DNA of 64,000 bases from Dyella halodurans (GTDB lineage Bacteria; Pseudomonadota; Gammaproteobacteria; Xanthomonadales; Rhodanobacteraceae): positions 248,001 to 312,000 of the forward strand of contig NZ_JAPDPF010000003.1 in assembly GCF_026283925.1 (NCBI RefSeq). Reading direction: 5' to 3'. The stretch's first letter is position 1. Each line of letters begins with the position of its first letter. Below are positions 1 through 64,000 of this stretch, in pieces. The notes beneath the pieces were generated by a model, which made no database searches, was not told the DNA's origin, and saw only the letters and a list, made by a program, of their open reading frames with translations. Both the position numbers and the translations under genes were made by a program.

Positions 1-1
1 A

Positions 2-319
2 CTGGAAGCGGTCTACCAAAAATCGACGGTTTTGGTCGCCGCGTCGCGTGGCGAGGGCTATGGACTACCTTTGATCGAAGCAGCGCGCCGAGGCAAGCCA
101 GTCATCGCGAGGTCACTTCCGGTTTTCCAGGAAGTCGCCGGTGATTTTCCTTCTTACTTCGACACGGATTCTCCGGAAGGCCTGGCAAGTCATATTGCCC
201 GCTGGCTCGCCGCGCGTCCGGCACCGGGACCACATCCTGAGTGGCTGAACTGGCGACAGAGCGCGTTCAGGCTGGGACAATTAATCCGCACTCGCGTCGA
301 GAGCGCGGCGCCACCCTGA
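2..319 (+). CDS. Glycosyltransferase, C-terminal part (cut by window edge)
   Basis: The reading frame is open from the left edge, so only the last 105 residues are present. They contain the donor-binding signature of GT-B glycosyltransferases of the GT4/GT1 type, EGYGLPLIEAARRGKPVIA, followed by a short helical tail. An enzyme of this kind moves a sugar from a nucleotide-sugar donor onto a growing glycan at the cytoplasmic face of the membrane. An in-frame TTG at 32 lies inside the conserved domain and is not a credible start. It converges with the minus-strand membrane protein next door, and both belong to a polysaccharide region. The family is clear; the sugar and linkage cannot be told. 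Confidence 0.85.
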   Translation: MEAVYQKSTVLVAASRGEGYGLPLIEAARRGKPVIARSLPVFQEVAGDFPSYFDTDSPEGLASHIARWLAARPAPGPHPEWLNWRQSAFRLGQLIRTRVESAAPP

Positions 320-361
320 CCCAGGTCGGGCTTGCATTCATCATCCGCACCGCACGGTCGG

Positions 362-2227
362 TCAACGTTGCGGCGGTTTCAGCGTGACGATGACGAACAA
401 AGGTTGTTCATCCACGGACAACAGGGGATCCTGGCGCAAGGCCTTCACTTGTTCCGCGTAGGCGGCTTTGATCTGCACCGGACAAAGGAAGCCAGGGTTG
501 GCCGCGAACAAGGCAAGCGTCCGGGCCGAATACCCCCTGGCTTGATCAACACAGGGCCAAAGGTGTGCTGCCCACAGACTATCGAAGTATGGAATGACCA
601 TTGCGTCAGCTTCATGGTGGAGCAACGTCGCGCGGATCGCGGGAAGGTCGCCTGTGTCAAACCGGTTCATGGCGAACTTTTGCAGATTGGCGGGCCACTG
701 GTCGCGGGCGATCTCAATTTGTTTGTCCCCTCCGACGTTGTAGGAAACCACGCCGAGCTTGGGGCTCAGGTAGTTCGCCATCACGTCATTGCTGAAGGGC
801 AAGAAGAATATTCTCGATCCGGGACGGAGCCTCGCAGCGAGAGGTCTGGCGAGGTCATGATCGATCGTGGCGAGATCGCGTCGATAGCTCCGGTAGTCCC
901 TCCACATGTCCATAAGATGCGGCATGCTGGAAACGATCAACAGTAAGTACACGATGGTCCAGGCCCAGCTATGGCGGGACCGGACCCGTGCCGAGCCCAT
1001 GACGACGAGGCCCCACATGCCAAGCAGGAACAGGGCCTCCCACCGATAGGCCGCGCGCATGGCGCGAAATCCCGGAACGTGCTCGGACACGAATGCATTG
1101 CCGGTGGGCATTACGCCGGATGCGGCCTCCATGAAGGGCCCGCTTGCCCCATCAGGCTTGATCGCTCCGTACTTTAGCGACGGTCCCAGCGACATATATA
1201 GGCCAAGTAAAGCCACGACCAACAACACCCAGGCACGACCATCCTGTTTGCGCACTGCAAGGAAGCACCCGAGACCGAGGATCGACATCGGCAACGCGAA
1301 CGTCGTGAGCCAGACTGATGCATCGCCAAAGAACTTGGAATCGCTGCGTACGCCGACCCACCCCAACCAGTCCCATAGCCAGAACTCCCCCTGGGGCGGC
1401 TTGATGAGGAAAATAAGGTCCAGCGCCCAGCCACGAAAGAACGCCAGGGGCGCGGGCGAAAACGCCGATCGTCCGATGTATCCGGTGTAAAGCAGATAAG
1501 CCCCAGCGAACCCCAGCACATAGGCCGGCAACGCTCCTCTTGCGGTGACCAACCACGAGGACGGGTGTGCGATCAGTCGGAAGGCGAACAGGACGGCGCT
1601 CGCGACGGCGAACATCATGAACGTGTAGCCATCCATGAAAAGTGCAATAACGCAAAGAGCCACAAATGCCACGATGCAAAAGACGCGACGCCAGAGGGAC
1701 GCCTTCGATATGTCGAAGAGGGCGAACGCCGAGGACAGGTAGAGTGGAAGCAGGGCCATGCCCAAGGCAAGAGACGAGTACGACTGGTGGGCCCATATCA
1801 TGGGCAACGACATCCATGTCACCGCGGCAAGTACGCCTATCGCTGACGTCGCTCCAAGAGCCCTTGCGAGCCGGTAGGCCCCCAAGTAGGCTGAGACAAG
1901 CCAGAACGCCGCTGCTGCGGCGTACGCATCGGATGCCTGCATACCCAGGCGGACGAACCAGCCAGCGAGCCAAGCGAGCGGCAACCCCGTTGCCAGGGAC
2001 GTCGCCACGGGATATCCGAACGACCTCGCGTGCAGCGAATACCAATGCTGGTCGGCAAATGCCTGCGCATAGCCCATCATGGACGCAGCCTGGCCCATTG
2101 TCGGCATGCCTAAAAAGGGTACGGCGCCGTTGATCAGCAGGGCCCATAGCGCTCCTGCGGCCAGGGCCAGCATCACGAACACGTTATGGCGATCGACCCT
2201 GCGTATGTTATTGGTTCCCACGTCCAT
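362..2227 (-). CDS. Large multi-spanning membrane protein, possibly GT-C-type glycosyltransferase
   Basis: This is a protein of about 621 residues with roughly ten hydrophobic segments in its first 450 residues and a soluble C-terminal domain of about 150 residues. That layout is shared by GT-C-fold transferases that use polyprenyl-phosphate sugars and by uncharacterised polysaccharide-cluster membrane proteins; I do not recognise a specific family. I chose the ATG at 2227 because a purine-rich GAGGGGG lies just upstream. An earlier in-frame ATG at 2284 would add 19 residues and lengthen the overlap with the preceding flippase-like gene from 20 to 77 bp. It is third in a minus-strand run GT4, flippase-like, membrane protein, so a role in assembling or decorating a cell-surface glycan is inferred. 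Confidence 0.7.
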   Translation of the reverse strand: MDVGTNNIRRVDRHNVFVMLALAAGALWALLINGAVPFLGMPTMGQAASMMGYAQAFADQHWYSLHARSFGYPVATSLATGLPLAWLAGWFVRLGMQASDAYAAAAAFWLVSAYLGAYRLARALGATSAIGVLAAVTWMSLPMIWAHQSYSSLALGMALLPLYLSSAFALFDISKASLWRRVFCIVAFVALCVIALFMDGYTFMMFAVASAVLFAFRLIAHPSSWLVTARGALPAYVLGFAGAYLLYTGYIGRSAFSPAPLAFFRGWALDLIFLIKPPQGEFWLWDWLGWVGVRSDSKFFGDASVWLTTFALPMSILGLGCFLAVRKQDGRAWVLLVVALLGLYMSLGPSLKYGAIKPDGASGPFMEAASGVMPTGNAFVSEHVPGFRAMRAAYRWEALFLLGMWGLVVMGSARVRSRHSWAWTIVYLLLIVSSMPHLMDMWRDYRSYRRDLATIDHDLARPLAARLRPGSRIFFLPFSNDVMANYLSPKLGVVSYNVGGDKQIEIARDQWPANLQKFAMNRFDTGDLPAIRATLLHHEADAMVIPYFDSLWAAHLWPCVDQARGYSARTLALFAANPGFLCPVQIKAAYAEQVKALRQDPLLSVDEQPLFVIVTLKPPQR

Positions 2228-3155
2228 ATCCCCCTCGAGCCAGTAGAAGTCGCCATCCCGACCCGAGGAGAAACGCCAGTGCATCGGCCAAGGTGGTAGC
2301 GAGGCGCAACGTCACGCCAAGTGCAATGGCAGTTGTCTCTCCGAACAGCGGAGAAAACAGCACCAGCATCACGGACTCCCGCACGCCGATGCCGGCCGGG
2401 GCGCCTGGCAACAGATAACCCGCGAGCCACGCAAGGGCGAAGAAGCCGCTCACTTCCAACAGGGGCGCCTCAGGAGCACCGAAAAACACCTGCGACTGCA
2501 AGCGCAAGATCAGCCCCATACACGCATAGCAACCCACGTACAGCGCCGAGACCCACAACGCCGCACCCCAGCCGGGAGGACGCAGTTCGCCCCCGGCGAG
2601 CACCTTCCCGATGGCACCGGGAAATACGCGCCTGAGCAGGGTGATTCCAATCCATGGAGCGGCCAGCAAAGCCACGAAACACATGCTCAGGCTGGCGGTA
2701 CTCAGCCACGGTGGCAGTGACGCCACCCCATCGCCAAGAAACAAGTACAGCGAAAGCGCCGAAACGCCCAGCGCCGTTCCGATGCTCCAGAGGACCTCGG
2801 TAAGCATCGTCGCGAGCGTAACGGGCACCGGTATACCGATGTCGCGGGCAAGGGCCACCCTGCCTACGAACTGTCCGATGTTCCCCGGCAAGTACTTCCC
2901 GAACTGCGACACCAGGAAGAGGGACAGCACCTTGCCCAGCGGACGACGCACCTGCTGGTCCTTCAGCAGTACCTGCCAGATGACGCCAGAGAGAAGGATC
3001 GCCAGAAGTGCCAGCAGAATCGATGCCGCTGAGACTCCCACTCCGGCGGCGCCCCAGGCGATACGCGGCATGCGCGATGCGTTGACGATGACCCGCTGGA
3101 CGAAGAAACCGATCGCGATTGCCGTGACGATCCATCCGAGCGCGCGCCTGACCAT
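2208..3155 (-). CDS. Flippase-like (lysylphosphatidylglycerol synthase TM-region type) membrane protein
   Basis: About 315 residues with eight or so hydrophobic segments and the look of the LPG-synthase transmembrane/UPF0104 family: RRPLGKVLSLFLVSQFGKYLPGNIGQFVGR near residues 70-100 and a late GAPAGIGVRESVMLVL segment. Members of this family are found in polysaccharide loci and are thought to help move or anchor lipid-linked intermediates; there is no soluble synthase domain here. The frame is open upstream through the glycosyltransferase, but that part is arginine-rich shadow sequence, so the ATG at 3155, 18 bp after the glycosyltransferase stop, is the sensible start. It overlaps the next gene by 20 bp, indicating co-translation. 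Confidence 0.8.
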   Translation of the reverse strand: MVRRALGWIVTAIAIGFFVQRVIVNASRMPRIAWGAAGVGVSAASILLALLAILLSGVIWQVLLKDQQVRRPLGKVLSLFLVSQFGKYLPGNIGQFVGRVALARDIGIPVPVTLATMLTEVLWSIGTALGVSALSLYLFLGDGVASLPPWLSTASLSMCFVALLAAPWIGITLLRRVFPGAIGKVLAGGELRPPGWGAALWVSALYVGCYACMGLILRLQSQVFFGAPEAPLLEVSGFFALAWLAGYLLPGAPAGIGVRESVMLVLFSPLFGETTAIALGVTLRLATTLADALAFLLGSGWRLLLARGGYGRGNQ

Positions 3156-3172
3156 GTGACGATACGAGTGGG

Positions 3173-4249
3173 TCAACAGCCTGCCTCCATGGGCGCCCCA
3201 TAGGCCTCGAGAGTGCGCTCTGCTACTGCCGGCCAAGCATAAAGTGACGCAATAGTTTCCTGAGCGGCGAGAATGAACGATGTCCGCTGCGCCGCCGGCC
3301 AAGTGGCAATTTCCGCGATCTTCGCAGCCCATGCCGACGCATCGCCCGTGGGAAGGAGGAAGCCAGTGCGGCCATCCACGACGGCGTCGAGGATGCCTTC
3401 GATGCCACTGGCCAGTAGCACGCCACCGTCGGCACCAGCCTCCACGGCCGTAAGACCGAACCCCTCGACATCCGTGCCACCTGAGGTGATGTTCGGCATG
3501 ACGACGGCCAGTGCGTCGCGGCGCAACGTGAACAGATCCGCGGCACTCACGACGTCGCGACAGTCCACCCTGGGATCGGTGCGCAGCGCGGCCGCTTCTT
3601 CCTCGTCCCACGCCCTACCGACCACCACTAAACGTAGCGTGCCAGGCAGCAGCGGCATGACCTCCCGCGCGAACCAGGCCGCACCCTTGCGCCTGACGAG
3701 TCGACCGATAAAGAGGACGAAGTCACCAGCCGGCCGGTCGACGGGCGGGACGCGCGTCGGCAGGTCCACACCGAGTGTCACCACGGCGACGTCACGAAAA
3801 CCTGCCTCCCGGCAGAGCGTCGCCGTCTGTCGCGAAATTGCGATGACGCGCACGTTCTTGCCGACCAGGCGCACTCCCAGCGCAAGGTAGCGACGGTAGA
3901 TCCAGGGCAGCAGGCCTGGCCGCCGTCCGAACACCAGGTCGAGGCCATATGCGGTGATGGCAATGCGCGGCGCGGTACGCGCCAGCCTGGCGGCCAGGGC
4001 CAACGGCCACAGCACCAGGTCCCCCACGTGGACGACGTCCGCACGCCGACCAACCAAAAAGTGCATCGCCTTTACTACGAACGATGCGAGGCGTATGAGC
4101 CCTGGCGGGCTGCCATCGGGCCGGCCAGGCAGCACACGAGTTTCCAACGCGCAGCGCAGCGCCAGTTCGGCGCACAGCTTTACCGCATAGGTCTCCATGC
4201 CACCGATCGCAGGCGGCCACTTACGCGTTACGAACAGGACACGCTGCAT
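3173..4249 (-). CDS. GT4-family glycosyltransferase
   Basis: A 358-residue GT-B enzyme. The N-terminus VTRKWPPAIGGMETYAVKL is the typical acceptor-side opening of GT4 proteins; the middle has FVLFIGRLVRRKG at the start of the donor domain and the C-terminal half carries VEGFGLTAVEAGADGG, the donor-binding loop with the conserved glutamates. It should transfer a hexose to a lipid-linked glycan in the cytoplasm. It is the first gene of a three-gene minus-strand run and is transcribed away from the GT2 gene at 4381, with 131 bp between them for both promoters. Substrate unknown. Confidence 0.88.
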   Translation of the reverse strand: MQRVLFVTRKWPPAIGGMETYAVKLCAELALRCALETRVLPGRPDGSPPGLIRLASFVVKAMHFLVGRRADVVHVGDLVLWPLALAARLARTAPRIAITAYGLDLVFGRRPGLLPWIYRRYLALGVRLVGKNVRVIAISRQTATLCREAGFRDVAVVTLGVDLPTRVPPVDRPAGDFVLFIGRLVRRKGAAWFAREVMPLLPGTLRLVVVGRAWDEEEAAALRTDPRVDCRDVVSAADLFTLRRDALAVVMPNITSGGTDVEGFGLTAVEAGADGGVLLASGIEGILDAVVDGRTGFLLPTGDASAWAAKIAEIATWPAAQRTSFILAAQETIASLYAWPAVAERTLEAYGAPMEAGC

Positions 4250-4380
4250 TTAGGTGCGATGTGACATGGTGATTATACTTCCTTGCGCCAAACTTAATAT
4301 TATAGGCGCACTCACTAACATGAAATTCCACAGGGAGCAGTGGGAACGATTCGGCGTCGTCCAGCCGCCCGGGGAGAACC

Positions 4381-5394
4381 ATGAAGCTAATTATCCAGAT
4401 CCCCTGCCTGAACGAAGCAGAGACACTCGCCATTGCACTGACAGACCTGCCACGCAAGGTCGCCGGCTTCGATTCGGTCGAATGGCTGGTCATCGACGAC
4501 GGGTCCTCCGATGACACGGCAGAGGTCGCTCGTAGGCATGGGGTGGATCACGTGATCCGTCACCACGTCAACCGGGGTCTCGCCGAAGCCTTCATGACCG
4601 GCATCGATGCCTGCGTCCAGTTGGGAGCCGATGTCATCGTCAATACCGATGCCGACAACCAATACTGCGGTGGCGATATCCCGACACTGACCGCACCGGT
4701 GCTGGCTGGCGAGGCAGAGATTGTGATCGGCGCGCGACCGATCAGCGAAATCGAACACTTCTCGTGGATAAAGAAGATACTGCAGCGCCTGGGCAGCTGG
4801 GCCGTCCGCATGGCCAGCGGCACCCAGGTCGCCGACGCTCCCAGCGGATTCAGGGCTATATCCCGGGAGGCCGCCATCCGGCTGCATGTTTTCAGCAGTT
4901 ATACCTACACGCTGGAGACCATTATCCAGGCTGGCCAGAGCAATATGCGGGTCATCTCGGTACCGGTACGCACCAATGGCGACCTTCGGCCGTCACGGCT
5001 AGTCAAGAGCATCTCTAACTACGTCAAACGGTCGCTGATGACGATACTGCGCATGTTCGTGGTGTACCGGCCGCTAGCGTTCTTCGCGTGGGTGGCGAGC
5101 ATGTTCCTGGCCATCGGCTTCATCGCTGGCTTGCGTTTCCTTTTCTACTACATGAGTGGATCCGGCTCTGGACACATCCAGTCCGTGATCCTGAGCGCCC
5201 TTTGCATCATCGTTGGACTGCTTTTCGCCATGATGGGCCTAATCGGCGATCTGATCGCAACAAATCGCAAGCTGCTCGAGCGGATCGACATAAAGTTGCA
5301 ACGCATCGAGCGCCAGCAAAAACTGACGGGCACTACCGAGGGTGGTCGTGACACCATACCGGCTCTCCAGGCTGGGCGTGCATCTTCGGCGTGA
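4381..5394 (+). CDS. GT2 glycosyltransferase with C-terminal membrane anchor (dolichol-phosphate-mannose-synthase-like)
   Basis: A 337-residue protein. Residues 1-220 form a GT-A fold of family GT2: IIQIPCLNEAETL at the start, VIDDGSSDDT, and the metal-binding NTDADNQY. Two strong hydrophobic segments lie near residues 230-255 and 270-295, followed by a charged cytoplasmic tail. This is the organisation of polyprenyl-phosphate sugar transferases and of GT2 enzymes that decorate O-antigens. It is monocistronic, divergent from the GT4 gene. A gene-poor stretch follows it. The class is certain from the motifs; whether it makes a lipid-phosphate sugar or extends a chain is not. Confidence 0.88.
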   Translation: MKLIIQIPCLNEAETLAIALTDLPRKVAGFDSVEWLVIDDGSSDDTAEVARRHGVDHVIRHHVNRGLAEAFMTGIDACVQLGADVIVNTDADNQYCGGDIPTLTAPVLAGEAEIVIGARPISEIEHFSWIKKILQRLGSWAVRMASGTQVADAPSGFRAISREAAIRLHVFSSYTYTLETIIQAGQSNMRVISVPVRTNGDLRPSRLVKSISNYVKRSLMTILRMFVVYRPLAFFAWVASMFLAIGFIAGLRFLFYYMSGSGSGHIQSVILSALCIIVGLLFAMMGLIGDLIATNRKLLERIDIKLQRIERQQKLTGTTEGGRDTIPALQAGRASSA

Positions 5395-6312
5395 GCGCCC
5401 GCTGCGCTGGCTCAAGCGCGAAGGCACGACACTCAACACCCGACGTCCGACGCCGGCCTGCTGCGCAGGTCGCTGATGGTCGATCAGCACCTCGCCGCTT
5501 TCCGCAGCTAAGCGTCGAGGGCCAAGCTGCGGTTTGACACGGTCGATTCCCACTCCATCCACGAACAGCTCGCTGGGCGTTTCGCTCGGGCCAGCGCGAT
5601 TTGGCCATGACAGGGAATTGCGGCTCAACGCTTGCCGCAAGCAAAGGCCAGCGCAACATCACTTTCGTGCTCTACAACCGCGAGGGTGGATAGCGGAAGA
5701 ATGTCTAGGCCTTGTTCCCGGCGTTCGGCGAGCCGCCGCGGGAACTGTGCGATACCCACTTAATGGTGGCCGGCTGCACGCCTTCGGTAACTGAGAAACG
5801 CCTTGAGAAGATCGCGCGCGACGCTGACCTGAAGGCTGAGGACGTGGTCTTCACCGACCTAGCAAGAGACGAAGACCCAACCTTTGTCGCGGATACGCTG
5901 AGCCGCCTGCACCCCTGCATACGGCATAGCCGGCTGGTCGCCGTCACCCATATCGCCGGCAACGATCTAGGCATGGGTATCCAGTGGTAATCCGGGCCTT
6001 CCCACGGCGCTGGCTGCGCGAACCTTCCGCCGGGGTAATCCCTCCGCCCTTGAGTGCACGGAGCAAGGCATCGGGCGGCGCAGTGACGGCACAGCGCGCA
6101 CCGTCAGTATCTCGCTCCGCGCGACAGATGCTTGCACTAGAACGCCTCACCCTGTGAAGAAGGCGGCATCGGCGGCCAAGAATGAGTCGACTGCCATTGG
6201 ACTGCACTCGATGGCACCTACGATCCGTGGCAGGATTGGACGATCGCTGTCTTATGGCATGATCTCAGACAACCGCCCGAATAACGCAGATACTCTCTGG
6301 AGTGCATCAAAA
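5395..6312 (+). other. 918 bp without a convincing gene; possibly decayed coding DNA
   Basis: No frame here gives a protein I recognise. The best candidate is a 92-codon frame at 5712-5990 starting at TTG, whose translation has a fairly natural composition (VVFTDLARDEDPTFVADTL) but no family I can name. Other short stretches look protein-like in changing frames, which fits a gene broken by frameshifts and stops, as expected in polysaccharide clusters that exchange genes. The same frame as the methyltransferase is open back to a GTG at 6154, but nothing in that extension looks conserved. No RNA gene, insertion sequence end or clear promoter was seen. Confidence 0.4.
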
Positions 6313-7194
6313 ATGCTGAATTCAGTTGCCTGCCGCTATACGGATTTTTCAACGCCTTGGTATAGGGATCGCGAGTCAGAACTGAAGATCCGCGACATCT
6401 ATCATTCCCATTCTGCATCGCAAGTGGAATTCATCAATCGCAAATTCTGGGAATGGTGCGTTATCGTGCAGGCGCTGCAAGAGCGCTCCAAACTGAGGCT
6501 TGACGCGAAGGGACTCGGTTTTGCGGTTGGAACCGAGCCGTTGTCGTCGTTCTTTGCCGCCAAGGGTTGCCGGATTCTAGCCACGGACCTGAGTGTCGAA
6601 AGTTCGCAGCTGGGCTGGATCGAGAGGAACGAGCACGCGGCGTCGAAGAACGCACTCTACTATCCGCAACTTATCGAGCGAGAGCCCTTCGATGAGCGAG
6701 TGATGTTTCAATCGGCGGACATGCGTACGCTGAAGGGGCTATCTGGTAGCTACGACTTTATCTGGAGTTCCTGTGCCCTGGAACATCTCGGGTCGCTGCA
6801 AGCTGGTATCGATTTCGTGCTCGAGTCCTCGATGTTTCTGAAGCCTGGGGGCGTGGCGGTCCACACCACAGAATTCAACGTCCGCTCGAATGACGAAACG
6901 GTTACCAGCGGCTCAAATGTCGTCTACCGGCAAAAGGATTTGCTGAATCTGGAGGAGGCATTACGACTGCAGGGCCTCAAGCTTGCCATGCTCAATTTCG
7001 ATACCGGGGATCACCCATTCGATCTCGATGTGGATATCGCGCCTTATATGCAGCCCGGCAAACGGCATCTGAAGCTCGACATTTCAGGTCACGTGGCGAC
7101 ATCTTTTCTATTGATCATCGAAAAATTACCTGAAGCGAAGCCGAATCACTCTTGGCGAACACGGCTCAACTCGCTGTTTCGCTCAAGAGCCTGA
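6313..7194 (+). CDS. Class I SAM-dependent methyltransferase
   Basis: About 293 residues from the ATG at 6313, chosen because GGAG lies about ten bases upstream and because the conserved part begins at once (CRYTDFSTPWY). In-frame starts at 6259, 6211 and 6154 would add 18, 34 and 53 residues without visible conservation. The SAM-binding motif is GLGFAVGTEPLSSFFAAKG with the acidic residue in ILATDLS; SYDFIWSSCALEHLG and FLKPGGVAVHTTEFN are the usual post-motifs of small-molecule or glycan methyltransferases. Codon and base composition look clearly AT-richer than the neighbours, suggesting recent acquisition. A role in methylating a surface sugar is inferred from position only. Confidence 0.8.
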   Translation: MLNSVACRYTDFSTPWYRDRESELKIRDIYHSHSASQVEFINRKFWEWCVIVQALQERSKLRLDAKGLGFAVGTEPLSSFFAAKGCRILATDLSVESSQLGWIERNEHAASKNALYYPQLIEREPFDERVMFQSADMRTLKGLSGSYDFIWSSCALEHLGSLQAGIDFVLESSMFLKPGGVAVHTTEFNVRSNDETVTSGSNVVYRQKDLLNLEEALRLQGLKLAMLNFDTGDHPFDLDVDIAPYMQPGKRHLKLDISGHVATSFLLIIEKLPEAKPNHSWRTRLNSLFRSRA

Positions 7195-7512
7195 GTGACG
7201 GAGCGGCCAGGAGAACGGCCATTGCGGCGACGGTGGTCGCGGGGGCATGAAGTCGCCCGCATCCGTCGGGGCAGGCGCCGGAATCCAGCCGCGCGTAGGC
7301 CTCGGCGAAGCGCTATCGGATCAGCCGCGCGAATGGCCCTTCGCCACATGCGGTTGCCGAAACGCGCTGTTGTGATCCTTGCCTGCATGCATCTCGCGGG
7401 CGCATCAGGCTTATCACGTGTTTGTTCCACTCGGGATAATGCCTATCCAGCCATTCGCAGCGTCAGCAGCGAGGCCGGAGAGGCTGGGTAGTTCTGGTAC
7501 AGGTGAGTCCGG
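7195..7512. other. 318 bp intergenic, nothing recognised
   Basis: This stretch separates the convergent methyltransferase and the 491-residue membrane protein. Short frames on both strands are arginine-rich and not credible. I saw no strong hairpin followed by a T-run, no repeat shared with the rest of the window, and no RNA gene. Confidence 0.5.
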
Positions 7513-8984
7513 TCAACCAGTGGGTCGCAGTACAACCAGGTAGGCCGTGGTTCCCGCGATCGTGACGGGCCTGATGGACGATGCATCGGCGACGACAGGA
7601 CGGGCCAACTGGCCGAATGAGTTGGTGGTTTTCACGCAATCGTCCACGCTTGCTTGGAGACAAAGCGAAAGCACGCCATGCGGCCGGTCGGCAAACAGAC
7701 GATCGATTTTCTCGCGCAAGGCGTGCGCGCGAAACGTCATGCCGTACATCCGCTCCCTGGCCTGCCCGGTTCGCCGCAGCTGGCTGCGTGCCTCCATGAC
7801 AGCCGGCCAGACATGCCAGAAATCGCCGACGATCAGCGCTGCATGCGCATCGACGGCGACATGGGCGGCGGCCTCGGACGACTCGCGCCACGGCTCGCCG
7901 ACCAGCGCCCAGGGAGTCTGTGAAAGTCCGTGGAAGGCGAATGAAAACATGGCAAAAAACAGCGCCGCCGCCGCGATAGCCTGGCGACGCAGCGACCCGA
8001 AGGCGAGCGGGAACTCGCGCAGCAGGATGTAGACGCAGCAGCTGACAAAGACCGTCAGGAAGGTCAGGAAATAACGAATGCTGTAGACGCCATCCTGCAA
8101 CCATTGCAGGCACGACAACGCGCCAATCGCGACAAACATCCCAATCGCGACCAGGATGGCCATCATAGTCTCGCGCGAGCGACGGATCGCGGCCACCACG
8201 ACCGCTGCCACGAACAGCGCGCAAAGCAGGCGCACGTCCACCTCGTTGAAGAACGATTGATAGCCAGCCTGCACCGCTTCCCATGAGGGATGCAGGGCGA
8301 ACTTCGTCACTGGTTCGCCGAACCACTGACTATGAAGCCATGCGGCCAAGATCGATACTAGATTGAGCAGCAACACCGCGCCCAACAGCCGCCGATCACG
8401 CACGCCAAAAACCATGGCCACCGCCAGAAACGGTACTGCCCATACGACCAACGCTAGGTTGACCGCATAGGCAAGGAACAATACGAAGAAAGCCGCGCCC
8501 CAGCGCCAACTGGCCTTGCCGTTGACACAGACCCATAGCGCCAAGGCAAAAAGCACGAACGACGTGCCATAGGGATTGTGCTGCGCCCACATGTTGAACG
8601 CGCCATACTGCGATAACGCAAAGGCGAGCAGGCACTGGGTTGTAGCCACAAGCAGCACGGCGAAACGCCAGGAGCCGCGAAACACGCAGACCACGCCGAG
8701 CGGCGACAGGAACGCCAACGCGAAGCGCAGGAAGACCTGTACCCGCAGGTTAAGCTCCGGATCGCGGAACGGCGCGGCCAGCGCAGGCAGCAGATTGAGC
8801 AGTCGATCCTGTCCCCAGAAATACCAGGTCAGTTTTTGCGTGGAAATAAGCGCCGTCAGAACGCCGTCGCTATCCTGAGTGCCGGCCAGCCAGGCCGTCA
8901 TCGGGAGCATGATTCCCGCGACGATGCCCAGCAGGCACAAGGAAAGGGCAACTCTTCGCCGCTGGCGCCGTTGATCCGCGGCCG

Positions 8985-8988
<4 letters not shown>
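7513..8988 (-). CDS. Multi-spanning membrane protein of a Gtr-like cassette, possible GT-C glycosyltransferase
   Basis: A 491-residue protein with about ten hydrophobic segments and a soluble C-terminus of around 110 residues. It starts at a GTG whose bases overlap the TGA of the upstream GT2 gene (GTGA), so translation is coupled. No named family is recognisable, but the size and topology match the serotype-specific third component of GtrA-GtrB-Gtr cassettes, which takes a sugar from a flipped undecaprenyl-phosphate carrier and adds it to a glycan on the periplasmic side. The short acidic motif GTQDSDGVLTA in the first external loop is the kind of site such enzymes use. The role is inferred from gene order. 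Confidence 0.7.
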
Positions 8989-9809
<821 letters not shown>

Positions 9810-9867
9810 TTATTGAATCGGGCCATCGCCATCTTGCAGAAACCGTTTGAATCGACCGCTCCGAGAT

Positions 9868-10335
9868 TCATCGTGCCCTTTTCGCGATCACTGCCGTGAT
9901 CAAGCGCCAGACAAAGGCATATGACATCAGGTAGTTCCACATAGACCCGCAAACGATGCCGCAGACCGCCGCGATAACCGGAGGAAGTCCGCGCGCATAC
10001 GCGATCGTCGAAACGCCCATGCTGATGGCGAGACCGAGCGAGGTCACGCCCATGTACAGCGCATACCCGACGAGGATCGACCGCCCCCGCAGGGTCTTGT
10101 CGCTGAAAGTGGCGGCATTATTGAAGTAATAATTGAAAGTCGCCGCACCGATCATCGCTATCAGATTGGCGATGCGAAAATCAAGCTGCAGAACGATCAT
10201 GCCAGCTTTCATAATCGCCAGATGGACGCCCATGCCGAGGGCGCCCACGGTGAAAAACGAAATCAGGCTGCGCGGCAGCAGACCTAGGCAAAAGCGATGG
10301 GCTAATCCGGAAACCCGGTTGACAAAATTGATCAT
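9868..10335 (-). CDS. GtrA-family membrane protein (putative lipid-linked sugar flippase)
   Basis: A 155-residue protein with four hydrophobic segments, matching the GtrA family in length and topology: SLISFFTVGALGMGVHLAI at the first span, NYYFNNAATFSD between spans two and three, and a final AVCGIVCGSMWNYLMSYAFVW. GtrA proteins are thought to flip undecaprenyl-phosphate-linked sugars to the periplasm. It is the promoter-proximal gene of a minus-strand set GtrA, GT2, membrane protein, the order of a Gtr glycosylation cassette. The 214 bp upstream are shared with divergently transcribed etfB. Confidence 0.9.
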   Translation of the reverse strand: MINFVNRVSGLAHRFCLGLLPRSLISFFTVGALGMGVHLAIMKAGMIVLQLDFRIANLIAMIGAATFNYYFNNAATFSDKTLRGRSILVGYALYMGVTSLGLAISMGVSTIAYARGLPPVIAAVCGIVCGSMWNYLMSYAFVWRLITAVIAKRAR

Positions 10336-10549
10336 GCATCCCCCAGATGCCGTCGGGCTTTACCGCCGCGCGGCCATATACGGCACGCGGTAGCACGCGA
10401 GCATAGCATAAATCCGCGGTCCGCCTGACTTAATCATGTTCCGCGAGGCGCGAACCTGTCGCCATCCGGGATAGCGAGAGCTACAATCAACCGGCTATGC
10501 CCGGGACTCCCACTTGGGCCAACGTTCTCCGCAACTTATGGACTATCGA

Positions 10550-11296
10550 ATGAAAATTCTGGTCGGTTACAAGCGCGTGGTGGACTACAACGTCCGCATT
10601 CAGGTCAAGGCCGACGGCATGGGCGTCGTCACGGACGGTGTGAAGCTGTCAGCCAATCCGTTCGACGATATCGCCCTGGAAGAAGCCCTCCGGCTGCGCG
10701 AAAAGGGGCTCGCCGAGGAAGTCGTGGTCGTCACCATTGGCTCTGCCGACCTCACTGCACACCTGCGCAACGGCCTGGCCATGGGCGCCAATCGTGCCAT
10801 CCACGTGCAGACGGGCGACGCCGTGTCGCCGCTGACCGCCGCCCGCGTGTTCCTGAAGCTGGCGGAAAAGGAACAGCCGGGCCTGTTCATCCTGGGCAAG
10901 CAGGCGATCGACGACGACGCCAACCAGACCGGCCAGATGCTAGCCGCGCTGTGGGACCGCCCCCAAGCCACCTTCGCCAGCAAGGTTGAGCTGACCGACG
11001 GCAAGGCGGTCGTAACCCGCGAAGTCGACAGTGGCCTGGAAACCATCGAGGCCGACCTACCGGCCGTGATCACCACCGACCTGCGCCTCAATGAACCACG
11101 CTTCATCAAGCTACCAGACATCATGAAGGCCAAGTCCAAGCCGATCGAGGTGATCGAGCTGGCCACGCTCGGCGTCGACGCCGCGAACCATGTGACCACC
11201 ACCCATTACGCCGCGCCGGCCAAGCGCAGCAAGGGCGCGATGGTGAAGGATGCTGCCGAGCTCGTGGCGGCCCTCAAGCAAAAGGGTCTGCTCTAA
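10550..11296 (+). CDS. etfB: Electron transfer flavoprotein, beta subunit
   Basis: A 248-residue protein beginning MKILVGYKRVVDYNVRI, the standard EtfB opening. ANPFDDIALEEALRLRE and FILGKQAIDDDANQTGQML are conserved AMP-binding and interface segments. With EtfA it forms the soluble FAD/AMP heterodimer that carries electrons from acyl-CoA and other flavin dehydrogenases to ETF-ubiquinone oxidoreductase. The frame is open 12 codons further upstream, but homologous sequence starts at ATG 10550. It is followed 24 bp later by etfA after an AAAGGAGAAT ribosome-binding site. In xanthomonads etf marks one end of the O-antigen locus, as here. Confidence 0.97.
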   Translation: MKILVGYKRVVDYNVRIQVKADGMGVVTDGVKLSANPFDDIALEEALRLREKGLAEEVVVVTIGSADLTAHLRNGLAMGANRAIHVQTGDAVSPLTAARVFLKLAEKEQPGLFILGKQAIDDDANQTGQMLAALWDRPQATFASKVELTDGKAVVTREVDSGLETIEADLPAVITTDLRLNEPRFIKLPDIMKAKSKPIEVIELATLGVDAANHVTTTHYAAPAKRSKGAMVKDAAELVAALKQKGLL

Positions 11297-11320
11297 GCAG
11301 CCGCAAAGGAGAATCAGGAT

Positions 11321-12259
11321 ATGAGCAAGGTTCTGGTCATCGCCGAACACTTGGACGGAAAACTCAATGCATCGACCGCCCGCGCCGTCAGCGCCGCGGT
11401 GGCTGTAAAGCCCGAGGTGATCGACGTCGTCGTGCTGTCGGACGCGCCCGAAGTCGTCGCCGCCGAAGCTGCGAAGATCGTGGGCGTTAGCAAGGTGCTG
11501 ACCGTGGCGCGGGTGGAGAACGCCCACGCTCTGGCGGCGATCCTAGCCCCGCAGATCGCGAAGCTCGCCGCCGGCTATACCCACGTGTTTGCGCCATCGA
11601 CCACGTTTGGCAAGGACGTCGCTCCGCGCGTGGCGGCCTTGCTGGGCGTGTCGCAGGTAAGCGACGTGATGAGCGTGGAAGCCGCGCGTCGCTTCACGCG
11701 CCCGATCTACGCGGGCAATGCCATCGTCACGGTCGAAGCGGACGCCTCGTCCGTAGTGGTGGCCACCATCCGTACGGCGTCCTGGCCGGCGGCGGCCTCG
11801 ACCGGCGCGGCCGCCGTGGAGGCCGTAGCAATCGACGTAGCGTTACCGACGCACACCCGCTTCGTGGGTCTGCAGCAAGGCAAGAGCGATCGCCCCGACC
11901 TGCAGAGCGCATCCAAGGTCGTCTCGGGCGGCCGCGGTGTGGGCTCGAAGGAGAACTTCGAGATTATCTACAAGTTCGCGGACAGGATCGGCGCCGCGGT
12001 GGGTGCATCCCGCGCCGCCGTCGACGCCGGCTACGTACCGAACGAAATGCAGGTGGGCCAGACCGGCAAGATCATCGCGCCGGAGCTCTACATGGCGATC
12101 GGCATCTCCGGCGCCATCCAGCACCTCACCGGGATCAAAGACGCGGGCACCATCGTCGCCATCAACAAGGACGCGGAAGCTCCGATCTTCGAAGTGGCCG
12201 ACCTCGGCCTGGTCGGCGATCTGTTCAAGATCCTGCCCGAACTCGAGCAGGCACTCTGA
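11321..12259 (+). CDS. etfA: Electron transfer flavoprotein, alpha subunit
   Basis: A 312-residue EtfA. The C-terminal half carries the FAD-binding region: [38 protein letters not shown], and [17 protein letters not shown]. It is the flavin-carrying partner of EtfB and acts in the cytoplasm in beta-oxidation and amino-acid breakdown. It starts after a clear AAGGAGAAT site. Its stop is separated by two bases from the ATG of the phosphomannomutase gene, so the etf pair and the sugar-nucleotide genes appear to be read as one transcript, a housekeeping promoter driving polysaccharide precursor genes. Confidence 0.97.
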
Positions 12260-12261
12260 CG

Positions 12262-13635
12262 ATGGCTGGCGCGCCGAACGAGATGCGTTGCTTCAAGGCC
12301 TACGACGTCCGTGGCCGTGTTCCCGACGAATTGAACGAGGATGTCGCCCACCGCATCGGCCGCGCAACGGCAGAACTGCTGGGAGACGGACCTGTCGTGC
12401 TCGGCCGGGACATCCGACTGAGCAGCCCTGCGCTGCAGGCAGCCCTGGCCGCCGGCCTGAGCGAGGCGGGCCGCGAAGTCATCGACATCGGTCTGTGCGG
12501 CACGGAAGAGGTCTATTTCGCCACGCCGCACCTCGAGGCCGCCGGCGGCATCATGGTCACCGCCAGCCACAACCCGATGGACTACAACGGGCTGAAGCTG
12601 GTGCGCGAGAGAGCCAAGCCGATCAGCGGCGACAGCGGCCTGTTCACCATCCGGGACAAGGCCATCGCGAACGCGTTCGCGCCTAGCTCCGGCAACCGCC
12701 CGATGCGAGAGGAGCCTTCCAAGGCCGCCTACATCCAGCACCTGCTCGGTTACGTCGACCGCGACCGGCTGAAACCGCTGAAGATCGTGGTCAACGCCGG
12801 CAATGGCGGCGCGGGCCTGGTCATCGACGCGCTAGCGCCGCACCTGCCCTTCGATTTCATCAGGATCCATCACCAGCCGGATGGAAGTTTTCCGAACGGG
12901 ATCCCCAATCCGCTGCTGCCGGGGAACCGCGGCGCCACCGCCGGTGCCGTGCGCCAGCACGGGGCCGACATGGGCATCGCGTGGGACGGCGACTTCGACC
13001 GCTGCTTCTTCTTCGACGCGACGGGGCGTTTCATCGAGGGCTACTATCTGGTCGGCCTGCTGGCGAAGGCCGCCCTGGTGCGCCATCCGGGCGGCAAGGT
13101 GATCCATGATCCGCGCCTGACCTGGAACACTATCGAGATGGTCCGCGCGGCCGGCGGCGTGCCGATCCAGAGCAAGACCGGACATGCCTTCATCAAGGAG
13201 CGCATGCGCGCCGAGAACGCCATCTACGGTGGCGAAATGAGCGCGCATCACTACTTTCGCGAATTCGCCTTTTGCGACTCCGGCATGATTCCGTGGCTGC
13301 TGATCGCGGAGCTGATCTCGACCTCCGGCATGTCGCTCGCCGAACTCGTCGAGGACCGCATGCGTGCCTTCCCCTGCAGCGGCGAGATCAACTTCCGCGT
13401 GGAGAACGCCGCTGCCACCGTGGAGCGCGTCATCCAGCACTTCGCCGGCAGGAACCCGAAGATCGATAGCACCGACGGCATCAGCGCGGATTTCGGCGAC
13501 TGGCGGTACAACTTGCGCAGCTCGAATACCGAGCCGCTGCTACGGCTGAACGTCGAATCGCGCTGCAACGAAGACCTCATGCGCGAGAGCACGGACGAAA
13601 TCTCCCGGCTCATCGGCGCCCCCGACCAACATTAA
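12262..13635 (+). CDS. manB: Phosphomannomutase / phosphoglucomutase
   Basis: A 457-residue alpha-D-phosphohexomutase. It has the four domains in order: the phosphoserine loop [15 protein letters not shown] near residue 95-110, the Mg-binding loop [14 protein letters not shown] near 240, the sugar-binding loop [13 protein letters not shown] near 325, and the phosphate-binding [16 protein letters not shown] near 415. It interconverts mannose-6-P and mannose-1-P (and probably glucose phosphates), feeding GDP-mannose synthesis by the next gene. The xanthomonad ortholog next to etf is called xanA. It sits two bases after etfA and nine bases before manC. Function is secure; sugar preference is not visible from sequence. 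Confidence 0.95.
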
Positions 13636-13644
13636 GAGCTCACC

Positions 13645-15045
13645 ATGAACATTCTTCCCGTCATTCTCTCGGGCGGCTCTGGCACCCGCCTGTGGCCCCT
13701 GTCGCGTGAGGCCTACCCCAAGCAGTTCCTGCCACTCGTAGGCGCCGACACCATGCTGCAGGCGACTTGGCATCGCGTCGCCCCGCTTGCCGACCGCCAG
13801 CCGATCGTGGTGGCGAACCAAGAACATCGCTTCATGGTCGCCGAGCAGCTGCTCGAAGTCGGCGCACTACCCGAGGCGATCATCCTCGAACCCTCCGGCC
13901 GCAACACCGCTCCCGCCATCGCGATCGCCGCACTCGAGGCGCTGAAGGCCGGGGAGGACGCCCTGCTGCTGGTGCTGCCGTCCGATCACGTGGTGATCAA
14001 CGAGCATGCCTTCCACGCCGCGGTCCGCCTCGCGGTCGACGTCGCCGAGCAAGACAAACTGGTCACCTTCGGCATCGTGCCCAAGGCGCCCGAGATCGGT
14101 TACGGCTACATTAAGGCCGTCGCGGGCCAAGGCGTACGCGCCGTCGAATGCTTCGTCGAAAAGCCCGACCTGGCCACGGCCAAGGCTTACGTCGCGTCCG
14201 GCGAGTATTATTGGAACAGCGGCATGTTCATGTTCAAGGCCAGCGTCTATCTGGACGCACTGGCCCGCTATCAGCCGCTCATGCTTGAGGCCTGCCGCCG
14301 CGCGCTGGAGCTGGCCAAGCGCGACAACGACTTCGTGCGACTGGATCATGAGGCTTTCTCCGCCTCGCCTTCCGATTCGATCGACTACGCCGTGATGGAG
14401 AAGACCGAGAACGCCGCCGTGGTACCGCTCGATGCGGGCTGGAGCGACGTGGGCTCTTGGTCCGCCCTGTGGGAGGCCAATGAACACGATGCCGACGGCA
14501 ATGCCCATCACGGCGACGTGATCTCCATTGACTGCCGCGATACGTACGCCTACGCCCAGCGGCTGATCACCATGATCGGCTTGGAAGAGGTGGTCGTGGT
14601 CGAGACCGACGACGCCATCCTGGTGGGCCACAAGGATCGCATCCAGGACGTCAAGAAGATCGTCGAGCAGTTGAAGGGCGAGGGTCGTCCCCAGGTCAAA
14701 TGGCACCGCAAGGTCTACCGTCCCTGGGGTGCCTACGACTCCATCGACGCCGGCAGCCGCTTCCAAGTCAAGCGCATTACCGTGAAGCCCGGCGGCACGC
14801 TCAGCCTGCAGATGCACCATCACAGGGCGGAGCACTGGATCGTGGTCAGCGGTACCGCCGAAGTCACCTGTGGCGACAAGGTCCTGCTGCTCACGGAAAA
14901 CCAGAGCACCTACATTCCGCTTGGCGTCACGCATCGGCTGCGCAACCCCGGACGCCTGCCGCTGGAGCTCATCGAGGTCCAGTCGGGAAGCTATCTGGGC
15001 GAAGACGATATCGTCCGCTTTGAGGACAACTACGGCCGTACATGA
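13645..15045 (+). CDS. manC: Bifunctional mannose-1-phosphate guanylyltransferase / mannose-6-phosphate isomerase
   Basis: A 466-residue type II enzyme. Residues 1-345 are the nucleotidyltransferase, opening with the GTP-binding [20 protein letters not shown] and containing [10 protein letters not shown]. Residues 350-466 are the cupin isomerase domain with [20 protein letters not shown]. It makes fructose-6-P into mannose-6-P and mannose-1-P plus GTP into GDP-mannose, the precursor for gmd/rmd and mannosyltransferases in this window. The xanthomonad name is xanB; in Pseudomonas O-antigen loci the like is wbpW. Last gene of the etfB-etfA-manB-manC run; it converges on rmd with a strong hairpin between. 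Confidence 0.95.
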
Positions 15046-15053
15046 TGCACCGC

Positions 15054-15087
15054 CACGGCGGCCGCCCCTGAGCGGGCGGTCGCCGTG
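15054..15087. terminator. Hairpin between convergent manC and rmd
   Basis: Two 14-base arms (15054-15067 and 15074-15087) pair perfectly apart from one position that would be a G-U wobble on one strand, around a six-base loop. There is no T-run on either side, so it may be a weak or factor-assisted terminator, or simply a barrier between the two converging transcripts. Confidence 0.55.
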
Positions 15088-15092
15088 AGCCA

Positions 15093-15980
15093 TCAGGCCT
15101 GTGCCAAGTACATCCAGGCCAGTGTGTCCCTGATCTCGAACTGCGGCAGCGGACCGACGGCGCGCTCGAGCCGTCCGGGATCGCCATGCAGATGGGTGAT
15201 CTCGTTGTCGCGCACGAATGCGGGATTGACACGGACCTCAATGCGATGGCCAGAGATCTGCTCCATCGTCGCGATGATTTCCCGGATCGACCGCTCCTTG
15301 CCGGAACAGACGTTGAAAACCTCGCCCTTGCCCGGGCGGTCCAGCAGGCGCACATACGATTCGACAACGCGGCGGACGTCCGAAAAGTCCCGCCAGACAT
15401 CGATGTTGCCGAGTTCCATGACCTCGGCCCGACGCTGGAAGTGCGACACGATCTTCGGCAGGAGGAACTTCACGTCCTGGCCGACGCCGGTGTAGTTGAA
15501 CGGCCGCACGATCGTGATCGGCAATCTACCCATCCATAGCGAGGCCATGCGCTCCATCGCCATCTTGCTGACGGCGTAGTCATTCTGCGGGCGCAGCGGC
15601 GCGCTTTCGTCGATTCCGCCTTCCTGCTCGCCGTAGACATTCGCGCTGCTCGCCAGCAGCACGTGCCGCGGCGGGGTCTCCATGTTGGAGAGCGCCTCGA
15701 GCAGGTTGCGGGTTCCGACGATGTTCACTGCATAGATCGCGGCGGCGTTCCCATGGGCGATGAACGAAATCGCCGCGAGGTGCAGAACGTAGTCGGGCAT
15801 TGCGCGCCCGACCGCTGCCGCCACCGCCGTCCGGTCCAGCAGATCCACGGACTCCGCTGTGCCGAGCCCGCTAGCCGAGCGCCACTCATGGACGTCGTAG
15901 CCTGCCCGGCGCAGCGCCTCGGCCGCGTAATGCCCCGTGAAGCCGGAGGCGCCCGTCAGCAATATGCGGCCGCGCGACAT
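15093..15980 (-). CDS. rmd: GDP-6-deoxy-D-lyxo-4-hexulose reductase (GDP-D-rhamnose synthesis)
   Basis: A 295-residue extended short-chain dehydrogenase. It has the NAD(P)-binding LLTGASGFTGHYAAEALRR, the catalytic serine region SSANVYGE, and the YAVSK Tyr-Lys pair; RPFNYTGVGQ is typical of the Rmd group. It reduces the 4-keto intermediate from Gmd to GDP-D-rhamnose. I prefer Rmd over GDP-fucose synthase because the short length and the NDYAVSKMAMERMASLW stretch fit Rmd and there is no epimerase-type extension. ATG 15980 lies two bases after the gmd stop; a GTG at 15998 is possible. Last gene of the minus-strand polymer operon. Confidence 0.85.
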   Translation of the reverse strand: MSRGRILLTGASGFTGHYAAEALRRAGYDVHEWRSASGLGTAESVDLLDRTAVAAAVGRAMPDYVLHLAAISFIAHGNAAAIYAVNIVGTRNLLEALSNMETPPRHVLLASSANVYGEQEGGIDESAPLRPQNDYAVSKMAMERMASLWMGRLPITIVRPFNYTGVGQDVKFLLPKIVSHFQRRAEVMELGNIDVWRDFSDVRRVVESYVRLLDRPGKGEVFNVCSGKERSIREIIATMEQISGHRIEVRVNPAFVRDNEITHLHGDPGRLERAVGPLPQFEIRDTLAWMYLAQA

Positions 15981-15981
15981 G

Positions 15982-20706
<4,725 letters not shown>

Positions 20707-20707
<1 letters not shown>

Positions 20708-22173
20708 TACTTCGACTCCGTTCGCAGGGCTGCATTGAGATCGTCGAGCACGCGGGACGCCTTCAGGGAAAGCGCCGGATGCGACGTCGCCGCTGCCGGG
20801 CCCAGCACGACGACCTGGCCCGCGGCGTTTGCAGCGATAAATCCATAAGCTACGGCAATGTTCCGCAAGCGGCCTTTGATCCCGGGGGCTACCGACAACA
20901 TCACCTGGATGGGCCGTACGAGATACCGCCTGCCGATGACCCTGCGCATGACTCGAGCGAGCACGGCCCGGACGATCTGCTTGACGAACGCGCGGGTTGA
21001 ATAATGCCCGCCCCGCAAGCTGCGGATCGGCGCGGTAAAGCGCCAGGATCGGCTGGCCTTGATGCCGTCGAGTTCGGTCCGCGCCTGCTCGGCGGTCACC
21101 CACCAGTAGTGAGCGATGCGCGCTCGTTCGGCGCGATCGGCGGACAGCAAGGTGACATGGGCGTTCAAGGCGGCAAAGGCGTCGCGCATGGCGTCCGCCT
21201 GCGCCTGTGAGTCGCGCAGCTTCCTCTGTGTGATTTCCAGCTGCATGGCGATGGACGCGGAGCCACGCCTGAACACGGCGAACTCCGCTTCGATCCTTTC
21301 CATCTCATGCCGCAGTGCCTGCGCATTCTCCTCGTGCTCGCGCACTTCCCGCTCCATCGCCTGCCGCAGCGCCTGCGCAGCCTCCTCGTGCTCGCGCACT
21401 TCGGCCGCCTGCGCGAGCGTCTGGGCGCACTGCTCTTTGCGCAGCGCCTCGATCTGATGGTTGAGCAGGCTGACGAACGGCTGGCTCGCCTCGCCACTCA
21501 ACGAGAAATCGTCGAACACGTTCGGTCCCGGCCCGAAGGCAGAGAGAAGTTCCTCGTGCGGTTCGGCCACGTAGAAGCGATTCAAGCCATCGAAATAGGC
21601 GAAGCGGTAGCCCTTAGCGAGCAGGAGCGGTTCCCACTGGTGGTGGGACTGCACCTGGCTCAACGGCAGCGTGCTCTCGACCACCACTACCCACGGCCTG
21701 GTCTCGCCGCGCCAGCCGCGGATCACATGCTCCTCGAAGCCCTCGACATCGATCTTCAGCCAATGGATGTCTTGGAATCCGGACTGGGCGAACACGTCGT
21801 CCAGCAGCAGCACCTGCGTCTGGGTTTCGATGACCTCGAAACCCTCCGCCTTGTGGCGGTTCGCGATGGCTTGATCGGTGGTGCTGAGCCCCGTGCTTGG
21901 TATCTCGTAGAACACCAGACTCCCGCGCTCATCGCCGAGGGCGGCGCGGATGATCAGGTCGTCCGGGCGGGCTTCTTCTAGCTGATTCGCGTAGGTGAGC
22001 ACGGGCTCAACGTGCACACCGCGCCAGCCAAGGCCGTGGAACAGCCGGCTGACCGAATCCACCTCCGGACTCTGCGCCCCGACATCGATGTAGCAACCGC
22101 CGGAAACCGCCTTTAGCGCGCGGTAGAGGATGACGTCCTCGAAGTTTTGGGCGTAGGAAACGAGCTGATTCAT
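20707..22173 (-). CDS. FkbM-family methyltransferase with long coiled coil
   Basis: A 488-residue protein. Residues 1-205 are an FkbM SAM-dependent methyltransferase: SYAQNFEDVILYRAL, GCYIDVGAQSPEVDSVSRLF, VHVEPVLTYANQLEEARP, and the conserved DIHWLKIDVEGFEEHVIRGW. Residues 240-375 form a strongly charged coiled coil that includes an 18-residue tandem repeat (258-275 and 276-293, beginning EVREHEE). ASRSWRFTAPIR near 374 is a stretch also seen at the ends of coiled coils in polysaccharide proteins, and the last 90 residues are basic and hydrophobic, as for membrane attachment. A catalytic head on a coiled coil is the plan of the O-antigen chain terminator WbdD; that role is inferred. It lies between wzt and the polymerase candidate. 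Confidence 0.85.
21295..21402 (-). repeat. 54-bp in-frame tandem repeat (two units) in the coiled coil
   Basis: Two nearly identical 54-bp units (21349-21402 and 21295-21348) encode 18-residue coiled-coil blocks that differ at three residues. Gain or loss of a unit would lengthen or shorten the rod without changing frame. Confidence 0.85.
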
Positions 22174-22182
22174 CGAACGTCT

Positions 22183-23448
22183 TTAGCTGGAGTGAGGCAC
22201 AGGCATATCGTCCACGTCTCCCTTGGCGACGCTAAATTTGGCGTCGAGCCAGGTGGATCCTATGAATACGTGGCGATCCGCATTCATGACATCGAACACC
22301 AGCAGATTGTCCACCCATTCGTAGTTGTCGAGCATATGGGTATCGCTGCTGACCAGGGCGGGCGACACCGAATACGAGCCGGGGCCCAGCACGCATTCGA
22401 AGTCGAGGGCATAGCGGACACGCTGCCCCGGACGCAGGTCTTCAACCACGTCGCCCGTGTGCCAGGTATTGCTACCCCACACCACGTTGCCCTGCTTGTC
22501 GCGGATCATGTAGCCGAGCACCAGCCGCGGGACATCCGCGTGCGCGAGCGCTTCAAGTTCCAGCCGCACCCTCTGCCCTGTCCGCACCATGCTCTGCGGC
22601 TCGCCGGTCGCAGCGTCCACGAGCCGCAAGGAGTTCACCGTCGCCTCGCGGGTGCCGCTGCGGGTCAGCACCCAGCCGTTCTTCTCTCGCCGCTGCTCAA
22701 TGCTGAGCATCGCGTTCTCTTTTTGCGCGATGAGCGCGTTATAGAAATCCACGACCTCGTCCGGCGATCCGTCCCGCACCACCGAGCCTTTGTCGAGCAG
22801 GATCGCGCGGTCACAGATGCTCTTCACGTCGGCCATGCTGTGTGTGACGAGCATGATCGAAATGCCTTCTTCGCGGAATTGGCGAATTCGATCGAAGCTC
22901 TTGTGCTGAAAATAACTGTCGCCTACGGACAGTGCCTCGTCAACGATCAACAGATCGGGCCGGAAGGCGGTGGCAACGCTGAAGGCGACCCGCACCTGCA
23001 TGCCGCTCGAATACATGCGCATCGGCTGATCGAAGTATTCGCCGATTTCGGCGAATGCTTCGATAGCATCCATCGCCGCATGGATCTCGGCTTCGCCATA
23101 TCCCATCAATCCTGCCGAATGAAAGGCGTTCTCGCGCCCTGTCAGATCGGGATTGAAACCCATGCCTAATTCAAGAATAGCCGCGATGCGGCCGGCGCGA
23201 TCGACGGTGCCTCCTGTAGGCTGGGTTGTGCCCGTGATGATTTTCAGCAAGGTGCTCTTGCCGGCGCCGTTCTGCCCAATCACTCCCACCGCCTGACCCG
23301 GCAGGATGGAGAACGAGACATCCTGCAGCACCCAGTGCTCCTCGACGGGAAGACACGGCAAGCCAAGCCACGATCCAACGCGCGACCATTCACTGCCCCA
23401 CTTTCGGTAGGCCTTCCCGACCTTGTGGACATGAAGTTCGCCACTCAT
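22183..23448 (-). CDS. wzt: Polysaccharide ABC transporter ATP-binding protein with C-terminal carbohydrate-binding domain
   Basis: A 421-residue Wzt. Residues 1-245 are the ATPase: Walker A VIGQNGAGKSTLLKII near 57, a signature-type YSSGMQVRVAFSVAT, and Walker B DLLIVDEALSVGD. Residues 265-421 form the extra beta-rich domain of substrate-selective Wzt proteins, which binds a modified chain end before export. ATG 23448 overlaps the wzm stop (ATGA); an in-frame upstream extension is shadow. The next gene downstream is the FkbM methyltransferase, so the domain may recognise a methylated terminal sugar. Acts at the inner face of the cytoplasmic membrane. Confidence 0.93.
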   Translation of the reverse strand: MSGELHVHKVGKAYRKWGSEWSRVGSWLGLPCLPVEEHWVLQDVSFSILPGQAVGVIGQNGAGKSTLLKIITGTTQPTGGTVDRAGRIAAILELGMGFNPDLTGRENAFHSAGLMGYGEAEIHAAMDAIEAFAEIGEYFDQPMRMYSSGMQVRVAFSVATAFRPDLLIVDEALSVGDSYFQHKSFDRIRQFREEGISIMLVTHSMADVKSICDRAILLDKGSVVRDGSPDEVVDFYNALIAQKENAMLSIEQRREKNGWVLTRSGTREATVNSLRLVDAATGEPQSMVRTGQRVRLELEALAHADVPRLVLGYMIRDKQGNVVWGSNTWHTGDVVEDLRPGQRVRYALDFECVLGPGSYSVSPALVSSDTHMLDNYEWVDNLLVFDVMNADRHVFIGSTWLDAKFSVAKGDVDDMPVPHSS

Positions 23449-24239
23449 AGGACGTCCACCATTTCCGGACCCGCCTTGCGGAACATGACCAGAGCCAGCA
23501 GCATCAACAAGCACGATGCCGCGACGATCGCAAGCAGCGGACCCCATTCCGGCTCGACCCCAAAAACCAGCACGTTCTGGTAGCTCTTGACGATCGGATA
23601 GATGGGATTGAGATTGAATAGATGGCGCACGTTCTCGGGAAACATTGTCACGTTATACACGACCGGTGTCAGCCAGAACGTAATCTGCAGAATGACCGGA
23701 ATAACCTGACCCAAGTCGCGCATGAAAACGTTCAGAACGCCAAGAACCAGCCCCAGGCCAAGGCTCAGGAGCAGATTGATGGCGATCAATACCGGCAACC
23801 ACAGCACATGCACGTCTGGAATATGCCCCAGCGCGGCGAACACCATGAAGATCGCTACCATCAGCAGAAGGTTGTTAACCGTCGTCGAACCGGCCGCGAT
23901 CAATGGCAGGCAGATCCGCGGAAACGCCATCTTTTTCATCAGATTGCCGTTATCGATGAAAAGCGTCAGGCAGCGCGAAATGGTTTCGGCAAACAGCGAC
24001 CAACCCAGCGTACCGGCCATCAGGTAAAGCGCGTAGGCATACTTGTTGTTGATGCCGGGCAGCTTCGCCGAGAGAACGTTCGACAGGATCAGAGCAAAGA
24101 TCAGCACCTGGCTGAGCGGATGGATAATCATCCACAAACCACCCAACTTGCTTCGGATGAAACGGACGCGCAGTTCGTTCTTTATGGATGAAAGAATGAA
24201 ATAGCGATAACGCCACGCGGCTTTGATCATTTGTTCCAT
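23445..24239 (-). CDS. wzm: Polysaccharide ABC transporter permease
   Basis: A 264-residue ABC-2 type permease with six hydrophobic segments and the family features ELRVRFIRSKLGGLWMIIHP before the first span, NLMKKMAFPRICLPL in the loop, and a late NLNPIYPIVKSYQNVLVFG. It pairs with Wzt to pass a lipid-linked glycan through the inner membrane. The frame is open far upstream but homologous sequence starts at ATG 24239, 62 bp after the metB stop. First gene of a minus-strand operon continuing through wzt, FkbM, glycosyltransferase, gmd and rmd, all with overlaps or gaps of ten bases or less. Confidence 0.94.
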   Translation of the reverse strand: MEQMIKAAWRYRYFILSSIKNELRVRFIRSKLGGLWMIIHPLSQVLIFALILSNVLSAKLPGINNKYAYALYLMAGTLGWSLFAETISRCLTLFIDNGNLMKKMAFPRICLPLIAAGSTTVNNLLLMVAIFMVFAALGHIPDVHVLWLPVLIAINLLLSLGLGLVLGVLNVFMRDLGQVIPVILQITFWLTPVVYNVTMFPENVRHLFNLNPIYPIVKSYQNVLVFGVEPEWGPLLAIVAASCLLMLLALVMFRKAGPEMVDVL

Positions 24240-24301
24240 TAGGTACTCCGATCGACGGGCCCTGCCCGGCGATCCATCACGTTCAATCCTTACGGCGCAG
24301 A

Positions 24302-25471
24302 TCAGCGCACCAAAGCCCTTGCAAGCTCGGCACGAAGGTCCTCGACGTCCTCCACCCCGACCGACAACCGGATCAGCCCATCGCTGATGCCGAGCCGCTT
24401 GCGCGTTGCCGGAGGAATCGACGCATGGGTCATGATGCCGGGATGCTCGATCAGGCTCTCGACGCCACCGAGTGACTCGGCAAGCGCGAAGATCTCGCAG
24501 CGTTCCAGCATCTTGCGCGCGGCGCGGACGCCGCCCTTCACCTCGGCGGAAATGATGCCGCCGAAACCGTCCATCTGGCGGCGCGCCAGCGCGTGCTGGG
24601 GATGCGATTTCAGGCCCGGGTAAATCACCCGCTCGATCGCGGGGTGCTTTTCCAGCCAACGAGCGATGTCGAGGGCCGATTCGCAATGCGCCTTCATGCG
24701 CAGATGCAGCGTCTTCAGGCCACGCATTGCCAGGAACGCGTCGAAGGGACCAGCGACGGCTCCGATGGAGTTCTGCAGGAAACCCATGCGCTCGGCCATC
24801 TCATCATTGGCTGCGACGACGATGCCGCCAACCATGTCGGAATGACCGTTGAGGTATTTGGTGGCCGAATGCAGGACCAGATCCGCCCCATATTCGATCG
24901 GGCGCTGGAGCATCGGTGAGCAAAAGGTGTTGTCGACCACCAGGATCAGGCCGTGCTTTTTTGCGAATGCGGATAGCTTCGCCAAGTCGACCAGTTTGAG
25001 CATCGGATTGGTCGGCGTCTCCGCCCAGATCATCCGCGTGTTCGGCTTCAGGGCGGCCCGCAGGGCCGCGGTGTCGTTGAGGTCGACGAAGGTGAAATCC
25101 AGCCCTGCGGAACGGCGACGAACGCGCTCGAACAGGCGGTAAGTACCTCCGTAGAGGTCGTCCATGGCGATCACATGGCTACCGGAGTCGAGCAGGTCGA
25201 GCACCGTGGAGGCACCAGCGAGGCCGGAGCCGAAGGCGAATCCAGCCGCTCCCCCCTCCAGGTCGGCAACGCACCGCTCGTAGGCCATGCGGGTCGGATT
25301 CTGCGTCCGCGAATACTCGTAGCCCTGGTGCTTTCCGGGGCTCGATTGGACGTAAGTTGACGTGGCGTAGATCGGCGTCATGATCGCGCCCGTCGACGGA
25401 TCCGGTTGCTGGCCGGCATGAATTGCTCGCGTGCCGAGTCCTAGCATGGGCGACTTTTTTCTGGAAGCCAT
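24302..25471 (-). CDS. metB: Cystathionine gamma-synthase / gamma-lyase (PLP enzyme)
   Basis: A 389-residue Cys/Met-metabolism PLP enzyme. It has TPIYATSTYVQSSPG near the N-terminus, YEYSRTQNPTRMAYE, the phosphate-binding FGSGLAG, and the Schiff-base lysine in LHSATKYLNGHSDM near 205. Such enzymes either join cysteine with an activated homoserine or split cystathionine; the two activities cannot be separated by eye. In xanthomonads this gene marks one end of the O-antigen locus opposite etf, and the same holds here. It is divergent from rmlB across 200 bp and upstream of wzm on the same strand. Confidence 0.93.
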   Translation of the reverse strand: MASRKKSPMLGLGTRAIHAGQQPDPSTGAIMTPIYATSTYVQSSPGKHQGYEYSRTQNPTRMAYERCVADLEGGAAGFAFGSGLAGASTVLDLLDSGSHVIAMDDLYGGTYRLFERVRRRSAGLDFTFVDLNDTAALRAALKPNTRMIWAETPTNPMLKLVDLAKLSAFAKKHGLILVVDNTFCSPMLQRPIEYGADLVLHSATKYLNGHSDMVGGIVVAANDEMAERMGFLQNSIGAVAGPFDAFLAMRGLKTLHLRMKAHCESALDIARWLEKHPAIERVIYPGLKSHPQHALARRQMDGFGGIISAEVKGGVRAARKMLERCEIFALAESLGGVESLIEHPGIMTHASIPPATRKRLGISDGLIRLSVGVEDVEDLRAELARALVR

Positions 25472-25671
25472 TGATCTACCTGAAATAATTATTTCGCGAG
25501 CGCGCCATGCGCCACGCTAAAGCGTGCCATATTACCGTCTTGGCGTTCTCTCGGCTGCACAGTCTGAAGCCGCATTCATCCGTCGATGATGCAGGCGACG
25601 AAAAAGGACAGATCGACCATAATCCGGCCACTGCCCGAGGGACGCCATTCCGGGCCCTACCAAGGTCGTTC

Positions 25672-26715
25672 ATGTCCATCTTTCTGGTTACCGGCGGAGC
25701 CGGCTTCATCGGCGGAAACTTCGTTCATCGTGCGGTGGCGGACGGCCACCGGGTAATCAACCTGGACAAACTCACCTACGCCGGCAACCTGTCCACCCTG
25801 GAAACGCTCCGCGACCACCCCGGCCATCGTTTCGTGCGGGGAGACATCGGCGACGCGACGCTCGTTTCGAGCCTGCTGGCGGAACACCGACCGGATGCCG
25901 TCGTGAATTTCGCCGCCGAATCGCATGTCGACCGCTCCATCGACGGGCCGGCCGCCTTCATCCAGACCAACGTGGCGGCGACGCTCACCCTGCTGGAGGC
26001 GACTCGCGACCATTGGCTGGACCTGCCGGAAGCAGACGCTCGCGCGTTCCGCTTCCTGCATGTTTCTACCGATGAGGTCTTTGGATCGCTGGGACCCGAG
26101 GGCCGTTTCACCGAAATCACGCCGTTCGCGCCCAACTCCCCCTATGCCGCCTCGAAAGCGGCGTCTGACCATCTCGTCCGCGCCTTTCAACACACCTATG
26201 GCTTGCCGACCCTGACCACCAATTGCTCCAATAACTACGGCCCCTTCCAGTTTCCCGAAAAGCTCATCCCCCTCATGATCCAGAAGGCATTGGCTGGCGA
26301 AGAGCTTCCGGTTTATGGCGACGGCATGAACGTGCGAGATTGGCTCTTCGTGCAAGACCACTGCGAGGCCATCTCGGCGGTATTGGAGCGTGGCCTTCCG
26401 GGGCAGACGTACAACATTGGCGGCGACAGCGAACAAACCAACCTCGATGTCGTCCGGTCCCTTTGCGTTTTGTTGGACCAGCGCGTGCCGACCGACCGTC
26501 CCCGTGAATTGCAGATCCGCTTCGTACGCGACCGCCCGGGCCACGACCGCCGGTACGCGATTGATGCAAGCAAGATCAGGCGCGACATCGGCTGGACGCC
26601 ACGCAACGATTTTGCCTCGGGGCTGGCACATACCGTCGACTGGTACCTTGCAAACCAGCCCTGGGTGGCAGGGATACTCGATGGCAGCTATCGCTTGGAA
26701 CGACTCGGACAATGA
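25672..26715 (+). CDS. rmlB: dTDP-glucose 4,6-dehydratase
   Basis: A 347-residue enzyme: [19 protein letters not shown] for NAD binding, [17 protein letters not shown], the catalytic [14 protein letters not shown], and [19 protein letters not shown]. It removes water from dTDP-glucose to give dTDP-4-keto-6-deoxyglucose, second step to dTDP-L-rhamnose. The frame is open 55 codons upstream, but ATG 25672 gives the normal N-terminus. First gene of rmlBACD, each joined to the next by four-base stop/start overlaps, so the operon is read as a unit from the metB-rmlB intergenic region. Confidence 0.96.
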
Positions 26716-27599
26716 AATCACGCAAAGGCATCATTCTCGCCGGAGGCTCCGGGACCAGGCTTTATCCGATCACCCAAGGCGTCAGCAAGCAACTGCTGCC
26801 CGTCTACGACAAGCCGATGATCTATTACCCGCTGGGCACGCTGATGCTTGCGGGTATTCGCGAAATATTGGTCATCAATACCCCTCATGAGCAGCCCATG
26901 TTCCAGCGGCTGCTGGGCGACGGCTCGCAATGGGGCATTTCGATCCGTTATGCAGCGCAGCCGTCGCCCGATGGCCTCGCTCAAGCCTTCCTCATCGGAA
27001 GGGAGTTCCTCGATGGCGCACCCAGTTGCTTGGTCCTGGGCGACAACATCTTCTACGGCGACGGCCTGATCGATCGTATGCATCGGGCCGACGAACGCCC
27101 CGACGGCGCCACAATCTTCGGCTATTGGGTGCGCGACCCCAAAAGATACGGCGTCGCCACGATAGGTCCGGACGGCAAGGTTCAAGGTATTGAAGAGAAG
27201 CCTGCGCGCCCGAAATCAAACTACGCGGTCACCGGCCTGTACTTCTACGACGAGCACGCGCCGGCATACGCCGCCGAACTCCGGCCGTCGGTTCGCGGGG
27301 AGCTCGAGATCACCGACCTGAACCGGCGTTACCTGCAGCAATCGCAGCTACATCTTGAGCAGCTCGGTCGCGGGCACGCATGGTTGGACACGGGCACGCA
27401 CGAATCGCTGATGGAAGCCGGCAACTACATCCAGACCATCGAAAATCGACAGGGCCTGAAAATCTGCTGCCCCGAGGAGATCGCTTTCGTGAATGGCTGG
27501 ATCAGTCGGGAGGCATTGGTCCGCCTCGCGGCGCCACTGTCCAAAGTGGGATACGGACAGTATCTTTTGCGCCTTGCCGAACAGGACGGACCGCAGTGA
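26712..27599 (+). CDS. rmlA: Glucose-1-phosphate thymidylyltransferase
   Basis: A 295-residue RmlA with the signature [22 protein letters not shown] at the N-terminus, [26 protein letters not shown], and [18 protein letters not shown]. It joins glucose-1-P to dTTP, the first and feedback-controlled step to dTDP-L-rhamnose. The ATG overlaps the rmlB stop (ATGA). Length and motifs match the family from end to end. Confidence 0.97.
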
Positions 27600-28153
27600 A
27601 ATGCATTGCCACCGACATCCCGGGTGTCGTGATCATCGAGCCGACGGTATTTGGTGACGAACGGGGGTACTTCTACGAAAGCTTCAACCACGCGCGGTTT
27701 GCCGCCAACGGCATCGACGTCGGTTTCGTGCAGACAAACGTCTCGAGGTCGAAGCGGGGAGTAATCCGCGGACTCCATTACCAGTGGCCGAATCCCCAGG
27801 GCAAGCTGGTCAGCGTACTTGAGGGCGAAGTGTACGACGTTGCAGTCGACATCCGGCCCGACTCATCCACGTTTGGAAAGTCGATAAGCATCGCACTTTC
27901 GGCCGAAAACAAGCGACATCTCTGGATCGCGCCCGGTTTCGCCCATGGATTCTGCGTGGTGTCGGAATACGCCACGCTCTCGTATCAGTGCACGACCTTG
28001 TACGACCGCGATGCCGACGCTGCAATCCGATGGAACGACGCACGCTTCGCGATCGACTGGCCCGTATTCGATCCGGAACTCTCTGCCAAGGACAGCATCG
28101 CGCCATTCTTCGAGGACATACCCCGAGCGCGGCTGCCAGACTACATACCGTGA
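27596..28153 (+). CDS. rmlC: dTDP-4-dehydrorhamnose 3,5-epimerase
   Basis: A 185-residue cupin epimerase starting at a GTG that overlaps the rmlA stop (GTGA). The motifs are [31 protein letters not shown] with the catalytic His region, [14 protein letters not shown], and [12 protein letters not shown]. It inverts C3 and C5 of the keto-sugar made by RmlB. The frame is open farther upstream but only as rmlA shadow. Family and role are certain. Confidence 0.96.
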
Positions 28154-29058
28154 AGATCCTCCTGCTCGGTGCGAACGGACAGGTCGGCAGCTACCTGCGC
28201 CATACCTTGTCGTCCGCGGGTACGGTTGTCGCATCCTCGCGATGCGGTTTCGACGGCGCCCTGGCCTGCGACCTCACCAGGCCTGGAGACCTGCGCGATC
28301 TGCTGCTCAGGCAGCGTCCCGACCTCGTCGTCAATGCGGCAGCCTACACCGCTGTAGATCTCGCTGAACGGGAGCGCGACGCAGCCATCGCCCTTAATGC
28401 GGACGTCCCTCGCATCATTGGGGACACCGTCGCGGCCTGGCACGGCGGCGTGATCCACTTCTCCACCGATTACGTCTTCGACGGTCGTAGTCACCGCCCC
28501 TATCTCGAAAGTGACGGCACAGGTCCGCTTGGCGTTTACGGACAGACTAAGCTCATGGGCGAGGATGCGCTTGCCGCAAGCGGGGCGGATTATCTGATCC
28601 TTCGCACGGCCTGGGTCTACAGTCTGCGTGGACGAAACTTCCTTACGACCATGCTCCAGCTGGCAGGAGAACGTCCCCTTCTACGCGTCGTCGACGATCA
28701 GCGCGGCACGCCGACTAGCGCCGGCTTTGTCGCCAGGGCAACCGCTGGAATCGTCACTCGCTGGGCAACGGACTTTCATACGCGCAACAATCTCAACGGC
28801 GTTTATCACCTCACAGCCAAGGGGGAAACCACCTGGTTCCGCTTTGCGCAGGCCATTTTCGCCGAAGCACATTCCCTCGGCGTTCTTGCCCAGGCGCCTA
28901 CCGTCATCCCGATTCCTAGCGCCGACTACCCCACACCCGCTGCCCGACCGGCATATTCAGTGCTCGACATCCACAAGCTGGAAGACGTGCTGGGAGTCAT
29001 CGCTCCGGAGTGGCGGTCCGACCTTGCGCGCGTCATCGCGAGCGAATACGAGCGCTGA
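28150..29058 (+). CDS. rmlD: dTDP-4-dehydrorhamnose reductase
   Basis: A 302-residue extended SDR starting at a GTG overlapping the rmlC stop (GTGA). Motifs: LLLGANGQVGSYLRHTL, NAAAYTAVDLAE, FSTDYVFDGRSHRPY, the YGQTKLMGE Tyr-Lys pair, and RTAWVYSLRGRNF. It completes dTDP-L-rhamnose. Last gene of the operon; the 477 bp that follow before glmS contain only a decayed gene on the other strand. The dTDP-L-rhamnose made here may serve the glycosyltransferases at the left end of the window. Confidence 0.95.
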   Translation: MKILLLGANGQVGSYLRHTLSSAGTVVASSRCGFDGALACDLTRPGDLRDLLLRQRPDLVVNAAAYTAVDLAERERDAAIALNADVPRIIGDTVAAWHGGVIHFSTDYVFDGRSHRPYLESDGTGPLGVYGQTKLMGEDALAASGADYLILRTAWVYSLRGRNFLTTMLQLAGERPLLRVVDDQRGTPTSAGFVARATAGIVTRWATDFHTRNNLNGVYHLTAKGETTWFRFAQAIFAEAHSLGVLAQAPTVIPIPSADYPTPAARPAYSVLDIHKLEDVLGVIAPEWRSDLARVIASEYER

Positions 29059-29094
29059 GCCGTCAAGGCGACGAGACCGAACCCGGGGAGCCGA

Positions 29095-29500
29095 GCACTC
29101 AAGTGGGCGAACCCAAGGCGATGGCTCCCCCAGAAACATCACGGGTGACAAGCCCACCGAAACCCATCGCGGCATTGGCATCGAATTCCAGACCCGTCGG
29201 ATCGTGCCCCAATCGAAGCCCCGCGCCTCACCATCGCTTGCGGAAACTTCCCTTACTTACCCGCGACTGAGGACAGCGGTCATTGGCCAACGTGTCGTCC
29301 GCCGCGATGAGAACGTCGTCGACATACGGTTCTTCCCAGAGCTGCACGCCGCTCTTAACCGTGACACGGTCGCCGACAACGACATCGCTCTCGACGAAAT
29401 AGTCCGAGCGAATACTGCAGTCTTCACCGATCATCGCAAAGGGCAGGACCACGACGAACTACCAGGCCCAGGTCCGCTCACCGATTGTCGATGGTTACAC
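29095..29500 (-). pseudogene. Decayed sugar N-acetyltransferase (FdtC/QdtC-like hexapeptide-repeat protein)
   Basis: Read on the minus strand from about 29500, the translation follows the left-handed beta-helix acetyltransferases that acylate dTDP-3-amino-3,6-dideoxyhexoses: IGERTWAW, an in-frame TAG, then FVVVLPFAMIGEDC, VVVGDRVTVKSGVQLWE, and DTLANDRCPQSRV. Farther on, VRRGASIGA appears in a second frame, and GFGGLVTRDVSGGAIALGSP, the usual family ending, in yet another register with further stops. At least two stops and frame changes show it is dead. The family match is from memory of conserved motifs. It lies between rmlD and glmS and suggests the locus once made an acetamido-dideoxyhexose. 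Confidence 0.75.
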
Positions 29501-29535
29501 CTTGGACATCACGTGCATGAACAGCGCGTCGCCCA

Positions 29536-31365
29536 TCATTCGACCGTCACCGATTTCGCCAGGTTGCGCGGCTGATCGACGTCGGTGCCGCGCAGCACGG
29601 CCACGTGATAGGCGAGCAGCTGCAGCGGCACGGTGAACACGGCCGGGGCGATGAAGTCGCCGCCACCGTTGATGCGCAAGGTGACGCCTCGGGCATGGTT
29701 GCCTTCGAGGCTGGCTTCGCCATCGGCGAACACCAGCAATTCACCGCCACGCGCACGCACTTCCTGCAGGTTGGACTTCAGTTTGTCCAGCAACGGGCCG
29801 CTGGGTGCCACGGCAATCACCGGCATGTCTTCGTCGACCAGGGCCAACGGACCGTGCTTGAGTTCGCCAGCGGGATAAGCCTCGGCGTGGATATAGGAGA
29901 TTTCCTTGAGCTTGAGCGAGCCTTCCAATGCCACCGGATACTGCGCACCGCGCCCGAGGAACAACGCGTGCTGGCGATGGATCAGATGGGCGGAGAGCTC
30001 GATGATCTCCGGCTCCAGCTTGAGTGCGTCTTCAAGCGCGCGCGGCAGGTGCTGCAGCTGCGTGCACAGATCCACATAGCGCGCGCGATCCAGTCCTCGC
30101 TGTTGCGCCAGATGCAGGGTGAGCAGGGCCAGCGCCGCCAACTGCGTGGTGAACGCCTTGGTCGACGCCACGCCGATTTCCGGACCTGCGCGCGTCATCA
30201 GCTTGAGATCGGCCTCGCGCACCACCGACGACTCGGGCACATTGCAGATGGCCAAGGTGCCGAGGTAGCCGCGGCGGCGAGACTCGCGCATGGCCGCCAG
30301 CGTGTCCGCCGTTTCACCCGACTGCGAGATGGCCACGAACAACGTGCCGTCGGGCACCACGGCTTCGCGATAGCGATACTCGCTCGCCACCTCGACACTC
30401 ACCGGCAGGCGCGCATACTCCTCGATCCAGTACTTGGCGACCATGCCCGCGTGGTAGCTGGTGCCGCAGGCAATGATGTGCAGGCCGCGCACGCGCGACA
30501 GCAGCTCATCGCCGTCCACACCGAAGATATTGGGCAGGACGCCATGCGGGCCGATGCGCGCCTCGAGCGTGGCGGCCACGGCATGGGGCTGCTCGAAGAT
30601 CTCCTTCTGCATGTAGTGGCGATACTCGCCACGTTCCACTGCATCTGCCGACAACTCGCTTTCGTGCATCGAGCGCTCGACGCGCTGACCGTCCAGACCG
30701 AAGATCGCCACGCCATCGCGCGTGATCTCGGCAACGTCGTCCTCGTCGAGATAGATGATCTTGTTGGTGACCTGGATCAGCGCCTGCGCATCCGAGCCCA
30801 GGAAATGCTCGCCAATGCCTACGCCAATCAGCAGCGGTGCGCCATGGCGTGCACCGATGACGCGGCCAGGTTCCTTGCGACTGATGACCGCAATCGCATA
30901 AGCGCCCTCGAGCTCGCGCACGGTCGCCATCACCGCGTCGCGCAGGCTCAAGCCCGACTCGACGTGTTCGTTGATCAGGGCGGCCATCACCTCGGTATCG
31001 GTCTCCGAGGTAAACACATGACCGCGTGCCTGCAGATCGGCACGCAGGCTGGCGTAGTTCTCGATGATGCCGTTGTGAACCAGCGCCACGCTGCCGGCCA
31101 TGTGCGGATGCGCGTTCGCTTCATTCGGCACGCCGTGGGTGGCCCAGCGGGTGTGCGCGATGCCGGTGCCACCGGGGAAGGGCTCGGCCAGATACAGCGA
31201 TTCCATCTCGCGCACCTTGCCCTTGGCACGCACGCGGTGAATCTCGCCGCGATCCAGCACGGCCAGGCCGGCCGAGTCGTATCCGCGGTATTCCAGCGCC
31301 TTCAGGCCGGCGATCAACAACGGCGCCACATCACGCTGGGCGGCAGCGGCAACGATTCCACACAT
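29536..31365 (-). CDS. glmS: Glutamine--fructose-6-phosphate aminotransferase (isomerising)
   Basis: A 609-residue GlmS, full length. The N-terminal glutaminase starts MCGIVAAAAQRD with the catalytic Cys2 and contains YRGYDSAG and THGVPNEANAHPH. Two SIS domains follow, with CGTSYHAG, ISQSGETADTL and GRGAQYPVALEG, and the conserved end PRNLAKSVTVE. It makes glucosamine-6-P, first step to UDP-GlcNAc for peptidoglycan and LPS. The antisense strand is open for 640 codons but only as a composition shadow. It is separated from the CBS gene upstream by 137 bp. Confidence 0.97.
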   Translation of the reverse strand: MCGIVAAAAQRDVAPLLIAGLKALEYRGYDSAGLAVLDRGEIHRVRAKGKVREMESLYLAEPFPGGTGIAHTRWATHGVPNEANAHPHMAGSVALVHNGIIENYASLRADLQARGHVFTSETDTEVMAALINEHVESGLSLRDAVMATVRELEGAYAIAVISRKEPGRVIGARHGAPLLIGVGIGEHFLGSDAQALIQVTNKIIYLDEDDVAEITRDGVAIFGLDGQRVERSMHESELSADAVERGEYRHYMQKEIFEQPHAVAATLEARIGPHGVLPNIFGVDGDELLSRVRGLHIIACGTSYHAGMVAKYWIEEYARLPVSVEVASEYRYREAVVPDGTLFVAISQSGETADTLAAMRESRRRGYLGTLAICNVPESSVVREADLKLMTRAGPEIGVASTKAFTTQLAALALLTLHLAQQRGLDRARYVDLCTQLQHLPRALEDALKLEPEIIELSAHLIHRQHALFLGRGAQYPVALEGSLKLKEISYIHAEAYPAGELKHGPLALVDEDMPVIAVAPSGPLLDKLKSNLQEVRARGGELLVFADGEASLEGNHARGVTLRINGGGDFIAPAVFTVPLQLLAYHVAVLRGTDVDQPRNLAKSVTVE

Positions 31366-31502
31366 CGGGTGTTACTCCTTCGAAACAGGTGCGATCCAGG
31401 CGGCCGCGAACGGCGACTTTCCACGCACGCGATTTCAACAAACTTTCATGGCAACTGGCGGGCGTTGGGAAGATTCATCCTGGACGCGCCCCAGGCCGCC
31501 AT

Positions 31503-32873
31503 TCAATGCACCTTGCGGCGTAGATAATTCAGCAGATCAATCCGCGTGATCAGGCCCAGGAACCGCTCGCCATCCACCACGATGGCCACGTGGCCGCGAT
31601 CGAACACCGGCAGCAGCGCCTCGATCGGCGAGCGCACGTCGAGCATCTCCAGGTTGCTGGTCATCGCGGTCGACACCACGTCGCGGAAGCGGGTCTCGTC
31701 CGAATGCACGTGCATCAGCACATCGGACTCGTCCAGGATGCCGACCAGGCGATCGCCGTCCATCACGGGCAGCTGGGAGACGTCGTACAGCTTCATGCGC
31801 GTATACGCAGTCATCAGCAGCTCGTTCTGGCCGATCACCACGGTGTCGCGCTGCGCGAACGGGCGCAGCAGCAGATCGCGTAGATCACCATACTGCTCGC
31901 GTTCGATGAAGCCGTTGTCGAGCATCCAGTAATCGTTGTACATCTTCGACAGATACTTGTTGCCGGTGTCGCAGACCAGGGTCACCACGCGCTTCGGCGC
32001 GGTCTGCTCGCGGCAGTAGCGCAGCGCCGCCGCCAGCAGGGTGCCGGTGGAGGAGCCGCCGAGGATGCCCTCCTTTGCCAGCAGTTCGCGCGCCACCAGG
32101 AAGCTTTCCTTGTCGGGAATCGCATAGGCCTTCGCCACCCGGGTGAAGTCGCTGATGCTGGGCAGGAAATCCTCGCCGATGCCTTCCACCATCCAGCTGC
32201 CGGACTTGGCCGACAGGGTGCCTTCGTTGATGTATTCCGCAAGGATCGAACCGACCGGATCGGCCAGCACGAACTCGGTGTTTGGCGAATGCTCGGCGAA
32301 GAACTTCGACAGGCCACTGAGCGTGCCCGAGGAGCCGCAACCGACCACGATGGCATCGACCTGCCCGTCCAGCTGCTCGAGGATCTCGGGGCCGGTGGTG
32401 GCGATATGCGCGGCCGGGTTGTCCATGTTGCCGAACTGGTTGATGAAGTACGCCCCCGGGGTCTCCCGCGCGATGCGCTCGGCCATGTCCTGGTAGTACT
32501 CCGGATGCCCCTTGGCGACGTCCGAACGGGTGAGCACCACCTCGGCGCCCATCGCCTTGAGGTTGAAGATCTTCTCGCGGCTCATCTTGTCGGGCACCAC
32601 CAGGATCAGGCGGTAGCCCTTCTGCTGCGCCACCAGGGCCAGGCCCAGGCCGGTATTGCCGGCGGTACCCTCGACCAGGGTGTCGCCGGGACGAATCTTG
32701 CCGGCGCGCTCGGCCCCCTCGATCATCGAGAGACCAATGCGATCCTTGATCGAACCGCCGGGATTGGTGCTTTCCAGCTTGAGGAACAGCTCACACGGTC
32801 CGACGTCCAGGCGCTGCGCGCGTACCATCGGGGTACGTCCGATCAGTTCGAGGACACTCTGGTGGACCGTCAT
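31503..32873 (-). CDS. Cystathionine beta-synthase
   Basis: A 456-residue protein. Residues 1-320 are a fold-type II PLP enzyme with LESTNPGGSIKDRIGLSMIE holding the Schiff-base lysine, the substrate loop EGTAGNTGLGLALVA, and the phosphate-binding GCGSSGTLSG. Residues 335-456 are two CBS modules (LLMTAYTRMKLYDVSQLPV and MLDVRSPIEALLPVF), the regulatory part found in cystathionine beta-synthases and absent in cysteine synthases. It should condense serine and homocysteine to cystathionine; with the gamma-lyase/synthase at 24.3 kb this would give reverse transsulfuration. Confidence 0.92.
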   Translation of the reverse strand: MTVHQSVLELIGRTPMVRAQRLDVGPCELFLKLESTNPGGSIKDRIGLSMIEGAERAGKIRPGDTLVEGTAGNTGLGLALVAQQKGYRLILVVPDKMSREKIFNLKAMGAEVVLTRSDVAKGHPEYYQDMAERIARETPGAYFINQFGNMDNPAAHIATTGPEILEQLDGQVDAIVVGCGSSGTLSGLSKFFAEHSPNTEFVLADPVGSILAEYINEGTLSAKSGSWMVEGIGEDFLPSISDFTRVAKAYAIPDKESFLVARELLAKEGILGGSSTGTLLAAALRYCREQTAPKRVVTLVCDTGNKYLSKMYNDYWMLDNGFIEREQYGDLRDLLLRPFAQRDTVVIGQNELLMTAYTRMKLYDVSQLPVMDGDRLVGILDESDVLMHVHSDETRFRDVVSTAMTSNLEMLDVRSPIEALLPVFDRGHVAIVVDGERFLGLITRIDLLNYLRRKVH

Positions 32874-32972
32874 GGGGACTCCTTGCAGAAAGCACCGGCC
32901 GCGTCATCACGACCAGAAGGGGCCCTGATGATAACCGAGCCGCGGCACCCCCTCCCCCATGCCACAAACGGA

Positions 32973-33015
32973 GCGGCCCCGGAAACCGTTCCCTTGCGGG
33001 AGGTACCGGGGCCGC
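32973..33015 (-). terminator. Large GC-rich hairpin downstream of the DUF465 gene
   Basis: Perfect 10-base arms at 32973-32982 and 33006-33015 (GCGGCCCCGG and its complement) enclose a 23-base loop that can itself pair. Read on the minus strand the stem is followed by TCCGTTTG, a weak T-tract, 22 bp after the DUF465 stop. Confidence 0.5.
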
Positions 33016-33037
33016 CTTCATGCGAAAACTCGCAGAT

Positions 33038-33265
33038 TCAGTTGATGCGGTGCGCGTGATTGTCCCACATGCGCTGGAGCCGCTCCTTCGCGTGGAGTTT
33101 CTCCTTCTTCATGCCCGATAACGTCATGTCATCGATGGGAAGCACGCCAATCTCGGCGTCGTGCACCTTGCTGTCGAGCTCTTGGTGATGTTGGTAGAGC
33201 CGACGAAACTCCGCGTCGGCCTTCATCAAGGCTTCGACATCATCACGCTGCTGGTTTTCAAACAT
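33038..33265 (-). CDS. DUF465 (YdcH-family) small protein
   Basis: A 75-residue, highly charged, all-helical protein. It has the family core AEFRRLYQHHQELDSKVHDAE and ends MKKEKLHAKERLQRMWDNH, matching DUF465/YdcH proteins in length and pattern. Its biochemical role is unknown. ATG 33265 is preceded by AGAGGAGGTCGAATC, a strong ribosome-binding site, so it is probably well expressed. It stands alone, with a hairpin after its stop. Confidence 0.88.
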   Translation of the reverse strand: MFENQQRDDVEALMKADAEFRRLYQHHQELDSKVHDAEIGVLPIDDMTLSGMKKEKLHAKERLQRMWDNHAHRIN

Positions 33266-33621
33266 GATTCGACCTCCTCTGGAGAGAACGACGGGCCACC
33301 CGCGGGGGCGCCCTCAGACGCTGAACGACATGCACACGCTCGCCATCCATGCCGGTTATGCGGGCCATGGACTTCGATGTTGGGGAAAGGTAGATGCATG
33401 ATTCCGGTCAATGACCCAGGGGGCGAAGTGCGCCCTGGGAACTCGACCCTACTCCCCGGATCAGGGTCATGCAAGCGTCACAGAGGGACTAGATCGCCAG
33501 TCCAATTTTCGTAAAAAAAGCTGAAAGAACAGCCTTTTGCACGAATCCAACAAAGACTTTTCGGATCTTGAACGAAACGTCGCAGCAAGCGGCTTCGCCT
33601 TGCCCTACCGACCAAAAGTAA
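33266..33621. other. 356 bp intergenic, promoter region of the DUF465 gene
   Basis: Both flanking genes read leftward. Nearest 33265 there is a strong ribosome-binding site for the DUF465 gene. The rest has no credible frame, no repeat I recognise and no RNA gene; short runs of A/T around 33505-33535 stand out in otherwise GC-rich sequence and could be promoter-like. Confidence 0.45.
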
Positions 33622-33651
33622 GAAGGCCGACAGGATCAACTGTCGGCCTTC
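33622..33651 (-). terminator. Rho-independent terminator of the DUF4398 gene pair
   Basis: Perfect 12-bp stem (GAAGGCCGACAG with its complement) and six-base loop; read on the minus strand it is followed by TTACTTTTGG. It lies 29 bp beyond the stop of the downstream gene of the pair. Confidence 0.85.
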
Positions 33652-33679
33652 GCACGAGCTCGCCTCCAGGGCCTTGCTG

Positions 33680-34312
33680 TTACTTGCCCTGGTCTTTCTT
33701 GGTGCTGCTGTCGTCAGAAGAGGAACTGTCGCCCTGCATCTGCGCACGCATCGCGCGCGCCGCCTGGGCCGCCAGGTCGGCCTGCTTCTTGGCGGCGCTG
33801 GCCGCCTTGGCCTGCGCGGCGGCGAGCTTCTTGGCCTGCAGCGCCTCGGCCTGCGCCTGGGCGGTGGCTTCGGCGCCCTCGGCCTGCTGGCGTGCGGCCT
33901 CTTCCTGCGCCATCTGGTACTGCAGGCGCTGACGATCCAGCTCGCGACGGGCCTGATCGGCCTCGCGGCGGCTGCCATCGAGCAGGATCTGGTCATGCTC
34001 GCGGTCGAGCTGATTGATCTTCAGCTGCGCGTCCTGCAGCTGTGCCGTGGCGCGGGCCAGGTCAACGCGGCGTTCGGCCAGGTAGAGCGCATGGGCACGG
34101 TCGCGGGAGCGGGCCTGCGCCAGCTGGTTGATGGCGTCGCGCGCACGCGCCTGCTCGGCCTGGGCGTAGCCGCCCAGGGCCGGGTCACTGGCAAGCTGGT
34201 CAAGGCTGCCGGTCAAGCGGGCGATGTCCATGTCGTCCTTGCCGGCGTGAGCAACGCCCGCGGCGGCCAAGGCCAGCAAAAGCGCGGAAAAACGGATGGT
34301 CACGGTTTTCAT
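33680..34312 (-). CDS. Periplasmic coiled-coil protein paired with a DUF4398 lipoprotein
   Basis: A 210-residue protein with a clear signal peptide (MKTVTIRFSALLLALAAAGVAHA), then an almost continuous alpha-helical region rich in Ala, Gln, Arg and Glu from residue 45 to 190, and a Ser/Asp-rich tail. It overlaps the lipoprotein gene by four bases (ATGA), so the two are co-translated and probably work together in the periplasm. Similar pairs sit next to OmpA-like genes in other proteobacteria; here there is none. No catalytic motif is seen and the function is unknown. Confidence 0.8.
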   Translation of the reverse strand: MKTVTIRFSALLLALAAAGVAHAGKDDMDIARLTGSLDQLASDPALGGYAQAEQARARDAINQLAQARSRDRAHALYLAERRVDLARATAQLQDAQLKINQLDREHDQILLDGSRREADQARRELDRQRLQYQMAQEEAARQQAEGAEATAQAQAEALQAKKLAAAQAKAASAAKKQADLAAQAARAMRAQMQGDSSSSDDSSTKKDQGK

Positions 34313-34881
34313 GGATGACCTCCCTGGTCCGTGGTCGACTGGGGTACGGTCTGGAAGCCCTGCCCCTGCGGAATGGGCTCGGCAAGCGAGGATGCTGCAG
34401 GTGCCGGCATGTCCGTCGGCGTCTGCTGCTGGACCGGAAGCGCCGGGTTCTGGCTTTGGTCCTGTTGCTGCTCGTGGCTCAGCGACTCGTCGATCTGATT
34501 GCGCAACTGGCGGTTCGCCTCGCCCTTGCTCTGGATCTGCGCCCGCGCCGCCGCCAGACGCGCCTTGGCGCGGGCCAGCTCGGCATCCGCACGGGCTTCA
34601 TCGGCCAGGGTAGCGGCATCGTCATACTTGCCCTTGGCCATCGCAGCCTGGGCCTGCTGGAACTTGTTTTGCGCAAAACCCAGGTCCACCGGCGCGTAAT
34701 CGGCGGCGTCGGCATCACGGGCAGCCCGTAGCTGCACCTGGGCCTGGTTCATGATCCCGTCCGGCGGCGGCGTCGAGGCACAGCCGGAAAGCGCCAGCGT
34801 GAAGGCCAGCGTCAGGGTCGAAACCGCCAGGCGAACACCCCTAGGGCGCCCGAACAGCGGGGAAAAGATGTGCACCATCAC
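34309..34881 (-). CDS. DUF4398-domain lipoprotein
   Basis: A 190-residue protein with a lipoprotein signal: hydrophobic LAVSTLTLAFTLA followed by the lipobox LSGC near residue 34. Residues 45-125 form the helical DUF4398 domain (NQAQVQLRAARDADAADYAP, FQQAQAAMAKGKYDDAATLA, a TPR-like pattern), followed by a Gln/Pro-rich tail. It should be anchored in the outer or inner membrane facing the periplasm. ATG 34881 is the longest start; the next codon is also ATG. It is divergent from pilU, 81 bp away. Function unknown; a structural envelope role is likely. Confidence 0.82.
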   Translation of the reverse strand: MMVHIFSPLFGRPRGVRLAVSTLTLAFTLALSGCASTPPPDGIMNQAQVQLRAARDADAADYAPVDLGFAQNKFQQAQAAMAKGKYDDAATLADEARADAELARAKARLAAARAQIQSKGEANRQLRNQIDESLSHEQQQDQSQNPALPVQQQTPTDMPAPAASSLAEPIPQGQGFQTVPQSTTDQGGHP

Positions 34882-34962
34882 TCATTCCTCTCGGAGTGTC
34901 GCAGCGTATTGTGGGCGGGCATAATCCACTTTAGCAATGCGCGCGAAATTCAGGGGATTCGA

Positions 34963-36078
34963 GTGGACATTGGTTACTTCCTCAAGCTAATGGTTGACAA
35001 GGGCGCGTCGGATATGTTCCTGACGACGGGCGCCCCTGTGAACATCAAAGTCGAGGGCAAGCTGTACCCGTTGGGCAATACCGGCCTGCCCAGCGGCATG
35101 GTCAAGAAGATCGCCTATTCGTTGATGGACGAGGGCCAGGTACCGCAGTTCGAGCGGGACCTGGAGCTGAACATGGCGCTGGCGGTGAAGGAAGCCGGCC
35201 GCTTCCGCATCAACGTCTTCAAGCAGCGCGGCGAAGTAGGCATGGTGATCCGTGCCATCAAGAGCGAGATTCCCAGCGTCGACCAGCTGCAGCTGCCGGG
35301 CATCTTCCGCGAACTGATCATGGAACCGCGTGGGTTGATCCTGGTGGTCGGCGCGACCGGCTCCGGCAAGTCGACCACGCTGGCGGCGATGATCGATCAC
35401 CGCAACCAGCACTCGTCGGGCCACATCCTCACCATCGAGGACCCGATCGAGTACCTGCACCGGCACAAGCGCTCGATCGTGAATCAGCGCGAAGTCGGCC
35501 TGGACACGCACAGCTATCACGAGGCCCTGCGCAATGCGATGCGCGAGGCGCCGGACGTGATCATGATCGGTGAGATCCGCGATACCGACACCATGGAAGC
35601 GGCCATCGCGTTCTCCGAAACCGGTCACCTGTGCCTGGCCACGCTGCACTCCAACAATGCCGACCAGACGCTGGAACGCATCCTCAACTTCTTCCCGGAA
35701 TCGGCGCACAAGAACGTGCTGATGAACCTCGCGCTTAATCTGCGCGCGGTGATCAGCCAGCGCCTGGTGGTGGGCAAGGACGGTCGCCGCCTGCCGGCCA
35801 CCGAGGTACTGCTCAATACGCCGCTGATCCGCGACATGATCCGTCGCGGCCAGGTGCACGACGTCAAGGAAGCGATGGACCGCAGCCTGCAGGAAGGCAT
35901 GCAGACGTTCGACCAGTCGCTCTACCGCCTGTACAAGGAAGGCCGCATCGAGTTGGACGAGGCGCTCAACAAGGCCGACTCCCGCGATGGCCTGGGACTC
36001 AAGATCCGCCTGTCCGAAGGCAACGGATCGGAGAGCACCGAACTGGTCGGCAACGATCCGTACGGGTTGGGCTTCTAA
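34963..36078 (+). CDS. pilU: Type IV pilus retraction ATPase, PilU type
   Basis: A 371-residue hexameric secretion-type ATPase. It has the N-terminal PAS-like domain, Walker A VVGATGSGKSTTLAAMIDHR near 128, the Asp box ILTIEDPIEYLHRH, Walker B PDVIMIGEIRDTDTM and the His box TGHLCLATLHSNNADQT. The N-terminus IGYFLKLMVDKGASDMFL and the long C-terminal tail favour PilU over PilT. I chose the GTG at 34963 after GGGGATTCGA; an upstream ATG at 34870 gives an unlikely extension. PilU helps PilT depolymerise pili for twitching. pilT is normally adjacent but is not here. Confidence 0.9.
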   Translation: MDIGYFLKLMVDKGASDMFLTTGAPVNIKVEGKLYPLGNTGLPSGMVKKIAYSLMDEGQVPQFERDLELNMALAVKEAGRFRINVFKQRGEVGMVIRAIKSEIPSVDQLQLPGIFRELIMEPRGLILVVGATGSGKSTTLAAMIDHRNQHSSGHILTIEDPIEYLHRHKRSIVNQREVGLDTHSYHEALRNAMREAPDVIMIGEIRDTDTMEAAIAFSETGHLCLATLHSNNADQTLERILNFFPESAHKNVLMNLALNLRAVISQRLVVGKDGRRLPATEVLLNTPLIRDMIRRGQVHDVKEAMDRSLQEGMQTFDQSLYRLYKEGRIELDEALNKADSRDGLGLKIRLSEGNGSESTELVGNDPYGLGF

Positions 36079-36116
36079 ACGCTTCCCTGGGATTTTCAGA
36101 ACACGGTGGAATCAAC

Positions 36117-36231
36117 CGTCATCCCAGCGCAGGCTGGGATCCAATGACTTCGAGGGCCTGCCCAAGGCACTGGATGACCAGCTTCGCTGTTGTGAAGCGT
36201 TTCCGGCTTTCGCCGGAATGACGGCCCGGGC
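36117..36231. repeat. REP-like palindromic elements
   Basis: Two palindromes of the type scattered through xanthomonad genomes: one around 36117-36148 (CGTCATCCCAGC, a short loop, GCTGGGAT, then CCAATGAC) and an inverted relative around 36205-36231 (TTCCGGCTTTCGCCGGAATG then ACGG). They lie between the convergent pilU and maiA genes and may serve as transcription stops. Confidence 0.75.
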
Positions 36232-36237
36232 TTCACC

Positions 36238-36903
36238 CTAACTGGCCGCAGGCGCGTCTGACTGCGCTTCCGGTGCCGCCTGCTGGAACGCCTCCAGCGC
36301 CTGGCATGCCGCATAGATGCGCTGGATCGTCGGGAAGTCGTCCAACGGCAGTTTCCAGCGCACGGCGTTATAGACCTGCGGTGCCAGGCAGGCATCCGCC
36401 ATGCTGGGTGTGTCGCCATGGCAGAAGCGGCCGGTCGCGACGTTGCCAGCCAGCATCGCTTCCAGCGCCCTGAAGCCCTCCCCGATCCAGTGCCGCGACC
36501 ACACGCCCTTGGCAGCATCCTCGGCATGGAACTGAGTCACGAGATGCTGCAGCACGCGCAGGTTGCCCAGCGGATGGACATCGCAGGCCACCAGCTGGGA
36601 CAAGGCCCGCACGCGGGCGCGGCCGGCCGGGTCGGCGGGCAGCAGGGGCGGCGTGGGCCGGGTTTCGTCGAGGTATTCGATGATCGCCATCGACTGGGTA
36701 AACACCTGCCCGCCGTCGACGAGGCAAGGCACCAGCTCCTGCGGATTCAATGCCCGATAGTCCGCGCCATGCTGCTCGCCGCCATCGCGGACCAGGTGCA
36801 CCGGCTGCGACTCGTAGGCCAAGCCCTTGAGATTCAAGGCAATACGAACGCGATAAGCGGCGCTCGAGCGCCAGTAGCCATACAAGACCAGGTCCGGGGT
36901 CAT
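36238..36903 (-). CDS. maiA: Maleylacetoacetate isomerase (zeta-class glutathione transferase)
   Basis: A 221-residue GST. The N-terminal thioredoxin-like domain begins LVLYGYWRSSAAYRVRIALN, where the SSAAYR stretch corresponds to the zeta-class glutathione-activating serine site, followed by NPQELVPCLVDGG and FTQSMAIIEYLDE. The C-terminal helical domain has CDVHPLGNLRVLQHL and GDTPSMADACLAPQVYNA. This family isomerises maleylacetoacetate to fumarylacetoacetate in tyrosine breakdown. Other genes of that pathway are not adjacent, so a more general GST role remains possible. Confidence 0.88.
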   Translation of the reverse strand: MTPDLVLYGYWRSSAAYRVRIALNLKGLAYESQPVHLVRDGGEQHGADYRALNPQELVPCLVDGGQVFTQSMAIIEYLDETRPTPPLLPADPAGRARVRALSQLVACDVHPLGNLRVLQHLVTQFHAEDAAKGVWSRHWIGEGFRALEAMLAGNVATGRFCHGDTPSMADACLAPQVYNAVRWKLPLDDFPTIQRIYAACQALEAFQQAAPEAQSDAPAAS

Positions 36904-37049
36904 GATCGTATCCTTATGCGGGCAGTCTGAAATAATCAGTTCCTAGGATACCTGTCGGGTCGTTTGCATCGCCGGCGGGCGGACAGGACAATACGCGGTT
37001 CGCGCCTCCGGGCGTCCGTTTCCACGAATCCAAGCAAGGGAGTTCCGCC

Positions 37050-38228
37050 GTGTCCGTCACCCGCATGAGCGATCTGGAGTTGCGCGGCAAGCGCGTACTG
37101 ATCCGCGAAGATCTGAATGTACCGATCGAGAACGGCCGGATCACCTCGACCCAGCGCCTGGAAGCTGCCCTGCCTACGCTCAAGCTTGCCCGCGACGCCG
37201 GCGCCAAGGTCATGGTGCTGTCGCACCTGGGCCGCCCGAAGGAAGGCCAGTTCGACGCCGAATCGTCGCTGGCGCCGGTCGCCGCCTGGTTGGGCGACAA
37301 ACTCGGCAAGCCGGTGCGCCTGGTCGCCGACTACCTCGACGGCGTCGACGTCGCCGATGGTGAAGTCGTGGTGCTCGAGAATTGCCGCATGAACATCGGC
37401 GAGGGCAAGGACGACGAGACGCTGTCGAAGAAGTACGCCGCCCTGTGCGACATCTTCGTCATGGACGCCTTCGGCACCGCGCATCGCGCGCAAGCCTCCA
37501 CCCACGGCGTGATCAAGTTTGCCCCGATCGCCGCCGCCGGCCCCCTGCTCTCGGCCGAGCTCGACGCGCTGGGCAAGGCGCTGGAGCATCCGGCCCGTCC
37601 GTTGCTGGCCATCGTCGCCGGCTCCAAGGTCTCCACCAAGCTCACCTTGCTGGAAAACCTCATCGGCAAGGTCGACCAGTTGATCGTCGGTGGCGGCATC
37701 GCCAACACCTTCATCGCAGCCATGGGCTGGTCGGTCGGCAATTCGCTGTACGAGCCCGACCTTATTCCGGCCGCCAAGAAGGTGATTGCCGAGGCCAAGC
37801 GCCGCAATGCCGATGTGCCCGTGCCGGTGGACGTCGTCGTGGCCCCGGAGTTCTCGGCCCATGCGTCGGCCACGGTCAAGCCCGTCGACGAAGTGAAGGA
37901 CGGCGAGCTGATCCTGGATATCGGGCCCGAGACGGCACGCCGCTATGCCGAGATGATCGCCAAGGCCGGCACCGTGGTATGGAACGGCCCGGTCGGCGTA
38001 TTCGAATTCGACGCCTTCAGCGCCGGCACCGAAACGCTGGCGCGCGCCATCGCCGCGTCGCCGGCGTTCTCCATCGCCGGCGGCGGTGACACGCTGGCCG
38101 CCGTCGACAAGTACGGCATCGAGAAGGATGTCTCGTACATCTCCACCGGTGGCGGCGCCTTCCTCGAATTCCTCGAAGGCAAGGAACTGCCGGCCGTGGC
38201 CGCACTCCGGGCACGCGCGGGTCACTGA
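37050..38228 (+). CDS. pgk: Phosphoglycerate kinase
   Basis: A 392-residue Pgk, usual length. It opens with [21 protein letters not shown] (substrate-binding), HLGRPKEG, and [14 protein letters not shown]; the nucleotide domain has [15 protein letters not shown] and [13 protein letters not shown], and ends with the [17 protein letters not shown] hinge. It makes ATP from 1,3-bisphosphoglycerate. I kept the GTG at 37050 because AAGGGAG lies seven bases upstream; ATG 37065 is the alternative. Its TGA overlaps the next ATG by one base. Confidence 0.97.
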
Positions 38229-38860
38229 TGCTCTGCCTGTTCGACCTCGATGGCACGCTGATCGATTCCGAGCTCGGCATCCTCGGCTGTGTAAGGCACG
38301 CCCTGACACAGCTGGGCGTGCCCGCCCCGGCCGAAATGCGCCACTGGATCGGCCCGCCGCTGCGGCATAGCTTCGCGCCGCTGCTCGATCACGATCACGA
38401 GCGCATCGAACAGGCGGTGGAGCACTACCACGATCGCTTCCACACCGTCGGTTGGCGTGAGCACACGGTATATCCGGGCATCGAGGCGATGATCGGGCAG
38501 TTGCAAGCCGCCGGCCATCAGTTGGCCGTGGTGACCAGCAAGCCGGAACGGCACGCGCGGCCGATCATCGAACACCTGCCGTTTGGTGGCGCCTTCAGCC
38601 GCCTGTATGGCCCCGACCCGTCGAGCCCGCATAGCGAGAAGGCGGCCATGATTGCGGCCGCGCTCACGGACTTCGGCGCCGCGCCGGAGCAGACCGTGAT
38701 GATCGGCGATCGCCACTTCGACATCGACGGTGCCGTCGCCAATCGCATACGCGGTGTCGGTGTGCTGTGGGGGTTTGGCAGTCGCGAGGAACTGGAAAAA
38801 GCCGGCGCCCATGCGGTGGCGCAGGATCCGCAGCATCTGGCGACGCTGCTGGTCGCCTGA
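38228..38860 (+). CDS. gph: HAD-family phosphatase, phosphoglycolate-phosphatase-like
   Basis: A 210-residue HAD hydrolase of subclass IA. Motif I is LFDLDGTLIDSE, motif II lies in LAVVTSKPERHA, the lysine is in SEKAAMIAAAL and motif III is MIGDRHFDIDGAVANRIRG. An alpha-helical cap occupies about residues 15-85. Small sugar or glycolate phosphates are the likely substrates. It starts within the pgk stop (TGATG), so the two are co-translated; clearing 2-phosphoglycolate or another side product of central metabolism would fit. The exact substrate is not certain. Confidence 0.85.
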   Translation: MLCLFDLDGTLIDSELGILGCVRHALTQLGVPAPAEMRHWIGPPLRHSFAPLLDHDHERIEQAVEHYHDRFHTVGWREHTVYPGIEAMIGQLQAAGHQLAVVTSKPERHARPIIEHLPFGGAFSRLYGPDPSSPHSEKAAMIAAALTDFGAAPEQTVMIGDRHFDIDGAVANRIRGVGVLWGFGSREELEKAGAHAVAQDPQHLATLLVA

Positions 38861-38870
38861 AATCCTTTTT

Positions 38871-38952
38871 TGTAGGAGCGCACCCAGTGCGCGATAGCCT
38901 ACGAAGCGATAACGGCGAGACTCTGCGATCGCGCACAGGGTGCGCTCCGACA
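38871..38952. repeat. Inverted-repeat element with GGAGCGCACC arms
   Basis: Arms TGTAGGAGCGCACC-AGTGCGCGAT (38871-38895) and its near-complement (38928-38952) face each other across 32 bp. This type of GTAGGAGCGCACC repeat is dispersed in many gammaproteobacterial genomes as REP/BIME-like DNA. It lies between the gph stop and the terminator. Confidence 0.75.
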
Positions 38953-38970
38953 TACAGCGAAGCCATGCAT

Positions 38971-39003
38971 AAAAAAACGCCGCGATGATCGCGGCGTTTT
39001 TTT
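38971..39003. terminator. Bidirectional rho-independent terminator between gph and tkt
   Basis: An eight-bp perfect stem CGCCGCGA/TCGCGGCG with a three-base loop is flanked by seven A on the left and seven T on the right, so it works for transcripts from both sides. It ends the pgk-gph unit and can also end tkt. Confidence 0.92.
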
Positions 39004-39038
39004 ATGGTGAGGTTTAGGCGAGCACCCGCCCTTTACCC

Positions 39039-39089
39039 CCTTTTCGGGGCTCACCCCAGCCCTCTCCCCGGAGGGGAGAGGGAGCGGGG
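39039..39089. repeat. CCCTCTCCCC palindrome
   Basis: CTCTCCCC-GGA-GGGGAGAG forms a compact palindrome at 39062-39080, preceded by CCCCTTTTCGGGG. Such boilerplate palindromes are common between genes in xanthomonads. It sits just after the tkt stop. Confidence 0.6.
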
Positions 39090-39090
39090 C

Positions 39091-41100
39091 TTAGCCGATC
39101 ACGCGCTTCACCGCATCGACCACATGGGCCACGGTGAAACCGAAGTGCTCGAACAGCTGCGGTGCCGGGGCGGAAGCGCCGAACGTGGTCATGCCGATCA
39201 CGTCGCCGTCCAGGCCCACATACTTGCGCCAGAAGTCGGACGTCGCCGCCTCCACCGCCACGCGGGCGCGGCACCAGCCCGGCAGCACGCCTTCGCGGTA
39301 TTCCAGCGGCTGTGCATCGAACACTTCGGTACACGGCATCGACACCACGCGCACCGGCACGCCCTGCTGGGCCAGCGCCTGGGCCGCTTCCGTCGCCAGG
39401 CCCACTTCCGAGCCGGTGGCGATCAGGATCGCCTTGAACTTGGTGTCCTGCGGATCGGACAGCACATAGCCGCCGCGGGCAATGTCGGCCACCTGCTGTG
39501 CGCTGCGTGGCTGGTGCTTCAGGTTCTGACGCGAGAACACCAGGCACGCCGGGTTGCCCTTGCGCTCGATGGCCAGCTTCCACGACATCGCCGATTCCAC
39601 CGCATCGCAGGGGCGCCACACCTGGTTGTTCGGGATGTAGCGCAGCGAGGCCAAATGCTCCACCGCCTGATGGGTCGGGCCGTCTTCGCCCAGGCCGATC
39701 GAGTCATGCGTATACACATGGATTGCGTGCGCCGGGATCAACGCGCTCATGCGCACGGCGTTGCGCGCGTAGTCGGAGAACACCAGGAAGGTGGCGTCGT
39801 ACGGAATGAAGCCGCCATGCAGCGCCAGGCCGTTGGCGATCGCGCTCATGCCGAACTCGCGCACGCCGTAGTAGACGTAGTTGCCCTTGCCATCGCTGCT
39901 GTTGCCGTTGCCGGCATCCAGGCTGCCCTTCCACTTGGTCAGGTTGGAACCGGCCAGGTCGGCCGAGCCGCCGATCAGTTCCGGCAGCAGCGGCGCGAAC
40001 GCCTCGATGCTCATCTGCGAGGCCTTGCGCGAGGCGATTTCCGGGCCGTCAGCCTGCAGCTTGTCGACGAAGGCCTGCGACTTCTCCGCCCAATCGACCG
40101 GCAGCTCGCCGGACAGGCGGCGGGTGAACTCGGCCGCCAGCTCCGGATGCGCCGACGAGTACTTGGCCACGGCATCGTGCCAGGCCCGCTCGCGCTCGGC
40201 GCCAGCCTGCTTGTGATCCCAACCCGCGTAGATATCGGCCGGAATCTCGAACGGCGCATAGCGCCAGTCCAGGGCGTCGCGGGCACCTGCAACTTCGTCC
40301 TTGCCGAGCGCCGCGCCGTGGCTTTCTTCCTTGCCCTGCTTATGCGGCGCACCAAAACCAATGATGGTTTTGGCGCAAATGAGAGTGGGCTTTTCGCTCT
40401 GGCTCGTCGCCGCCTTCAACGCCGCGGCAATCGCAGTGGCGTCATGACCGTCGACGCCGCGGATCACGTTCCAGCCATAGGCCTCGAAACGCTCCGGCGT
40501 CTTGTCGGTGAACCAGCCGTGGACTTCGCCGTCGATCGAAATGCCGTTGTCGTCATACACCGCCACCAGCTTGTTGAGCTTCCAGGTGCCGGCCAGCGAA
40601 GCGACCTCGTGCGAGATGCCTTCCATCAGACAGCCATCGCCCAGGAACACATAGGTGTGGTGGTTGACGATCTCGTGACCCGGACGGTTGAAGTGCGCGG
40701 CCAGCACCTTCTCGGCCAGCGCAAAACCCACCGCATTGGCCAGGCCCTGGCCCAGCGGACCGGTGGTGGTTTCCACGCCTGGGGTTTCGCTGGCTTCCGG
40801 GTGGCCGGCAGTCTTGGAGTGCAGCTGACGGAAGCGCTTGAGCTGGTCCATCGGCAGGTCATAGCCGGTCAGGTGCAGCAGCGCGTACTGCAGCATCGAG
40901 CCATGGCCATTGGAAAGCACGAAACGATCGCGGTTGAACCACTTCGGATTGGTCGGGTTGTGCTGGAGGAAATCGTTCCACAGCACTTCGGCGATATCCG
41001 CCATGCCCATGGGCATGCCTGGGTGGCCGGAGTTGGCCTTTTCCACGGCGTCCATGGCGAGAGCGCGCACGGCATTGGCGAGTTCGCGGCGGGTAGTCAT
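39091..41100 (-). CDS. tkt: Transketolase
   Basis: A 669-residue full-length transketolase. The N-terminal thiamine-diphosphate domain has [33 protein letters not shown], and the metal/ThDP loop [18 protein letters not shown]; the middle domain has [20 protein letters not shown]; the C-terminal domain ends [17 protein letters not shown]. It moves two-carbon ketol units in the non-oxidative pentose phosphate pathway. ATG 41100 follows GGAGAAATCTCTAG. It is transcribed away from the outer-membrane protein gene and ends at the terminator shared with gph. Confidence 0.97.
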
Positions 41101-41363
41101 CTAGAGATTTCTCCGGGGCTGGGCGGCAGCTAAAAACGCGTATTGTCGCCGATCCTCGCATCGCGTGTCGCCCGGCAATTGAACGGCGGCCATGCCAGTT
41201 TCGTGATTAACTGAAGCTTAATACTGCACTAACAAGTATTGAAACTCTTCAGCACGCTCCCCATCTAATTCCCCGGCACCGTCACAGACGGGTGCACGGG
41301 CCGCGTATGACCGAACCCCCGGCGACGCGGCCTGAACTTATAAGACGAAGAGGAATCCCCCAA

Positions 41364-41969
41364 ATGAAGAAGACACTTTTTGCTCTGGCCCTCGCTACCG
41401 CTGGCGTGATGGCCATTCCGGCTGCTTTTGCCCAGGACGCTGCTCCGACGGCCCAGCAGGGTTGGTATGTCGGTGCGAACGCCGGCTATGCCGATGTGAG
41501 CCGCGGCCCCTACGACAATGGTGAATTCGCCGGCGGCATCAAGGGCGGCTACCGTTTCGCGATCAACCCCGAGACCTCGCTGGGTGCGGAAGTGGGCTAC
41601 GTCTACCTGGGTCGTGTCAGCGCCCAGAACAGTTACTCGCAGAACTTCGCCGGCAGCAACGACAAGTCCAAGCTGCAGGGTGCCACCGCCGGCCTCAACC
41701 TGCGCTACAACTTCAGCCCGAGCTGGTACGGCGAAGTGCGTGGCGGTGCCTTCTTCGCCAAGGGCGAGGGCCTGACCAACGACCGTGCCAACCCGGAGTT
41801 CGTCAACTTCAACAGCACCCGCTACTACGCTGGCGCCGGCGTTGGTTACAACATCGCGCAGAACTGGAGCGTGGGCCTGAACTGGGACTACTACGACGGC
41901 AGCCAGAGCGACAAGAACATCCACCTGCCGACCAACCTGTACAGCGTCAGCGCGGAATACCGCTTCTGA
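41364..41969 (+). CDS. Outer-membrane beta-barrel protein (OmpA/OmpW-like eight-strand porin family)
   Basis: A 201-residue protein with a standard signal peptide (MKKTLFALALATAGVM, cleavage after FAQ or AFA) and a mature part of alternating hydrophobic and polar residues: GWYVGANAGYADVS, AGGIKGGYRFAI, LNLRYNFSPSWYGEVRGGAFF, ending SVSAEYRF with the terminal Phe needed for Bam insertion. This is the small beta-barrel family seen as OprF N-domains or OmpX-like adhesins; no peptidoglycan-binding domain follows. AGGAATCCCCCAA precedes the ATG. A strong terminator follows, as for an abundant protein. Ligand unknown. Confidence 0.88.
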   Translation: MKKTLFALALATAGVMAIPAAFAQDAAPTAQQGWYVGANAGYADVSRGPYDNGEFAGGIKGGYRFAINPETSLGAEVGYVYLGRVSAQNSYSQNFAGSNDKSKLQGATAGLNLRYNFSPSWYGEVRGGAFFAKGEGLTNDRANPEFVNFNSTRYYAGAGVGYNIAQNWSVGLNWDYYDGSQSDKNIHLPTNLYSVSAEYRF

Positions 41970-42000
41970 TCGACCCATTACAGGGCAAGACAGGGCAACA

Positions 42001-42033
42001 AAAAAACGGGCGCCGCGAGGCGCCCGTTCTTTT
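42001..42033. terminator. Bidirectional rho-independent terminator between the barrel gene and fba
   Basis: Eight-bp perfect stem CGGGCGCC/GGCGCCCG with loop GCGA, six A before it and TTCTTTTT after it. It lies 26 bp before the fba stop and serves both convergent genes. Confidence 0.92.
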
Positions 42034-42058
42034 TGCAGCGATGGCTTGGAATGCCGAC

Positions 42059-43066
42059 TTACTTGGCGTTCCACTGACCCAGCGCGGCCAGGCCGTTTTC
42101 CTTGGCACGGGCGGCCACGGTCTTCTGCGCGTCGGCGTAGTTGGCCTTCATGTCCTTCGCCCACAGCTTCAGCGCGGCCTGCTGCATGGCGCGGCCGTAG
42201 GAAAAGCTCAGTGGCCACGGGTGCGGGCCCATGCGGTTCATGGCATTGAGATGCGCGGTCGACTGCTCGTCGGTCTGGCCGCCCGAGAGGAACACGATGC
42301 CCGGCAGGGTCGCCGGCACGGTGGTCTTGAGCACGCGCACGGTGGCTTCAGCCACTTCCTCGACTTCGACCTGCTCGTCCGAGTCCTTGCCAGGGATGAC
42401 CATGCTGGTCTTCAGGATGGTGCCTTCCAGCATCACGTTCTGCTCGTACAGGGCGTTGAACAGGCTGCGCAGCACGGCTTCGTGCACTTCGTAGCTGACT
42501 TCGATGCTGTGGTCGCCGTCCATGATCACTTCCGGCTCGACCATCGGCACCAGGCCGGCTTCCTGGCACAGCGCGGCGTAACGGGCCAGGGCATGGCAGT
42601 TCGCCTCGATGGCGGTGGAGCTGGGATTGTCTTCGCTGATGTTGATCACCGCGCGCCACTTGGCGAACTGCGCACCCAGCTTGACGTATTCCTGCAGGCG
42701 CTCACGCAGGCCATCAAGGCCTTCGGTGATCACGTCACCCGGGAAGCCGGCCAGCGGCACCGGGCCCTTGTCGACCTTGATGCCCGGGATGATCCCGTTC
42801 TTCTTCATCAGCTGGGTGAACGGCACGCCGTCCTTGGTCGATTGACGAATGGTTTCGTCATACAGGATCGCGCCCGAGATGTGCTCGGAAACGCCCGGCG
42901 CGGTGAGCAGCAGCTCACGATACGCACGGCGGTTCTCTTCGGTGTTCTCGATGCCGACGGCCTCGAAACGCTTCTTGATGGTGTTGGTCGACTCGTCGAT
43001 GGCGATGATGCCCTTGCCGGGCGCGACCATCGCCAGGGCGATGCTTTCGAGGTCTTCGATGCTCAT
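42059..43066 (-). CDS. Fructose-bisphosphate aldolase, class I
   Basis: A 335-residue class I aldolase: MVAPGKGIIAIDESTNTIKK near the start, EVIMDGDHSIEVSYEVHE, the Schiff-base lysine in LEGTILKTSMVIPGKDS, and FLSGGQTDEQSTAHLNAMN. It splits fructose-1,6-bisphosphate without a metal. ATG 43066 gives the normal N-terminus; the frame is open 26 codons upstream without conservation. Class I rather than the usual bacterial class II enzyme is typical of xanthomonads. Its neighbours pyk, tkt, pgk and gap make a loose glycolysis neighbourhood, though not one operon. Confidence 0.95.
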   Translation of the reverse strand: MSIEDLESIALAMVAPGKGIIAIDESTNTIKKRFEAVGIENTEENRRAYRELLLTAPGVSEHISGAILYDETIRQSTKDGVPFTQLMKKNGIIPGIKVDKGPVPLAGFPGDVITEGLDGLRERLQEYVKLGAQFAKWRAVINISEDNPSSTAIEANCHALARYAALCQEAGLVPMVEPEVIMDGDHSIEVSYEVHEAVLRSLFNALYEQNVMLEGTILKTSMVIPGKDSDEQVEVEEVAEATVRVLKTTVPATLPGIVFLSGGQTDEQSTAHLNAMNRMGPHPWPLSFSYGRAMQQAALKLWAKDMKANYADAQKTVAARAKENGLAALGQWNAK

Positions 43067-43211
43067 GACAACTCCGGATACTAGGCGGTGTGGGCCGCAC
43101 AAGGTTAGGCCGCCCGCAAGGGCGGCAAGGCTCAAAGTCCGCAATTATATGTCATAAGCCCAAACCGGGTCCGGAGGGGCCCTGGATGGCGCCGTGGCGG
43201 GCCCGGCCGCC

Positions 43212-43661
43212 TCAGGCCTGGTCGAAGCCCGGCAGCTTGCAGGCGGCCACGATCGCCTTGCGCTGTGCCTCGTCGGCCGGCAGGTTGAACGGCACGATGA
43301 AGTAGGTGGAAACCGGCTCGCTATTGCGATTGGTCAGCGACGGGCCGTAGCGGAAGTTGTTCACCACGCTCTTGGCCACCGCATCCAGCCCGCTCGGCGG
43401 CACGACCTTGCGCACGGTCACGTTCTGCGGCACGCCATCGGAACCGATCAGGTAGCTCACCGCCACGCAACCTGGCTTGTCCATGTTGCTGCCACTGTTG
43501 GGAATGTCGGCATCGACCTTGGTGTTGAGCATGATCCAGTACGACTGGATGTGCTCCGGCCCCACCATGCGCGCCTGCGACTGCGCCAGCAGTGGCGCCG
43601 CCCCGAACATGGCCAGCGCCAGCGACAAAGCCTGGCCACAACGACGTGACATCGTGTTCAT
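43212..43661 (-). CDS. Secreted TonB C-terminal-domain protein
   Basis: A 149-residue protein with a signal peptide (ALSLALAMFGAAPLLAQ) and a TonB C-terminal fold: CVAVSYLIGSDGVPQNVTVRKVVPPSGLD followed by a NFRYGPSLTNRN segment and a strand FIVPFNLP. Real TonB proteins have an uncleaved N-terminal helix with a conserved His and a Pro-rich spacer; both are missing here, so it is a free periplasmic domain of unknown role. Two cysteines, in CVAV and CKLP, may form a disulfide. It stands alone between fba and pyk. Confidence 0.78.
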   Translation of the reverse strand: MNTMSRRCGQALSLALAMFGAAPLLAQSQARMVGPEHIQSYWIMLNTKVDADIPNSGSNMDKPGCVAVSYLIGSDGVPQNVTVRKVVPPSGLDAVAKSVVNNFRYGPSLTNRNSEPVSTYFIVPFNLPADEAQRKAIVAACKLPGFDQA

Positions 43662-43756
43662 GAAAAACCTCCTGGACGGACGTGGGGATAGCGATCGGTC
43701 ATGATTCTAGCCGCATGAAACCATGACCGATGTCTAAGGCACGCCCACGCCTGCGC

Positions 43757-45229
43757 TTATAGGTCGCGCAGGCACTCCACCACGCCCTCAGCGCCCACCG
43801 ACAGCAGCTTGAGCGTATTGGTGCCGCCGCCCTGGCCGATGTGGTCGCCGTGGGTCAGCACCACGCGATCGCCCTCGGCCAGCCGGCCCTGGACAAACAG
43901 CTGGCGCACCGCGTCCCGGGCCGAACCGGCCGGGGTCTGCGAGACATGGGTGAATTTCACCGCCGTCACATCGCGGAAGATCGACATGCGGCGACGCGCA
44001 TCGTCGAACGGCGACAAGGCGTAGATGGGCACCGCACTGCGGTAGCGCGACAGCCATTGTGCCGTGGCACCGGATTCGGTCAGCGCCACGATGGCACGCA
44101 CGCCCAGCTGCGCCGCCAGCACCATCGCCGCGAGGGCGATGGCCTGATCGGTACGATCCAGCAGATGGCCCTGGGTGGCCGGATCTTCCTTCGGCTCGAA
44201 CTGACGCTCGGCGCCCAGGCAAATGCGGCGCAGAGCGGCGACGGCCTTGTCCGGATGCGCACCGGCGGCCGACTCTTCGGACAGCATCACGGCATCGGTG
44301 CCGTCGATGACGGCGTTGGCCACGTCCATGACCTCGGCGCGAGTCGGGATGGGCGAACGAACCATCGACTGCAGCATCTGTGTCGCGGTGATCACGGCGC
44401 GATTGCGCTGTACCGATTCGCGAATGATCTTCTTCTGCAGGCCGGGCAGCTCGGCATCGCCGATTTCCACACCGAGGTCGCCACGCGCCACCATCACCAC
44501 GTCGGAAGCGTCGATGATTTCGCCGAGCACCGGGATGGCGTCAGCACGCTCGATCTTGGACACCAGCGAGGCCCTGCCGCCGGCTTCTTCCAGCAGGCGA
44601 CGCGCTTCGTGCATGTCGGCGGCCGAACGTACGAAGGACACGGCCAGGAAGTCGCAGCCGATCTCGGCAGCCAGCTTGATATCGGCGCGGTCCTTGTCCG
44701 ACAGGGCCGACACCGAAAGGCCACCGCCCTGGCGATTGAGGCCCTTGCGATCGGACAGGCGGCCGGCGATCAGCACGCGGCAATGGATCTCGACACCGAC
44801 GACCTGCTCCACCGTCATGGCGACCAGGCCGTCGTCGAACAGCAGCACGTCGCCGGCCACCACATCGTTCGGCAATCCGTAATAGCTCACGCCCACGCGG
44901 CCCGCATCACCCAGCGGCGCATCGGGACGGCAATCGAGCACGAAGGCATCGCCGACACGCAACTCGACCGGACCATTGGCAAAACGCTCAACGCGGATCT
45001 TGGGGCCCTGCAGGTCGGCGAGAACGCCGACTTCGCGGCCGAGCTTGGCCGCTGCCTCACGCACGGCGACGGCGCGCGCGCGGTGATCGTCAGGCTGGCC
45101 GTGGGACAGGTTCAGGCGAACCACGTCCACGCCTTCGGCGATGATTTTTTCGAGCATGCCAGGCGCGTCGGTCGCGGGACCGAGGGTGGCAACTATTTTT
45201 GTGCGGCGCAGCGGATTTTCATTTGTCAT
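43757..45229 (-). CDS. pyk: Pyruvate kinase
   Basis: A 490-residue enzyme with RRTKIVATLGPATDAPGML at the start, VDVVRLNLSHG, the beta-barrel cap domain, the catalytic lysine/acid region SKIERADAIPVLGEI and MVARGDLGVEIG, and TATQMLQSM with the K/Mg site; the C-terminal domain contains ALTESGATAQWLSR. It makes ATP and pyruvate from phosphoenolpyruvate. Full length, divergent from nothing nearby; 348 bp of intergenic DNA lie upstream. Confidence 0.96.
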   Translation of the reverse strand: MTNENPLRRTKIVATLGPATDAPGMLEKIIAEGVDVVRLNLSHGQPDDHRARAVAVREAAAKLGREVGVLADLQGPKIRVERFANGPVELRVGDAFVLDCRPDAPLGDAGRVGVSYYGLPNDVVAGDVLLFDDGLVAMTVEQVVGVEIHCRVLIAGRLSDRKGLNRQGGGLSVSALSDKDRADIKLAAEIGCDFLAVSFVRSAADMHEARRLLEEAGGRASLVSKIERADAIPVLGEIIDASDVVMVARGDLGVEIGDAELPGLQKKIIRESVQRNRAVITATQMLQSMVRSPIPTRAEVMDVANAVIDGTDAVMLSEESAAGAHPDKAVAALRRICLGAERQFEPKEDPATQGHLLDRTDQAIALAAMVLAAQLGVRAIVALTESGATAQWLSRYRSAVPIYALSPFDDARRRMSIFRDVTAVKFTHVSQTPAGSARDAVRQLFVQGRLAEGDRVVLTHGDHIGQGGGTNTLKLLSVGAEGVVECLRDL

Positions 45230-45577
45230 GCATCGAGGCTAGCAGAACTGACAGCCCGCGCCAGAGGGTTTTTCAGGGCTTTTTTGGCGCCGTCCGGCGA
45301 GCCTAACTGGACTGCTTGTGGCATGCGGACCACCACCAGCCACTGGTATTACCAATTCAGCAGGATGTTAACGATGGGGTGATGAACTGGTCTTCTTCAC
45401 GGACGTCGAAACGCCTAAACACTGGTGTCATCCGAAGCCCATCGGGAATCCACTGCGCGGCCAGGTCCGACTTGCTGGCAAGCCGCGACGGAAGACCAGG
45501 GCAAGTCGCTGCTGCACGCATGGAATGACGTGCGGCAGCGCAGCAATTCGGGCTCCGAAACAGCCTGCCTGAAAAAC
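45230..45577. other. 348 bp intergenic upstream of pyk and downstream of the nuclease gene
   Basis: Both flanking genes read leftward. The part next to 45230 should hold the pyk promoter. TTTTTTGG around 45279-45288 and GTATTACCAATTC around 45345-45357 are the only AT-rich spots. No credible frame, repeat or RNA gene was seen. Confidence 0.45.
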
Positions 45578-46387
45578 TCAGTGCCCCAAGGTGACGTTGA
45601 GCACGTCGGCCAAGCGACGCCCTGCCTGACGCAGGCGCAGCTCGGCGACCGGCAGCTCCTTGTCGACATAGGTCTGGTCGATCTTGTGGCCATCCGGATA
45701 GATGTCGCGAGAGATGGCGCAGGACTCCTCGGCCCACTGCGCGTAGTCGTTGTCCAGCGGCGGGATGCGCGGCGGCAGCTCGACCGGGCCGCGGGCATCG
45801 AGCTCGTCCGCATAGGCCTTCCATTCGAGGCCGCGCGTCTTCAGCAAGCCAGAATCCCACACGCTGTGCAGGTTCGTGCCCTTGCCATTGAACTGCACCT
45901 GGTAAGCGTTGCCGCCCTTGTCGTCACGGGAGCCGCCGTGCAGTGGCTGATGTTCGTCACCGATGAAATGCACCACGAACTTCAACGCCTCGAGTCGCAC
46001 GGCATCGGGCTGGCCCTTGTCGCCGAGGACTTTTACATAGTGATCGATGCCTGCCACCACGCAGACACCGTCGCGACAGTCACGCGGCGGCTGGTAGTCG
46101 CAGTCGCCCGAGGTGAAGTCGACGTAATGCAGGCCGCGGGTGGTGTTCCACAGCTCCGCCTGCCTGGGATCGTTGCGGATCTCATCGGGCCAGCTGGCAA
46201 TATCGGCCAGCGAGCGCGTGTGTTCGGGAGCCAGCAAGCGCTCCACCACGGCCTCGGCCGTCGGGTTCAACTGACGCTGCGCCAGATCGGCCACGACGCT
46301 GTGTCCCAAGGGACCCCAAGCCTGGACGCCAGGCGCCAGGGCAAGGCAAATCAGTACGGCAGCGGCGGATCGACGAAGAGAAGCCAT
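45578..46387 (-). CDS. Secreted S1/P1-family nuclease
   Basis: A 269-residue protein with a signal peptide ending VQAW; in this family the mature chain starts with the zinc-binding Trp, here AWGPLGHSVVADLAQ. The other zinc ligands are in IASWPDEIR, LHYVDF, GIDHYVKVL and HFIGDEHQPLHGGSRDDKGGN. It should cut single-stranded DNA and RNA in the periplasm or outside the cell and be a trinuclear zinc enzyme. ATG 46387 gives the proper signal peptide; the longer upstream frame is shadow of the osmC region. Near neighbours give no clue to a special role; phosphate or nucleotide scavenging is the usual one. Confidence 0.9.
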   Translation of the reverse strand: MASLRRSAAAVLICLALAPGVQAWGPLGHSVVADLAQRQLNPTAEAVVERLLAPEHTRSLADIASWPDEIRNDPRQAELWNTTRGLHYVDFTSGDCDYQPPRDCRDGVCVVAGIDHYVKVLGDKGQPDAVRLEALKFVVHFIGDEHQPLHGGSRDDKGGNAYQVQFNGKGTNLHSVWDSGLLKTRGLEWKAYADELDARGPVELPPRIPPLDNDYAQWAEESCAISRDIYPDGHKIDQTYVDKELPVAELRLRQAGRRLADVLNVTLGH

Positions 46388-46461
46388 GGCGCGGGGGACC
46401 TGGGATGAGAGGGCCGCGGAGTGTGCCACAGCCCCATGACAGCTTGCCGCAAGATACCGGC

Positions 46462-46932
46462 TCAGGCCGCGGCGGGCTTTGCCAGCAACTGCCCGGTCCC
46501 ATCGCGCACCGCGACATCCACCGCGATGCCTTGCCGCACGCTCTCGGTGACGATGCAGAAGTCCTCGAACTGGGCGAGCACGCGATCCAGGTGTTCCAGC
46601 GTGGCGGCCGCATCGGCCAACTGCAAATCCACCGCGATATGGGTGACGCGCCAACGGCTGTGCTCGTTGCGCGTCAGTGTCGCTTTCGCATGCGCGCCCA
46701 GGGTACCCGGCGCATTCTTGTACTTGCGCAAGGCAAACAACAGGCTCGCTGCCAGGCAGTTGGCCACGCCGGCAGCCAACAGGCGCGACGGATTGGGGCC
46801 CGCGTCGTGCCCCAGCGGAGCCGTTTCGTCGGTGATCAAGTCGGGGATCGCGGTGTCATCGAAACGGACCCGGAACTCGTAGTCGGCGGTCTGCTGCAGT
46901 GAAATCTCGATAGTCTGCTGTGCGTCACTCAT
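46462..46932 (-). CDS. OsmC-family protein
   Basis: A 156-residue protein of the OsmC/Ohr fold. Both redox cysteines are present, in GVANCLAASLLFALRK near residue 60 and FEDFCIVTESVRQG near 125; PLGHDAGPNPSRLLAAG is the typical loop before the first. Such proteins reduce organic hydroperoxides or act as thiol-dependent stress proteins in the cytoplasm. Subfamily (Ohr, OsmC or YhfA-like) is unclear; the long N-terminal strand region suggests the YhfA-like group. It is upstream of the nuclease gene with 74 bp between and divergent from gap. Confidence 0.88.
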   Translation of the reverse strand: MSDAQQTIEISLQQTADYEFRVRFDDTAIPDLITDETAPLGHDAGPNPSRLLAAGVANCLAASLLFALRKYKNAPGTLGAHAKATLTRNEHSRWRVTHIAVDLQLADAAATLEHLDRVLAQFEDFCIVTESVRQGIAVDVAVRDGTGQLLAKPAAA

Positions 46933-47098
46933 GCTGTTTTCCCTTGCCGATCGGCTAGCCGCAAACGGCGATTCAAGCGCGTTAACGGCCGCCTGAACAG
47001 CCCCGGATGAGTGTGGCCCCCGGTTCAGGCTAAAATGACGGTTTTACGGCGGCCAGCGGCCGTCACTTTCGTCATCTCACCCCGGAGGACGCTGTCCC

Positions 47099-48112
47099 AT
47101 GGCAATCAAGGTCGCCATCAACGGTTACGGTCGCATTGGCCGCAACATTCTGCGCGCGCTGTACGAAGCCGGTCGCACCCAAGAGATCCAGATCGTCGCG
47201 ATCAACGACCTCGGCGACGCCGAGACGAACGCGCACCTGACCCAGTACGACACCGCCCACGGCAAGTTCCCGGGCACCGTGTCGGTGGAGGGCGGCGACC
47301 TGATCGTCAACGGCGACCGCATCAAGGTCTGCGCCGAGCGTGATCCGTCCAAGCTGCCGTGGGGCGCACTCGGTGTCGACGTGGTGCTCGAGTGCACCGG
47401 CCTGTTCACCTCCAAGGCCAAGGCCAGCGCACACCTCGCCGCCGGCGCCAAGAAGGTGATCATCTCGGCACCGGGCGACAAGGACGTGGACGGCACCTTC
47501 GTCATCGGCGTGAACGACGACAAGCTCACCTCCAAGCTGGAAGTGATCTCCAACGCCTCCTGCACCACCAACTGCCTGGCCCCGCTGGCCAAGGTGCTGC
47601 ACGACAAGATCGGCATCGTGCGCGGCCTGATGACCACCATCCATGCCTACACCAACGACCAGGTGCTGACGGATGTGTACCACTCCGACCTGCGTCGCGC
47701 CCGCTCGGCCACGCACTCGCAGATCCCGACCAAGACCGGCGCTGCCGCTGCGGTGGGCCTGGTGCTGCCGGAACTCAATGGCAAGCTGGACGGCTTCGCC
47801 ATGCGCGTGCCGACCATCAACGTGTCGGTGGTCGACCTGACCTTCGACGCCGCCCGCGCGACCACCAAGGAAGAGATCGACGCCGCCATCAACGAAGCCG
47901 CCAACGGCGCGCTGAAGGGCATCCTGGCGGTGAACACCAAGCCGCTGGTGTCGATCGACTTCAACCACAACCCGGCCTCCTCCACCTACGACGCCACCCA
48001 GACGCGCGTCATGGGCGGCACGCTGGTGAAAGTGCTGTCGTGGTACGACAACGAGTGGGGTTTCTCCAACCGCATGCTCGACATGACCATCGCGCTGATG
48101 GCGGCGAAGTAA
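47099..48112 (+). CDS. gap: Glyceraldehyde-3-phosphate dehydrogenase
   Basis: A 337-residue GAPDH with the NAD-binding [17 protein letters not shown], the catalytic cysteine in [17 protein letters not shown], and the substrate-binding [20 protein letters not shown]; it ends [14 protein letters not shown]. It oxidises glyceraldehyde-3-P in glycolysis. ATG 47099 follows CCGGAGGACGCTGTCCC. It is monocistronic with a strong terminator. Codon use is extremely GC-biased at third positions, as for a highly expressed gene. Confidence 0.97.
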
Positions 48113-48137
48113 GCTTCATCGTCATGCAGCAGAAGAA

Positions 48138-48164
48138 GGCCGGGCGGATGCCCGGCCTTTTTTT
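48138..48164 (+). terminator. Rho-independent terminator of gap
   Basis: Perfect 8-bp stem GGCCGGGC/GCCCGGCC, loop GGAT, followed by seven T. It lies 25 bp after the gap stop. The roughly 270 bp between it and the regulatory palindrome of azurin contain no gene I can support. Confidence 0.93.
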
Positions 48165-48437
48165 GCCCACGCTGGCGCCTCAGCCGCTTCAGCGAATCCC
48201 GCGTCGCGACGTTCGCACCTGAGCCGGCCTGGGCGGCCTTGTTCGACGAAAGCATTCCGCTCCGCGAACGGCTGCGCGCCATAAGGCCGCGGACAATTGA
48301 CGCCAGGCTGCGGCTCTCGATGGCCTTCATGCGCCATCTGGCTGCATCGGCGACATAAGGCAGGCGCGCGCCGTAGCTGGCTCTTGGCGGGTCGTGCTGC
48401 GGTAAACCGTCGCTCCCCGCTGCCGATCGCCCAAGGG

Positions 48438-48451
48438 CTGATCCAAGTCAG
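48438..48451 (+). promoter_or_regulatory. FNR/DNR-like palindrome upstream of azurin
   Basis: CTGATCCAAGTCAG, a 5-4-5 palindrome with the TGA-N6-TCA core of FNR/CRP-superfamily sites, centred about 71 bp upstream of the azurin ATG. That places it where a class II activator near -41 would leave a 5' leader of about 30 bases. Assignment rests on likeness to four other palindromes in this region. Confidence 0.6.
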
Positions 48452-48515
48452 CGCGAGGCATTCGTGGGATGCCCCATCGTTAGGCTTTCCCCGACATCCT
48501 CAATGGAGAGTTCTG

Positions 48516-48965
48516 ATGGTTCGCAAGACCTTTGCCCTTGCCTTGCTTGGCCTGTTCGCCATGCCGCTCTGGGCTGCCGACTGCGCCGCCACGATCGAAG
48601 GCAGCGATGCCATGCAGTTCAACCAGACAAGCATCGCGGTACCCAAGACGTGCAAGCAGTTCACCGTCACGCTCAAGCACACAGGCAAGCTGCCCAAGGC
48701 ATCGATGGGCCATAACTGGGTGCTCGGCCATGCGGCCGACGAGTCGGGCATCCTGGCCGATGGCATGAAAGCAGGCGCCGAGCACGACTATGTCAAGCCT
48801 GACGACGAGCGCGTGGTCGCGCACACCAAGCTCATTGGCGGCGGCGAGTCAGCCAGCGTCACCATCCCGATGGCCAAGCTAAAGGCCGGTGAAGCCTATG
48901 CCTACTTCTGCACCTTCCCAGGCCATGCCGCCTTGATGAAGGGCACGTTGACCCTGGGCATGTAA
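48516..48965 (+). CDS. Azurin (type 1 copper protein)
   Basis: A 149-residue precursor with signal peptide [20 protein letters not shown] and mature start ADCAATIEG. Type 1 copper ligands are all visible: His in [11 protein letters not shown], then Cys, His and Met in [18 protein letters not shown]; the disulfide cysteines are in ADCAA and KTCKQF. Azurin carries electrons in the periplasm and is a known donor to copper nitrite reductase, which lies 14 kb to the right. GGAGAGTTCTG precedes the ATG. A palindrome shared with other genes of this region lies upstream. Confidence 0.96.
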
Positions 48966-49101
48966 GCAACGAGCGGATCTGCCGCCGCTGTCGTGAGACG
49001 CAGACGCCGGGCCCGCGCCCGGCGTTTGCTTGGCACCGGTTTGCGAAACGCGGACCCAGCCGTGCCGCTCGCGCACAAGCTGGGCCCGTACGACAGGATC
49101 G

Positions 49102-49602
49102 TCAGCGCAGGACCGCCAAGGCGGCGTCGTAGTTCGGCTCATCGGCGATCTCGCCGACCAGCTCGGTATGGATCACCTTGTCGTGCGCATCGAGAACGAC
49201 CACGGCGCGCGCTGCCAGGCCAGCCAGCGGACCTGACGAGATCGCCACGCCGTAGTCCTGCAGGAACTCGTGGCCACGCATGGTCGACAGCGTCACCACG
49301 TTGTCCAGGCCCTCGGCGCCACAGAAACGTGCCTGTGCAAACGGCAGGTCGGCGGAGATGCACAGCACCACGGCATGGTCGAGCTGGCTGGCCTTTTCAT
49401 TGAAACGACGCACCGAGGTGGCGCAGGTCGGTGTGTCGATGCTGGGGAAGATGTTCAGCACCTTGCGCTTGCCGGCAAAGCTGGCGAGGGTGACATCGGA
49501 CAGGTTCTTGCCGACCAGAGAGAACGCCGGCGCCTGGGCACCGTTGGCGGGAAGGGAACCGTCGACCTGGACCGGCTGGCCCTTGAGGGTAACGTGGGAC
49601 AT
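49102..49602 (-). CDS. tpx: Thiol peroxidase (atypical 2-Cys peroxiredoxin)
   Basis: A 166-residue Tpx. The peroxidatic cysteine is in [18 protein letters not shown] near residue 60 and the resolving cysteine in [11 protein letters not shown] near 94; [20 protein letters not shown] and the C-terminal [11 protein letters not shown] are typical. It reduces peroxides using thioredoxin. Upstream, 22 bp away on the same strand, is the CopD-like gene, so both may be read together. Full length. Confidence 0.95.
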
Positions 49603-49624
49603 GAGGCACCTCGCTGGATGGGGC

Positions 49625-50062
49625 CTATAAGTAGAACATGGTCTTGGCCAGAAACACGATGCCCACCATCAGCGCCAGCACCACGCGATGGGTGTGGCGG
49701 AATCGACAGGGATCGAGACGGCCACGCGATCCTGCACGCAGGGTCATGACAAACACCACCAGCACCAGCAGGGCCAGGCTCACCTTGGTCAGCAGCAGCC
49801 AGCCGAAATGCGAGCCGAGACAGCTCAGGCCACCGCAGCGAATGGTGAACAACATCGCGCCGCTCAGATACAGCAGACCCACCACCCAGGGCATGATCCG
49901 CCGTGCGCGTTGCATCACGGCCTGTTCAAGGCGCTCCATGGTGGCGCGATCAAACTGCCGATGCAGTGCGTCGAGTATGAGCACCTCGAACGCCGCCGCG
50001 CCAATGAAGACGATGGCGCAACTCAGGTGCAGCAAGACCACCCAGGGATACCAAGCGCTCAT
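49625..50062 (-). CDS. CopD-like four-helix membrane protein
   Basis: A 145-residue protein with four hydrophobic segments. [21 protein letters not shown] at the start, with a His in the first span, [17 protein letters not shown], and a final [18 protein letters not shown] with His residues suit a heme- or copper-binding bundle of the CopD/DUF2269 kind. Such proteins are often found with copper nitrite reductase and copper uptake genes. It precedes tpx on the same strand. The family assignment is by general pattern, not by a decisive motif. Confidence 0.7.
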
Positions 50063-50394
50063 CGGAAGCTCTGACCTGCCATGGCGATATCAGGCCATTC
50101 CGCCCCGGCGCAGCGCCATGACTTCGATCAGGGGAAAGCGCGAACAGGCTCCGAATCCTCTCCCGGAATGGCCATGGCGGCGCGCGGCGATCCGACGCGG
50201 CGCTCGTCACCGTGCCTTGACTGGCGTCATGGCGACCACCTCTCGTCACCTCGAGCATGTCCGCTTGCTTGAGGGAGATGCGCTTTGGATGACACGCGAA
50301 CGTGGTGGCTGGCATGAGCGGCAGTCGTCCACGGTCAACCCGGCGGGTGGCGTCGTGGCGTAACTTGGGGCAATCCTCCCCGCTGGAGCACGCC
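50063..50394. other. 332 bp divergent intergenic region between the copD-like and tyrA-like genes
   Basis: No credible gene. Two palindromes stand out: ATGACTTCGATCAG at 50118-50131, listed separately, and TTGACTGGCGTCAT at 50217-50230, which also has the TGA-N6-TCA core but lies about 160 bp from either start codon and so may be chance. A short frame from the ATG at 50230 encodes 44 residues with no recognisable feature. Confidence 0.5.
50118..50131 (-). promoter_or_regulatory. Weaker FNR/DNR-like palindrome upstream of the copD-like gene
   Basis: ATGACTTCGATCAG keeps the TGA-N6-TCA core but is less symmetrical than the others. Its centre is about 62 bp upstream of the copD-like ATG, the same distance as for the fabA site. 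Confidence 0.4.
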
Positions 50395-51189
50395 ATGTCG
50401 TTCGCCCTGCTCGGCTATGGCCGCTTTGGCCAAGCCTTCGCCAACCTGCTGCGCCGCGCCGGGCATCGGCTGCAGGTATTCGATCCTGCTGCCGAGGTTC
50501 CCGCGCCGCTGGCCGCAGCATCCGCTGCAGCTGCGATCGCCGAAGCCTCATGGGTAGTGCTGGCGATGCCGGTACCGCGGTTGGAATCGGCGTTGCGCGA
50601 ACTGCGCCCACTGCTCCATCGCGGGCACATCGTCATCGACGTAGGCAGCGTCAAGCAACACCCTTGTGAGCTGATGGACGAGCTGCTGGGTACGGCCATA
50701 CCCCACCTCGGCACGCATCCGCTGTTCGGTCCGTTGAGCCTGGCGCGCGGCGAACGTCCGTTGCGCACGGTGATCTGCCCCAGCGGGCAACATCCCGAGG
50801 CCGCCATGCGCGCCCGCCGGTTGTTCGAAGAACTCGGCTGCGAGGTCATCACGCAGGATCCAGCCACGCATGATCGCGCCATGGCCGAGACGCACGCGCT
50901 GGCCTTCTTCATTGCCAAGGCCATGGTCGACCTGGGCATTGGCGAGGACCTGACGGTGGCGCCGCCTTCGTTTCTCGGCCTGGCCAGCATGCTGTCGGCG
51001 GTGCGCGGCGACGCCGGCCACCTGTTCGCCGCCATCCAGCGCGAGAACCCTTATGCCGCCGATGCCCGTGCGCGTCTGCTGACGCAGCTGGAGGCGATTC
51101 ATCGCCAGTTGCTGGCCGGCGGCGATGGCGGCGCGCTGTCCATTCCCGATCTGTCCGAAGACTCCGATGAGCCATCACGACCTGCGTAG
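50395..51189 (+). CDS. Prephenate/arogenate dehydrogenase-like protein
   Basis: A 264-residue TyrA-type dehydrogenase. [19 protein letters not shown] is the NAD(P)-binding loop; [36 protein letters not shown] and [16 protein letters not shown], with the catalytic His region, follow the family order; the C-terminal half is helical. It should convert prephenate or arogenate toward tyrosine. ATG 50395 gives the normal start. It overlaps ubiD by 23 bases, so the two are translated together; both use chorismate-derived compounds, tyrosine and ubiquinone precursors, which may explain the pairing. Confidence 0.85.
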
Positions 51190-52678
51190 CTTTATTCATC
51201 AACTGGAACGCGATCGGCAACTGCTGCGCGTACCCGTGCCGGTCCACCCGTATCTCGAATCCACTGCGCTGAGTCTCCGGGCGCTGCGCGAAGGCGGCCC
51301 CGCCCTGCTGATGGAGCAGCCCACCGGTTCCCAGCACTGCTTGCTGGGCAACCTGTTCGGGCATCGCCGGCGCATCGAGATGGCGCTGGCGGGCCGGCCG
51401 CTGGCCTCGCTGCGGGAACTGGGCCAACTGCTGGCTTCGATCAAGGAGCCGCGTTGGCCAGCCAGCCTGCGAGAGGCGCTGGCGACCTGGCCCGAACTGG
51501 CGCAGCTGGCCAACGTCGCGCCGCAGCGCGTGCATGAAGCGGCCTTCGAGTACGAGACGCTGCAGGGCAGCGAAATCGACCTGTCGCGCCTGCCGATCCA
51601 GCATTGCTGGCCCCAGGATGCGGGCAAGCTGATCACCTTCGGCCTGGTGGTCACACGCGGTACGCGCCAGCGCCGGCAAAACGTGGCGATCTACCGCCAG
51701 CAGGTCATCGGTCCAAACCGGGTGATCATGCGCTGGCTGCCGCACCGCGGCGGCGCGCTCGACTACGCCGACTGGAAGGCGTCCTCACCGGAACAACCGT
51801 TCCCCGTACTGGTGGCGATTGGCGCCGATCCGGCCACCATGCTCGCGGCCGTGGCACCGGTACCCGACAGCTTGTCGGAATACGAATTCGCCGGCTTGTT
51901 GCGCGGCCAGCGCACGCGCGTCTGTCACAGCGCGCTCACCGGACTGGATGCCCCGGCGGGCGCGGAAATCGTGCTGGAGGGTTTCATCCGACCCGACGAT
52001 GTCGCGCTGGAAGGTCCGTTCGGCGACCACACCGGCTACTACAACGCGCAAGCCCCCTTCCCGGTATTCACCATCGAGCGGATGCGCCTGCGCCGCGACG
52101 CGATCTACCACGGCAGCTACATGGGCCGCGCACCGCATGACGAACCCTCGGTGCTGGCGATGACCTTGAACGACTTGTTCGTGCCAATCCTGCAGAAGGT
52201 GTTTCCCGAAATCGTCGATTTCTTCCTGCCGCCGGAAGCCTGTTCGTATCGCGTCGCCGTGGTCAGCATCCGGAAGCAGTATGCCGGCCATGCAAGGCGC
52301 ATCATGATGGCGGTGTGGTCCTATCTGCGCCAGTTCACCTATACCAAGTTCGTCATCGTCACGGACGATGACATCGACGTACGCGACTGGTCGCAAGTGA
52401 TCTGGGCGGTGGCCACCCGCGTCGATCCGGCGCGCGACAGCCTGATCGTCGAGAACACCCCCATCGACTACCTCGACTTCGCCAGCCCCGCGGCCGGCCT
52501 GGGCTCCAAGCTCGGCATCGACGCCACCAACAAATGGCCGTCCGAAACCTCGCGTGCGTGGAGCCAGCCGATCGTCCCCGATGCGAAGGTCGAGCAGCGC
52601 GTCCATGCGCTGTGGAAGCAGCTGGTCGGGTCCGGTGACGCGGGCGCACGCGACGGTGTGTCACAGGCGAGCCGATGA
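51167..52678 (+). CDS. ubiD: UbiD-family decarboxylase (3-octaprenyl-4-hydroxybenzoate carboxy-lyase type)
   Basis: A 503-residue UbiD. The prenylated-FMN site residues lie in [40 protein letters not shown], with its catalytic Glu/Arg, and [24 protein letters not shown] is near the end. It decarboxylates polyprenyl-hydroxybenzoate in ubiquinone synthesis with a UbiX-made cofactor. ATG 51167 is inside the tyrA-like gene's end. Length is normal. Because other UbiD members act on different aromatic acids, a non-ubiquinone role cannot be excluded. Confidence 0.9.
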
Positions 52679-52738
52679 CCACCGTGGGATGATGAAAGCC
52701 GCTTTACAAGCAAGCCGATCCGGCCGCAAAGGACGCAG

Positions 52739-53104
52739 GTGACACGCATTCGGACTCCACGCTGGGTTGCCTGGGCGGCGATGGTCGCCCTGTGGCTCAC
52801 CATCGTGGCGCCGGTGATCTCGCAGTCGCTTGCCGTCGACAGCATGCCGGGGATGGTGGGGTGCGAGTCGCAGCACGCGCATCCGGACCCCACCGTTCCA
52901 CCGTCACATCCATCGTCGATGGAGAAATGCGGTTACTGCGGCCTGCTCGGTCACAGCCCCGCTCTGATCGGCCATGCGGTGCCCTTGCCCCATCCCGCAC
53001 CGGCGAGATGGCACGGCACTGCCGCCTTGCCGGCACGGCTCCAAACGGAATATTCCGCGCTGGCTGCAGCCCCACGGGGACCGCCGGCTTTCACGCAGCA
53101 CTGA
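52739..53104 (+). CDS. DUF2946-like small envelope protein
   Basis: About 121 residues from the GTG at 52739 (AAAGGACGCAG just upstream). One hydrophobic segment, WAAMVALWLTIVAPVISQSL, acts as a signal or anchor; MEKCGYCGLLGHSPAL with a Cys pair and His residues is the mark of DUF2946 proteins, and several His and Met residues occur before it. These proteins commonly precede TonB-dependent copper receptors, as here (69 bp). A periplasmic metal-binding role is likely but unproven. Confidence 0.78.
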   Translation: MTRIRTPRWVAWAAMVALWLTIVAPVISQSLAVDSMPGMVGCESQHAHPDPTVPPSHPSSMEKCGYCGLLGHSPALIGHAVPLPHPAPARWHGTAALPARLQTEYSALAAAPRGPPAFTQH

Positions 53105-53172
53105 GTGACTTTTCATCGCCTTCGCGGCCATCGCCGCGCGGCTTTCTGCTGCCTGCTATTTCGGATTCAGTT

Positions 53173-55362
53173 ATGTCCTACCTACCCCTCCATGTGCGCG
53201 CCCTCGCGGCGACGCCTTCGCTTCCACGCGCCCGCCACCCAGCGGGTGCACCATCACGCTTGCCGCTGCGGCGGCTGTCGCTGGCGCTGTTCGTCGCCTT
53301 TTCTCCTGCGCACGCTGGCGAGGCCATTCCGCTGCAAAACCTTGCCCCGATCGTGGTCACCGCACCGATGCAGGATAGCCCGCTGACCGTGATCACCGAC
53401 CCCAAGGCGCCGCGGCAACCCGTGCCGGCCAGCGACGGCGCTGACTTCCTCAAGAGCATTGCCGGCTTCTCCACCATCCGCAAAGGCGGCAGCAATGGCG
53501 ACCCGGTGTTGCGCGGCATGGTCGGCTCACGCCTGAACATCCTGGTCGACGGCGGCCAGATCGGGGGCGGCTGTCCGTCGCGCATGGATCCACCCACCGC
53601 CTATATTTCGCCGCAGCTATACGACCGTGCCATCGTGATCAAGGGACCGCAGACGGTGTTGTACGGGCCGGGCAACTCGGCGGGCACGGTGTTGTTCGAA
53701 CGCGATTTCAAGCGCTACGCCGCACCCGGCATCAGCATGGAAGGCAGCGCGTTGGTCGGCTCCGCCGGCCGCAACGACCAGATGGTCGACCTGCGCGCCG
53801 GCACACCCAACGTCTACATGAACATCGATGCCAACCACACCCATGCGCAGGACTATCGCGACGGCGACGGTCACCATGTGCATTCGTCCTGGGACCGCTG
53901 GAACACCGATGCAGCAATCGGCTGGACACCGGACGACAACACGCGCATCGAGTTGTCGTCCGGCAAGGGCAACGGCCATGCCGCCTATGCGTTCAGCAGC
54001 ATGGATGGCGCGCAGTTCCTGCACGAAAGTGCCGGCCTGAAATTCGAGCATGAACGACCGGACACTTTGCTTAGTCGCATCGAAATGCAGCTGTACTACA
54101 ACTACACCGACCATGTGATGGACAACTACACGCTGCGCCATCCTGATCCGGCCAGCATGATGCCGCTGGCCATGGCCAGCGACGTAGATCGCCGCACCGT
54201 AGGCGGGCGCGCGGCCGCAACGTTCACGTGGGGCGAGGCGTTGAGCCTGGTCACCGGCCTGGATGGCTCCACCAGCGTCAATACCAGCCGCATGGGCGGC
54301 CCGGCAGGAGGCATGCTGCCAGACTATCGCGACCAGCCGCGCGAACGTACGGCTCGCATGGGCAGCCTCGGCCTGTTCGGCGAACTCACCTGGAACCTGG
54401 CCGAGCGCGATCGCTTGATCAGCGGCGCGCGTCTCGATCGTGCGCAGGTGCGCGGCTACGACCTGACCGGCGCCGGCAACAGCCAAAGCATGGGCGGCAT
54501 GAGCGGCATGAGCGGCATGAACGGCATGAGCGGCATGAGCGGCATGAGCGGCATGAGTATGGCATCGAACATCGACGCCAGTCGCTCGGACACGCTGCCC
54601 TCCGGCTTTGTCCGTTACGAGCACGACTTCGCCGCCACGCCCATGACTCTCTACGCGGGCATCGGTCACGTGCAACGCGTTCCTGACTATTGGGAACTGT
54701 TCGGGCGACACGCGGATAAGAGCCTGACCAGCTTCCGCCAATTGCAGGCAGAAAAGACCACCCAACTCGATATTGGCCTGCAATATCACGACGCGCACTT
54801 GCAAGCCTGGGTGTCGGGTTATGTGGGCGTGGTCCGCGACTTCATCGTGATGGATTACGCCAGCGGCGCGGACACCGCCGGGGCAAACAACGTAAACGCG
54901 CGTACGGCCGGTGGCGAGGCAGGTATGGCCTATACCATCAGCACGCGCTGGAAAGCGGATGTCACGCTCGCCTGGGCCTGGGGTGAAAACCGCAGCGAGC
55001 ACCGGCCACTGCCGCAGATGCCGCCGCTGGAGGCGCGCCTAGGCCTCGTCTACGACACCGGCACCTGGTCGCTGGGCAGCCTGTGGCGGATCGCCTCGGC
55101 GCAACGCCGTGTGGCGGTAGGCGAAGGCAATATCGTCGGACAGGATCTCGGCCCCAGTGCCGGCTTTGGCGTGTTCTCGTTGAATGGTGGCTACCGCGTC
55201 AATCGCGCGCTCACGCTCAGTGCGGGCATCGACAATCTCTTTGACAAGATCTATGCCGAGCACGTCAACGCCGCGAATGCGGGCTTGGTCGGCTACGTCA
55301 ACACGGTGCGCGTGAACGAGCCGGGGCGCACCGTCTGGCTGAAGCTGGACGCCAAGTACTAG
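53173..55362 (+). CDS. TonB-dependent copper receptor (OprC/NosA-like)
   Basis: A 729-residue outer-membrane receptor. The signal peptide has an unusually long n-region (about 30 residues) before LSLALFVAFSPAHA. APIVVTAPM resembles a TonB box; the plug has GGSNGDPVLRGMVGSRLNIL, GGCPSRMDPPTAYI with a Cys-x-x-x-Met metal site typical of this copper group, and GPQTVLYGPGNSAGTVLFE; the barrel ends VWLKLDAKY. A run of seven Gly-Met-Ser/Asn units (about 442-462) lies in a probable surface loop. It should import copper for azurin and nitrite reductase. ATG 53173 was chosen; the upstream frame overlaps the DUF2946 gene. Confidence 0.92.
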   Translation: MSYLPLHVRALAATPSLPRARHPAGAPSRLPLRRLSLALFVAFSPAHAGEAIPLQNLAPIVVTAPMQDSPLTVITDPKAPRQPVPASDGADFLKSIAGFSTIRKGGSNGDPVLRGMVGSRLNILVDGGQIGGGCPSRMDPPTAYISPQLYDRAIVIKGPQTVLYGPGNSAGTVLFERDFKRYAAPGISMEGSALVGSAGRNDQMVDLRAGTPNVYMNIDANHTHAQDYRDGDGHHVHSSWDRWNTDAAIGWTPDDNTRIELSSGKGNGHAAYAFSSMDGAQFLHESAGLKFEHERPDTLLSRIEMQLYYNYTDHVMDNYTLRHPDPASMMPLAMASDVDRRTVGGRAAATFTWGEALSLVTGLDGSTSVNTSRMGGPAGGMLPDYRDQPRERTARMGSLGLFGELTWNLAERDRLISGARLDRAQVRGYDLTGAGNSQSMGGMSGMSGMNGMSGMSGMSGMSMASNIDASRSDTLPSGFVRYEHDFAATPMTLYAGIGHVQRVPDYWELFGRHADKSLTSFRQLQAEKTTQLDIGLQYHDAHLQAWVSGYVGVVRDFIVMDYASGADTAGANNVNARTAGGEAGMAYTISTRWKADVTLAWAWGENRSEHRPLPQMPPLEARLGLVYDTGTWSLGSLWRIASAQRRVAVGEGNIVGQDLGPSAGFGVFSLNGGYRVNRALTLSAGIDNLFDKIYAEHVNAANAGLVGYVNTVRVNEPGRTVWLKLDAKY
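54496..54558 (+). repeat. 9-bp in-frame tandem repeat coding Gly-Met-Ser
   Basis: Seven units of GGCATGAGC (the third GGCATGAAC, the last GGCATGAGT). Low-complexity, slippage-prone, always in frame. Methionine-rich stretches bind copper(I) in other proteins, so it may be a functional collector. Confidence 0.9.
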
Positions 55363-55386
55363 GCGCCGGTTCGCGCCCAGAGCCAC

Positions 55387-55424
55387 AGGTGGATCGCGCC
55401 GCCTCCCACCGGCGCGATCCACCT
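55387..55424. terminator. Hairpin between the copper receptor and the small periplasmic gene
   Basis: Perfect 14-bp arms AGGTGGATCGCGCC and complement with a ten-base loop between two convergent genes. No T-run, so termination is inferred from position. Confidence 0.6.
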
Positions 55425-55451
55425 CGGCCCCCCAAAGGCATGGTCGGTAAC

Positions 55452-55943
55452 TCAGGGCTTGTCGCCCATCCCGTGTGCCGTCGAATCGGACGTCCATCCC
55501 GGGTCATCGAAATAGCGTGGATAAGCAGCCACCGCTTCACGCATCGCCGCCAGCTCGGCGACGTCGTGCGGATCCTGCTTGAACTTCTGTGCGGCCGCGA
55601 GCAAGTGCACCAGCATGCCGTGCAGCAGCTCGTCTTGCTGCGGCGGCAGCTTGCAGTGGGCAAAGATGGATGCGGCAGCGTCCTCGATCATGCTGATGCG
55701 GTCCATGGCCAGGCGCTCGCTCATATGGCCCATCTCGTAGTGCCGCAGTTGTTGCAGCGCCGTGTGGATGCTCGCCATGCCGTCGCGCAGTGGCGCGTCG
55801 GCCGGCCAGCGCGATGCGGCTATCGGCAGCTGCGTGTGTGGATCGTTCGCATGCGCGGCAGGTTCGTTCTGGGGCTGCGCCTGCACCAGGCCGCTCAAAC
55901 CAAGCACGCCGATCAGGACGAGACGGCACGGGGTGATGTTCAT
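55452..55943 (-). CDS. Small periplasmic protein, DnrO-like
   Basis: A 163-residue protein with signal peptide LVLIGVLGLSGLVQA. The mature part starts with His/Pro-rich spacer then RWPADAPLRDGMASIHTALQQL, CKLPPQQDELLHGMLVHLLAA and MREAVAAYPRYFDDP, a helical domain with conserved His and one Cys. I associate this pattern with proteins named DnrO in xanthomonad and pseudomonad denitrification or copper regions, but the function is not known to me and the name is from memory. ATG 55943 gives the signal peptide. A near-perfect palindrome 72 bp upstream links it to the regulon. Confidence 0.65.
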   Translation of the reverse strand: MNITPCRLVLIGVLGLSGLVQAQPQNEPAAHANDPHTQLPIAASRWPADAPLRDGMASIHTALQQLRHYEMGHMSERLAMDRISMIEDAAASIFAHCKLPPQQDELLHGMLVHLLAAAQKFKQDPHDVAELAAMREAVAAYPRYFDDPGWTSDSTAHGMGDKP

Positions 55944-56014
55944 GCGCGAGGTTCCAGCAAGCGGCGCACGCGCCGCGGACGACATCACGGTAACGCAATC
56001 GATCGTCGTCACGG

Positions 56015-56028
56015 CTGACGCAAGTCAA
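56015..56028 (-). promoter_or_regulatory. FNR/DNR-like palindrome upstream of the small periplasmic gene
   Basis: CTGACGCAAGTCAA, differing from the DUF2249 site only in one spacer base. Centred about 78 bp upstream of the ATG at 55943. Confidence 0.65.
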
Positions 56029-56181
56029 CGGCGCGCTGCGAGGCGGGCGTCGCGATGCCCGCCGCCTTTTCTGCGCGCACCCCGGCCCATTCGGCCCATG
56101 CGATCGCAGGGGCTTCCTTGCAGGGCAAGCAGGGGGATGGAGCCAGGGGCATGTGGTCACACCGGAATCTTGAACAAGCTC

Positions 56182-57390
56182 CTACACCTTGGCGAACACC
56201 AGGCTCGCATTGGTGCCACCAAAGCCGAAGCTGTTGGACATCACGGTGCTGAGCCGCGCATCGCGTGTCTCGCGAAGAATTGGAAAGCCCTTCGCGCGCG
56301 GGTCGAGCTCGTCGATATTGGCCGAGCCAGCCACGAAGCCGCCGTTGAGCATCAGCAGGCTGAAGATCGCTTCGTGCACGCTTGCTGCTCCCAGCGCGTG
56401 CCCCGTAAGCGCCTTGGTCGAGGACAACGGTGGCACGGCCTCGCCAAACACCCGCTGCACGGCTTCCAGTTCGACAATATCGCCCAGCGGCGTGGCGGTG
56501 CCATGGGTATTGAGGTAATCAACCGTCCCCGTCACGCCGGCCAGCGCCAGGCGCATGCAGCGCTCCGCGCCTTCGCCGGACGGCGCCACCATGTCGGCGC
56601 CATCGGAGGTAACGCCGTAGCCGACCAGTTCCGCATGGATGCGTGCGCCGCGCGCCTTGGCATGCTCGTACTCCTCCAGCACCAGCATGCCGCCGCCACC
56701 GCCGATGACGAAGCCGTCGCGACTCGCGTCATAGGGGCGCGAGGCGGCATGCGGCGCATCGTTGCGGACGCTGGACAGCGCCCCCATCGCATCGAACTGC
56801 GCGGTCATGCCCCAATGCACTTCCTCGCCCCCACCGGCGAACATGACGTCCTGGGCGCCGTGGCGAATCAGGTCGGCCGCCGCGCCGATGCAGTGCGCGG
56901 AAGTGGCGCAGGCCGCGGCAATCGAATAGCTCAAGCCCAGGATGCCGAATGCGGTCGCCAGCGTGGCCGACACGGTGGAGCACATCGTGCGTGGCACCAT
57001 GTACGGGCCGACGCGCCGCACGCCCTTCGCACGCAGCAGCTCGGCCGTCTCGATCTGCCACTGCGCCGAGCCGCCGCCGGAACCGGCAATGACACCGCTG
57101 CGTGGATGACGCACCTCTTCGAGGGCGAGTCCGGCATCGGCGATCGCCGCGCGCATCGCCACATAGGCGTACGCTGCAGCGTCGCCCATGAAGCGCTTGA
57201 GCTTGCGGTCGATCGACGCCTCCAGGTCGATCTCCGGCACGCCCGCCACCTGGCTGCGCAGGCCGAGCGCCGCGTAGTCGGGCATCGCGCGGATGCCGCT
57301 TTGCAGGTCGCGCAATGCGCGCGTCACCGTATCGGCCATATGGCCGAGGCAAGACACGATGCCCATGCCGGTCACCACCACGCGGCGCAT
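56182..57390 (-). CDS. fabB: 3-oxoacyl-ACP synthase, FabB type
   Basis: A 402-residue condensing enzyme. The catalytic triad is complete: Cys in [19 protein letters not shown] near 163, His in [14 protein letters not shown] near 298, and His in [18 protein letters not shown] near 333; the C-terminus has [14 protein letters not shown]. The FabB type is judged from the fabA neighbour and the short length. With FabA it makes unsaturated fatty acids by the oxygen-independent route. Its ATG overlaps the fabA stop (TGATG). Being inside a denitrification region it may be a second, anaerobically used set. Confidence 0.92.
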
Positions 57391-57905
57391 CAGAAGCCCT
57401 CCGTCGACTGGAACAGGCCCACGCGCATGTCGGTGGCCACGTAGATCAGGCGATCGTCCACATAGGTCTTCCCGTCGGCGACGACCAGGGCAAGTCGTCC
57501 ACGCATCACACGGCGGACGTCCACCTCATAGCGCACCAGCTTGGCGGAAGGCAGTACCTGGCCGGAGAACTTCACTTGCCCGACGCCCAGCGCGCGTCCG
57601 CGGCCTGGCTCGCCCAACCACGGCAGGAAGAAGCCGCTCAACTGCCACATCGCATCAAGGCCCAGACAACCAGGCATCACCGGGTCGCCGTCGAAATGGC
57701 AGCCGAAGAACCACAGGTCGGGACTGATATCCAGCTCTGCGCGCAGGACACCCTTGCCGAAGGCGCCGCCGTGGTCGTCGATATGCGTGATGCGATCGAA
57801 CATCAGCATCGGCGGGGATGGCAGGCGCGCGTTGCCCTCGCCGAACATCTCACCGCGGGCGCAGGCGAGCAGTTGCTCGCGATCTAACGAGGAAGGTCGT
57901 GTCAT
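57390..57905 (-). CDS. fabA: 3-hydroxydecanoyl-ACP dehydratase/isomerase
   Basis: A 171-residue FabA, full length. [21 protein letters not shown], the catalytic His in [17 protein letters not shown] and Asp in [12 protein letters not shown] are all present, as is [13 protein letters not shown]. It dehydrates 3-hydroxydecanoyl-ACP and isomerises it to the cis-3 product, the entry point to unsaturated fatty acids without oxygen. ATG 57905 is the family start; an upstream ATG at 57974 falls inside the palindrome and is unlikely. It forms a two-gene operon with fabB. Confidence 0.95.
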
Positions 57906-57960
57906 GAAAAAACCGCAGGTAGGAAAAACCCGAGTCTGCGCGTGCCATTTCGCGGCGGCC

Positions 57961-57974
57961 CTGATGCGGATCAA
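57961..57974 (-). promoter_or_regulatory. FNR/DNR-like palindrome upstream of fabA
   Basis: CTGATGCGGATCAA matches the FNR consensus TTGAT-N4-ATCAA at nine of ten defined positions. Centred about 62 bp upstream of the fabA ATG. Confidence 0.65.
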
Positions 57975-58177
57975 GCGTAAGCCGACATACGCCTGCGTAC
58001 TTTTTCCCGGCCACCCTGGCCGGAAGCGATCGGCTCAGGCGGCTTCGCACCGATAGGCAGCGCGGGCGGCGCGCGCCATGCGCGCACCCGACGCTCGCGT
58101 TCGTGGTCGCGCGCCACGACACCAGGCCGCGCTGGACCTACCGGAGCAGGCATACACGCGCGCTGCCATCTGCGCAC

Positions 58178-59455
58178 TTAGGTTCGGACCCCGGCAGTGA
58201 TGAGGAAACGGCGCGTGCGCCAACGCACGCCAATAAACATCAGGCCTACCACCAGCCACGCGGCGCACAGCGCCAGCCCGGCCGCACGGGCGAGCCAGGC
58301 CACGGGGTAAAGCGTGGCGGCCACCAGCAGCAGCGCCGCAGCCGCCAGCGCAAGCAGGCCCGCACTCCGGTCGCGCGAGGGCATCAGGCGTTGTACGCCA
58401 GGCAGCTGCACCCCACGTCCAACCCGTCGATGCAGATCTATCCAACCCAGAAAGGCGACGATCTCCAGCGCCATGCCAACCACCAGCACGGGCAGCGCGC
58501 CGCCCAGCGCGAGGACGGCGGCGCCCATCTGATACCTGTTGCCTACCCCGAAGGCCAGCGCCGACAACACCAACGCCGCGGCGCCGCCTCGCCAACTCCA
58601 CCATAGCGGCCCGCGCCGAGACGATGGCGTGCGCCGCTGCAGTCCGAGCACCCCAACACCGAATGCGAGCGCGCACGACGCCAACACGACACACATGCCA
58701 CCTGCATCGTCACGACCGAGCCGCCAGGCCGCCGCCGCAGACAGCAGCAACGGGAGCGCGACCAGCCAGGTCGCCAGGTGCCTGGCCGACGGCACCCGCG
58801 TGCCTTGGAACATGGGCATGACCACGCCGGACACGCTGACCAACAGCAGCAACACCCAGCCGGCGATACCCCAGGAAGCGTGCACGTCGACCAGAGCCGG
58901 CAGGCGTATCGGGAAATAACCCGCGCGAGCCAGCGCCAACGTCGCTCCGAGCAAGCCCACGATCGATCCGAATGCCAGCGACATACCGATGCCCGCGCGC
59001 AACAGCCGCTGCAGGGAGGCCTGCAGCAGGCCAGGAACCGTCATGCCGGCCAGCATCGCAAACGCAGTCGGCAAGGCGAGTGCTGCCGCCAGCAGGGCCA
59101 CATGCGAACCCTGTCGCAGGCCGAATACGAGCGCCAGCGCGCCCGCGTTGAACAAGCCGTGCAAGTACGCACCGAGGCGCACACCACGCAGGCGAACGCC
59201 AGCCGCCGCCGGCAAAAACTGCAGCAGGCTGCCGAACATCGCGTTGCCGAGCACGCCCAGCGTATAGGCATGAACCAGGGCCAGCGTGCCTGGATGCCAA
59301 CGCGAACGCAGCAGTGCGTCGCCATCGACGAGCAGCAGCACACCCGCCAGCATCCCCCACGGCGGCATGCTGAGCAGAAAGCGGCGCGGCAGCGAGACTA
59401 CCGGCGCCTGATCAAGCGCCAGCTTGGCCATCGCCGCAAGTAGCGTCGCTTGCAT
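58178..59455 (-). CDS. NnrS-like multi-spanning membrane protein
   Basis: A 425-residue, very hydrophobic protein with about twelve spans. HAYTLGVLGNAMFGSLLQFLP near residue 60 and DVHASWGIAGWVLLLLVSVSGVVMPMF near 190 carry the spaced His residues of NnrS and related heme-copper-oxidase-like proteins of denitrifiers, which are linked to nitric oxide stress. Its start overlaps the DUF2249 gene by 44 bp (or 20 bp if ATG 59431 is used). Located in a denitrification cluster; function inferred, family moderately sure. Confidence 0.72.
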   Translation of the reverse strand: MQATLLAAMAKLALDQAPVVSLPRRFLLSMPPWGMLAGVLLLVDGDALLRSRWHPGTLALVHAYTLGVLGNAMFGSLLQFLPAAAGVRLRGVRLGAYLHGLFNAGALALVFGLRQGSHVALLAAALALPTAFAMLAGMTVPGLLQASLQRLLRAGIGMSLAFGSIVGLLGATLALARAGYFPIRLPALVDVHASWGIAGWVLLLLVSVSGVVMPMFQGTRVPSARHLATWLVALPLLLSAAAAWRLGRDDAGGMCVVLASCALAFGVGVLGLQRRTPSSRRGPLWWSWRGGAAALVLSALAFGVGNRYQMGAAVLALGGALPVLVVGMALEIVAFLGWIDLHRRVGRGVQLPGVQRLMPSRDRSAGLLALAAAALLLVAATLYPVAWLARAAGLALCAAWLVVGLMFIGVRWRTRRFLITAGVRT

Positions 59456-59714
59456 GGCATCGAATGGTCACGCGCGTGCCGCCCTCGGCAAGTGGCTCCG
59501 CCCGCGCGTCGAGGCCACGTTCGGCCAGGGCAGTCAGCAAGGGCATCGGCATCAAGGGCGTGAGCACGACCAGCGACTGCCCAGGCACCAGTGTGTCCGC
59601 CGCGGCCAGAGCGCGCTGCAAGGGTTCGGGGGGCGCAAGCTCGCGCAGATCAAGCGGCGCCGCCGGAGGGGCATGATCGGTGCTGCAGGCGCAGCCGCGG
59701 AATGACGTTTGCAT
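59412..59714 (-). CDS. DUF2249-domain protein
   Basis: A 100-residue TusA-like fold. LDLRELAPPEPLQRALAAADTL is the family start motif and LVVLTPLMPMPLLTALAERG the second helix; extra cysteines occur near both ends (CACS, CHASDATC). DUF2249 proteins are frequent beside nitrite and nitric oxide reduction genes, with no settled function. It leads an operon with the NnrS-like gene and has a strong palindrome 41 bp before its ATG. Confidence 0.85.
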   Translation of the reverse strand: MQTSFRGCACSTDHAPPAAPLDLRELAPPEPLQRALAAADTLVPGQSLVVLTPLMPMPLLTALAERGLDARAEPLAEGGTRVTIRCHASDATCGDGQAGA

Positions 59715-59748
59715 GCACGGATTTCAGCGCATGCGCGACGTCGGCGCG

Positions 59749-59762
59749 CTGACTCAAGTCAA
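59749..59762 (-). promoter_or_regulatory. FNR/DNR-like palindrome upstream of the DUF2249 gene
   Basis: CTGACTCAAGTCAA, centred 41 bp upstream of the ATG at 59714. If it is bound near -41.5, the leader would be nearly absent, so either the start codon is farther in or binding is at another position. Confidence 0.65.
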
Positions 59763-59803
59763 CGCGCCGGCGCAGCCGGCCAGGCCGGATCGGATCTTCA
59801 CGA

Positions 59804-61042
59804 TCAAAGTGGCTGCTTGCCCTGCCACTCCAGTTGCAGCCATAGCTTGGTGCTGTCGCGTGAAAAATTATCCGCGCGGTAATCGGCCAGCTTCACCAGG
59901 CCAGTGAGGCCAGGCAACAGCGGGAACGACAGCGAGGCATTCCATTCGCTGCCGTAGTGCGCGGAGCCGCGATCGGCATGGTAGTCGTGATAGCTGACGA
60001 TCCAGCCAAACTTGCTGGCCAGGCCATGGCTGCCCAGGTTGCCGTTGAAGGCGACGTAGTAATCCTGCAGGCCATTGACCGGCGTGACCAGGAATTGATC
60101 GTCCCAGCCATTGAAAGCATGCAAGGTGGCCAGCGGTGTCTGCAAGGCCGTGCGGCCGTCGCCGCCCAGATGCTCCCAGCCCAGCTTGCCGGTGACGCCA
60201 AACTGGGTCCATGCGGGCTCCAGCAGCCAATAGCTGTGGGCGAAGTTCTGCGGATTGTTCGCGTAGTCGTATTGGCGCGCACCTTCGAGCGCCCAGCTGA
60301 AGCCGCCATCCGGTGCCGGCTTGCCGGTCCAACGCAGGCCATAGGTGGCGGTGGAGGCGGTGGCGACGTCCTTGTCCTTGTGCAGATAGGCGTAGCCAAC
60401 CCATTGCTGCTCGCCGTGCGTCCACGCCGTGTTGAGCAGATGGGTGTTGAGCAGGCGCTGCTGCGCCAGTGGATTGAGCGCATCGGGACCGGCCACGCGG
60501 TTCACTCGTTCTAGCCAGTCGTAGCGCACGGTCCAATCCGTGGCGGGCCTCCATTGCGTGGATAGCGCGTCGAAGGTCTGCTCGAACTGGCGCCAGCCCG
60601 AATTGCCTATCCAGCGCTGATTGTCCAACACGATCTCCTGGCGGCCCAGCCTGGCGCCGAAGCTGTCACCCAGCCAGCCGACCCAGGCCTGGTTGAGTTC
60701 GCCGCCGTGCGGATCGGTGATGGTGGGGTATTGGGTCTGACCGTTGGCGCCGCTGTTGTAGTGGTCATTGGCGCTGGCCACGCCGGCACCCTCCACGAAG
60801 GCACTCCAGCCGTTACCCAGGTTCGCCCGCAGGCCCAGGCGCACACGCAAGGTATCGGCCATGGCGGTGCGACTGTAAGCATCGTCGTCGACCTGCTCGT
60901 GGCGAAGTCGCGCATTCCATTCGAGTTGCAGCGGCGCATCGGGTGTCGGCGCCGATTGTGCGCTGGCGGCGCTTGACGCGGCCAACGCGGCGCAAAGGGA
61001 CAAACCAAGCCGGTAACCGCGGCCGTGGTGTAAAGCTCTCAT
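59804..61042 (-). CDS. Alginate-export-type outer-membrane porin
   Basis: A 412-residue protein with signal peptide LGLSLCAALAASSAASA and a barrel of alternating residues: LEWNARLRHEQVDDDAY, LRVRLGLRANLGNGWSAF, GELNQAWVGWLGDSFGARLG, with the family stretch RQEIVLDNQRWIGNSGWRQ, ending WLQLEWQGKQPL. This is the alginate_export domain family, also common in denitrifiers next to nir/nor genes, where it may pass nitrite or other anions; alginate export as such is unlikely here. ATG 61042 is preceded by AGGAG at good spacing, so I reject the earlier ATG at 61063. Confidence 0.88.
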   Translation of the reverse strand: MRALHHGRGYRLGLSLCAALAASSAASAQSAPTPDAPLQLEWNARLRHEQVDDDAYSRTAMADTLRVRLGLRANLGNGWSAFVEGAGVASANDHYNSGANGQTQYPTITDPHGGELNQAWVGWLGDSFGARLGRQEIVLDNQRWIGNSGWRQFEQTFDALSTQWRPATDWTVRYDWLERVNRVAGPDALNPLAQQRLLNTHLLNTAWTHGEQQWVGYAYLHKDKDVATASTATYGLRWTGKPAPDGGFSWALEGARQYDYANNPQNFAHSYWLLEPAWTQFGVTGKLGWEHLGGDGRTALQTPLATLHAFNGWDDQFLVTPVNGLQDYYVAFNGNLGSHGLASKFGWIVSYHDYHADRGSAHYGSEWNASLSFPLLPGLTGLVKLADYRADNFSRDSTKLWLQLEWQGKQPL

Positions 61043-61514
61043 CCAAGACTCCTGTCTCATCACTCGCTATCGAGTGCAAGCAGTCTCGGTGGATGGGTTT
61101 CGATGTCGTCTGACGATGGTCAAGGGAAAAACGTTCGACGTGGCGCTGTGACAACGCGCCACGCTTCGTCACCGGCAACGCGCTTTTCCATGGCTTCGCC
61201 GCCCGACATGCGAAAGCAATGATGGTCGTCGCGGCATGAACTTCCACACTCTGCGGCCAGCAGATCCGGTTCGCGGCCACGCAAGTGGCGTGTGCTCACT
61301 GCAGCAAGCATGCGCCAAGCACTTTGCGAATCGACGCACGCAAGACTGGCGATCACTGCGCCATAAGCGACGCGCTTGCGTATCGCGCGTGACGGATCGG
61401 GACGCGGGCAGGTAGCCAGGCGCGTAACAGCAGAAGTCACCAACGGTGGCGATCCGTTGGTGGCTTCCATCTCGCGTGACGTGAGTCGAGGCCGCCGTCT
61501 CCGTCGCGTCGTGC
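61043..61514. other. 472 bp upstream region of the porin gene
   Basis: Both neighbours read leftward. Apart from the ribosome-binding site and the palindrome at 61110-61123, no supported feature was found; a 116-codon minus-strand frame at 61120-61470 has no recognisable content and an unlikely composition. Confidence 0.5.
61110..61123 (-). promoter_or_regulatory. FNR/DNR-like palindrome upstream of the porin gene
   Basis: CTGACGATGGTCAA, centred about 74 bp upstream of the ATG at 61042; the reverse strand reads TTGAC-N4-GTCAG. Confidence 0.65.
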
Positions 61515-62084
61515 CTATTTGGCGGCGAGTGCCTTGCGCACGGCCTGGACGAAATCCGGATCCAGCCGACCCATGACGTCGCTGCGCGCGAGGATGCGGC
61601 CATCGGCATCCAGCAGGATCAATTCGCTGGAATGATTGAAGTCACCATCCGGCAGCTGTCGGTACTGCAGGCCGAGCAAGGCAGCGAGCTGACGCGCGTC
61701 CTGCGACTCGGCGCGGGCGAGCGTCCAAGGCGGCGCGTTCAACTTGCGCCGGTCGGCGTATTCGCGCAGCGCCGCAACACTGTCGCGGGCTGGGTCGAAG
61801 CTCACCAGGAGCAGGTCAAGCCGGCCACGCGCCGACTCATCCAGCGCCTTCGCGGTAAGTTTCATGGTATCCACGACCATGGGGCACACCATCGTGCACG
61901 AGGTGTAGAACATCGAGACCACTTGCACATGCCCTCGACGCGCAGCCCATGGCCAGTCATGTCCGTCCTGGTCGGTGAGCCTGACCTCGAGCTGATAGAC
62001 CGAGTCCCCGGGAAGCGGCGCACGGGCAAAGACCTGGCCTGCAAAGAAAACCAGACACAACAACATCAGCAGGTGTTTCATCAC
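61515..62084 (-). CDS. SCO1/SenC-family copper chaperone
   Basis: A 189-residue protein with signal peptide LLMLLCLVFFAGQVFA. The copper site is complete: FYTSCTMVCPMVVD with the CxxxC pair near residue 64 and the His in FNHSSELILLDADG. SCO proteins deliver copper or reduce thiols for copper enzymes such as CuA oxidases; here, six bases after nirV and in an operon with nirK, it probably serves nitrite reductase. It is the last gene of that operon. Confidence 0.92.
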   Translation of the reverse strand: MMKHLLMLLCLVFFAGQVFARAPLPGDSVYQLEVRLTDQDGHDWPWAARRGHVQVVSMFYTSCTMVCPMVVDTMKLTAKALDESARGRLDLLLVSFDPARDSVAALREYADRRKLNAPPWTLARAESQDARQLAALLGLQYRQLPDGDFNHSSELILLDADGRILARSDVMGRLDPDFVQAVRKALAAK

Positions 62085-62090
62085 AAATCC

Positions 62091-62861
62091 TCAGTGCGAG
62101 CGCGCACAACGGAAGCCCATCGAGCTGGTGGTATCAGAGGCTTTCAGCGCGGACAGCATGGCGACACGCATCAGGCTGGCGTAGTTCTCTTTCTGCTGCA
62201 TGGTGAGCGCACCGGCGCCACAGAACTTCAACTTGTCGGCGCCATCCTGGTCCCGGCTATCGACGCCGACCAGCAAGGCATTGAAGTCGCCCACCCATTC
62301 CCATACCAGGCCATTGAGATCGCTTACTCCATGCACGTCCGCCGCGCCGCCGATGGCGGGCAGCGGCGTGTTGGAAGGACGGCCGTACCATGCCAGTACG
62401 CGCTCGCGCCATGCCGGGTCGTTGCGCGCATCGGCACGGTGGTCATCGGCCGCGGCCGCGTATTCCCACTCGTACCAACTCGGCAACCTGGCCTGCTCGC
62501 TCTCGCAATAGGCTTGTGCGGCAAACCAGCTGATTTGCGTCACCGGTTGTGATGGCTGTGCTTCGCTGCCCAGCACATCGGCTGCTGCCCAGTGCGAAAG
62601 GTAGCGACCGTCGGCAAAAATTCCCGCTACGCGGTCGCGGCGCCACTGTGGGTGCGTCTGCACGAAGGCGAGGAATTCCGCGTTGGTAACCGGCTCGGTG
62701 CGCAGCTGGAACGGCTCGATGGTCACTGGTGCCGCCTTGCCATCGGCCGGCATCACGCTGGTGAACAGGCCGCCCGGCAGGGCGGCGTAGTTCGCCGCCG
62801 CTGCCGGCAAGGAGAGCAACGCGCCGAGCATCAGTATCGGCAGACTGCGCAGCGCGTTCAT
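62091..62861 (-). CDS. nirV: Formylglycine-generating-enzyme-like protein, NirV type
   Basis: A 256-residue protein with a signal peptide ending PAAAA. It has the FGE-sulfatase fold motifs: RTEPVTNAEFLAFVQTHPQW, QPVTQISWFAAQAYCESEQARLPSWYEWEYAA, DLNGLVWEWVGDF and SSMGFRCAR at the end. NirV genes follow nirK in many denitrifiers; their role is unknown, maybe maturation. Catalytic cysteines of true formylglycine enzymes are not obvious. It starts two bases after the nirK stop. Confidence 0.9.
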   Translation of the reverse strand: MNALRSLPILMLGALLSLPAAAANYAALPGGLFTSVMPADGKAAPVTIEPFQLRTEPVTNAEFLAFVQTHPQWRRDRVAGIFADGRYLSHWAAADVLGSEAQPSQPVTQISWFAAQAYCESEQARLPSWYEWEYAAAADDHRADARNDPAWRERVLAWYGRPSNTPLPAIGGAADVHGVSDLNGLVWEWVGDFNALLVGVDSRDQDGADKLKFCGAGALTMQQKENYASLMRVAMLSALKASDTTSSMGFRCARSH

Positions 62862-62863
62862 CG

Positions 62864-64000
62864 TCAGTGCCCCGCTGCCGCCGGCGCCGGCTGTGCGCGC
62901 ACCTTGCTTACCTCCTCCGCACTGATCTGCCCGCCAGGATTGCCCCAGCTGTTGAGCACATAGGTGAGGATGTTGGCGACTTCGTCGTCGGTAAGCTGGC
63001 TCATCGGCGGCATCACCGAGTCGTAGTCCTTGCCGTTGACCGTGACCTTGCCCGTGCGGCCATGCAGCGGGATCGCAATCAGCTGCTCCTTGCTCTGCTT
63101 GGCCAGGTAATCGGACTTGGCGAGGGGAGGAAACACGTTAGGCAAACCTTCGCCGTTCGCCTGATGGCAGACCGAACAGGTACCGGCAAACAATTGCTGG
63201 CCGGCCTTGACCTGGTCATCCTTGCTCAAGGTGCCCGCTGCATTGGCCTTGGCCGCGACGCTGACCGCATGGAGGTTCGGCCCGGCGCGGTCGCCCAGGT
63301 AGACCGAATCGACTTCCTTGCCCGAGTAGATCGCCTTGTTTTCCGGGCCATCCACCTTGAGGATGCCCATCGCGCCCTTGTTGAAGGCGCGGAAGATCGA
63401 ATGGTCGACCAGTACATAGCTGCCCGGCACGTCCACGTGGAATTCCGCCATCATCGCGCCACCGGACGGAATCAGCGTGGTCTGCACGTTCTCCTGCGCG
63501 TGCTTGCCGCCTTCGTAGTAGACCTTGTCGAAGATCTCGCCGATCACGTGGAAACTCGACACCAGGTTCGGTCCGCCATTGCCCACGAACAGGCGCACGG
63601 TTTCGCCGGTCTTGGCGGTCAACGCGTTGTCGCCGGTCAGCGCGCCCTCGCGGCCGTTGAACAGCACGTAGGTCGGATGCTCATCGATCGCCTTGTCCAT
63701 ATCGAACGGCTGGTGACCCTTCTCGCGGTACTTGCCCGTCGTATAGAAGTCGCCCTGCATGACGTAGTACTCGTGGTCCACCTTCGGCAAGCCTTCCGGC
63801 GGCTCCACCAGGATCAGGCCATACATGCCGTTGGCGATGTGCATGCCCACCGGCGCCGTGGCGCAGTGGTAGACGTAGATGCCGGCGTTGAGCGCCTTGA
63901 AGGTGAATTGCGACTCGTGCCCCGGCGCGGTGAAGCTTGACGCCGCGCCGCCGCCCGGGCCGGTGACGCCGTGCAGGTCGATGTTGTGCGGCATCTTGTT
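62864..64000 (-). CDS. nirK: Copper nitrite reductase fused to cytochrome c (5' end outside the window)
   Basis: The frame runs off the right edge; 378 residues remain. Copper sites: PHNIDLHG with type 1 His, catalytic Asp and type 2 His; [17 protein letters not shown] with His, Cys, His and Met; SSFHVIGE and [15 protein letters not shown]. From about residue 265 a class I cytochrome c follows, with [14 protein letters not shown] as heme site and [20 protein letters not shown] with the Met ligand. It reduces nitrite to nitric oxide in the periplasm, with the heme domain as built-in electron entry, perhaps from azurin. The internal ATG at 63994 is not the start. Confidence 0.95.

Follow-up and report, generated by a model that had tools for sequence, protein, structure and literature searches.

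Palindromic sequences upstream of copper, denitrification and fatty acid synthesis genes in a 64-kb stretch of the Dyella halodurans genome (the whole stretch is referred to as the window) are very probably operators of an oxygen-sensing FNR-type activator of genes for nitrite respiration and for heme, ubiquinone and unsaturated fat synthesis. The new part of this finding is the conserved box upstream of fabA-fabB; the rest is mostly textbook biology. FNR control of fabAB in Rhodanobacteraceae was unreported in a literature search that covered the titles and abstract openings of open-access journal papers, and a term search did not find fabA in the main text of PMC2908626, PMC8510549 or PMC3688515. 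If the proposed regulon is real, one oxygen switch would throw membrane unsaturation, heme, ubiquinone and nitrite respiration together.

FNR-type boxes in the window

The features of the region are as follows (window positions, with the strand where one applies).

48438..48451, FNR-type box before azurin, CTGATCCAAGTCAG
48516..48965, + strand, azurin (Copper-bind, PF00127; family match)
49625..50062, - strand, CopD-like membrane protein (below Pfam cut-off, 24.7 bits vs 32.1)
50118..50131, weak box before the copD-like gene, ATGACTTCGATCAG
55452..55943, - strand, small protein, "DnrO-like" in the preliminary description; no Pfam or NCBIfam family matched
56015..56028, FNR-type box before the DnrO-like gene, TTGACTTGCGTCAG in gene orientation
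56182..57390, - strand, fabB, beta-ketoacyl-ACP synthase I (NF005935, 632.8 bits vs cut-off 630); overlaps the end of fabA
57390..57905, - strand, fabA, 3-hydroxydecanoyl-ACP dehydratase/isomerase (TIGR01749, 281.8 vs 238.15)
57933..57938, - strand, predicted fabA -10 hexamer, CAGACT, at offset 36 from the site start
57961..57974, FNR-type box before fabA, TTGATCCGCATCAG in gene orientation
58178..59455, - strand, polytopic membrane protein without a Pfam match; resembles NnrS by its setting alone
59412..59714, - strand, DUF2249 protein, predicted leaderless, ATG at offset 48 from the site start
59721..59726, - strand, predicted DUF2249 -10, TGAAAT
59749..59762, FNR-type box before DUF2249, TTGACTTGAGTCAG in gene orientation
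59804..61063, - strand, outer-membrane porin, alginate-export family (PF13372)
61082..61087, - strand, predicted porin -10 hexamer, GAGACT
61110..61123, FNR-type box before the porin, TTGACCATCGTCAG in gene orientation
61515..62084, - strand, SCO1/SenC-like protein, a boxless operon-internal control
62091..62861, - strand, FGE-sulfatase-domain protein (NirV-like), operon-internal control
62864..64000, - strand, nirK, copper nitrite reductase whose C-terminal part is cytochrome c-like; crosses the window edge
C19:312407-312420, nirK box, 407-420 bp beyond the window edge

Beyond the nirK box lie an FNR-type gene and then hemN. The name NnrS was dropped for the protein at 58178-59455, to which Pfam gives no support; a true NnrS gene is located at C20:289654-290886 and has its box at 289568.

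All five palindromes of the preliminary description lie where it placed them and fit YTGAYN4RTCAR. The window contains six matches to this pattern (shuffle mean, 0.79), a number reached by 0 of 100 shuffles; the sixth match, at 23776, lies inside long open frames. The whole genome (4.69 Mb) contains 104 matches, some of which fall within genes, and 22 matches to the reversed pattern. This corresponds to one site per 45 kb, and the rate of one per 65 kb expected earlier is right for equal base frequencies. The five palindromes are real, but when 104 sites were distributed uniformly in 5,000 simulations, five fell together within some 12.7-kb stretch with a probability of 0.018, which is modest as evidence, and density of the loose pattern was rejected as proof of a regulon. 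The oriented form TTGAYN4RTCAG occurs at 58 sites in the genome, and the chance of five of them falling within 8.4 kb is ~5e-5 (1 of 20,000). Clustering alone is modest evidence; the case is carried by conservation and promoter geometry. The distance from site edge to start codon is 64 for azurin, 71 for the DnrO-like gene, 55 for fabA and 34 for DUF2249, and for the porin it is 46 (GTG at 61063) or ~67 from a later ATG; the range of 34-71 bp is close to the 41-78 bp initially described.

Conservation of the boxes and promoter geometry

Footprinting in relatives was controlled with operon-internal genes, the reversed pattern and shuffles. Boxes were found upstream of hemN in 19 of 20 relatives, of the porin in 13 of 14, of DUF2249 in 6 of 6 and of fabA in 15 of 22 (first footprinting set), and at 58 of 79 nirK loci; the operon-internal SCO1/SenC-like and FGE-sulfatase-domain genes gave 0/76 and 1/73, respectively. 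The DnrO-like gene has a box in three of five relatives. Four of the five boxes are clearly conserved; the azurin box is the weakest, with the full motif in two of six relatives (at -76/-77) and the core motif in four of six.

A -10-like hexamer was scored as NA...T starting 35-37 bases after the site start. Each of the 76 distinct fabA promoters that contain a core site has this hexamer, compared with a median of 6.5 and a maximum of 11 of the 76 when other triplets of offsets are scored; it is also present in 20/21 distinct porin, 18/19 hemN and 54/67 nirK promoters. Class II activators bind near -41.5, and the fixed -10 spacing places the box centre near this position; we therefore infer that the fabA, porin, hemN and nirK boxes lie at the predicted class II position. 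The putative -10 hexamer, though conserved, is a poor match to the E. coli consensus: the fabA sequence CAGACT matches TATAAT at 3 of 6 positions, and only 7 of the 76 fabA promoters reach four matches.

The DUF2249 gene (DUF2249 is presumably COG4309) has a different promoter, in which NA...T is found in 0/15 relatives and TGAAAT, TGAGAT, TGATAT or TGCAAT, a -10 without A at -11, occupies offset 36 in 12/15. An in-frame ATG is present at offset 48-49 in 6/6 relatives, and both the hemN and DUF2249 transcripts are predicted to be leaderless. In the azurin promoter, a weak CATCGT at offset 37 is all that resembles a -10, and the promoter of the DnrO-like gene has TACCGT at offset 36. The weaker site noted at 50118 before the copD-like gene is present, and a full site occurs within 300 bp upstream of copD in three of four relatives; the NA...T hexamer is absent at offsets 35-37 in this genome.

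Further boxes and candidate regulators

Elsewhere in the genome, boxes are present near nosZ, a second hemN and ubiU/V-like and ubiT-like genes, and nnrS and ccoN have intergenic boxes. Boxes had been anticipated at nor, nos and nar promoters: the nosZ region scores, whereas narG was not found in the genome and neither norB-type gene has a core site shortly upstream. One of the latter (C20) was identified by PF22085 and lies after an Rrf2-family gene; the other, a norB-like gene on C22, matches PF00115 only and no NCBIfam model. No box was seen upstream of a second nirK.

The HTH_Crp_2 profile detected ten proteins above cut-off, six of which are FNR-type: each contains CxxCx5C, a central Cys and ETVSR. 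When the nirK-adjacent and C11 paralogs were aligned to solved FNR, the four ligand cysteines and E..SR were in place, with the recognition helix ETVSR aligning with ETISR; in the other four paralogs, the cysteines were read by eye from the sequence. We take the four cysteines to be [4Fe-4S] cluster ligands; E..SR is the helix motif that recognizes TTGA half-sites. All six score below the cut-off of the NCBIfam Fnr model (NF008365; 149-217 bits vs 228) and are therefore named FNR-type rather than curated Fnr. The regulator was said to be absent from the window, and the best-placed FNR-type gene indeed lies ~0.5 kb past its edge (C19:312478-313254), beside nirK and hemN. The conserved sites, the class II geometry, the nos and ubiquinone-type boxes elsewhere and the six E..SR candidates give strong support to the CRP/FNR-superfamily regulon originally suggested.

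Proposed oxygen-responsive regulation and the fabA-fabB pair

In the proposed mechanism, one or more FNR-type paralogs would dimerize with intact clusters when oxygen falls, bind the boxes and act as class II activators of transcription. This would switch on nitrite respiration (nirK, the porin, the DUF2249 operon, probably azurin and, elsewhere, nosZ), together with hemN for heme synthesis without oxygen, the ubiU/V- and ubiT-like genes for ubiquinone and fabA-fabB for unsaturated fatty acids. Denitrifying cells need unsaturated lipids made without oxygen; fabAB may take over from the oxygen-requiring desaturase, maintaining membrane fluidity during denitrification. Rhodanobacter and Dyella are soil and subsurface bacteria.

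The full motif is present in 70 of 110 fabA promoters from genomes of the family (Rhodanobacteraceae, by named relatives; the order was sampled separately), whereas 0.21 were expected from single-base shuffles, and 66 of the 70 full boxes lie 55-95 bases before the start. The core site is absent from 28 of the 110, and of 40 fabA promoters from elsewhere in the order, outside this family, only 11 carry the full box. The predicted fabA box is thus near the same position in most examined related species with fabA-fabB. fabA is an accessory gene in Rhodanobacteraceae, and nearly all genomes of the family (227/233) encode a desaturase homologue; the Dyella genome contains two FabA-family matches, one true FabA and one FabZ, and one desaturase match. 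In this family and some genera of other families of the order, fabA-fabB is probably an anaerobic module rather than a housekeeping pair, gained with denitrification, carrying a class II FNR box at a constant spacing and standing in for the oxygen-requiring desaturase once oxygen is exhausted. A positioned fabA FNR box combined with a retained desaturase would offer a simple testable rule that ties membrane composition to anaerobic respiration.

Alternative explanations

It is highly improbable that the boxes are chance palindromes or CRP-like Clp sites. The loose pattern has many genomic occurrences, some intragenic, and its density alone is weak evidence, but this explanation is opposed by the conservation and the fixed spacing of the sites, for which the controls were clean, and by the half-site, TTGAY rather than the GTGA of CRP/Clp; it is refuted for fabA, hemN, porin, DUF2249 and nirK, a verdict that leaves azurin, copD and many other occurrences aside. 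Of the regulators named initially (FNR, DNR or NnrR), NnrR is unlikely: boxes that carry YTGAY and RTCAR do not fit the motif published for it, ctTTGcgnnnncgCAAag (PMC1274295). The motifs of FNR and DNR are so similar that they cannot be told apart, and the boxes might respond to nitric oxide from NirK through a DNR-type regulator. In PMC1274295, the DNR motif, CTTGATnnnnATCAAG, is nearly identical to the FNR box and lies on beta-proteobacterial nir, nor and nos genes, nirK and nosZ are targets, and COG4309 and nnrS belong to DNR/NsrR networks. We consider a DNR-type regulator unlikely, however: all six E..SR regulators found retain the cluster cysteines, the other four HTH_Crp_2 proteins that pass the cut-off have no E..SR (three weaker matches fall outside this count), so that no cysteine-free, DNR-type protein is among the ten, and the norB genes are boxless. 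In addition, hemN, fabA, the ubi-like genes and ccoN are typical targets of low-oxygen rather than NO regulation. FNR clusters react with NO too, and a mixed oxygen/NO response is therefore possible.

It is conceivable, if somewhat doubtful, that the fabA box simply belongs to a general low-oxygen FNR regulon and that its proximity to nirK is accidental, with no functional tie to denitrification. Full boxes in 13 of 23 examined fabA promoters of nirK-negative family genomes would agree with this, as would the 30 of 119 fabA genomes without nirK (23 of 112 nirK genomes lack fabA). However, fabA and nirK co-occur with an odds ratio of 11.7, which stays at 5.2 (p 8.5e-5) when stratified within genera, and 22/80 nirK loci have fabA nearby (up to 10 kb each side). 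From these patterns we infer that FNR would couple oxygen-independent unsaturated-fat synthesis to denitrification.

Comparison with known regulons

The proposed regulon resembles proteobacterial FNR/ANR regulons in its operator (TTGAY-N4-RTCAA), the box near -41.5 and the cluster cysteines, and hemN and respiratory genes, which are targets of FNR/ANR regulons, also have boxes in Dyella. hemN appears in a site table of PMC2908626, and E. coli ubiUVT is under direct Fnr control (PMC10470549). Unlike those systems, this genome has six cysteine-bearing paralogs, predicted leaderless hemN and DUF2249 genes and fabAB as a conserved putative target, and one outer palindrome base is often C or G. The terms "fab" and "azurin" are absent from the main text of PMC1274295.

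The sections of PMC3462791 on P. aeruginosa describe the same division of labour as that proposed here: fabAB is indispensable for anaerobic unsaturated fatty acids, and desaturases work aerobically. There, Anr activated a fabA fusion in E. coli, and anr deletion lowered fabA expression by ~25 percent, an effect judged probably indirect; the literature covered contains only this one test of whether an oxygen sensor controls fabAB directly, and such control was not established. Unlike in P. aeruginosa, the fabA box described here, with its predicted class II spacing, is conserved across a family.

Occurrence of the palindromes

The preliminary description had placed YTGAYN4RTCAR palindromes, putative operators of a CRP/FNR-superfamily regulator, before five genes; all five match this pattern (hereafter the full motif) and lie where it had put them:

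48438, box before the azurin gene
56015, box before the dnrO-like gene (55452..55943)
57961, box before fabA
59749, box before the DUF2249 gene
61110, box before the porin gene

A sixth match in the window, at 23776, lies inside long open frames and probably represents a chance occurrence. Across the whole genome (4.69 Mb in 25 contigs; the window is C19:248001-312000), the full motif occurs 104 times versus 22 times for the reversed pattern. The scan probability of five sites of this loose pattern within 12.7 kb is 0.018, and five sites of the oriented form TTGAYN4RTCAG, which has 58 sites genome-wide, fell within 8.4 kb in only 1 of 20,000 simulations. Three sites genome-wide match the tighter pattern TTGAYTTGNGTCAG perfectly: those at 56015 and 59749 and one before nirK just beyond the window edge. 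In addition, a perfect palindrome, CTGACTTAAGTCAG, is located at C24:52807 (L034), in the interval that separates a second DUF2249 gene from an open frame running divergently.

Conservation in relatives

Orthologues were located in 80 nirK loci, and the 300 bp upstream were scanned for each one that had an assignable start codon preceded by 120 bp of sequence or more. The expected conservation of the boxes was confirmed for hemN (full motif in 19/20), porin (13/14) and DUF2249 (6/6), and held in part for azurin, where four of the six orthologues have the core and two the full motif. The full motif was also found at fabA (15/22), the dnrO-like gene (3/5) and copD (3/4). The membrane-protein gene following DUF2249 scored 11/15 because the upstream box falls inside its 300-bp window; this polytopic protein (58178-59455) is present in at least 15 relatives and has no Pfam or NCBIfam match. 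For nirK, matches were obtained in 59 of the 80 rows, or 58/79 after removal of locus L105, whose match was rejected as an artefact of a truncated locus. Control genes rarely contained the full motif (sco, 0/76; nirV, 1/73; fabB, 1/22; tpx, 0/9; fnr, 0/22; gapA, 0/6), the reversed pattern was absent from every gene set, and dinucleotide-shuffle means ranged from 0 to 0.38.

Boxed and unboxed loci elsewhere in the genome

The nirK gene extends past the window edge, where a CRP/FNR gene (C19:312478-313254) and hemN adjoin it; its closest named relatives are mostly from Dyella species (86-89% identity), with one from Frateuria also at 89%, which suggests a Dyella-like bacterium of the Rhodanobacteraceae. 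Two further genes are relevant here:

C22:43109-44548, second nirK, 88% identical, with a norB-like gene nearby
52792-55362, TonB-dependent copper receptor gene (TIGR01778)

The second nirK has no core box in the stretch upstream, and the receptor gene has no FNR box match shortly upstream. The extension of the regulon to nos, nor and nar promoters, envisaged in the preliminary description, was borne out for the nosZ region. Boxes are present among the genes of the C18 cluster, which contains nosZ (TIGR04244), a second hemN (TIGR00538), a nosR-like protein, two CRP/FNR genes, a decarboxylase, ubiU/V-like Peptidase_U32 proteins and a ubiT-like SCP2 protein. The extension failed for nor, as neither the norB gene on C20 nor the norB-like gene on C22 has a box, and no narG was found in the genome. 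The C20 norB gene is preceded by an Rrf2-family gene, which would fit NsrR control. Also on C20, nnrS (PF05940) and ccoN (TIGR00780) both have intergenic boxes. Denitrification genes preceded by DNR/FNR-type boxes are already described in PMC1274295, where the networks also include nnrS and COG4309 (DUF2249), and direct Fnr control of E. coli ubiUV and ubiT is shown in PMC10470549.

The fabA box and linkage to nirK

Upstream regions were obtained from 110 of the 119 fabA-positive family (Rhodanobacteraceae) genomes. The full motif was present in 70 and the core in 82, and 28 had neither; single-base shuffles predicted 0.21 full motifs versus the 70 observed, 66 of which sit 55-95 bases before the start. 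By nirK status, the full motif occurred in 57/87 nirK-positive and 13/23 nirK-negative genomes. Among 40 fabA genes of other families, hand-picked from the 116 positive genomes outside this family among 299 sampled in the order, the full box was present in 11 and the core in 13. This wiring is therefore widespread but not universal.

Strong FabA (E below 1e-60) and strong NirK (E below 1e-100) matches were found in 119 and 112 of 233 family genomes, respectively (both, 89; fabA only, 30; nirK only, 23; neither, 91). The odds ratio for co-occurrence is 11.7 across these genomes, some of which are incomplete, and 5.2 (p 8.5e-5) when stratified by genus, a partial correction for shared ancestry. 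This fabA encodes the only true FabA detected here; the other protein matching the FabA family is FabZ. One desaturase was found. With a 216-residue piece of it as query, a homologue was detected in 227/233 family genomes; the remaining six are all <90% complete. In P. aeruginosa, according to PMC3462791, anaerobic unsaturated fatty acid synthesis requires fabAB, and a fabA fusion was activated by Anr in E. coli, the role of Anr in P. aeruginosa being minor and probably indirect. The literature searched yielded no report of a conserved, positioned fabA box across a family together with an accessory, nirK-linked fabA, and this combination is probably new.

Promoter geometry

Alignment of promoters on the box revealed a common hexamer, NA...T, at offset 36 (35-37), counted from the first base of the box in gene orientation. 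It occupies offsets 35-37 in every distinct fabA promoter that contains the core (76/76), compared with 8/76 at offsets 26-28 and at most 11/76 at any other offset triplet tried, and likewise in porin (20/21), hemN (18/19) and nirK (54/67) promoters; DUF2249 promoters have TGA.AT instead. Class II FNR sites are centred at -41.5, and with this hexamer as the predicted -10 element the box centre would lie at -41.5. The fabA hexamer is mostly CAGACT or CACACT, only a 3/6 match to TATAAT, which might suit an activator-dependent promoter.

Transcription starts close to the ATG are predicted for two genes:

59762-59714, DUF2249
C19:314722-314673 (L026), hemN, outside the window

An in-frame ATG lies at offset 47-50 in 19/19 hemN relatives and 48-49 in 6/6 DUF2249 relatives, and the -10-like hexamer ends approximately 7 bases before this conserved ATG. 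From the box-hexamer geometry, transcription of both genes would begin within a few bases of the ATG, at a predicted offset of 48, and the mRNAs are predicted from sequence to be near-leaderless. A literature search found no report linking 'leaderless', 'hemN' and 'Fnr'.

Candidate regulators

Ten HTH_Crp_2 proteins exceeded the cut-off and were examined; three weaker matches fell below it. Of the ten, six combine CxxCx5C with a central cysteine and ETVSR:

L016-L021 (C11, C18, C19 and C20), six paralogs with all cluster cysteines

All six score under the NCBIfam Fnr cut-off and are therefore called FNR-type. In alignments to a solved FNR, the nirK-adjacent and C11 paralogs each match at all four ligand positions and in the helix. 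Two of the six adjoin hemN genes.
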